Shown here piece by piece: positions 1 through 33,283 of a stretch of 33,283 nucleotides of DNA. Origin of the DNA: Acidobacteriota bacterium (GTDB taxonomy: Bacteria > Acidobacteriota > JAAYUB01); the NCBI GenBank assembly GCA_017996395.1, contig JAGOHA010000028.1:1-33283 (forward strand), given 5' to 3'. A model generated the notes under the pieces. That model had not been told where the DNA came from. It saw nothing but the letters and a program-made list of their open reading frames with translations, and did not search any database. How positions within the stretch are numbered: position 1 is the first letter of the stretch; each line of letters begins with the position of its first letter. A program made the position numbers and the translations under genes.

Positions 1-267
1 CTCCTGCTCAACGCCGGCTGGCCGGGCGTGTACCGGATCCACATCGTCGACAAGGACTGGTGGTATGACCGCCACTCGGGGGGCGACAGCCCCATCGTGG
101 GTCGCCACATCGCCGCGGCGGCGCTGTACAAGGACACCGACGGCAAGTACTGCTACCGGGTCTGCACGTTCGAACAGCGCAAGCTCATCACCGGCGGGTT
201 CGGGGCGCTGGAGCTGACCGACCAGGGTCGCAAAATTCCCATCCCTGCGGAAAACATCGACAAGTAG
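1..267 (+). CDS. C-terminal fragment of an unrecognised protein
   Basis: The frame is open from the first base of the window and ends with TAG at 265-267, so the gene starts upstream and only its last 88 codons are visible. The visible part is rich in aromatic and charged residues (for example the run DKDWWYDRH) and has two cysteines in YCYRVC. I see no membrane segment and no motif that I can assign to a family. Codon third positions are mostly G or C, as in the neighbouring genes, which supports real coding. A GTG at 28 could be read as a start, but the frame is open and of coding character before it, so a 5'-truncated gene is more likely. A GC-rich stem-loop begins two bases after the stop. 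Function unknown. Confidence 0.6.
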   Translation, partial: LLLNAGWPGVYRIHIVDKDWWYDRHSGGDSPIVGRHIAAAALYKDTDGKYCYRVCTFEQRKLITGGFGALELTDQGRKIPIPAENIDK

Positions 268-269
268 CA

Positions 270-287
270 CCGCCCGGCGTCGGGCGG
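270..287 (+). terminator. Stem-loop directly after the first gene
   Basis: CCGCCCG (270-276) and CGGGCGG (281-287) form a perfect 7-bp stem with loop GCGT, two bases after the TAG stop. No T-run follows, so this is terminator-like rather than a classical intrinsic terminator. It may act with Rho or protect the 3' end. Confidence 0.35.
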
Positions 288-380
288 CAGGCGCACAGCT
301 AGCATGGTGCGGCGGGAGGCGGGAGCCGTGAGCTGCCGCCACCCGCGGCTGTTTTGCCGATGTTCTCTTGCGGCCGCTTT

Positions 381-389
381 TGCTATAGT
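381..389 (+). promoter_or_regulatory. Extended -10 promoter candidate for the CHAT-sigma operon
   Basis: TGCTATAGT fits an extended -10 element (TGn followed by a hexamer one base off TATAAT). No convincing -35 hexamer lies 16-18 bp upstream, which is tolerated with an extended -10. A transcript would start near 396 and give a leader of about 45 bases before the GTG start at 440. Confidence 0.4.
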
Positions 390-439
390 GAAGAGGCGGT
401 GTGGACGCATTGTCGACTGCGCGAAAGGAGTACGGGGCC

Positions 440-3400
440 GTGAACAGAGTGTTCGGGACGGTGGTTGGTCTGGGATTGTCCTGGTTGGTGTGGACTGCGG
501 GAGTCCGGGCGGACGATCCGCCGCCGGCGGTTGCGGACGTGACCGTCGTGAAGGCGGAGGCGGGCTTCGCCATGGCCAGGGCCGGCGTCGAGCCCGCCGA
601 CGTGCTGCTGCGCTGGAGACGGTTGGCGGGCGCGGCGGAAAGGGGGGAGACGCTGGCCTCGTACTTCCATCTCAAAGAGGTGGAGATCCTGCACGCGCCG
701 CGCGGCGGCGTTGACATCCTGGTGCGTCGCGGCGAGACCGAGCGTTGGGTGGCAATTCCGGCGTACGAATGGCGGCTCTCGGTGCGCCCCGCATTGTCCG
801 GCGAGGCCGGTGTGGCGCAAGCGGATGGGGAACGATTGCTCGGGGCCAGAGATGTGGATGGTGCCGTGGCGCGATGGAGCACCGGGGCGGCCGAAGCGGC
901 CACGCGGGGCGACCACCTGACGGCGGCGTGGTTGCATCTCCGGTCCGGACAGGCTCTGGCTGAGGCCAAGCGGTGGGCGGCCGCTGTCGATGCCCTGGGG
1001 CATTGCGCCGACACGCTGGCCGCCGTGGAAGCGGGGCGTTTCCAGCCCATCGTTTGGGACATGCAGGGCGAACTCCTGCGCCAGGACAAGCGGCCGGAAT
1101 TGTCCGTGGAGATGCACCGGAAGGCGCTGGCCGCATGGGCGCACGACGGCGGGGAACTGGGCCGCGCCAACAGCATGGCCAGCCTGGGCCACTGCGCCTG
1201 GCAGCTGGTTCGCTGGCCTGAAGCCGTCCAGTGTTATGAGAACGCCCTGGCGATCCGCCGGGAAGTGGCGCCTGATTCCATGCTCGTTTCCGGCTCCCTG
1301 ATGATGCTGGCCACGGCGTATTCCAACACCGGCGACCTGGCCGCCGCCGACCGCTGCTTGTTGGAGGCGCTGGCGATCCATCGGCGCCACCTGCCGGGTC
1401 ATGCCGCGGAAGCGAACATCCTGAACACGCTGGGCGTCAACGCGTCCAAGGCCGGCCACCAAGGCAAGGCCCACCAATATTTTGAGGAATCCCTCCGGCT
1501 CAAGCAGGCGCAAAGCCCGGATTCGATGGCGGTGGCGTACACCCTGAACAACCTGGCTGCCGTGGCCCGCTTGCAGGGCGATCTGGCGCTGGCGGAGGAT
1601 TACCACCGGCAGGCCCTGAAGATCAAGTTGGCGCTGGAACCGGACAGCGCCAGCCTGGCACGCTCCTACCACAATATCGGTCAGATCTACATGGCGCGCC
1701 GGGATTTTCCGGCCGCGGCCGACTACCTCAACCAGGCCTTGCAGATTCTGGAGCGGAAGGCCCCGCGCTCACGCGAGTGCGCCGACTGCCTGGAACAGCT
1801 CGGCAACCTCGCCCGCCTGGAAAACAAGTTTGACCTGGCCGAAAAGCGCCACCAGGAAGCGACGGCGATCCGAATGCAGGTGTCGAACGATCCGTTGGAT
1901 CAGATCCGCACGCTGATCACCCTGGGTGCCATCCGCCTGGAGAGCGGCGACCCGGTCCAGGCGGAGACCCACTACCAGGCCGCACTGAGCATGGCGCGGC
2001 AATCTGCGCCGGCCAGCCTCTATGAGGCCCGCAGTCTCCGGGGACTGGGCGACGCCTGCCTGCGGCGGGGCGACCTGGTGGCCGCCGCGCCGGCATTGGA
2101 GGGTGCATTGAAGATCTTCGCCGCCACCGCACCCCTGACCATCGACGAGGCCACGACCCAACACCTGCTGGGGGACCTCCACCGCCGCCAGGATCGGCTG
2201 CAAGACGCCCTGGCCTGCTACGAGCGCGCCGTGGCCGCGCTCGAGGGGCAACTCGAAAAGCTCGGCGGCAGCCGGGAGGTTGCCGAATCCTTCGCCGCAG
2301 AATATGCCGGCTTTTACAAAGACGTGCTGGAATTGAAACTGCTGTTGAACGATCCCCGGGGCGCGTTCAACGTCCTGGAGCGCTTCCGCGCACGCAGTCT
2401 GCTGGCCATGTTGGTCGAGCGCGATCTGGACTTTTCCCGCGACGTGCCGGCGGGGCTGCTGGAGCGCCTGGAGACCGCGCGCACCCGCAGCCGCGAGGCG
2501 CAGGATGAGCTGATGCAGCTAAGTCCCGACAAGGAGCCGGAACGCGTCACGGAGTGCCAGCGGCTGTTGTCGGAGCGTCGCCGCGAACAGGCCCTGGTCT
2601 GGGAGGAAATTCGCAGGGAGTCCCCGCGCCTGGCGGCGCTGCGGGCGCCGGAGACGCTGACGGCGGACCAGGTCGCCGAGGTGATGGGGCGGGACACCCT
2701 GTTTCTGTCCTACGCGGTGAGCGAGCGGGCCACCCACCTGTTCGCCCTTCTGAACGGCCAGCTGCGGGTGGAGTCCGTTCCGCTCGGCCGGCAGCAGGTG
2801 CAGGAAGCGGTGGAATACTATCTCGCCATGCTGAGCAATCCCGCCAGCCGGAAAGTCCGGCTGATGGGCCGGGCTCACGCCCTGTACCGGCAACTCGTGG
2901 CGCCGGTCGACGACCTGGTGCGGCGCTCGCAGCGCATCGTGGTATGCCCCGACGGACCGCTGCACATGATGCCGTTCGCCGCGCTGGGCCCGGCCACGAA
3001 CCGCTACCTGATCGAAGAGAAACCGGTTTCGTACGTGATCTCCGCCACTGTGTACGCCGACGGCTTGCGGCATGAACCGCAGCGTGCCTCGCGGCCGGTG
3101 GTGCTGTTCGGCGACCCGGACTATCCGGGCCAGGCCGCCGGCGGATCGGCTGCGCGGCTGCTCCGGTGGGTGCTCCGTGATGACCCGGTGCCGCCCCTGC
3201 CCGCGTCGCGCGACGAGGTGCAGGGGATTGCGGCCTTGTACCCCGGCGCTCACGTGGCGTACCTGGGCGCCGAGGCCCGCGAGGAGCGGGTGAAGTCGCT
3301 GGACCGGCAACCCGGCTACCTCCACTTCGCCTGCCACGGTTTTTACAATCCGGTGAATCCCATGGACAGCGGGCTCCTCCTGACCATCCCGGGGGAAGGA

Positions 3401-3802
3401 GGCGACGACCGCGACAACGGCTTTCTCCAGGTTTGGGAAGTTTTTGAGAACGTGCGGATCGACGCCGAGCAGGTCAGTCTGTCCGCCTGCGAGACCGCCC
3501 GGGGCCGGGAGCTTGGCGGCGAAGGACTGGTGGGGTTGAACCGGTCCTTCCTGTACGCCGGGGCGCGCACGGTGATGTCCACGCTCTGGAGCGTCGCCGA
3601 CGCATCGACGGCGGAATTCCAGAAACTCTACTACCGGCACCTCAAGTCGGGCCGAGCCAAAACCGAAGCCGCCCGACTCACCCAGCGTGAGTTCATCAAC
3701 GGCAAGGTCCGCATCGTGCCGACGGAGCCCGCCGGAGAACCGCCGGACCTCAGTCACCCCTACTTCTGGGCCGGCTTCGTATTGAACGGACAATGGCGCT
3801 AG
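440..3802 (+). CDS. Exported PDZ-like / TPR / CHAT-domain protease
   Basis: The protein has 1,120 residues. I start it at GTG 440 because AAAGGAG lies at 424-430, nine bases upstream, and because this start exposes a signal peptide: a hydrophobic stretch over residues 4-22 and a cleavage-type end VRA before DDPPP. An earlier in-frame GTG at 401 would bury it. A PDZ-like segment follows (about 30-115, with AGVEPADVLL), then many TPRs (about 130-620), a charged helical linker, and a C-terminal CHAT domain (about 740-1120). CHAT belongs to the caspase-like (clan CD) peptidases. The expected pair is present: His966 in HFACHG and Cys1017 in LSACETARG, so the enzyme looks active. The signal peptide implies action outside the cytoplasm. 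The 3' end overlaps the sigma-factor start by 10 bases, which indicates coupled translation. Substrate unknown; the anti-sigma factor two genes downstream is an obvious candidate. Confidence 0.9.
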   Translation: MNRVFGTVVGLGLSWLVWTAGVRADDPPPAVADVTVVKAEAGFAMARAGVEPADVLLRWRRLAGAAERGETLASYFHLKEVEILHAPRGGVDILVRRGETERWVAIPAYEWRLSVRPALSGEAGVAQADGERLLGARDVDGAVARWSTGAAEAATRGDHLTAAWLHLRSGQALAEAKRWAAAVDALGHCADTLAAVEAGRFQPIVWDMQGELLRQDKRPELSVEMHRKALAAWAHDGGELGRANSMASLGHCAWQLVRWPEAVQCYENALAIRREVAPDSMLVSGSLMMLATAYSNTGDLAAADRCLLEALAIHRRHLPGHAAEANILNTLGVNASKAGHQGKAHQYFEESLRLKQAQSPDSMAVAYTLNNLAAVARLQGDLALAEDYHRQALKIKLALEPDSASLARSYHNIGQIYMARRDFPAAADYLNQALQILERKAPRSRECADCLEQLGNLARLENKFDLAEKRHQEATAIRMQVSNDPLDQIRTLITLGAIRLESGDPVQAETHYQAALSMARQSAPASLYEARSLRGLGDACLRRGDLVAAAPALEGALKIFAATAPLTIDEATTQHLLGDLHRRQDRLQDALACYERAVAALEGQLEKLGGSREVAESFAAEYAGFYKDVLELKLLLNDPRGAFNVLERFRARSLLAMLVERDLDFSRDVPAGLLERLETARTRSREAQDELMQLSPDKEPERVTECQRLLSERRREQALVWEEIRRESPRLAALRAPETLTADQVAEVMGRDTLFLSYAVSERATHLFALLNGQLRVESVPLGRQQVQEAVEYYLAMLSNPASRKVRLMGRAHALYRQLVAPVDDLVRRSQRIVVCPDGPLHMMPFAALGPATNRYLIEEKPVSYVISATVYADGLRHEPQRASRPVVLFGDPDYPGQAAGGSAARLLRWVLRDDPVPPLPASRDEVQGIAALYPGAHVAYLGAEAREERVKSLDRQPGYLHFACHGFYNPVNPMDSGLLLTIPGEGGDDRDNGFLQVWEVFENVRIDAEQVSLSACETARGRELGGEGLVGLNRSFLYAGARTVMSTLWSVADASTAEFQKLYYRHLKSGRAKTEAARLTQREFINGKVRIVPTEPAGEPPDLSHPYFWAGFVLNGQWR

Positions 3803-4662
3803 ATCCTCCCATCCACGATCCCGAGGATTTCCTCACCCGCAACCTGCCGCAGGTGGAACGGGTCATCGGGTGGGTGGGCCGCCGCCGGGGGCTGCTTGCG
3901 GACGAACTCGAGGAGTTCCGCTCGCGCGTGCTGGTCCGGCTCGTGGAGAACGACTACGACGTCCTGCGTAAATTCAGAGGCTTGAGCAGTGTCCAGACCT
4001 TCCTGGTGACGGTGATCCAGCGCTTGCTCCTCGACTACATCGCCCAGGAGCGTGGCCGCTGGCGGCCGTCGGCTGCCGCACTCAAGCGCGGCGCGCTGGC
4101 GGTGGAGCTGGAAAAGCTCATGGTGCGCGGCCGGCGCACGTTCGAGGAGGCGTTTGCGGCCTTGAGCGCGCGCCACGGGGAGCCCCTCGACCGGGACGAG
4201 CTGTTCCGGCTGGCGGCGGAGTTGCCGTTGCGCCGGGCGACGACGCTGGTGCCCCTGGAGCTGGTGGAGAACCTGGCGGCGCAGGGCCAGTCGGCGGAGA
4301 AGGAATTGGGGCGGATCCGGCACGTGGAACAGTCCGCCCGGCTCAGCGCCGCCCTGCGCGACGCGCTGGCGGGCCTGCCGGCCGAAGACCGCCTGCTCAT
4401 CCGGCTGCGCTACGTCGAAGGGCTGACCGTGGCCCAGCTCGCCCGCTCGTTCGGCGGCAACCAGGTCGCCCTCTACCGGCGGTTCGAGAAGATCCAGGAG
4501 CGGCTGCGCAAACTCCTGGTGCGGCGGCGCACGGTGCGGGAGTCCGTCGACGAGATGCTGGGCTGCGCGGACGCCCGAAAATCGCTGAACTTCTTTGACG
4601 ATGCCGTCGACGCGCGCGGGGTCATGGGCGGCGGAGAGGATCCGGGGGAAAAACCCGGCTAA
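3793..4662 (+). CDS. ECF-like RNA polymerase sigma factor
   Basis: This 289-residue protein has sigma region 2 at about residues 30-95 (the EEFRSRVLVRLVENDYDVLRKF part, then a WR-rich end) and sigma region 4 at about 190-245 (LPAEDRLLIRLRYVEGLTVAQLA followed by a helix-turn-helix). It would direct RNA polymerase to a dedicated promoter set. The linker between the two regions is about 90 residues, longer than in ordinary ECF factors, and there is a roughly 40-residue C-terminal tail. ATG 3793 lies inside the last codons of the CHAT gene, in another frame, so translation is probably coupled. An anti-sigma-type gene follows after 67 bases. Being sandwiched between a protease and an anti-sigma factor suggests release by regulated proteolysis; this is inference. 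No ECF-type GGAAC element is visible upstream of the operon, so autoregulation is not supported here. Confidence 0.85.
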   Translation: MALDPPIHDPEDFLTRNLPQVERVIGWVGRRRGLLADELEEFRSRVLVRLVENDYDVLRKFRGLSSVQTFLVTVIQRLLLDYIAQERGRWRPSAAALKRGALAVELEKLMVRGRRTFEEAFAALSARHGEPLDRDELFRLAAELPLRRATTLVPLELVENLAAQGQSAEKELGRIRHVEQSARLSAALRDALAGLPAEDRLLIRLRYVEGLTVAQLARSFGGNQVALYRRFEKIQERLRKLLVRRRTVRESVDEMLGCADARKSLNFFDDAVDARGVMGGGEDPGEKPG

Positions 4663-4729
4663 ACGGTCGGGCGCGGCCGTCTAATGCGATGAGCGCCACA
4701 CCGGCAGTTGCCGGGGGAGGATCAGCGAA

Positions 4730-5770
4730 ATGCGTGAACAGATGAACTGCCCGGACCTGGAAGAGATCGCCGCCTGGGCCGACGGCCGCCTGGACGAGGA
4801 CCGGCAGCGGGCGATCGTGGACCATCTGGACCGGTGCCCCGAGTGCTACGACCTGGCGGCGGGGGCCATCGCGTTCCGCCAGGAGGCCGATTCCGCCTGG
4901 CAGACGCCGGCGGCGGCTCCGGTCCGCGACTTCCGGGCCGCGCCTCGCTGGGCCGTTCCAGCCGCGGCCGCGGCCGCGTTGTTGCTGGCCGCCGTCCTCA
5001 TCGCGGTTGCGCCCGTACAGATGACGGGTCCGGCGCCGGCCGCGGCCGTCCCGATCGTGCCGGCGACACCCGCTGCCGCACCGGACCAGGTGTTGCCGGC
5101 GCCATCCGTTCCTGACAATGCCGGCGGGGATCGCCTGGCGCAAGTCCTGCACCAGGCGAGTGTCCTGCCGTCTGTCCGGGCGGCGATGGCTGCGCCGGCT
5201 GCGGTTCCCGCCGCCTGGGCGGCGGAGATCCGGCTGCCGGAAGGTGCGGCGTACGGATTCGGCGCTCCGCCGGCGGACGGCTGGTTCGCCCTCGGGATGC
5301 GCTGGGTGGAGGCCGAGCTGCACCTGCAGGCGGGCGACCCGGCGGCAGCCGCCGAGACGCTGGCCCGCATCCGCCGCGACCTGAAACGACTCGGTGGAAC
5401 GGCCGAACTGGGGTCCGACTACGACCGCACCGAAGCCGGCCTGCGCCAGAGCGAGATGACAGAACTGCCTGCGGCGCTCTTCGACCGGACCCTCGCCGCC
5501 GGCGGGGCGCGCGGCGCGGCCCGGATGGAACTCGGCGCCTGGGTGGGCGGCGGCCGGATCGCCGCGCGGACCGGCTACGGCGCATATTTCAAGCTCGCCG
5601 AGATCGATCGCCTCGAAGCCGGTGTGGGTGCCGCAGGCGGCCCGCCGGGCGTCGCCGGCGCATTCGATGAAATCCGCCGCCAGATCGATGCCGGGCTTCC
5701 GAACGCCGCATCGTTCCGCCGGACCGACCGGGCCCTTGTGGATATCGGACTTTTGCTGCGCGGGGAATGA
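4730..5770 (+). CDS. Membrane anti-sigma factor with zinc-finger (ZAS/zf-HC2-like) domain
   Basis: The protein has 346 residues. The start is ATG 4730, with GGGGGAGG at 4713-4720; a second ATG at 4742 is possible. The N-terminus has the anti-sigma zinc-finger pattern: Cys7, then His32-x3-Cys36-x2-Cys39 (HLDRCPEC). An Ala/Leu-rich membrane span covers about residues 73-95. The rest, about 250 residues, would lie outside the cytoplasm; its first part is Pro/Ala-rich and the remainder is probably helical. The expected role is to hold the sigma factor encoded just upstream through the cytoplasmic zinc finger and free it on a signal received outside. Its outer domain shares a compartment with the exported CHAT and M48 proteases of the same operon. 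Its stop overlaps the next start as ATGA. I do not recognise a specific fold in the outer domain. Confidence 0.8.
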   Translation: MREQMNCPDLEEIAAWADGRLDEDRQRAIVDHLDRCPECYDLAAGAIAFRQEADSAWQTPAAAPVRDFRAAPRWAVPAAAAAALLLAAVLIAVAPVQMTGPAPAAAVPIVPATPAAAPDQVLPAPSVPDNAGGDRLAQVLHQASVLPSVRAAMAAPAAVPAAWAAEIRLPEGAAYGFGAPPADGWFALGMRWVEAELHLQAGDPAAAAETLARIRRDLKRLGGTAELGSDYDRTEAGLRQSEMTELPAALFDRTLAAGGARGAARMELGAWVGGGRIAARTGYGAYFKLAEIDRLEAGVGAAGGPPGVAGAFDEIRRQIDAGLPNAASFRRTDRALVDIGLLLRGE

Positions 5771-7572
5771 CCATGCGCCGATTCTTGCTCGTGAGCGTCA
5801 TCCTGGCCGGCTGGGCGGCGGCACTTCCCGCCCAGGACGCCAATCCCGCCGACTCGGCGGGCTGGTGGATCCGGAACTACGGCTTGCTGACCATCCAGGA
5901 GGAGCCGCTGGTGGGCCGGGCGGAGCAGGTGTTCGGGCGGGTGGTTGCCGCCGCCGACAAGAAGGGGAACCGCCTGCCCAGTCTGGTGGTGATCCGCGGC
6001 GATGGCGACCCCCATGCCGTCGCCCTGCCCGACGGCAGCATTGTCATGTCCGCCGGCGGCCTGCGCCTGTGCTACCGGGATGTCCCCCCCGCCGACGGCG
6101 ACGCGCGGTTGGCCTTCCTCCTCGGACACGAGCTGGCCCACTTGTCCAAGGACGACTTCTGGCATCGCTCCGCGTTCATGGCGCTGCAGAAATATCCGGG
6201 CACCGAAGACCGGCGCCAGCTGCTGGAGGAATTGCTGGGCCAGGCCGGCGGCGCAGCGGCCTCGGGCGAATCCATCCGCAGTGTCGTCCGGGTCAAGGAG
6301 CTCCAGGCGGACAGCTATGGTCTCGTCTACATGACCATCGCCGGTTACGATCCGGCGGTCATCCTGGGCGGGGGCCAGTCGTTCTTCGAACAATGGGTCC
6401 GCCAGCTGCCGCACGCCGCCGCCGACGGCGGCGAGCATCCCTCCCCGGGGGACCGGGCCGTTTTTATGAGGAGCCAGATGGTTCAGGTGGTCGATGAACT
6501 GGACCTGTTTCACTTCGGCGTCCGGCTCGCCCAACTGGGCCGCTACGAGGACGCCGTGCGGCTGCTGGAGCGCTTCAGCCACCGCTTTCCGGGCCGCGAG
6601 GTGTTCAACAACCTGGGCTTCTGTTACTACGAGCTGGCCAGGCAGGCGCCGGTGTTCCAGAGCCATGCCGACAGTCTGCGCTTCGATCTGCCGGCAGTGC
6701 TGGACCCGTACACGCCGGCGAGCCGCTACGAGCTCCGGCGCCAGGAGGGGCCGGAGTACCGGCAGGATCCCCTCTTTCGCGGCCGGCTTGACCAGGCGAT
6801 CCGGTGCCTGCGCGAGGCGGCCGATCGGGACCCGTTCTACGTGCCGGCGCGGGTGAACCTGGCGTCGGCGTTTGTCCTGAAGGGGGAATATGCCCGGGCC
6901 CTCGCCGCCGCCGAGGACGCGTCGAAACTGGACCCGGCGGATGCCGCCGCCGGCGTGGCCAAGGCCGTGGCGCTCTACCTGCTGGGCGACAGCAGCGGAT
7001 TGAGCACCTCCGGCGCCGCCATCGAGCTGCTCAAGGGAATCATCGAACGTCGCCCCGACAGCGCGGCGGCCGTGTACAACCTGGCAACCATCCTCGCCGA
7101 GCGGGGACGGGCCGCCTCGGCGCACGAGGCCCGGCAGGCGTTCCTTCGGATCGAATCGGCGGGTCCGTACGCCGACGAGGTGCGCCGCGTCCTGGGCCTG
7201 CCGCACCCGGAACGGGCCGCCCGACGGGATTCCGGTTTGCCGGTGCTTTACGCCGACCGGGTGCCCGTGGGCGAAGTCACAGACGAGATCGAGCGACGGC
7301 TCAAGCCGATGCGGAAGATTCCGTTCGACGTGGGTGATTTCGCCGGCAACGTCTACCGCGGAGACGGCTTGCGGATCCTGGAGCTGGACTATTTCCTCGA
7401 ACTGGTCGAGGACAGCGCGGTGGGAGTACCCGACCGCCAGGCCTGGCTGGACCGCTTCGGGCCGCCCGACCGGCTGATCCGCGTGGGCGGCGGGGAGCTG
7501 GCGGTGTACCGCACCTTCGCCCTGGATATCGCGGACAACCGAATCCGTGCCGTGGTTCGTTTCGCGGAGTGA
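5767..7572 (+). CDS. Exported M48-family metalloprotease with TPRs
   Basis: This 601-residue protein begins with a signal peptide (hydrophobic residues about 5-20, then ALPAQD). An M48 zinc-peptidase domain spans about 30-230. The HExxH site is H121-E122-x-x-H125 (GHELAH), and E178 in KELQADSYG fits the third zinc ligand, followed by the family Asp182. TPR-like helical repeats follow (about 245-470), then a mixed C-terminal domain of unknown type. The arrangement resembles periplasmic BepA/YfgC-type proteases, although this protein is longer. The start overlaps the anti-sigma stop (ATGA); ATG 5773 is an alternative. The position after a membrane anti-sigma gene suggests it degrades either that protein or misfolded envelope proteins. 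Both readings are inference. Confidence 0.85.
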   Translation: MTMRRFLLVSVILAGWAAALPAQDANPADSAGWWIRNYGLLTIQEEPLVGRAEQVFGRVVAAADKKGNRLPSLVVIRGDGDPHAVALPDGSIVMSAGGLRLCYRDVPPADGDARLAFLLGHELAHLSKDDFWHRSAFMALQKYPGTEDRRQLLEELLGQAGGAAASGESIRSVVRVKELQADSYGLVYMTIAGYDPAVILGGGQSFFEQWVRQLPHAAADGGEHPSPGDRAVFMRSQMVQVVDELDLFHFGVRLAQLGRYEDAVRLLERFSHRFPGREVFNNLGFCYYELARQAPVFQSHADSLRFDLPAVLDPYTPASRYELRRQEGPEYRQDPLFRGRLDQAIRCLREAADRDPFYVPARVNLASAFVLKGEYARALAAAEDASKLDPADAAAGVAKAVALYLLGDSSGLSTSGAAIELLKGIIERRPDSAAAVYNLATILAERGRAASAHEARQAFLRIESAGPYADEVRRVLGLPHPERAARRDSGLPVLYADRVPVGEVTDEIERRLKPMRKIPFDVGDFAGNVYRGDGLRILELDYFLELVEDSAVGVPDRQAWLDRFGPPDRLIRVGGGELAVYRTFALDIADNRIRAVVRFAE

Positions 7573-7597
7573 TCCTCCCGCCCCGGTTCCACCTACA

Positions 7598-8581
7598 TCA
7601 ACGGCCATGCCCCGGGACGGCAGGAAGCGTCCGTTCGAAAAATTCGCCCACCCGGGTTTCGTGGTAATACTCACCGGCGGGACGGATGAATCCCACATGG
7701 CCACCCCAGCGGGGGATCTCCAGAAATAAGTTGGCGTTGGCTGCGGCCGCGGCGACCGGGTGACAAGTGGTGGTCAGGAAGGGATCGTCCAGTGCGTTGA
7801 GCACCAGCGTGGGCACCCGGATCGCCGGGAGAAACGGCAGGCAGGACGCGCGTGCCCAATAGTCGGCGGCGCTGGCGAAGCCGTGGACGGGCGCGGTGTA
7901 CCGATCATCGAACTCTTCGAAGTTGGTGATGCCATCGTAATCCGTCAATCGCACCTGGCCGGGAAACCGGTCGGCCTTGGTGGCGATTTTTTCGACGAGT
8001 CGGCGGATGAACCGGCGCATGTAGAGCCGGTTCGTCGGCCGGGCCAGGCGGCGGGCCGATGCCGCCAGGTCGCACGGGACCGACATCGCCGCCGCGACCC
8101 GCAGACGGTCGGGCAAGGCGGAGGGGGCCTCGCCGAGGAACTTGAGCGTCACGTTGCCGCCCAGGCTGAAACCCACCAGGGCGAGGTCCCGGTAGTCCGT
8201 TGCGGCCATGCGCGCCAGGACCGCCGCCGCGTCGCCGGTGTCGCCGCTGTGGTAGGAGCGGAGCAGGCGGTTTGGCTCGCCGCTGCAGCCGCGGAAGTTC
8301 AACGCCGCCACGTCCCAGCCCCGCCGGCCCAGGGCGCGCGCCATGCCCAGCACGTAATGAGACCGGCTGCTGGATTCCAGCCCGTGCAGGATCAGCGCCG
8401 CCCGCGGGGCGCCGGTGCGGTGCCAGTCCACGTCCACGAAGTCGCCGTCGGGGAGCTCCACCCGTTCGCGCCGATACGCCACGCCGCCCACGCGCCGGCA
8501 CAGGGTGGGATAGATCGTCTGGAGGTGGCCGCTGCGCAGCCACACGGGGGGGCGGTAGGGGCTGGCGCTCAGATGGGGCAT
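7598..8581 (-). CDS. yheT: YheT-family alpha/beta hydrolase
   Basis: The protein has 327 residues and matches the YheT (UPF0017) group along its length: SGHLQTIYP near the N-terminus, LPDGDFVDVDW, LILHGLESSSRSHY, NFRGCSGEPNR, SYHSGDTGD, and the nucleophile elbow GFSLGG with Ser139. Asp in LDDPF and His295 in GGHVGF complete a plausible catalytic triad. Members are cytoplasmic hydrolases, annotated as putative carboxylesterases; the natural substrate is not established. It converges on the M48 gene with only 25 bases between the two stops and diverges from the glycosyltransferase gene. The start codon is ATG 8581. No strong ribosome site is visible; GGAG lies rather far upstream. Confidence 0.9.
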   Translation of the reverse strand: MPHLSASPYRPPVWLRSGHLQTIYPTLCRRVGGVAYRRERVELPDGDFVDVDWHRTGAPRAALILHGLESSSRSHYVLGMARALGRRGWDVAALNFRGCSGEPNRLLRSYHSGDTGDAAAVLARMAATDYRDLALVGFSLGGNVTLKFLGEAPSALPDRLRVAAAMSVPCDLAASARRLARPTNRLYMRRFIRRLVEKIATKADRFPGQVRLTDYDGITNFEEFDDRYTAPVHGFASAADYWARASCLPFLPAIRVPTLVLNALDDPFLTTTCHPVAAAAANANLFLEIPRWGGHVGFIRPAGEYYHETRVGEFFERTLPAVPGHGR

Positions 8582-8613
8582 CTTCCGTGTACCATCTCCG
8601 TTCCCGACACCTG

Positions 8614-8642
8614 ATGATAGGTCAGTTTGGCAGAACCGTCAT
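8614..8642 (-). promoter_or_regulatory. Possible promoter of the yheT-like gene
   Basis: Read on the minus strand, ATGACG (8642-8637) and TATCAT (8619-8614) are separated by 17 bp. The -10 is one base off consensus and the -35 has two mismatches. Transcription would start about 25 bases before the ATG at 8581. Confidence 0.3.
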
Positions 8643-8661
8643 GGGAAAATTTCGGGTGGAT

Positions 8662-8678
8662 CGGACCGGATCGGTCCG
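8662..8678. promoter_or_regulatory. 17-bp perfect palindrome abutting a -35 box
   Basis: CGGACCG (8662-8668), spacer GAT, CGGTCCG (8672-8678): a perfect 7-bp inverted repeat ending one base before the TTGACA at 8679. The position fits a regulator site, either activator or repressor, in the divergent intergenic region of the yheT-like and glycosyltransferase genes. No candidate regulator is adjacent. Confidence 0.4.
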
Positions 8679-8706
8679 TTGACATCCGTTGGCGGGGCGG
8701 TATCAT
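8679..8706 (+). promoter_or_regulatory. Sigma-70-type promoter of the glycosyltransferase gene
   Basis: A perfect -35 TTGACA (8679-8684) is followed by 16 bp and a -10 TATCAT (8701-8706). The expected transcription start, about seven bases after the -10, coincides with the ATG at 8713, so the mRNA is probably leaderless. Confidence 0.6.
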
Positions 8707-8712
8707 AGATGC

Positions 8713-10296
8713 ATGAATCACCATCCTGTTGACCCGGACGTTCCGACGGACTCGGCCGCCGCGCCGTCCCGGCCCGTCTGGGCTTCTCCACTGGCCATCG
8801 CTGGTTGGCTGGCGTTGGCCAAGCTGCTGGTCCATTTCCTCACCAACGGCCAATACGGCTATTTCCGGGACGAGCTGTACTTTCTCGCCTGCGGTGAACA
8901 CGTGGACTGGGGGTACGTGGATCATGCCCCAATGGTCGCGTGGATGGCCTGGCTGAGCCGCGCGGTGCTGGGCGACTCCCTGTTCGCCATCCGGTTCTTT
9001 CCGGCGGTGGCCGGCGCGGCCAAGGTCTTCCTCACGGGCGCCATGGCACACGAGCTGGGGGGCGGACGGCTGGCGGTGTTTCTGGCCGGGCTGGGCGCCC
9101 TGGCGGCGACCATCTACTTCGGCATCGACACGCTCCTGTCGATGAACGCCCTGGAGCCGTTGTTCTGGATGGGCGCCGTCTGGTGCGCGCTGCGGGCGGT
9201 CCGGCTGAGCGAGCCGCGCTACTGGGCGGGATTCGGCGCGCTGCTCGGTCTCGGTTTCATGAACAAGCACTCGACCATCTTCTTTGCCGCGGCCCTGGTG
9301 GCGGGATTGCTCCTGACCCGCGCACGGCGGGTGCTCCGCGAGAAGTGGTTTTGGACCGGCGCGGCGCTGGCGCTAATCATCATCCTGCCCAACGTGATCT
9401 GGGAATGGCGTCATGACTGGGCGACCCTCGAGCTGCTGAACAACGTCCGCGCCACGGGGAAGAACGTGATCCACCCCCCGCTCGAGTTCCTGATCCAGCA
9501 GGTGCTGATTCTCAACCCGGCCACCCTGCCGCTCTGGCTCGCCGGGATCTGGTTCTTTTTCGCCGACCGGGAGGGTCGGCGCCACCGTCACCTCGGCCTG
9601 GCGTTCGTCGTGTTCCTGGCGCTGATGATCATCATGCGCGCCAAGCACTACTACGTGGCCCCCGCCTACCCGATGCTGCTGGCCGCCGGCGGTGTCTGGT
9701 GGGCCGTCCGGCTGGAACGCGTCCGGGGTTTGCGCTGGCTGCGGGTGGCGTACCCCGCGCTGCTCGCGGCGACGGGGGCGGCGCTGGCGCCGCTGGTCCT
9801 GCCCGTCCTGCCCGTGGCGGCGATCCCGCCCTACATGGCGGCCCTGGGCCTGCAGCGCCTCAAGACCGAGGTGGCCCACGAGGGGCCGCTCCCCCAGCAC
9901 TTCGGCGACATGTTCGGCTGGCCGGAGATGGTCGCGGCGGTGGCCCGGGTGTATCACGGGTTGCCGGCGGCGGAACGGGCCCGGGCCTGCATCTTCGCCG
10001 GCAATTACGGCGAGGCCGGCGCCATCGATTTCTTCGGCGGACGCCATGGGTTGCCCAAAGCCATCTCCGCCCATCAGAACTACTTCTTCTGGGGACCGCG
10101 CGACTGCACCGGCGAGGTGGTCGTCCTGCTCCAGGTGAGCCGCGAGGACGCCCTGGAGGTGTTCGGACGGGTGGAGGAGGCCGAGCGGGTGGGGCATCCG
10201 TGGGCCATGGCCGAGGAGCACTTCACCATCCGGGTGGGCCGCGATCCGAAGATCCCGCTCGGCGAACTCTGGCCCCGGATCCGGCACTGGAACTAG
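8713..10296 (+). CDS. Polytopic membrane glycosyltransferase (GT39/ArnT-like, PMT_2 type)
   Basis: The protein has 527 residues from ATG 8713. It carries about ten hydrophobic segments and the early-loop acidic motif RDELYF (Asp53-Glu54) characteristic of GT-C enzymes that use polyprenyl-phosphate sugars. Next come HAPMVAW and a run of membrane helices, then a C-terminal soluble part with NYGEAGAIDFFG and NYFFWGPRD, typical of this bacterial PMT_2-like family. It probably moves a sugar from a lipid carrier onto a lipid, glycan or protein at the outer face of the inner membrane; the acceptor cannot be told. No Shine-Dalgarno sequence precedes the ATG, and the -10 box ends six bases before it, which argues for leaderless translation. 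A TTG at 8689 would extend the protein but lies inside the promoter. Confidence 0.85.
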   Translation: MNHHPVDPDVPTDSAAAPSRPVWASPLAIAGWLALAKLLVHFLTNGQYGYFRDELYFLACGEHVDWGYVDHAPMVAWMAWLSRAVLGDSLFAIRFFPAVAGAAKVFLTGAMAHELGGGRLAVFLAGLGALAATIYFGIDTLLSMNALEPLFWMGAVWCALRAVRLSEPRYWAGFGALLGLGFMNKHSTIFFAAALVAGLLLTRARRVLREKWFWTGAALALIIILPNVIWEWRHDWATLELLNNVRATGKNVIHPPLEFLIQQVLILNPATLPLWLAGIWFFFADREGRRHRHLGLAFVVFLALMIIMRAKHYYVAPAYPMLLAAGGVWWAVRLERVRGLRWLRVAYPALLAATGAALAPLVLPVLPVAAIPPYMAALGLQRLKTEVAHEGPLPQHFGDMFGWPEMVAAVARVYHGLPAAERARACIFAGNYGEAGAIDFFGGRHGLPKAISAHQNYFFWGPRDCTGEVVVLLQVSREDALEVFGRVEEAERVGHPWAMAEEHFTIRVGRDPKIPLGELWPRIRHWN

Positions 10297-10357
10297 CGCC
10301 GGCGCGGCCGTAGCGGACGCGGGAACCGGGCCGGGGATTGAACGGAGGAAACGATCC

Positions 10358-11785
10358 ATGCGTTGCCGCAGTTGGTGGATTCTGAGCATGCTGGCGGTGG
10401 CGGGAGCCTTCTGCCTGCCGGCGACGTACTATGTCTCGCCCGCCGGCAGCGACGGCGGTTCGGGCTCGTCGGCGCAGCCCTGGCGGACACTCCAGCACGC
10501 CGCCGACCAGGTTCAGGCGGGGGATGTGGTGCTCGTGCGAAGCGGGTCCTATGCCGGCTTCCGCTCCAAATCCTCCGGTGCGGCGGGACAGCCCGTGCAA
10601 TTCAGGGCCGAAGCCGGCGCGTCCGTGGTGATCCATACGGTGGGGCCGGACAACTGGCACGGCAGCGTCATCAACATCGAAAACCACGACTGGTGGCTGG
10701 TCGACGGATTCGAGGTCACCGGCGCCACGGGATCGGCCGGCATCGACGTCCGCGAGGCGGACCACATCGTCATCCGCAACTGCCACTGCCACCACAACCA
10801 GAAGTGGGGCATCTTCACCGGTTTCGCCGAAGCGTTCACCGCCGAGTACAACGAGTGCGCCTACTCCGGCGAGGAGCACGGCATCTACCACAGCAACAGC
10901 GGCGACGATGCGGTCATCCGCCACAACTACTGTCATCACAATCGCGGCTGCGGCATCCAGATCAACGCCGATCCGTCCATGGGCGGCGACGGGATCTGCG
11001 CCGACGCCCGGGTGGAGTACAACGTGGTCACCGCCAACGGCGCGGGCGGCGGGGCCGGGATCAACCTCGCGTCGGTGCGGACGTCCCGGATCACCAACAA
11101 CCTGATCTTCGGGAATCAGGCCGGCGGGATCGCCATGTGGGACGACGGTCAGGGCACCCAATGGGGCTGCCGGAACAACCTGATCGCCCACAACACGGTG
11201 CACATGCCGTCGTCGGCGCGATGGGCGCTCAACATGATCAACGGCTCCACCGGCAATCAGGTCATCAACAACATCCTCATTCATGACGGTTCCCGCGGCG
11301 GCCTGGAAACAGACACGGGCAGTCTGGACGGCCTGGTGTGTGACTACAACATCATGATCCGCATCAGCCTGGACGATGCCTTTCTGACGCTGGCGGCGTG
11401 GCAGTCAGGCTACGGCCAGGATGCCCACTCGGCTTCGCGCACGGCTGCCGAGCTTTTCATCAATCCCGGCGGCGATCACCACCTGCTGGAGTCGGCCTGG
11501 GCGGTGGATCACGGGCTGACGCTCGGCGCGGTCGTGGACGATCTCGACGGCGTGGCCAGGCCCCGGGGAGCCGCCTCGGACATCGGCTGCTACGAGCGGG
11601 CCGCCGGCGCGCTCGTCGGCGACTTGAACCGGGACGGCACCGTGGACGACGCGGACGTCATCCTGCTGGCCGACTACCTGGCGGGGAATCTCCGGTCTGA
11701 CGACCTGGCACCGGCCGATGCGGACCTGAATCAGGACGGCGCCGTCGACGCGGTCGATCTGGCGATCCTGAAACGGTTGCTGTAG
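10358..11785 (+). CDS. Secreted right-handed beta-helix protein with C-terminal dockerin-like repeat pair
   Basis: The protein has 475 residues, with GGAGGAAACGATCC just before ATG 10358. A signal peptide covers about residues 1-22 and is followed by TYYVSPAGSDG, the usual opening of DUF1565/parallel beta-helix proteins. The middle (about 50-380) is made of short Asn/His/Gly-rich turns such as HHNQKWGIF, EEHGIYHSNSGD and NNLIFGNQAGG, typical of PbH1 repeats found in polysaccharide lyases and related surface proteins. The C-terminus (about 415-475) holds two EF-hand-like calcium loops, DLNRDGTVDDADV and DLNQDGAVDAVDL, which is the dockerin type I pattern. No cohesin is encoded in the window. 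It is likely secreted and may bind or cut polysaccharide; catalytic residues are not evident. It follows the glycosyltransferase by 61 bases and may be co-transcribed with it. Confidence 0.85.
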   Translation: MRCRSWWILSMLAVAGAFCLPATYYVSPAGSDGGSGSSAQPWRTLQHAADQVQAGDVVLVRSGSYAGFRSKSSGAAGQPVQFRAEAGASVVIHTVGPDNWHGSVINIENHDWWLVDGFEVTGATGSAGIDVREADHIVIRNCHCHHNQKWGIFTGFAEAFTAEYNECAYSGEEHGIYHSNSGDDAVIRHNYCHHNRGCGIQINADPSMGGDGICADARVEYNVVTANGAGGGAGINLASVRTSRITNNLIFGNQAGGIAMWDDGQGTQWGCRNNLIAHNTVHMPSSARWALNMINGSTGNQVINNILIHDGSRGGLETDTGSLDGLVCDYNIMIRISLDDAFLTLAAWQSGYGQDAHSASRTAAELFINPGGDHHLLESAWAVDHGLTLGAVVDDLDGVARPRGAASDIGCYERAAGALVGDLNRDGTVDDADVILLADYLAGNLRSDDLAPADADLNQDGAVDAVDLAILKRLL

Positions 11786-11821
11786 CCGGAGCCTCGCCGA
11801 GCCCGGCCGGGGAGGAGGCGG

Positions 11822-11843
11822 GCCGGTGGCGCGGCCGACCGGC
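11822..11843. terminator. Stem-loop between convergent genes
   Basis: GCCGGT (11822-11827) pairs with ACCGGC (11838-11843) over a 10-base loop, directly next to the cydB stop. It lies between the convergent beta-helix gene and cydB and has no T-run, so this is a weak candidate terminator. Confidence 0.25.
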
Positions 11844-12872
11844 TCAATAGCTGCTCGCGGTCAGTTTCACCTTGCCCCGGAAGATCCAGTAGATGCTCAC
11901 CGTGTAGGCGATCACCAGCGGCATCCCCAGCAGCGCGATGACGAGCATGATCCCCAGCGTCTGGGGCGATGAGGCGGCGTTGTACACCGTGAGGCTGTTC
12001 GCCGGCGCCGGGTTGGAGAAGATCAGGTTTGGATACATGCCGATGCCGAACAGAGCCAGCAGGGCCAGCATGGCGGCGCACGACGACAAAAAGGCGTGGA
12101 ACTCGCGGCCGTGATGGATCTCGCGGGGGATGTTGGCGATGGCCAGCATGTTCAGCAGCGCCAGGAGAAACAGGACCGGGTGGCGCTTGATGGTGTCGGT
12201 CATGTTGGGCACGTACAGCAGGGTGGCCATGGTGGTGGTCACGTAGCAGATGATGAAGCCGATGATGGTGTTGTTCACCCAGCCGCGGACCTTGGCCTGC
12301 AGCTCGCCGTCGGTCTTCATCACCGTGTAGATGGCGCCGTGCATCATGAACAGCGCCACGGTGGTGACGCCCACCAGCAACGCATACGGGTGCAGCAGAG
12401 AGAGAAACGAGCCGGCGAACTCATGCCGTTCGGTCAGCGGGATGCCCCACGCCACGTTCCCCAGCGCCACCCCGATGAGCAGGCTGGAGACGATGCTGCT
12501 CACCGCGAAGCTGCCGTCCCACATCTGCCGCCATCGTCGCCCGGGCTGTTTCGAGCGGAACTCGATGGCGACCGCCCGGAAAATCAGCGCCACCAGCAGC
12601 AGCATGAACGCGAGATAGAATCCGGAGAAGGCCGTGGCGTACACTTCCGGGAACGCTGCGAACAGAGCCCCGCCTCCGGTGACCAGCCAGACCTCGTTGC
12701 CGTCCCAGACCGGGCCGATGGCGTTGATCATGATCCGGCGCTCGGTGTCGGTCCGGGTGAACAGGTGCAGTGCCCCGACGCCCAGGTCGAACCCGTCCAG
12801 GATGGCGTAGCCGGCGAACAGGACGCCCACCAGGATGAACCAGATGGTGTTCAGGTCAATCAGCGCGCTCAT
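11844..12872 (-). CDS. cydB: Cytochrome bd ubiquinol oxidase subunit II
   Basis: The protein has 342 residues and matches CydB from its first helix: [20 protein letters not shown], then [35 protein letters not shown] and [11 protein letters not shown]. About nine hydrophobic helices are present. With CydA it forms the inner-membrane quinol oxidase that reduces oxygen to water without pumping protons and works at low oxygen. Its ATG overlaps the cydA stop by four bases (ATGA), so translation is coupled. No small third subunit (CydX-like) is visible after it; the 58 bases before the next gene hold no start with a usable frame. Confidence 0.95.
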
Positions 12873-14218
12873 GCCCGTTGTCCCTCCCCCGCGGTTTCGT
12901 CATCGACGGGTCCGTGCTGGATCTTCTCGTTGAGCAGGTAGACAAACAGCACGAAGAGCAGCAGGTAGACCAGGCCGAACAGGATGATCGACGTCAGCAC
13001 CTCCCCGGCGCCGACCACCGGCGACAGGGCGTCGGCGGTGCGCAGCAGCCCCTGGACGATGTAGGGCTGACGGCCCACTTCGGCCGACGCCCAACCGGCC
13101 TGATTGGCCAACTGGGGTCCCAGCACGGCGAACACCAGCAGCCACAGGAACCAGCGCGTCTCGAACAGCCGGCGCCGCCACCACAGGAACAGGCCGAGCC
13201 AGGACAACGCCAGCAGCGCCATTCCCAGGGCCACCATGAGGTGGTACGTCTGAAAGACCAGGTTGACCGGCGGCCGTTCGCCGGGCGGCACCGCCCGCAG
13301 TCCCGCCACCGGCGTGGCCGGGTCGCCGTGAACGAGCCAGCTCAGCATGCCCGGCAGCTTCACACCGAGGCGGACGGTTTCGGCCTCCTCGTCCACCCAG
13401 CCGAACAGGTAGAGGGGCGCCGGGGCCGCCGCCTCGTAGTGGCCTTCGTAGGCCGCCAGCTTCACCGGCTGATTCCGGCTCACCCCCATGGCGCTGGAGT
13501 GGCCCGTCGCCAGCTGCATCAGCGAGGCGAACGCCGCCACCACCAGCCCCACCTTCATCGAGATTTTCGCAAACTCCGCATGCCGCCGGCGCAGCAGATA
13601 CCACGCGCTCACGCTGAGCACGAAGAACGCCGCCGCCTGCCAGCCGCCCAGCACCGCGTGGCTCAGCCGGTCCAGAGTGGACGGATTGAAGACCACCTGC
13701 CAGAAATCGACGATCTCCGCGCGGGGGCCGTTGGGTCCCATGACGATGTGATGTCCGGCGGGGGTCTGCTGCCAGGAGTTGGCCACGATGATCCAGACGG
13801 CGCTGAAGTGGGCGCCGAACGCCACCAGGATCGTGGAGATGAAGTGCATGCGCGGGCTGACCTTGTCCCAGCCGAAGAGGAGAATGGCCAGGAAGCCCGA
13901 CTCGAGGAAGAAGGCGAACACGCCTTCGGCGGCCAGGGCGCTGCCGAACACGTCGCCGACGAAGCGGGAATACGCCGACCAGTTGGTCCCGAACTGAAAC
14001 TCCATGACGATGCCCGACGCGACGCCCAGGGCGAAGACCAGGCCGAAGATGCGCACCCAGAAGCGGGTCATGTGGTGAAACAGGGGATTTTTGGTCTTCA
14101 GGTACATCCCCTCCATGGCCACGAGGATGACGCCGAGGCCGATGCTCAGGGGCGGAAACAAGTAGTGGAAGGCGATCGTCAGGGCAAACTGCAGGCGGGA
14201 CAGAAACAGAACGTCCAT
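12869..14218 (-). CDS. cydA: Cytochrome bd ubiquinol oxidase subunit I (short Q-loop form)
   Basis: The protein has 449 residues, shorter than the roughly 520 of the E. coli subunit, because the Q-loop lacks the C-terminal insertion. Heme ligands line up: His18 in FHYLFPP, His187 in LSHAVLGGW, and Met328 in YHLMVALG. The acidic residues of the heme pocket are kept in [14 protein letters not shown], as are the quinol-loop residues in [13 protein letters not shown] and the family motif GRQPY. The position equivalent to E. coli Arg391, two before the Met ligand, is His326 here. It is an inner-membrane enzyme that oxidises quinol. The start is ATG 14218, preceded by AGGGAG at 14224-14229; a small hairpin sits just upstream of that site. 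Confidence 0.95.
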
Positions 14219-14231
14219 CGCGCGCTCCCTG

Positions 14232-14248
14232 CGTCCGAAATGCGGACG
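14232..14248 (-). promoter_or_regulatory. Leader hairpin upstream of cydA
   Basis: CGTCCG (14232-14237) and CGGACG (14243-14248) form a perfect 6-bp stem with a 5-base loop. It lies directly upstream of the cydA ribosome site within a 120-base gap. The patch at about 14294-14302 (TTATAA-like on the minus strand) could be a -10. The hairpin could be an operator or an mRNA structure. Confidence 0.3.
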
Positions 14249-14338
14249 GCCGGTTGAAAGTCGGATGCCGGTGGGTCGGACAACAGCTTACCGTGTTTAT
14301 AACGGGGAATCAAGAGCAGTGGTGTGCGGGATCCAGGC

Positions 14339-15091
14339 TCAGGCGATCCAGCGGTAGAACGCCAACCCCAGCAGCTCGGTCATGGCCGTGACGCTCTTCC
14401 GGAAGTTGTCGGCGGTGGGGAAAAAATCCAGGTAGTTCAGCTGCCGTTTGCGTTCGGCCTGGAGGTTGGCCGGATAGCCGGTGCAATCGACGCCGGCCCG
14501 GCGGAACAGGTGCAGCGCGCGCGGCAAATGGTAACCCGACGTGACCAGCACCGCCCGGCGGAAACCGTGCGCATCCATCAGGCGGCGGACGTACGCGGCG
14601 TTTTCGGCGGTGTCGCGGCTTTCGGATTCCAGGATGATATCGGAGGCGGGCACACCCAGATCCATGAGCAGCCTCCGGATCACCGGCGCTTCCGGCTCGC
14701 CGCCGGCCACCGAGCCGCCGGAGAAGATGATGGGTCGGGGTTGCCGCTGGTGGATGCGCACGGCGTCCACCACCCGGCCCATGGCGTCGGGCGCGGGGGT
14801 GCCGGCGCCGGAAAAATCGGGCACGCCCTCCACGAGACCCCCGCCCAACAGGACAATCACGTCGGCCTCGGCGACTGCGGCCGCGTCCCATTCCTGCACC
14901 TCGACAAGGTCCAGGAACCGGTTGGCGGTGGCGCCGACCGACAGAAGATAGAGAACCAGCGCCCCTCCCAGCAACCAGTAACCCGACCGGCGGCGGTGGG
15001 CGAGCCGCCAGATGCCCCAGGCGGCGAATCCCACCACCAGCAGCCCCGGCGGCAGGATCACGGCTCTGAGCAGTTTTTTCAGGAAAAACAC
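14339..15091 (-). CDS. YdcF/ElyC/SanA-like DUF218 membrane protein
   Basis: The protein has 250 residues. Two N-terminal hydrophobic helices (about 10-30 and 38-54) are followed by the DUF218 domain: DVIVLLGGGLVEG, IIFSGGSVAGGEPE, LESESRDTAENAAY and LVTSGYHLPRA. These match the ElyC/YdcF group. E. coli ElyC affects peptidoglycan and lipid-carrier metabolism, but the activity is not settled and I do not assign one. The start is GTG at 15091, with GGAG nine bases upstream; a good -35/-10 pair lies 45-75 bases upstream. It reads in the same direction as cydAB with 120 bases between, so co-transcription is possible but unproven. Confidence 0.85.
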   Translation of the reverse strand: MFFLKKLLRAVILPPGLLVVGFAAWGIWRLAHRRRSGYWLLGGALVLYLLSVGATANRFLDLVEVQEWDAAAVAEADVIVLLGGGLVEGVPDFSGAGTPAPDAMGRVVDAVRIHQRQPRPIIFSGGSVAGGEPEAPVIRRLLMDLGVPASDIILESESRDTAENAAYVRRLMDAHGFRRAVLVTSGYHLPRALHLFRRAGVDCTGYPANLQAERKRQLNYLDFFPTADNFRKSVTAMTELLGLAFYRWIA

Positions 15092-15139
15092 CGGCGCTGT
15101 CTCCGGCCCGCGATTGCCGCCGTCGGCGCGGGCGCGGCT

Positions 15140-15168
15140 ATTGTAGGAATTCCCGGAGGCAAATGCAA
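15140..15168 (-). promoter_or_regulatory. Promoter candidate for the DUF218 gene
   Basis: On the minus strand TTGCAT (15168-15163), a 17-bp spacer and TACAAT (15145-15140) give a plausible sigma-70 promoter. The predicted start is near 15133, about 42 bases before the GTG. Confidence 0.45.
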
Positions 15169-15172
15169 CTTC

Positions 15173-15193
15173 GGGCCGCGTTCATCGAACGCG
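15173..15193. repeat. Palindromic repeat, copy 1 (truncated)
   Basis: CGCGTTC (15177-15183), loop ATC, GAACGCG (15187-15193), preceded by GGGC. It matches copies 3-5 on its left side and in its loop, but its right side departs after the stem (CGTTGG instead of GC[C/G]TACG), so it looks like a worn or truncated copy. Confidence 0.5.
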
Positions 15194-15252
15194 CGTTGGC
15201 GAATCTTTGTCGATGGTTTGAGCGCACTCGCCCGCTCCGCATTGTCCTCATT

Positions 15253-15298
15253 GGATTCGGCCGTAGGCCGCGTCCGCCGGACGCGGCCTGCTGAATCC
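15253..15298. repeat. Palindromic repeat, copy 2 (long variant)
   Basis: AGGCCGCGTCC (15265-15275), loop GCC, GGACGCGGCCT (15279-15289): a perfect 11-bp stem. Outer arms GGATTC (15253-15258) and GAATCC (15293-15298) extend it across an asymmetric internal loop. Relative to the other copies the arm changes GTTC/GAAC to GTCC/GGAC, so both sides changed and pairing was kept. Confidence 0.6.
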
Positions 15299-15441
15299 GC
15301 ACAATCCATGAGATCGTATCGATCGATCCCGCGGTCCGGCCGCGCCGGCAGCCGCAGCATGTAGCCCGGGCCGCGAGGCCCGGTTGGCGAGAAGATAGAG
15401 GGACTGGGGGAGCGGCGTCAGCGGCGGCGGGACCGTGCCGT

Positions 15442-15602
15442 GAGCCGCGTTCGGCGAACGCGGCGTACGATGGTGGCCGCGCCCTGGAGCGGGCGCGGGG
15501 AGAGCGGCATCCGGTGAATTGTGGAGATCCAACGGGCCGCGTTCGGCGAACGCGGCCTACGGTGAGGCGCACCGGGCCGCGTTCATCGAACGCGGCGTAC
15601 GG
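15442..15602. repeat. Cluster of palindromic repeats, copies 3-5
   Basis: Copy 3 is 15444-15464 (loop GGC), copy 4 is 15535-15557 (loop GGC, 10-bp stem) and copy 5 is 15576-15596 (loop ATC). All have the stem GCCGCGTTC/GAACGCGGC, and all are followed by CTACG or GTACG. Copies 4 and 5 start 40-41 bases apart. A related hairpin with a different loop, CCGCGCCC/GGGCGCGG, sits at 15477-15498. The pattern resembles REP-type intergenic elements; no REP-associated transposase gene is in the window. Confidence 0.65.
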
Positions 15603-15680
15603 CGGCACATCTCGAAGCGCTGATTCGGCACCGGCGCACCCCGGCGAGAGGCATGCCGGGGGAGGTGCATCATTACCGCC

Positions 15681-16031
15681 TCAGAACGCCTGCTGCCGCA
15701 GTTCTTCGCGGATGCGCCGGATCTCCTCGATCTTCTGGTCGATCTTGTCGAACAGGTCGCGCCGGGCCTTGATCCCCTCACGGGTGAGAAAGGCGACGGC
15801 TTCGGAGCGGGTGTGGCAGATGCCGGCTTCCAGCAGCTGCTCCAGGCGCTGCACCGATTCGTCATCCAGCCGGACCGACACGATGAGCTGCCGGTGCACG
15901 GCCTTCGCCTCGTCGATCATCTTCTCGGCCTGGCGGCCCAGCTGTTCGCTGATCTCGGTGGCGGCTTGCTTGGCCGAGCCGACGAACTGCTTGAAGTCCG
16001 ACTTGACCTTGTGGCGGGTTTCATCCTTCAT
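15681..16031 (-). CDS. Small ribbon-helix-helix-like protein
   Basis: The protein has 116 residues from ATG 16031, chosen because GGAGGAG sits six bases upstream; longer readings would start without any ribosome site. The N-terminal half is a charged, probably coiled helix (KSDFKQFVGSAKQAATEISE and on). The middle, about residues 48-80, reads LIVSVRLDDESVQRLEQLL followed by HTRSEAVAFLTREGI, which is the strand-helix-helix pattern of CopG/Arc-type DNA-binding proteins, including the SEAV turn. The C-terminus is a charged helix. It could be a small regulator; no toxin-like partner is next to it. A 28-nt AT-rich palindrome lies 126 bases upstream of its start and could be its own operator. Confidence 0.7.
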   Translation of the reverse strand: MKDETRHKVKSDFKQFVGSAKQAATEISEQLGRQAEKMIDEAKAVHRQLIVSVRLDDESVQRLEQLLEAGICHTRSEAVAFLTREGIKARRDLFDKIDQKIEEIRRIREELRQQAF

Positions 16032-16156
16032 GATATCTCCTCCGGGTATCGTATCATGATCCGCTGTCCAGCCCCGCCGGGGTGCCGGCCGGCGGAGTCG
16101 GTTCAGCGTATCAGGCAGGGGTTGTGTTTTGCACACACGCGCAATATATCATACAA

Positions 16157-16184
16157 GTAATTATATTATAACTAATATGATTAC
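16157..16184. promoter_or_regulatory. 28-nt AT-rich palindrome in the divergent intergenic region
   Basis: GTAATTATATTA (16157-16168), TAAC, TAATATGATTAC (16173-16184). Eleven of twelve positions pair and the twelfth is a T-G wobble. It sits in a sharply AT-rich island (about 16139-16200) between the ribbon-helix-helix gene and truA. Two overlapping TATAAT hexamers on the minus strand (16160-16170) fall inside it, so a bound protein would cover a promoter. Confidence 0.5.
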
Positions 16185-16287
16185 AACTCTTTTCTTTTTG
16201 ACCGCTCGCCCGGGCGCGCTAAGATCAGCCATTGTGCGTCATCGGAGCTTCGGGGCCGGCGCGGAGCGGCATACAAGGAGGCGGGTC

Positions 16288-17103
16288 ATGGTCCGATACA
16301 AGCTGTTGCTGGAGTATGACGGCACGCGGTACGGCGGGTGGCAGATGCAGCGCAACACCCGGACGGTGCAGGGCGAGATGCTGAGCGCGGCCCGAACGGT
16401 GTTCGGCGTCGAGGAGTTGGAGCTGCTGGGGGCCGGCCGGACGGATGCGGGCGTCCACGCCCTGGGCCAGGTGGCGCACATCGAGGTATCCAAATCCCGC
16501 CCGCCGAACGAGATCATCCGGGCATTCAACGATTTACTCCCGCCGGATATCACCGTGCTGAAGGTGTGGCCGGCGCCGCCCCGCTTCCACGCCCGCTACC
16601 ACGCCCGGTCACGGAGTTACCTGTACCAGGTATCGCGCCGGAAGACGGCGTTTGGGAAGCGGTATGTCTGGTGGGTCAGGGATCCGCTGGACCTGCCGCG
16701 CATGCGGGCCGTGGCCGCCCGGATCGTCGGCCGGCACGACTTCCGCTCGTTCGTCGACAAGCGACTGGAGGACAAATCCACCAAGATCGAGCTGAGCGAG
16801 TTCGAGCTCCGCGAGTGCGGCGATCTGATCCTGTTCCGGGTGAGCGGCGCCCACTTCCTGTGGAAACTGGTGCGGCGACTGGTGGGCACGGTGGTGGCGG
16901 TGGGAGCCGGACGGCTATCCGGTGAACAGGTGGACGCCTTCTTCGAGGGACCGTCGCCTGAACCCGCCCGCTGGACCGCTCCGCCCTCGGGGCTCTTCCT
17001 GGAGTGCGTGCGGTTCGCGGACGATCCGCCGCCCGGCGATATCCGCCCGGTGCTCCGGCTCGATCGGCCGGTGCGCGGGGCCGGGATGTCGGATGAGCCA
17101 TGA
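16288..17103 (+). CDS. truA: tRNA pseudouridine(38-40) synthase
   Basis: The protein has 271 residues from ATG 16288, with AAGGAGG at 16275-16281. It matches TruA throughout: LLLEYDGTRYGGWQMQ, the catalytic motif GAGRTDAGVHALGQVAH with Asp53 as nucleophile, FHARYHARSRSYLY, the HDFRSFV segment, and the C-terminal FLWKLVRRLVGT followed by PPSGLFLE. The enzyme converts uridines 38-40 of the tRNA anticodon arm to pseudouridine in the cytoplasm. The frame is open back to 16129, but the upstream part is low-quality and AT-rich without a ribosome site. Its stop overlaps the start of a 41-codon ORF (ATGA). Confidence 0.95.
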   Translation: MVRYKLLLEYDGTRYGGWQMQRNTRTVQGEMLSAARTVFGVEELELLGAGRTDAGVHALGQVAHIEVSKSRPPNEIIRAFNDLLPPDITVLKVWPAPPRFHARYHARSRSYLYQVSRRKTAFGKRYVWWVRDPLDLPRMRAVAARIVGRHDFRSFVDKRLEDKSTKIELSEFELRECGDLILFRVSGAHFLWKLVRRLVGTVVAVGAGRLSGEQVDAFFEGPSPEPARWTAPPSGLFLECVRFADDPPPGDIRPVLRLDRPVRGAGMSDEP

Positions 17104-17225
17104 AAATCCCCGGCGGCACCACGCGCATCCAATCCGGCAACGCGCCGACCGTCAACGCCGCGCCGCCCGAATCATCCAGCGGCTGCATAACGGCGGAGGG
17201 CGACTCTGACCGAATGGCCCCGTGA
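17100..17225 (+). CDS. Small 41-residue ORF linking truA to the esterase
   Basis: ATG 17100 overlaps the truA stop (ATGA), and its TGA (17223-17225) overlaps the ATG of the esterase (TGATG). The product begins MKIPGGTTRIQSGNAP and is rich in Ser, Ala, Pro and Gly, with one Cys. Most codons (about 34 of 41) end in G or C, as in the neighbours, which favours real translation. I recognise no family. It may be a genuine small protein, or a coupling ORF that lets ribosomes pass from truA to the next gene. The double overlap is the main evidence. Confidence 0.45.
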   Translation: MKIPGGTTRIQSGNAPTVNAAPPESSSGCITAEGDSDRMAP

Positions 17226-18412
17226 TGATCAATCGTTGGATCCGATTTGTCGACGAGCTGACCCGGCGACCCGGCACCGATCGCCAGCAGTACCTCGACC
17301 GGCGTTTCCCCGGCCTGCAGGAGCGACTCGGTTTCCCGGTGCTGGGCGAGGATCGGGCGATCTTTGTCTTCCGTGGCTCCGCCCGGCGAGTCGCCGTCAC
17401 CGGTGACATGACCGGCTGGCGGCGGCGGCTGCCGCTGTCCCGGATTCCCGGCACCGACCTGTTCATGCGGGAGATGCCGTTCGAACCGGCGGCGCGCCTC
17501 GACTACAAGTTCGTCGTCGACGGGGAGTGGCGGATGGATCCGCTCAACACCCGGGTGATCTCCGAGGGAGGCGGCGAGAACTCGGAGCTGCGCATGCCCC
17601 GGTACCGGTCCGCACCCGAGGCGGACCCGGACGCCCCGGCGCCGCCGGGGCCACGCGAGTCGTTCCGGGTCAGCAGCCGGCACCTGGCCGGTTCGCGCCG
17701 CGTCACGGTCTGCCTGCCGGCGGCCTATGCACTCCGGCGCCGCTGGCCGGCGGTGTTCTTCCACGACGGCGCGGAATACCTGGCGCTGGGCCTGGCCGAC
17801 CGGATCCTCGGCTACATGGAGCGGGCCGGCGAGCTGGCGGCCGTGGGGATCTTCATCCATCACGGCGACCGCACCCGGGACTACACGCTGAACGCCGCCT
17901 ACGCCGATTTTCTCGCCGAGGAGCTGCTGCCGGAGCTGGCCGGGCGCTACCGCCTGGCGCGCGAGCCGGCCCGTCGGGTGATGGTGGGCGGCTCGCTGGG
18001 CGCGCTGGCCGCCGGTTATACCGCCTACCGCCACCCCGGCGTGTTCGGCGGGTGCGTCTGCCAGTCCGGCGCCTTCAGTCTGGCCTACCCGCCGGCGCGG
18101 CGCTCGCGCTTCCAGAGGCAGGAGCGCGAGGCGTTCGGGCTGAAGGTGGCCGAGGCGCCGCTGCCCACGCGCTTCTATCTGGTCTGGGGCAGCTACGAGC
18201 GCGCCGTCTGCGGACTGGATTTCGTTGCGGCCAACGAGCGCTTCGCCGCCGATCTGCGGCGCAATCCCACGGTCCGCGGCGTAACGGAGCGGGTACTGCC
18301 CCAGGGCCACAGCTGGGGGTTGTGGCGGGACACCCTGCGCGACGGGCTCCGCTGGAGTTTCGGCGGACGAGGTGCCGGCCGGAGCGCCGGCAGCGGCTCC
18401 GCTACCGGCTGA
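17225..18412 (+). CDS. Esterase-D-like alpha/beta hydrolase with N-terminal E-set/CBM48-like domain
   Basis: The protein has 395 residues from ATG 17225; GTG 17222 is an alternative. There is no close ribosome site, but the overlap with the preceding small ORF allows re-initiation. Residues about 40-110 (FVFRGSARRVAVTGDMTGW, then LDYKFVVDGEWRMDP) match the AMPK/CBM48-type early-set fold found in glycogen-binding and esterase proteins. The rest is a putative esterase of the Fes/enterochelin or esterase D group: VFFHDGAEY, the elbow GGSLGA with Ser257, and His362 in PQGHSWGLW. No signal peptide is visible, so it should be cytoplasmic. The substrate is unknown. It ends 14 bases before the GGDEF-EAL gene, so the two are probably co-transcribed. 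Confidence 0.8.
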   Translation: MINRWIRFVDELTRRPGTDRQQYLDRRFPGLQERLGFPVLGEDRAIFVFRGSARRVAVTGDMTGWRRRLPLSRIPGTDLFMREMPFEPAARLDYKFVVDGEWRMDPLNTRVISEGGGENSELRMPRYRSAPEADPDAPAPPGPRESFRVSSRHLAGSRRVTVCLPAAYALRRRWPAVFFHDGAEYLALGLADRILGYMERAGELAAVGIFIHHGDRTRDYTLNAAYADFLAEELLPELAGRYRLAREPARRVMVGGSLGALAAGYTAYRHPGVFGGCVCQSGAFSLAYPPARRSRFQRQEREAFGLKVAEAPLPTRFYLVWGSYERAVCGLDFVAANERFAADLRRNPTVRGVTERVLPQGHSWGLWRDTLRDGLRWSFGGRGAGRSAGSGSATG

Positions 18413-18426
18413 AGAGGAACAAATCC

Positions 18427-20823
18427 ATGGAGCACCATGTGACCCGAACAGAAGACCCGGGAGACGCGATGGAACGGCGCTTGCGCGACCCGCGGCATTC
18501 CGTGAAGCTGCTGCTGGCCGTGGCGTTGGCCATGTCGATGTCGGCCCACCTGCTGTCCCGCCTGCTGGAAGTGTGGATCCCGGTTCTCCGGCAGTCCCTC
18601 ACTCTCAGCCTGTTCGTGGAGCTGGCAATCCTGATTGTGCTGCTGGGGCCGGTGATTGCCCTGTTCCGGCCGGCCATCCGGCGCGTGATCCGCTGGTTTG
18701 ACGCCGAACGCGAGCTCGAGGACTCCAAACTCCGGTTCGAGACGCTGTTCGCCCGCTCCGGCATCGGCGTGTTCATGGTGGGCCTCGATGGGCGGATCCT
18801 CCGGGCCAATGAAGATTTTCAAACCATGACCGGCTATGCCGAGCGCGAGTTGCGCGACATGCGGCACACCGAGCTGATCCATCCGGACGATCGGACCCGG
18901 CACGAGCGCTACTACCAGGATTTTCTGAAGGGGCGCATCGACCGGTTCACGCTGGAGGCGCGGTATGTCCTGAAGTCCGGCCGGGCGCTCTGGTCCCGGA
19001 TGCACGCCGCCATGCACCGGGACACCGCCGGGCAGCCGCAGTTCGCCGTGTGCATCACCGAGGACGTGACGGAGCGCCGGAAGGCGGAGCAGCATCTCCG
19101 CCAGACCGCCAAGATCATCGAGAACACGGAGGAAGGCGTGGTGGTGACGGCCGCCGACGGCCGGATCCAGTTCGTCAACCCCGCCTTCACGGCCATCACC
19201 GGTTACGCGGTGGATGAAGTTCTCGGCCAGACCCCGCGCATTCTCAAGTCCGATCACCACCCGCCCGAGTTCTACCGCAGCCTCTGGCAGCAGTTGATCG
19301 CCACCGGGCGCTGGGAGGGTGAGATCTGGAACCGCCGCAAGAGCGGCGAGGTTTACCCGCAGTGGCTGACGATTTCCTCGATCCTCGACGACCAGGGCGG
19401 AGTGGCCCAGTATGTCTCAGTCTTCCATGACATCTCGGAACAGAAACAGCGCGAGGCGCTGATCACGCACCAGGCCTTCCACGACGCCCTGACCGGCCTG
19501 CCCAACCGGGTTCTGTTCACTGACCGGTTGACCCTGGCGCTCGCCCACAGCCAGCGGGTGGGCCGATCCATGGCGGTGCTGTTCGTGGACATCGACCGGT
19601 TCAAGGTGGTCAACGACACCCTGGGCCACCTGGTGGGTGACCGGCTGCTGCAGGAAGCAGCCCGGCGCATCCAGCGGTGCGTCCGCGGTGAAGATACGGT
19701 GGCGCGCATGGGGGGCGACGAATTCACCGTCATCCTGCAGGAAGTGGACGAACCCGGAGTGCGGCGGATCGCCGGCCGGATCCTCGAGGAAATCACGGCG
19801 CCGATCAGCATCGACGGCCAGGAGCTGCACACAGCCGCGAGCATCGGAATCAGTATGGCTCCAGCGGATGGCCAGAGCGCCGAGACCCTGATGAAGCACG
19901 CCGACATCGCCCTGTACAAGGCCAAGGACGGTGGTCGCAACCAGTTCTGGTTCTTCAGCTCCGGACACAACGGCCGCTACGTCAGCGACCTGAACCTGGA
20001 GCGCGACCTGCGGCGGGCGGTGGAGCGGGCAGAATTCGAAATTCACTTTCAGCCCCGCGTCAACCTGGCCTCCGGGCGCATCGGAAGCGCCGAGGTGCTG
20101 GTGCGGTGGCGCCACCCGGAGCGGGGCCTGATTGGCCCGGGGGATTTCATTCCGCTGGCCGAAGAGACCCGGCTCATCCTGCCCATCAGCGAGTGGGTGT
20201 TGCGGGCGGCCTGCACCCAGGCCGTGGCGTGGCGAGCGGCGGGATACCCCGCTCTCCGCCTGGCCGTCAACATCTGCGCATGCCATTTCCATAATCCGGG
20301 CTTGCCGGAGCAGCTCGCGGCGCTGCTGCAGGAGACCGGGCTGCCGCCGGACCAGCTGGAACTGGAGATCACCGAGACGGTGGCCATGCGGGACCTGGAG
20401 GCCAGCGTGAAACTGCTCGAGGCGCTGCAGAGTCAGGGCATTCACCTGTCGATGGACGATTTCGGCACCGGCTATTCATCGCTCGGCTCGCTCTCCCGCA
20501 TTCCGGTGCAATCTCTGAAGCTGCACCGCTCCTTTGTCGAGAACGTCGAGTGGGATCCGGAGCGGGCGCGGATCCTGCGGCTGGTGATCGTGCTGGCGCA
20601 CACGCTGGGAGTGAAAGTGGTGGCCGAAGGGGTGGAGACCATCCGCCAGGTGGACCTGCTGCGGGATTACCGGTGCGACGAAGTGCAGGGCTTCCTGTTC
20701 AGCCGGGCGCTCCCGGCGGACGATTTCCGCGAGGCATTCCTGACGCACCCGGACCGCCTGGTCGCCTGGCCCGTGGTTCAGTTGCAGACCGGGTCGTCGG
20801 ACGACCTTCCGTCCGTCGTCTGA
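18427..20823 (+). CDS. Membrane PAS-PAS-GGDEF-EAL cyclic-di-GMP enzyme
   Basis: The protein has 798 residues from ATG 18427, with AGAGGA at 18413-18418. Two membrane helices (about 27-47 and 60-80) are followed by PAS domains (about 103-215 and 220-340), a GGDEF domain (about 345-505) and an EAL domain (about 525-775). The cyclase site GGDEF is intact at 429-433, and the inhibitory RxxD site (RGED, 420-423) is present five residues before it. In the EAL domain the signature reads EVL from Glu556. [34 protein letters not shown] and EVQGF keep the metal and substrate residues. The usual LKID motif is LKLH. It should sense a signal at the inner membrane and make and/or degrade c-di-GMP. A PilZ gene lies two genes downstream. 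Confidence 0.93.
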
Positions 20824-20856
20824 TGGCGACATTTGCACCGGGCCGCGACCGTTCGA

Positions 20857-20865
20857 TGGTATGAT
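20857..20865 (+). promoter_or_regulatory. Extended -10 promoter candidate for the cyclophilin gene
   Basis: TGGTATGAT fits TGn plus a hexamer one base off TATAAT. The -35-like TTGCAC upstream is too far away (21 bp). A start near 20872 would give a 31-base leader that includes the ribosome site. Confidence 0.4.
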
Positions 20866-20902
20866 TCGAGCGTCGGCCAACTTGCGCCAAGGAGGATATA
20901 CG

Positions 20903-21388
20903 ATGGCGCTCAAACAATGGACCACGCCTCCCCCGATGCAGATCGATCCCACGAAAAGCTACCGGGTGTCGCTCGAGACGGACCGGGGAACCGTCGAACT
21001 GGAGCTCCACGCCCGGTACGCGCCCCAGACGGTGAACAACTTCGTGTTTCTGGCTCGGGAGGGGTTCTACAACGGCATCACGTTTCATCGCGTGATCGCC
21101 GACTTCATGGTCCAGGGCGGCGATCCCACGGGGACGGGACGCGGCGGACCCGGCTACCGCTTTGAAGACGAGTTCAAGGACAATCCGCTCCGGCATGAAA
21201 AGGGCGTGATCTCGATGGCCAATGCCGGACCTGGCACGAACGGCAGCCAGTTCTTCATCACCCACTCGCCCCAGCCGCATCTGGACGGCCGCCACACGGT
21301 CTTCGGCAAGGTCACCGCCGGTCAGGCGGTGGTGGACGCCATCCGGCAGGGGGACCACATCATCCGGGTGACTGTCCAGGAGTCCTAG
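20903..21388 (+). CDS. Cyclophilin-type peptidyl-prolyl cis-trans isomerase
   Basis: The protein has 161 residues from ATG 20903, with AAGGAGG ten bases upstream. It is a compact cyclophilin: [20 protein letters not shown], then [20 protein letters not shown] with the catalytic Arg, and [17 protein letters not shown] with the binding-pocket residues. It speeds cis-trans isomerisation of prolyl bonds during folding. There is no signal peptide, so it is cytoplasmic, like bacterial PpiB. It stands 79 bases after the GGDEF-EAL gene, behind its own promoter-like sequence. Confidence 0.93.
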
Positions 21389-21469
21389 GGCGCCGCCGGA
21401 GCCGGTCCGCCCGGCATCATCAGCACTGGGGACGCGTCGGGTTCGAACGCGCGACCGCCTCATCCGTTT

Positions 21470-21488
21470 GTATGGGTAGACACCATAC
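21470..21488 (+). promoter_or_regulatory. Inverted repeat upstream of the PilZ gene
   Basis: GTATGG (21470-21475) and CCATAC (21483-21488) flank a 7-base spacer, just before the ribosome site GGGGAGG (21492-21498) of the PilZ gene. It may be an operator or a leader hairpin; this is weak evidence. Confidence 0.25.
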
Positions 21489-21504
21489 GATGGGGAGGTG
21501 GATC

Positions 21505-21822
21505 GTGCGCGACGAAACGTTTTGGCCGCGGGAGGAGCTGCGGGTTGCCGTGCGGGTGCCGGTCATGATGGAGGTCACCGGGGATCGGGGAGAGGTGTTC
21601 TTTCTCGATTCCGTAACCGCCGACGTCTCCCGGAGCGGCTGCCGACTGGATCTGGGCGGACCCGCGTTGTTTCCCAACTGGCTCGAACTGGGCAAGCCGT
21701 TCCGCGCGTCGCTCAACTTCGGTCGGCAAACCCTGGACGCCTGGGTGGCCGTCATCTGGCAGCACGGCGTCCAGTGCGGGATCCAGTTCGTGGACCGGGA
21801 CAAGCACTGGGTCATGAACTGA
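21505..21822 (+). CDS. Single-domain PilZ protein (c-di-GMP receptor)
   Basis: The protein has 105 residues from GTG 21505, chosen because GGGGAGG ends six bases before it; ATG 21490 and ATG 21472 lie in frame upstream without ribosome sites. It has the two PilZ signatures: RxxxR at residues 9-13 (REELR) and DxSxxG at 40-45 (DVSRSG). The rest fits the six-stranded barrel. PilZ domains bind cyclic-di-GMP and pass the signal to partners. The nearby membrane GGDEF-EAL protein is a plausible source of the ligand. A strong stem-loop begins two bases after its stop. Confidence 0.8.
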   Translation: MRDETFWPREELRVAVRVPVMMEVTGDRGEVFFLDSVTADVSRSGCRLDLGGPALFPNWLELGKPFRASLNFGRQTLDAWVAVIWQHGVQCGIQFVDRDKHWVMN

Positions 21823-21824
21823 AA

Positions 21825-21849
21825 GACCCGGGGCTGGTAGCCCCGGGTC
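21825..21849 (+). terminator. Strong stem-loop after the PilZ gene
   Basis: GACCCGGGGCT (21825-21835), loop GGT, AGCCCCGGGTC (21839-21849): a perfect 11-bp stem two bases after the stop. No T-run follows on the plus strand; on the minus strand TTTC follows, so it might also stop transcripts from the convergent M56 gene. Confidence 0.5.
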
Positions 21850-21939
21850 GACGGGTGACGGACATCGGGCTGAATCGTCGGGGCCGGTGGGTACAGCCGG
21901 CAACCCGACTGGGGTGTCCTGCCCGCGGGCGAGACCGAC

Positions 21940-23865
21940 TCACGCACCCGCGGCGATCTGACGGCTGGGCGGTTCCGGCGGCGGTGGCGGCGCCGGAGCT
22001 TTGTCCGGCTTGGCAGGCGGCGCCGGCGGTGCCGGTGGGGCGGGCGGCGCCGGTGGAGCGGTTGCGGCCGCCTTTTTCAGAGGTGCCGGCGGTTTAGGCG
22101 GTGCCGGCGGTTTAGGCGGCGCCGGCGGCTCGGGCGGTTCGGTGTCCCGGTCGAGGTCCAGGTCGATATCGATATCGAGATCATCGAGGCCGCTCAGCAA
22201 CTCATCCATGTCTCCGACCAGGTCGTCCATGTCGCGGGTCCAGTGGTCCATGTGTTGGCGGTAAGCTTCCACTTCGATCCGGGCCAGCTCCTGGGCCGTT
22301 TTCCGGATCTCCTCGATCAGGGGCTGCAGCTCGGCCGTGAAATCGGCTTTCACCGTCCGGGCGGCGGCGCGCAGTTCCTCGCGGGACTGGCGGACGCGCT
22401 CCGTGGCAGCCCGTCGGGCTTCCGTGGAATCTCCCGCCTCGCGCAGCTCCGTTTCCAACTGGGCCTGCAGATGCTCCATCTTGGCCTGGAGCGCCCCGTT
22501 GATCTGTTGGCCGACCGCATCGATCTTCTGCTCCAGGAACTGCAGCTTCTTTTCGAGCTGCTCCCGGCGCGCCTCGAGCTCCTGGCACTTCTTTTCGGTG
22601 GCGGCCTGCTCCGCTTTCAGGCGCGCCTCGTCCCTGGCGGCCGGCGCCGATTGCGGTTGGTCGGCCGGCATTGCCGCGTCAGGCTGGGCATCGGGTGGCG
22701 TTGCGACGAGGTCGGCGCACACCACTGCCGGCAGGGTGGGGATGTCCGGTTCCGCGATCTGCAGGAAACTCAATTCGCGGGCGAACAACAGGGCCGTCAG
22801 CCCCAGCAGCGCGATGGCGCCCAAGAGCAGCCATCGGCTGGGGCGAGGATTATGATTGCGCTTTTTATCGAGTAACATTTCAATTCTCCTCCTGAGGATT
22901 TGGCGGGTGTGCACCGCGCCGGGCGAGGGCATGGCGGCGCCGGCGCCGGCGGCCAGCTCCAGGACCCGGGACAGGCACAGGATATACGAACGGCGGCGGC
23001 CGGTGGCGGAGACCACCCAGTCGTCACAGGCGATCTCGCGCTCTTCGGAGAGACGACGACCGATCCAGCGCACCGCCGGTTGGCAGAAAAAGAGGGCCGT
23101 CACCACCTGCTGCAGCAGGTTGGCCCAGTCGTCCCAGCGCCGCAGGTGGGCGGCCTCGTGCAGCACCACCTGGCGGAACTCTTCTGGCGTGAGGCGGCTG
23201 ACCATCGCTTCGGGGAAGAGGATGAGGGGACGCAGGAACCCGGCGACGGTGGGGATGGTGATCCCGGGCGCCACCGCCAGGCGAAAACTCCGTTGGAACG
23301 CGCCCCGGCGCAGCACCAGCTCGTCCGCCAGCCGAGGCTCCGGCTCGATGAGTCGGGCCCGGCGGCGGAAGCGCTGCAGCCGCAGCCAATGGAATCCGAG
23401 GCGCACCATGCCCCCGGCGGCGCCGACGGCCCAAACCAGCATCAGCGTCAGGGTCCAGCTGCCGCCGGGAACCACCAGCGGCGCCCAGGGCCCGGGTTCC
23501 GGTGCCGTCTCAGCGACAGGCGGACGCATTCGCAGCGGTTGTGTCGGTGTCGGGAGCGGACCGGGCAGCCGGGCGGTGGCGGACATCGTGTCCGGGAGGT
23601 CCACCGTGGGTTCAAACCGTGCCGGCGCGGGCGGGTCCCAGTAGGAGGGGGGCTTCGAGGAAAGGGCCATGAAGCCGAGAGTCAATCCCACGATCGCCGC
23701 CAGCGCCACCCACCACACCGCGTAGCGGGTGCCGGCGCTCAATCGTCGCCCGAACCCAAGAATCACGGCCACCCCCAGGGTCAGGAGCAGGCCGGCGATC
23801 AGGCCGTTGATCCAGCCGGCGGCCGCAGGGCGGGCCAGCGACTCCAGGACGAAGACGGGGTCCAT
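21940..23865 (-). CDS. M56-family (BlaR1/MecR1-like) membrane sensor protease with coiled-coil and Pro-rich tail
   Basis: The protein has 641 residues. Membrane helices near residues 17-38, 46-68 and 120-145 surround an M56 metallopeptidase domain with the zinc motif H236-E237-x-x-H240 (LHEAAHLRRWDDW) and the later EEREIACDDWVV. A fourth helix lies at about 340-360 (LLLGAIALLGLTALLFA). In BlaR1 the C-terminal sensor is a penicillin-binding domain. Here it is replaced by a long coiled coil (about 405-550), an acidic run of Asp alternating with Ile or Leu (about 560-572) and a Pro/Ala-rich tail (about 575-641). The signal sensed is therefore probably not a beta-lactam. The start overlaps the repressor stop (TGATG), so the two form one operon. 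The probable role is cleavage of the BlaI-type repressor. Confidence 0.85.
   Translation of the reverse strand: MDPVFVLESLARPAAAGWINGLIAGLLLTLGVAVILGFGRRLSAGTRYAVWWVALAAIVGLTLGFMALSSKPPSYWDPPAPARFEPTVDLPDTMSATARLPGPLPTPTQPLRMRPPVAETAPEPGPWAPLVVPGGSWTLTLMLVWAVGAAGGMVRLGFHWLRLQRFRRRARLIEPEPRLADELVLRRGAFQRSFRLAVAPGITIPTVAGFLRPLILFPEAMVSRLTPEEFRQVVLHEAAHLRRWDDWANLLQQVVTALFFCQPAVRWIGRRLSEEREIACDDWVVSATGRRRSYILCLSRVLELAAGAGAAMPSPGAVHTRQILRRRIEMLLDKKRNHNPRPSRWLLLGAIALLGLTALLFARELSFLQIAEPDIPTLPAVVCADLVATPPDAQPDAAMPADQPQSAPAARDEARLKAEQAATEKKCQELEARREQLEKKLQFLEQKIDAVGQQINGALQAKMEHLQAQLETELREAGDSTEARRAATERVRQSREELRAAARTVKADFTAELQPLIEEIRKTAQELARIEVEAYRQHMDHWTRDMDDLVGDMDELLSGLDDLDIDIDLDLDRDTEPPEPPAPPKPPAPPKPPAPLKKAAATAPPAPPAPPAPPAPPAKPDKAPAPPPPPEPPSRQIAAGA
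22083..22136 (-). repeat. 18-nt tandem repeat inside the M56 gene
   Basis: GTGCCGGCGGTTTAGGCG occurs twice in a row (22083-22100 and 22101-22118), followed by a diverged third unit. It encodes six-residue PPKPPA-type steps of the Pro-rich tail. A second block at about 22011-22060 is built of 9-nt units encoding PPA. Confidence 0.65.
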
Positions 23866-24254
23866 CAGGATTCCTCCCCCTCGGTCTGATCGATCAGCTC
23901 GCGGATCCGGGTCAACTCGTCGCCGGTCAGCGATTCCTGCTCCAGCAGGTTCTGCACCAGCAGCTCCGGCGAGCCGTCGAAGAAGCGGCTGACCACGTGG
24001 TGCAGGGCGCGGCGGCGCGCGTCGGTCCGCTCGGTGGCCGGGTGGTACAGGTGCGCGCGACCCTGCTTCGTGTGCCGGACGTATCCCTTCTCTTCCAGGA
24101 TCCGGAGGAAGGTCAGGACGGTGTTGTACGCCCAGCCCCGTTCGGCACTCAGGGCGGCCACCACGTCGCCCACGGTCGCGGCACGGCGCTCCCAGAGCAC
24201 GTCCATGATTTTCAGTTCGGCGTCGGTGAGTGTGGGAGATTTCTTGCGGGCCAT
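23865..24254 (-). CDS. BlaI/MecI/CopY-type transcriptional repressor
   Basis: The protein has 129 residues. A winged helix (about 8-72) starts LTDAELKIMDVLWERRAATVGDVV, with the recognition helix in WAYNTVLTFLRILEEKGYV and the wing in RAHLYHP. The C-terminal helices (about 78-125) form the dimer part, and RFFDGS lies near the region where BlaI/MecI are cut by their partner proteases. It should repress its own operon and perhaps others until the M56 protein inactivates it. It is the first gene of a two-gene operon. Its promoter region carries two similar AT-rich operator-like sites. Confidence 0.9.
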   Translation of the reverse strand: MARKKSPTLTDAELKIMDVLWERRAATVGDVVAALSAERGWAYNTVLTFLRILEEKGYVRHTKQGRAHLYHPATERTDARRRALHHVVSRFFDGSPELLVQNLLEQESLTGDELTRIRELIDQTEGEES

Positions 24255-24271
24255 GGGTTTTCCATCCTGAA

Positions 24272-24290
24272 AACTAATTATTTAATAGTT
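24272..24290. promoter_or_regulatory. Operator-like site O1 of the blaI-type gene
   Basis: AACTAATTATTTAATAGTT has inverted ends AACTA/TAGTT around a 9-base centre. ACTA...TAGT half-sites are the kind used by BlaI/MecI-type repressors. It lies just downstream of the predicted transcription start. Confidence 0.5.
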
Positions 24291-24298
24291 CGGTCACA

Positions 24299-24328
24299 AT
24301 TATCGGTCGGGTTGTTTTGTGTTGTCAA
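24299..24328 (-). promoter_or_regulatory. Sigma-70-type promoter of the blaI-M56 operon
   Basis: On the minus strand a perfect -35 TTGACA (24328-24323), an 18-bp spacer and -10 GATAAT (24304-24299). The predicted start is near 24292, about 38 bases before the ATG. Confidence 0.6.
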
Positions 24329-24345
24329 CTAATTTCTTAATATTA
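24327..24345. promoter_or_regulatory. Operator-like site O2 of the blaI-type gene
   Basis: AACTAATTTCTTAATATTA resembles site O1, in the same orientation and starting 55 bases further on. It touches the upstream end of the -35 box. Its right half-site is less well kept than that of O1, and it also contains the 10-nt palindrome TTAATATTAA (24337-24346). Confidence 0.45.
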
Positions 24346-24399
24346 ATACGCGGGCTCTGGCGTCCAGGTTGCAAAAAATGTCGTGGCAGCACAAAAGAT

Positions 24400-24421
24400 C
24401 CGCGCGCCTGAAGGCGCGCGG
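24400..24421 (-). terminator. Terminator candidate after the RND operon
   Basis: CCGCGCGCC pairs with GGCGCGCGG around a TGAA loop. Read on the minus strand it follows the second RND gene by about 30 bases and is trailed by GATCTTTTG, a short T-run. It separates the RND operon from the blaI promoter. Confidence 0.55.
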
Positions 24422-24450
24422 GATTAAACGGTCATGCGAGGATCCACAAA

Positions 24451-27400
24451 TCAGATCATTTTCTCGGGCGCCGGCTCGGCCGGCACGGCCGGCGCCGCCG
24501 CGGCGGGACGGGTCCGGATCCACAGGCGGCGCGCCCCCAGGGCAAGGTCGTCGATGAGCGAGTAGACGGTGGGCAGCACGAGCAGGGTCAGGATGGTGGA
24601 CGCGATGAGTCCGCCCATCACCGTCCGGGCCATGGGAAAGTACCGGGCGTTGAAGATGCTGGTGGTGCCGAACGCCAGCGGCAGCAAGCCCACCACGGTG
24701 GTGCCGGCGGTCATCAGGATGGGGCGGAGCCGCTCCAGGCATCCCTCCCGGATCGCCCGGGCGCGGGGCAGCCCGGCGCGCCGGTAATTGTTCACATGGT
24801 CGATGAGGACAATGCCGTTGTTCACCACGACGCCGATGAGAATGAGCAGGCCGATCTGGGCCATGAAGTTGAAGGGCGTGTGGGTGATCCACAGGAAGAC
24901 CGCCACGCCGACGAATGCAAACGGCAGCGAGAACATGATGGAAAACGGATGGGCCAGGCTCTCGAAGAGCGAGGCCATGACGAAATAGACCATGAACAGG
25001 GCCAGCAGCATGTTGAAGAGAAATTCCTGGTTGCCCTGATCCTGCTCCGCCACCCAGCGGTCGAAGCTCCAGGTATAACCCATGGGCAGCGACATGCTGT
25101 TCATGATGTCGGTGACCAGCCGGCGGCTCTCGTCGCGGTTTTCCAGGCCGCAGATCACCCCGATGTAGGCGCGCGTGCGGCGGTCCTCCCGCTCGATGGA
25201 CTGGGCGGTCTTGACGATTTCGAGGTCGGCCACGTGCGACAGGAGAATGTCCCCGCCGTCGGGGCTGCCGCCTACGATCACGCTCTTGAGGTCTTCGATG
25301 TTCTCCCGGTCCTCCTCCCGAAGCTTGACCCAGATCTCCACCTCCCCATCGGCTGAGTGGAAACCACGGATTTCGCGTCCGCGGAGTACGATGCCCAGCA
25401 CCTGCCCGACGGTTTGGGCGCTGATTCCGAATTTGCCCGCGCGCTCCCGATCGAGCCGAATCTGCACTTCCTCCAATCCGCGCTCCTGGGCGGTGTGCAC
25501 TTCCTTGACCACCGGACTGGCGCGGAACCGGCGCTTGGCCTCCAGAACCAGCTCGTTGAGCGTCTGGGTGTCGTCGCCGTAGAGATTCACCCCCACCCAG
25601 TTGGCGGTGTCCACGCCGCGCATCCGCCCCAGGCTGATCCGGGCGCCCGGAATGACCGGCAGTTTTTCACCGATCTGGTCGCGGATCTTGGAGGCTTCGC
25701 CGGCCACCAGACGGGCCTGGTCGAAGTAAACCTGGGTGAAGGCGCTGCCGTTGTTGTAGAAGCTGTACACGTCCTTGATCTTCCAGAGCGCCTTGTTGTG
25801 AAACAGGTAGGCCTCGACCGGGTTGACGTAGGTCTGCTCGATGACGGCGTAGTGGTAGTTTTCGGTGAACTCGTACTGGATGCGCAGGTCGCGCATCTCC
25901 TGGGCCTCGGGCGTGTTGTCCGGCAGCATTTGGAAAGGGATAGCCGCCAGAACGACGATCGCCAGAATGCTCAAGGTCGTGAAGGCGCGGTGGCGCATGG
26001 TCCAGTCGAGGGCGCGGCCGTAACCCCGTGCCAGCGCGGTCCGGGTGGATTCGACCTTGGGCGGACGGATCTTGATGAAGCGGGCCATGGCGAGCGGGAT
26101 GAAAGCCAGCGAGACGAACAGGGAACAACACAGGGCGATGATGATGGAGATGCCCACCTCCGACAGCCAGGTAGAGAACTCGCTCTTCCGGCCGAAGATG
26201 AGGGGGACGAAGATGATGATCGAGGTCAGCGTCGAGGCCACGACCGCCATGACCACTTCGCGGGTGCCCACCCGGGCCGCCTCCATCCGGGTCTTGCTTT
26301 TCTCGATGTGGCGGAAGATCGATTCCAGGGCCACGACGGCGTTGTCCACCAGCATGCCGGCGGAAAGCATCAGCCCCATCATCGACAGCACGTTGAGCGT
26401 CCCGCCCGACAGGTAGAGGATTCCCACCGCGGAGATGATTGAGAAGGGGATGGCGAAGCCCACCACCAGGGTGGCGCCGATCCGGCGCAGGAACAGGAAC
26501 AGGACGCCGACGGCCAGCAGCGAGCCGTAGAAGCCCGACTCCAGCAGGCCGCTGAGCGCCTTGGTGATCTCCTCGGCGGAGTCGTGCCAGATCAGGAGTT
26601 GGATGCCCTTGAGTGCGGGATCCTGGTTGATCTCGTCGATCTTCGCGCGGATTGCCCGGACGGTCTCGACGATGTTGGCGTCGGATGCCTTGAGGATCGT
26701 GACGGCGATGGCGTAGTCGCCGTTGAGGTGGCGGCCGTAGTCGAGCAGAGGCTCGGAATAATCGATGTCGGCGACGTCGCGGAGCAGCAGGCCGCGGTCG
26801 TTGACCGGGAAATTGCGGATGGTCTCGAGGTCGGCCAGGGCGTTCTGGGCCAGCACGCCGAAGCGGTGAACCCCGTCGCGCACTCGGCCCAGAGAGACAT
26901 TGAGGTTGGCGCTGTCCAGCCGGCGGAACAGCCGGCCCACGTCGACGCGGTACTTCTTGATGTCGGCCATGCGGAGGTAGATCGAAATCTCCCGCTTGGA
27001 AACCCCGCCGATCTCCACGTCGGCGACGCCCTGGATCCGTTCCAGGGGCTTCTTGATCTTGTGTTCGAGAAAGTCATAGCTGCCGCGGAGATCGCGTCCC
27101 GACGAGATGCGCCCCTCGATGATGGGGATGTCGCTGGAGCGGAAGTTGCGGACGAAGATGTCTTCCACGTCATCGGGCAAGTCGACGCGGGCCTGCTCCA
27201 CCTTCTCGCGGATCTCGGCACGGATTACGTCGATGTCCAGGCCCCAGTCGAACTCGAGGTTGATGTAACTCCCGTCAGACTGGGAGGTGGCGTTCATCGT
27301 CTTGAGGTGCGCCACCGTGGCCAGGGTTTCCTCGAGGGGCTTGGTGATGGTCCGCTCCACCTGTTCCGGCGACGCATTGGGGTAGGGGACGAAGACCTCC

Positions 27401-27534
27401 ACCTGGGGGAAATCGATCTCGGGGAGCAGGATCATGGGGATCTTGACGATGGAGATGCCGCCGAGCACGAGGAAGCAGAGCATGAACATGCAGACGGTCA
27501 CGGGCGACTTGATGGAGAAGTCGGACAGGTTCAT
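24451..27534 (-). CDS. RND-family efflux pump subunit (HAE1-like), second pump
   Basis: The protein has 1,027 residues with the AcrB-type layout: TM1 near the start, a porter domain, TM2-6, a second porter domain, and TM7-12. In TM4, where AcrB has two aspartates, it reads LVDNAV with Asp397 and Asn398. In TM10 the AcrB lysine position is Asn905 (VVVNNGIV). A single-Asp relay is also found in heavy-metal-type pumps. It is an inner-membrane proton-driven exporter. It starts nine bases after the first RND gene, and its ribosome site overlaps that gene's stop codon, so expression is coupled. Two different pump genes behind one adaptor recall MdtBC heterotrimers. Substrate unknown; no outer-membrane channel gene is in the window. 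Confidence 0.92.
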   Translation of the reverse strand: MNLSDFSIKSPVTVCMFMLCFLVLGGISIVKIPMILLPEIDFPQVEVFVPYPNASPEQVERTITKPLEETLATVAHLKTMNATSQSDGSYINLEFDWGLDIDVIRAEIREKVEQARVDLPDDVEDIFVRNFRSSDIPIIEGRISSGRDLRGSYDFLEHKIKKPLERIQGVADVEIGGVSKREISIYLRMADIKKYRVDVGRLFRRLDSANLNVSLGRVRDGVHRFGVLAQNALADLETIRNFPVNDRGLLLRDVADIDYSEPLLDYGRHLNGDYAIAVTILKASDANIVETVRAIRAKIDEINQDPALKGIQLLIWHDSAEEITKALSGLLESGFYGSLLAVGVLFLFLRRIGATLVVGFAIPFSIISAVGILYLSGGTLNVLSMMGLMLSAGMLVDNAVVALESIFRHIEKSKTRMEAARVGTREVVMAVVASTLTSIIIFVPLIFGRKSEFSTWLSEVGISIIIALCCSLFVSLAFIPLAMARFIKIRPPKVESTRTALARGYGRALDWTMRHRAFTTLSILAIVVLAAIPFQMLPDNTPEAQEMRDLRIQYEFTENYHYAVIEQTYVNPVEAYLFHNKALWKIKDVYSFYNNGSAFTQVYFDQARLVAGEASKIRDQIGEKLPVIPGARISLGRMRGVDTANWVGVNLYGDDTQTLNELVLEAKRRFRASPVVKEVHTAQERGLEEVQIRLDRERAGKFGISAQTVGQVLGIVLRGREIRGFHSADGEVEIWVKLREEDRENIEDLKSVIVGGSPDGGDILLSHVADLEIVKTAQSIEREDRRTRAYIGVICGLENRDESRRLVTDIMNSMSLPMGYTWSFDRWVAEQDQGNQEFLFNMLLALFMVYFVMASLFESLAHPFSIMFSLPFAFVGVAVFLWITHTPFNFMAQIGLLILIGVVVNNGIVLIDHVNNYRRAGLPRARAIREGCLERLRPILMTAGTTVVGLLPLAFGTTSIFNARYFPMARTVMGGLIASTILTLLVLPTVYSLIDDLALGARRLWIRTRPAAAAPAVPAEPAPEKMI

Positions 27535-27543
27535 GGCCGCACC

Positions 27544-30500
27544 TCACTCGCAGGCGGACGGCTGGAGCCCGGCCAGCGGCTCGGGCTTCGCCGCGGCGGC
27601 CGTCTGGTCGGCGACGGTGACCCGCCGGTCCACGGCCTCGTAGACCACCGGGATCACGATCAGGGTAAGCAGCGTCGAAAACATCAGGCCGCTCATGACG
27701 GTGATGGCCATGGGAGCCCTGATTTCGGCGCCCTCGCCGAAGCCGAGCGACATGGGCAGCAGGCCCAACACCGTGGTCAGCGTCGTCATCAGGATCGGCC
27801 GGAGGCGAACCTGCCCGGCGGTCAACAGCGCTTCCCGCTTCGACAGGCCCTCGGCGCGGAGCTGGTTCGCGTAATCTACCAGCACGATGGCGTTGTTCAC
27901 GACGATGCCCACCAGGATGATGATTCCGATGAACACCATCACGCTGACCGGGGTGGCGGTGAATGCCAAACCCAGGATGGCGCCCACCGCGCCGAGCGGC
28001 ACGGTGAACATGATGATGAACGGGTGGACCAGCGACTCGAACTGGGCGGCCATGACCAGGTAGACCAGGAATGCGGCCAGCCCCAGGGCGAACAGCAGGC
28101 TGCGATAGGCGGTCTGAAGCTCCTCGTTTTGTCCGCTCAGGGCCACCGTTGCGTTGGCGGGGAGCTCCGGCGCCAGGCGGCGCAGCTCCCGATTAATTTC
28201 CGCCGAAACGCTTCCGAGGTCACGGCCCGACAAATTGGCCGAAACCACTGCGGCCCGGGACGACTTGATGTGGTGGATCTCGTTCGGACCGCGGGCCATG
28301 ATGACCTCGGCCACTGCGCCCAGCTTGACCGGAACGCCGAGCCCCGCCGGAGCTGGAGCACCGGCTGCAGCGGCGGAGTTGATAACGAGCTCCTTCACCT
28401 GGGCCACGGTGGTGCGGTCAGCCTCGTCCGCGCGCACCATGATGTCGATCTGCTTGTCCTGTTCCTTGAAACGGGTGGCCACGTCGCCGCGGATCTTGTT
28501 CCGGATGACACGAGCCACCTGGTTCTCGTCCAAACCGAGCCGGGCCAGGCGCTCCCGGTCGAAGATCACGTGGATTTCCGGATTGCCCATTTCGGCGGTG
28601 GTCTTGATGTCGCCGAGTCCGGTGATCCCGCTCAGGGTGCCCATGGTGCGCTGGGAGAGGGCCCGCAGCTGCTCCAGGTCGTAGGTCACGACTTCCACCT
28701 CGATCGGCCGCTTGAAAGTGAAATGGGCCGGCCGGCTGAACTTGTAGGAGACCTCGGGCAGGGTGTCCAACTCGCCGCGGACCCGATCGATACACCGCGT
28801 CTCGGCGGCCTTGTCCAGTCGATCCTTCATCACGATGTAGACGGCGGCGGTGTTTTCCTTCCGGACCTGGCGGGCGAACTGGTTTTCGTTGGAGCCGCCG
28901 ATGCTGGAAAAGACGGTGGCCACATCCGGAAACTGCTTGATCCGGCTCTCGACATCTTGCATGAGCCGATCCGTGTGCTCGATGGAGGTCCCCTCCGGCA
29001 GCTGGATCTCGAAGGTGAACTCCCCCTGGGTCAGGGGCGGGATCAGCTCCGTGCCGAGGGTGGTGTAGAGGCCGGCGGCGGCCAGCGCGACGAGCAGCGC
29101 CAGTCCGATGACCACAACCTTATGGTCCAGCGCCAGCCGCAGCCAGTTCGGGTAGGCCCGCTGCAGCGAGAGGAACGCCCGGTCAAAGGGCACCAGCACG
29201 GGCCGGATGGCCCGGCCGAGCAGCCGGCCGATCCAGCCGATGATGCGGCGTACGTCGGCCATGACCACCCGGATGATGGAGCCGAAGATGAAGCCGAACA
29301 ACGCCCGGATCCCGCGCGCGATCCAACGCCCCAGCCGCTGGAGAGGACGGAGCCAGCGCCGCCTACTCAGCGGCCGCTCCGCAGCGGCGGCTGCGGTCGC
29401 CGCCGCGGGGTCGGCGCCGTACAGCTCCTCCGCCCGGCGGAAGCGCACCGCCATGAGCATGGGCAGCACGGCCAGGGCCACCACCAGCGATGCCAGCAGC
29501 GAATAGGTGATGGTGAGCGCCTGGTCCTTGAACAACTGGCCCGCGACTCCTTCCACGAAGACCAGCGGCAGAAACACCGCCACTGTGGTCAGCGTGGACG
29601 CCGTGACGGCCATGTTGACCTCTTTCGTGCCGCGGTACACCGCTTCGGCCAGCTCCAGCCCCGATCGCTTGTGCCGGTCGATGGCTTCGAGCACGACGAT
29701 GGAATTGTCCACCAGCATGCCGATCCCCAGGGCGATCCCGCCCAGCGACATGATGTTCAGCGTCAGGTCGGTTTGGTACATCAGGGCGAATGTGGCCATG
29801 ATAGAGATGGGTATGGACAGACCGATCATCAGTGTGCTGCGCACATCCTTGAGGAAGAGAAACAGGATGATGGTCGCCAGCAGCCCGCCCATCCAGGCGT
29901 TGCTGCGCACCTCGCCGATGGCCTGCTCGATGAAGTCCGCCTGATCGGCCACGATGGCGTAGCTCACGTCGGCCGGGATGATCTTGGCTTCCTTGAGCGA
30001 GGCCAGCCGGCGGGTCACGGCCCGGGAGACGGTGACGGTGTTGGCGTCGCCTTCCTTGTAGATCGCCACCTCGACACTCTCGCGCCCGTCGAGCCGGGCG
30101 ATCACCTCGCGGTCCTTGGCTCCGCGGACCACCTCGGCGATGTCCTCCAGGCGCACCTGCCGGCCCCCCTCGTCGCGGATGATGATCCGGCGCATCTCTC
30201 CGAGCGATTTGAATTCATTCAGGGTGCGGACCATGTAGCTCGATTCCTGGTCGTACAGGGAGCCGGAGGCCATGTTCAGGTTTTCGCGCTGGAGGATATC
30301 CGTGACTTGGGTGATAGGGATGTTCAGCTCGGCGAGCTTCTTCTCGTCGATGTTGATCTGGATCTCTTCCTCGAGGCCGCCCACCACCTTGATGGCGGCC
30401 ACGCCGTCCATCGACTCCAGGTTCTTCTTCAGCTCCTTCTCGGCGAAGAACCGGAGCACGCGCAGGTCGGACAACCCCTGCAGCCGGACGCGCATGATGG

Positions 30501-30903
30501 GGTCGCGGGACGGGTCGAACCGCAGGATCACGGATTTTTCGGCGTCACGGGGCAACTCCACGAAGTCGAGCTTCTCCCGTACATCCAGCACCGCCAGGTC
30601 CATGTCGGTGTCCCAGTTGAATTCCAGGACGACCTCGGACTGTCCCGGTCGCGAGACCGAGCTGATCCGGGTGAGGCCGGAGACCACACCGACAGCCTCC
30701 TCGACCGGCTGCGTGATCAGGTTCTCGACTTCCTCCGGCGCGGCGTCGGTGTAGGCGGTGTCGATGGTCAGGGACGGGTAGGAGATGTCGGGCAGCAGGT
30801 TGAGCGCCAGGCGGTCGAGCGAGACGATCCCGAACAGGATCACCGCCACCACGAACATGGACACGGTGACGGGTCGAGAGATCGCGCCGCGGATATAGTT
30901 CAT
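27544..30903 (-). CDS. RND-family efflux pump subunit (HAE1-like) with an inserted amphipathic segment
   Basis: The protein has 1,119 residues, with GGAGG six bases before ATG 30903. It has the standard RND plan, starting ISRPVTVSMFVVAVILFG. Between TM6 and TM7 (about residues 495-580, bases 29160-29420) lies a long insertion: an Ala-rich stretch, then an Arg/Trp/Ile-rich part such as WLRPLQRLGRWIARGIRALF. This accounts for most of the extra length over a usual RND pump of about 1,030-1,050 residues. TM4 reads LVDNSIV (Asp399, Asn400) and TM10 VVNNAIV (Asn1003), so the AcrB Asp-Asp/Lys relay is absent here as well. It is proton-driven and probably works with the adaptor upstream and the second pump downstream. 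Confidence 0.92.
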   Translation of the reverse strand: MNYIRGAISRPVTVSMFVVAVILFGIVSLDRLALNLLPDISYPSLTIDTAYTDAAPEEVENLITQPVEEAVGVVSGLTRISSVSRPGQSEVVLEFNWDTDMDLAVLDVREKLDFVELPRDAEKSVILRFDPSRDPIMRVRLQGLSDLRVLRFFAEKELKKNLESMDGVAAIKVVGGLEEEIQINIDEKKLAELNIPITQVTDILQRENLNMASGSLYDQESSYMVRTLNEFKSLGEMRRIIIRDEGGRQVRLEDIAEVVRGAKDREVIARLDGRESVEVAIYKEGDANTVTVSRAVTRRLASLKEAKIIPADVSYAIVADQADFIEQAIGEVRSNAWMGGLLATIILFLFLKDVRSTLMIGLSIPISIMATFALMYQTDLTLNIMSLGGIALGIGMLVDNSIVVLEAIDRHKRSGLELAEAVYRGTKEVNMAVTASTLTTVAVFLPLVFVEGVAGQLFKDQALTITYSLLASLVVALAVLPMLMAVRFRRAEELYGADPAAATAAAAAERPLSRRRWLRPLQRLGRWIARGIRALFGFIFGSIIRVVMADVRRIIGWIGRLLGRAIRPVLVPFDRAFLSLQRAYPNWLRLALDHKVVVIGLALLVALAAAGLYTTLGTELIPPLTQGEFTFEIQLPEGTSIEHTDRLMQDVESRIKQFPDVATVFSSIGGSNENQFARQVRKENTAAVYIVMKDRLDKAAETRCIDRVRGELDTLPEVSYKFSRPAHFTFKRPIEVEVVTYDLEQLRALSQRTMGTLSGITGLGDIKTTAEMGNPEIHVIFDRERLARLGLDENQVARVIRNKIRGDVATRFKEQDKQIDIMVRADEADRTTVAQVKELVINSAAAAGAPAPAGLGVPVKLGAVAEVIMARGPNEIHHIKSSRAAVVSANLSGRDLGSVSAEINRELRRLAPELPANATVALSGQNEELQTAYRSLLFALGLAAFLVYLVMAAQFESLVHPFIIMFTVPLGAVGAILGLAFTATPVSVMVFIGIIILVGIVVNNAIVLVDYANQLRAEGLSKREALLTAGQVRLRPILMTTLTTVLGLLPMSLGFGEGAEIRAPMAITVMSGLMFSTLLTLIVIPVVYEAVDRRVTVADQTAAAAKPEPLAGLQPSACE

Positions 30904-31003
30904 GATAGCCTCCTGTTCGTAGGATCATGCTGCGCCGGGGATCGCCTGTTTGGAGACGGACTCCTGGCGGGTCCGGCGTGGTCTGTTGCCGAAACGTTCA
31001 CCG

Positions 31004-31025
31004 GGTGGGCGCAGCGGCGCCCGCC
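31004..31025 (-). promoter_or_regulatory. Stem-loop between adaptor and pump genes
   Basis: GGTGGGCGC (31004-31012) pairs with GCGCCCGCC (31017-31025) around AGCG; nine pairs including one T-G. It lies 14 bases after the adaptor stop in a 136-base gap, without a T-run. It could reduce read-through into the pump genes or stabilise the adaptor mRNA. Confidence 0.3.
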
Positions 31026-31039
31026 TCGGCCGGATCCGC

Positions 31040-32302
31040 CTAGTTGTGAAGTTGGGCCAGCTGGTTCTGGCCGCTCTTCCCCTTGACCTGGACGATCTTG
31101 ATCTTGCCGCCGTCCTTGAGGCCGCCCTGGCCGGCCACGACCACCTGCTGGTTCTCCTGCAGGCCCTGGCGGATCTCCACCTGGCCGCCGGTTTCGGTGC
31201 CGAGCCGGACGGGCGTGCGATGGGCGGTCCCGTTCTGCACGGTGTACACGTAGGTCTCGCCGTCTTCATCGAGTACGGCGCGCTTCGGGATCAGCAGGGC
31301 ATCCGCGCGGCGGGCGGTTTCGATCCCTACCATGACGAACGCCCCGGGCCGGAAGCCCTGTTCCGGTTGACGCTGTTCCACGGTCACCTTGACCGTGCCG
31401 GAGGACTGGTCTACCACCGGGCTGATCCGGGCCACCGTTCCTGAGGTATGGGCGCTGGTATCGGCGCCCAGGCGAATGGTGGCTGCCTGCCCGCTCAGGA
31501 CCGACCGGCATTCGGATTCGGAGAGAAAGACGTCGGCATACAGAGGGGAGAAGGCGCTGAGCTTGAACAACGCGTCCATCGGACGGACGGTCCGGCCCAG
31601 TTCCACCTGGCGCTGGACGATGTACCCGCTGAACGGTGCCTTGATGTGGCAGCGGGCAATCTCGAGTGACACCTGAGCCAGTTCGGCTTCCAGCTCGGCC
31701 ACGCGGTGAGTCAACTCCCGGCTCTGGGATGCGGACACCCGGGCGTCGTGTTCCAGCTCATTCAGGCGGTAGCGGATCAGGGCAACCTCGTGCTCGCTGA
31801 CCAGCTGGTTCTGAAAGAGCTCCTGGTAGCGGGCCAGCTCTTCGTTCTGGTTGGCGATCTGGACGGCGGTTTTCTCCTGCTGGATGCCGGCTTTCTCCGA
31901 CTGGAGTTTGGCCTGGGCCAGTTTCTGCCGGGCGGACTGGAACCGGATCTGAAGCTCCGCATCGTCCAGAACACAGAGCACAGCACCCGACTGGACGAAG
32001 TCGCCCTCCTCGGCCGACAACTGATGAACGATTCCTTCGGTTTGGCTGACCACATCGACCTCGCGCAAGGCGCGCAGGTTGGTGCTGGCGGTGATGATCG
32101 ACGAGATCTCACCCCGCTGGACCGCGGCCAGTTCCACCGGCACCGCATCCTTGTCGCCGTCCGGACCTTGGCCGGCTTTCGGCTTCGAATCGGCCGCGGC
32201 GGTTTTGGAGGTGCTGTTCAGGGCGACTCCGCCGATCACCAGGACGGCGCAGAAGCCCAGAAACACATAAACCTTGACCCGTGTAGATAATTTGTTCAGC
32301 AT
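31040..32302 (-). CDS. RND periplasmic adaptor (membrane fusion protein)
   Basis: The protein has 420 residues from ATG 32302, preceded by GGGGGAAAC; an earlier in-frame ATG at 32323 lacks a ribosome site. An N-terminal anchor (about residues 10-27) is followed by a linker, the first lipoyl half (VVSQTEGIVHQLSAEEGDFV), a long coiled coil (about 110-215, rich in Gln, Glu and Lys), the second lipoyl half (IKAPFSGYIVQRQVELG), a beta-barrel (FVMVGIETARRADALLIPKRA) and a membrane-proximal domain. It bridges the inner-membrane pump and an outer-membrane channel. It is the first gene of the three-gene efflux operon. I see no lipobox, so it is anchored by its helix. Confidence 0.92.
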   Translation of the reverse strand: MLNKLSTRVKVYVFLGFCAVLVIGGVALNSTSKTAAADSKPKAGQGPDGDKDAVPVELAAVQRGEISSIITASTNLRALREVDVVSQTEGIVHQLSAEEGDFVQSGAVLCVLDDAELQIRFQSARQKLAQAKLQSEKAGIQQEKTAVQIANQNEELARYQELFQNQLVSEHEVALIRYRLNELEHDARVSASQSRELTHRVAELEAELAQVSLEIARCHIKAPFSGYIVQRQVELGRTVRPMDALFKLSAFSPLYADVFLSESECRSVLSGQAATIRLGADTSAHTSGTVARISPVVDQSSGTVKVTVEQRQPEQGFRPGAFVMVGIETARRADALLIPKRAVLDEDGETYVYTVQNGTAHRTPVRLGTETGGQVEIRQGLQENQQVVVAGQGGLKDGGKIKIVQVKGKSGQNQLAQLHN

Positions 32303-32503
32303 GACCGTTTCCCCCGCTGACATGGATTACTGTGATCAAATACGCGCGGGAAACGCAGATAGTTCAGTCCCCGCGGGCCGGGCGGTGCGATTGCGGGACG
32401 AAACGGATTCCGGCAGGGACGAGTGGGATTTTGGGCGGGATGAATCCTGACGCGCCGACGGACCGCAACCGCGTTCCAGCAGAACGGTTGACGGGTCCGT
32501 GGG

Positions 32504-33283
32504 TCAGCGGACGAACAGCCGGTGACTGGAGAACTGTGGATCGGAGGTCAGATTGATGCCGAGGTCGCGCAAACCGGCCTCGTCGCCGGGAGCGGGGATG
32601 TGGGTGATGTGGGCCTCGCACCCCCGCAGGTCGCGCAGCTTGTCGATGGCCACCTGGGCGGCCGGATTGGTGGTGGCGCTGATGGCCAGGGCGTTGAGGG
32701 TCTCGTTGAGGTCGAGGCTGACGTCCTTCCCGAACACCTGCCGCTTCAGGCTGGCGATGGAATCGATGATGGTGGGGGAGAGCAGATGGATCTGGTCCGG
32801 GATCCCCGCCAGCCGCTTGACGGCGTTGAGCACCAGACTCGAGGCCGCGTGCATGAGCGGCGAGTTCTTCCCGTCAATCACCAAGCCGTCGGGCAGCTCC
32901 ACCGCCGCGCCGCAGAAGATGCCGTCGTGCCCTTTGCCGCCCTCTTCGGCGGCGCGGGCGGCGAGGCGGGCGGGATTCACCACCGGCCGATCTTCGGGGG
33001 TGAGCCCGTTATCCCGCATCAGCAGCTCCACCCGCTGGGCGGTCTCGCGGTCCACCAGGCCCAGCATGTACTCGCAGGCGTAGCGGAAGTAGCGGCGAAT
33101 GATCTCCTGACGGGAGGCGGCCTGGACCGCGGCGTCGTCGACGATGCCGAACCCGCAGCGGTTGACGCCCATGTCGGTGGGGGAGTTGTAGGGCGACGCC
33201 GCGCCGGTGATTTTCTCCATGATCCGCTTCATGGCGGGAAAGATCTCGACGTCGCGGTTGTAGTTGACGGTGGTCTGGCCGTA
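32504..33283 (-). CDS. DUF1846 (UPF0371) protein, C-terminal part
   Basis: The gene starts beyond the right edge of the window. The visible 259 codons run from YGQTTVNYNRDVEIFP at the edge through SPYNSPTDMGVNRCGFGIVD, SRQEIIRRYFRY, the segment around TPEDRPVV, AAVELPDGLVIDGKNS, DQIHLLSPTIID and LRGCEAHITHIP to DLGINLTSDPQF. This is the C-terminal half of the DUF1846 family, whose members are usually about 500 residues long. Structures of the family are known, but the biological role is not settled, so I assign none. No frameshift is visible. It reads in the same direction as the efflux operon and ends 201 bases before the adaptor start; those bases hold no gene. Confidence 0.88.
   Translation of the reverse strand, partial: YGQTTVNYNRDVEIFPAMKRIMEKITGAASPYNSPTDMGVNRCGFGIVDDAAVQAASRQEIIRRYFRYACEYMLGLVDRETAQRVELLMRDNGLTPEDRPVVNPARLAARAAEEGGKGHDGIFCGAAVELPDGLVIDGKNSPLMHAASSLVLNAVKRLAGIPDQIHLLSPTIIDSIASLKRQVFGKDVSLDLNETLNALAISATTNPAAQVAIDKLRDLRGCEAHITHIPAPGDEAGLRDLGINLTSDPQFSSHRLFVR

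Follow-up and report, generated by a model that had tools for sequence, protein, structure and literature searches.

Extracytoplasmic proteases as possible regulators of a sigma/anti-sigma pair in Acidobacteriota, outside of CRISPR systems

The TPR-CHAT protease Csx29 of the type III-E CRISPR systems cleaves the sigma factor inhibitor Csx30 (PMC10028731). A stretch of 33,283 nucleotides of DNA from an Acidobacteriota bacterium, referred to here as the window, contains a gene for an exported TPR-CHAT protease next to the genes for a sigma factor of the ECF type, an anti-sigma factor with a zinc finger (ZAS) and an M48 metalloprotease that is likewise exported (Table 1), and raises the question of what two proteases that face the cell envelope might have to do with a transcription factor inside the cell. 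We propose that the operon is an envelope-sensing transcription switch in which dedicated outer proteases act on the anti-sigma factor and thereby free the sigma factor, an interpretation to which we assign about an even chance. The evidence for it and for the competing interpretations is explained below.

Table 1. Positions in the window of the four genes and of the elements predicted within and upstream of them
Feature	Positions	Strand	Basis
Candidate operon promoter, sigma70-like extended -10, TGCTATAGT	381..389	+	Shared by all three members of the genus compared
Exported PDZ-like/TPR/CHAT cysteine protease, 1120 aa from GTG 440	440..3802	+	Pfam and sequence reading
Putative PDZ-like domain, CHAT protein residues ~30-118	527..793	+	Profile matches to PDZ domains
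ECF-type sigma factor, 289 aa	3793..4662	+	TIGR02937 and subfamily alignments
ZAS (zf-HC2) anti-sigma factor, 346 aa	4730..5770	+	zf-HC2 above Pfam cut-off
Predicted extracytoplasmic linker and helical domain	5030..5770	+	Aligns with anti-sigma factors from distant lineages
Exported M48 metalloprotease with TPRs, 601 aa	5767..7572	+	Pfam M48

The CHAT and sigma ORFs overlap by 10 bases, a gap of 67 bases separates the sigma and anti-sigma ORFs, and the last two ORFs share an ATGA overlap. GTG 440 appears to be a better start for the CHAT ORF than GTG 401, since it is preceded by the Shine-Dalgarno-like AAAGGAG at 424-430 and since the candidate extended -10-like element, TGCTATAGT, would be too near to GTG 401. 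There is no obvious ECF-type promoter element upstream of the operon, nor an obvious ECF promoter motif common to the different lineages in the upstream regions inspected by eye; this and the sigma70-like character of the -10 leave autoregulation of the operon by its own sigma factor unsupported. The 33 bases examined for a terminator 3' of the M48 gene fold no better than shuffled sequences.

The CHAT domain scores 207 bits in Pfam (cut-off 24), the TPRs are likewise confirmed by Pfam, the signal peptide can be read from the sequence as VNRVFGTVVGLGLSWLVWTAGVRA, and the catalytic pair His966/Cys1017 (numbered from 440) is intact. Regions 2 to 4 of the sigma factor match NCBIfam TIGR02937 at 63.9 bits (cut-off 42.9), with region 4 confirmed by Pfam; in alignments of the subfamily, regions 2 and 4 are joined by a long linker that is conserved. 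The N-terminal zf-HC2 domain of the anti-sigma factor (Pfam 27.3, cut-off 22.2) carries the HxxxCxxC motif and is followed by a single hydrophobic span at residues ~78-96, a Pro/Ala-rich linker and a helical outer domain, an order that would place the zinc finger in the cytoplasm and the helical domain outside. The M48 protease (Pfam 35.6 bits, cut-off 20.3) has intact HELAH and ELQAD motifs. An earlier note had already read these four same-strand genes and their junctions, with a TPR-CHAT protease retaining its His and Cys, an ECF-like sigma factor, a one-span ZAS anti-sigma factor and an exported M48 protease, and the ORF coordinates, profile scores and motifs bear that description out.

That note overlooked a putative PDZ-like domain of the CHAT protein, which follows the signal peptide and precedes the TPRs. 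A profile made from four CHAT N-termini matches almost only PDZ domains (DegP at an E value of 6.5e-4, DegQ and HtrA2), and one CHAT homologue (L073) matches Pfam PDZ_6 at E 0.002, below the cut-off; the PDZ matches are weak but consistent and point to a putative domain of this type. The AlphaFold model of the N-terminus (mean pLDDT 46.8, and <50 over residues 1-118) is uninformative on this point. The outer portion of the anti-sigma factor, for which Pfam has no accepted family in either the linker or the helical domain, is modelled as helical with pLDDT ~75-94 across much of residues 185-300. A fold search with the anti-sigma model gave no PDB match at E<=0.001, merely weak helical-repeat matches and one weak match to ChrR. 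A region with an LGxWxxxxRxAA-like motif is found in the anti-sigma factors of distant lineages as well (loci L120, L230, L130, L131, L123, L124, L145 and L149).

The proximity of these genes to each other might be accidental, particularly since many Acidobacteriota genomes contain 10-40 CHAT genes (the maximum here is 44 TPR-CHAT genes in one genome). Chance neighbours within one operon are rejected, however, and we regard the idea as barely credible, because the four-gene set is collinear in two further genomes of the genus, the linkage recurs far outside of it, and fused forms exist (see below). The earlier note had named a lack of conserved linkage in related genomes as grounds for refuting its idea, and the survey of genomes gave the opposite result. 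The sigma subfamily was detected in 38 of 396 sampled Acidobacteriota genomes, and a CHAT gene adjoins the sigma gene at 19 of the 46 subfamily loci, against 1.06 expected (P ~1e-20). The M48 family is present in 5 of the 396 genomes, from three families, and every match lies beside a gene of the sigma subfamily. One genome (G635) of a Planctomycetota-labelled sample has a further sigma-ZAS-M48 locus and no CHAT gene anywhere in the genome, so CHAT is not essential to the module. Viewed from the side of the protease, 19 of 40 CHAT loci in sampled Acidobacteriota have an ECF and a ZAS gene, in comparison to 0 of 20 controls.

Fusions between inhibitor and protease provide the most telling new evidence. 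In one lineage (G030) the zinc finger, transmembrane span, M48 domain and TPRs form a single polypeptide, and in eight genomes from four families a zinc finger, transmembrane span, TPRs and CHAT domain do so, encoded directly 3' of the sigma gene; separate and fused CHATs have an LTGGF-like region in common. Several changes of state occur on the sigma tree. Among its 53 sigma factors, 14 are accompanied by a ZAS gene and neither protease, and 19 have no adjacent ZAS gene, counts that speak against the mechanism that we favour. Other proteases also occur at such loci, C14 at L132 and S41 at L130. The TPR protein encoded 3' of the zf-M48 fusion (L032) may be a TPR-CHAT truncated by the contig end; its similarity extends to the TPRs only, so it was not counted as CHAT. 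The fusions suggest that extracytoplasmic proteases might govern a switch of gene expression inside the cell independently of CRISPR. Together with the linkage and the location of about half of the TPR-CHAT genes beside an ECF/ZAS pair, they make a CRISPR-free, envelope-facing link between protease and anti-sigma factor, as postulated in the earlier note, well supported. We found no function assigned to the TPR-CHAT proteases of Acidobacteriota, and the position of CHAT beside or fused to a ZAS anti-sigma factor suggests one for them, the extracytoplasmic protease control of transcription.

Such a link might also exist if the proteases were outputs of the system, i.e., envelope quality-control enzymes that are co-transcribed with the sigma factor or controlled by it, as is known from other envelope-stress regulons, while some other protease releases the anti-sigma factor. 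BepA (YfgC) of E. coli is a periplasmic M48-TPR protease, and the window M48 resembles it in layout, with an exported M48 domain followed by TPRs. The CHAT gene is the first one behind the conserved sigma70-like -10, so its expression need not feed back on the stability of the anti-sigma factor, and CHATs that have no sigma neighbours exist (for example in G003). Should the proteases be targets of the sigma factor, as they could be, this would count against the mechanism that we favour. Fusion of the zinc finger and membrane span to M48 or CHAT would be unexpected for mere output genes, however, and the window M48 scores only 15.7 bits on the NCBIfam model M48_BAM_BepA (cut-off 570), differing from BepA by its extra C-terminal sequence and by its linkage to sigma and anti-sigma genes. 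On balance we consider the interpretation of the proteases as outputs to be a minority possibility, though one of substance.

Both catalytic residues are kept in 60 of the 64 CHATs examined; HExxH and the downstream E/D are invariant in all four M48 lineages. The four exceptions among the CHATs are fused proteins, all from genus g76, in which neither His nor Cys remains; at least one lineage therefore manages without catalysis. These proteins speak for a scenario in which the protease-type domains mainly serve the anti-sigma factor as ligand sensors or as a scaffold, and an envelope ligand or misfolded protein shifts its conformation and releases the sigma factor without any cutting; ZAS switches of a non-proteolytic kind are known from the ChrR type (PMC8999054). 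The retention of active sites in the other proteins argues against such a scenario, which we judge to be unlikely. The g76 proteins and the CHAT-free genome G635 do count against any universal model in which CHAT does the cutting, and the clade of dead CHATs offers a means of telling sensing from cutting.

In the proteolytic switch that we favour, the ZAS anti-sigma factor would span the membrane with its cytoplasmic zinc finger holding the sigma factor, and its helical outer domain would have the M48-TPR protease as a partner, joined in most lineages by the PDZ-like/TPR/CHAT protease. A signal from outside the inner membrane, such as misfolded proteins of the envelope that the PDZ and TPR domains bind, might alter the activity of the proteases. 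In response they would trim the outer domain or make it unstable, and an M50-family site-2 protease would complete the cleavage and free the sigma factor. We infer the binding between sigma and anti-sigma factor, the topology, the anti-sigma factor as substrate, the kind of signal and the sequence of the steps. The source genome encodes a full-length M50 protease of the RseP type (G000:C182, E 4.6e-62), which counts as weak support since the family is near-universal. The likeness of the putative PDZ domain to those of DegP, DegQ and HtrA2 would suit this mechanism.

One near counterpart is the RseA/DegS/RseP pathway of E. coli sigmaE, which likewise has an ECF sigma factor, a single-span anti-sigma factor, exported proteases (one of them with a putative PDZ-like domain here) and an M50 protease encoded in the genome. 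In place of an HtrA serine protease, the candidates for the site-1 role here are a cysteine protease (CHAT) and a metalloprotease (M48). Their genes belong to the sigma operon itself, and in relatives they form one polypeptide with the anti-sigma factor. The anti-sigma factor differs as well, being a ZAS protein whose helical outer domain is unfamiliar. We found no description of this exact set of genes, in agreement with the earlier note, but CHAT genes beside ECF sigma genes are known from ECF54 and from type III-E systems (PMC8999054, PMC10028731). The neighbourhood of ECF54, exemplified in Actinobacteria, conserves genes for CHAT and for other proteases, and proteolytic control of ECF54 has been proposed; the group is described as having no anti-sigma factor (PMC8999054), in contrast to the adjacent, protease-fusible ZAS protein reported here. 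ECF270, compared by its description alone, includes an acidobacterial sigma factor with a ZAS-domain regulator, listed under soluble anti-sigma factors, and no link to CHAT or M48 is mentioned for it (PMC8999054).

The precedent of type III-E also brings to mind a module for defence or cell death, in which CHAT would be a caspase-like effector and the sigma factor would trigger a response to attack by phage or on the envelope. Predicted conflict systems include ECF sigma genes next to genes with caspase domains (PMC8195603), metacaspase operons contain sigma-70 genes (PMC3501461), and the C14 gene at L132 would fit the same pattern. The signal peptides of CHAT and M48 and the lack of defence genes among the annotated genes of the window weigh against this role, which we consider very improbable; PADLOC gave just a match to a generic TPR model, and a defence-system label was rejected on that account.

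The type III-E CASP/Craspase (Cas7-11, Csx29, Csx30 and CASP-sigma; PMC10028731) has in common with the present operon a TPR-CHAT protein linked to an ECF sigma factor and its inhibitor. It differs in that the CHAT protein here is exported, with a putative PDZ-like domain, and a ZAS protein of the membrane takes the place of Csx30 as inhibitor; no Cas genes were seen among the annotated window genes. The window CHAT scores 31.9 bits on the Csx29-type model NF041237 (cut-off 300), in the CHAT region only, and the window sigma factor has no match to the III-E sigma model NF041236 at E<=0.01. One relative, at L120, reaches 27 bits (cut-off 100) with NF041236, at 3.8e-6. Across the subfamily, the 25 commonest matches do not include that model, and a special kinship to the III-E sigma factor was rejected. 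The operon would offer a counterpart, free of CRISPR, to the pathway of protease and sigma factor in type III-E systems. We suggest, quite tentatively and with the balance tipped against it, that Acidobacteriota and at least one Planctomycetota-sampled genome harbour a class of protease-armed membrane anti-sigma factors, with a caspase-like CHAT or an M48 protease that forms their extracytoplasmic half or is recruited by it, and that these would be the CRISPR-free background behind the TPR-CHAT/sigma pathway of type III-E.

The four open reading frames of the operon at positions 440 to 7572 and the junctions between them match their description in the earlier note, a reading made from the sequence alone, and domain searches bear out the assignments made there: a CHAT domain with TPRs, an ECF-type sigma factor, a zf-HC2 zinc-finger anti-sigma factor (ZAS) and an M48-TPR protease. 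The dyad of the CHAT protein (His966/Cys1017) is intact, as had been claimed. The window is a complete contig of 33,283 bases in a 3.7-Mb genome of 246 contigs, and a near-identical locus is held by a MAG labelled Acidobacteriota. Gene starts are the output of a simple caller; for the CHAT gene, GTG 440 is a better start than the alternative GTG 401, because a Shine-Dalgarno sequence precedes the former and the conserved TGCTATAGT lies too near the latter (see the table).

Two further genomes of the genus carry the same four genes in collinear order, with identities of about 84-96%. A sigma profile search of 396 Acidobacteriota genomes recovered a distinct subfamily in 38 of them; its hallmark is a long conserved linker joining regions 2 and 4. 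Neighbourhoods were retrieved for nearly all of the matches, the genomes being mostly draft assemblies and several loci lying close to contig ends. A zf-HC2 gene adjoins 33 of the 53 sigma factors on the tree, and a CHAT domain occurs in the fetched neighbourhood of 19. The conserved linkage of this sigma group with CHAT and M48 genes that the earlier note proposed to look for was found: CHAT is present at 19 of 46 sigma loci, the window excluded, vs 1.06 expected from the CHAT gene number per genome (P about 1e-20).

The M48-TPR family is far more restricted, being present in 5 of the 396 Acidobacteriota genomes and in three families (those of the window genus, G030 and G171), and all of its copies there adjoin a sigma factor of the subfamily. 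Genome G171 has all four genes, with sigma, ZAS and M48 collinear and CHAT divergent from sigma. On the tree, one region holds all three Acidobacteriota M48-associated sigma factors, a placement that is moderately supported. A sample of 246 further genomes yielded one more subfamily member, in G635, whose placement in another phylum is based on the Planctomyces-labelled title of the record that defined the sample; there, downstream of sigma, come a ZAS anti-sigma factor and an M48 protein with 38% identity to that of the window, and the G635 genome has no CHAT gene. The tightest set within the M48-bearing branch is therefore sigma-ZAS-M48, and CHAT is a frequent, separate component. The gene 3' of M48 in G635 (locus L230, 12199-13509) resembles an exported protein with RCC1-type repeats.

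The association of CHAT with ECF and ZAS genes is wider than the sigma subfamily of the window. At 40 CHAT loci, hand-picked across genomes and hence not strictly random, an ECF sigma factor was present in 25, vs 3 of 20 control regions from large contigs, a small set; ECF and ZAS genes occurred together at 19 of these loci and in none of the controls (Fisher P 6e-5). The Acidobacteriota genomes G367 and G385 have 44 and 35 CHAT-domain matches, respectively, a large expansion.

Related arrangements are known. In type III-E CRISPR, the TPR-CHAT protease Csx29 cleaves Csx30 and thereby lifts inhibition of an ECF sigma factor, a pathway that its authors liken to DegS and RseA (PMC10028731); the window set fits neither the Csx29 model nor the III-E sigma model. 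CHAT occurs near sigma factors of ECF54, from which an anti-sigma factor is said to be absent, and ECF270 contains an acidobacterial sigma factor with a ZAS regulator (PMC8999054). Metacaspase operons with sigma-70 genes (PMC3501461) and predicted conflict systems with ECF sigma genes near caspase domains (PMC8195603) have also been described. In a literature search thin on subscription journals, we found no description of a ZAS anti-sigma factor fused to CHAT or M48 and, in keeping with the earlier note, none of the four-gene set.

Such fusions occur in other genomes. In G030, the anti-sigma zinc finger and membrane span are continuous with an M48-TPR protease in a single 645-residue protein, zf-HC2 and M48 each scoring above the Pfam cut-off. 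Eight genomes, from the four families f24, f25, f38 and f66, encode directly after sigma a single protein that combines the zinc finger and membrane span with TPRs and CHAT; Pfam was applied to four of these eight, and the zinc finger of one (L128) is slightly below the cut-off. At locus L144 the parts are split over two genes, and the separate, lipoprotein-like CHAT shares an LSGGF/LTGGF region with the fusion CHATs. Elsewhere, therefore, each of the window's two protease types is joined to an anti-sigma factor. The main rival explanation, in which both proteases would be quality-control enzymes produced as part of the sigma regulon, is made less likely by these fusions. Other proteases occur at two sigma loci, an S41 gene at L130 and a caspase-type C14 gene at L132; the latter locus encodes two caspase-fold proteins, with sigma, ZAS, the caspase-like Peptidase_C14, an unknown gene and TPR-CHAT in series on one strand (3569-10301).

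His and Cys are both kept in 60 of 64 aligned CHAT domains, and both CHAT and M48 of the window look like active enzymes. The four exceptions, which count against a model of simple cutting, are all fusions from one genus (see the table) and form a clade of apparent pseudo-proteases; CHAT has probably turned there into a part of the anti-sigma factor that has no catalytic role. The four fusions from other genera retain both residues.

The outer domain of the window anti-sigma factor (5030-5770) has no accepted Pfam family match. A structure prediction makes it all-helical, at a pLDDT of about 75-94 across much of residues 185-300, and the model has no significant PDB fold match. The domain can be aligned with anti-sigma outer domains from several families and G635, which share an LGxWxxxxRxAA-like motif, and is a natural candidate for the surface contacting the proteases. 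This helical extracytoplasmic domain is common to distant lineages (the window, L120, L230, L130, L131, L123, L124, L145 and L149).

Between the signal peptide and the TPRs of the CHAT protein there is likely a PDZ-like domain, absent from the earlier note. The window protein gave no accepted Pfam match to PDZ and its structure model is too poor for judging the domain, but a profile from four homologous N-termini matched PDZ domains almost exclusively, DegP at the top (E 6.5e-4). The nearest kin of this CHAT outside the genus (L072 and L073, in G003) have a PDZ-like N-terminus and no sigma or ZAS neighbour, which suggests that a free-standing exported protease was taken up into the operon.

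Regulated release of sigma by exported proteases is the reading we prefer, in which the anatomy and linkage are observed and the binding, cutting, signal and order of events are what we infer. Sigma would be released from the membrane ZAS anti-sigma factor once the dedicated exported proteases had acted on its outer domain, and an M50 protease, for which the genome has a gene, would act next. The PDZ-like domain and TPRs might sense misfolded envelope proteins by analogy with DegS of the E. coli sigmaE pathway.

Features of the window and fusion proteins lacking the CHAT dyad
Feature	Position	Strand	Remark
Conserved TGCTATAGT	381-389		11 bases between its end and alternative GTG 401
Shine-Dalgarno sequence of CHAT gene	424-430		upstream of GTG 440
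Right-handed beta-helix protein, C-terminal dockerin domain	10358-11785	+	Acidobacteriota genome
Cytochrome bd oxidase subunits I and II	11844-14218	-	ordinary
BlaR1-type M56 peptidase and BlaI/penicillinase-repressor genes	21940-24254	-	
RND efflux cluster	24451-32323	-	AcrB-family transporter, HlyD/CusB-type membrane-fusion protein
Second long ORF within RND cluster	27544-30903		
Zinc finger-membrane span-TPR-CHAT fusions without catalytic His/Cys			L127 (G284), L133 (G106), L137 (G354), L140 (G166)

Among the other genes of the window, the M56/BlaI pair represents another transcription switch under protease control, this one of a type already known.
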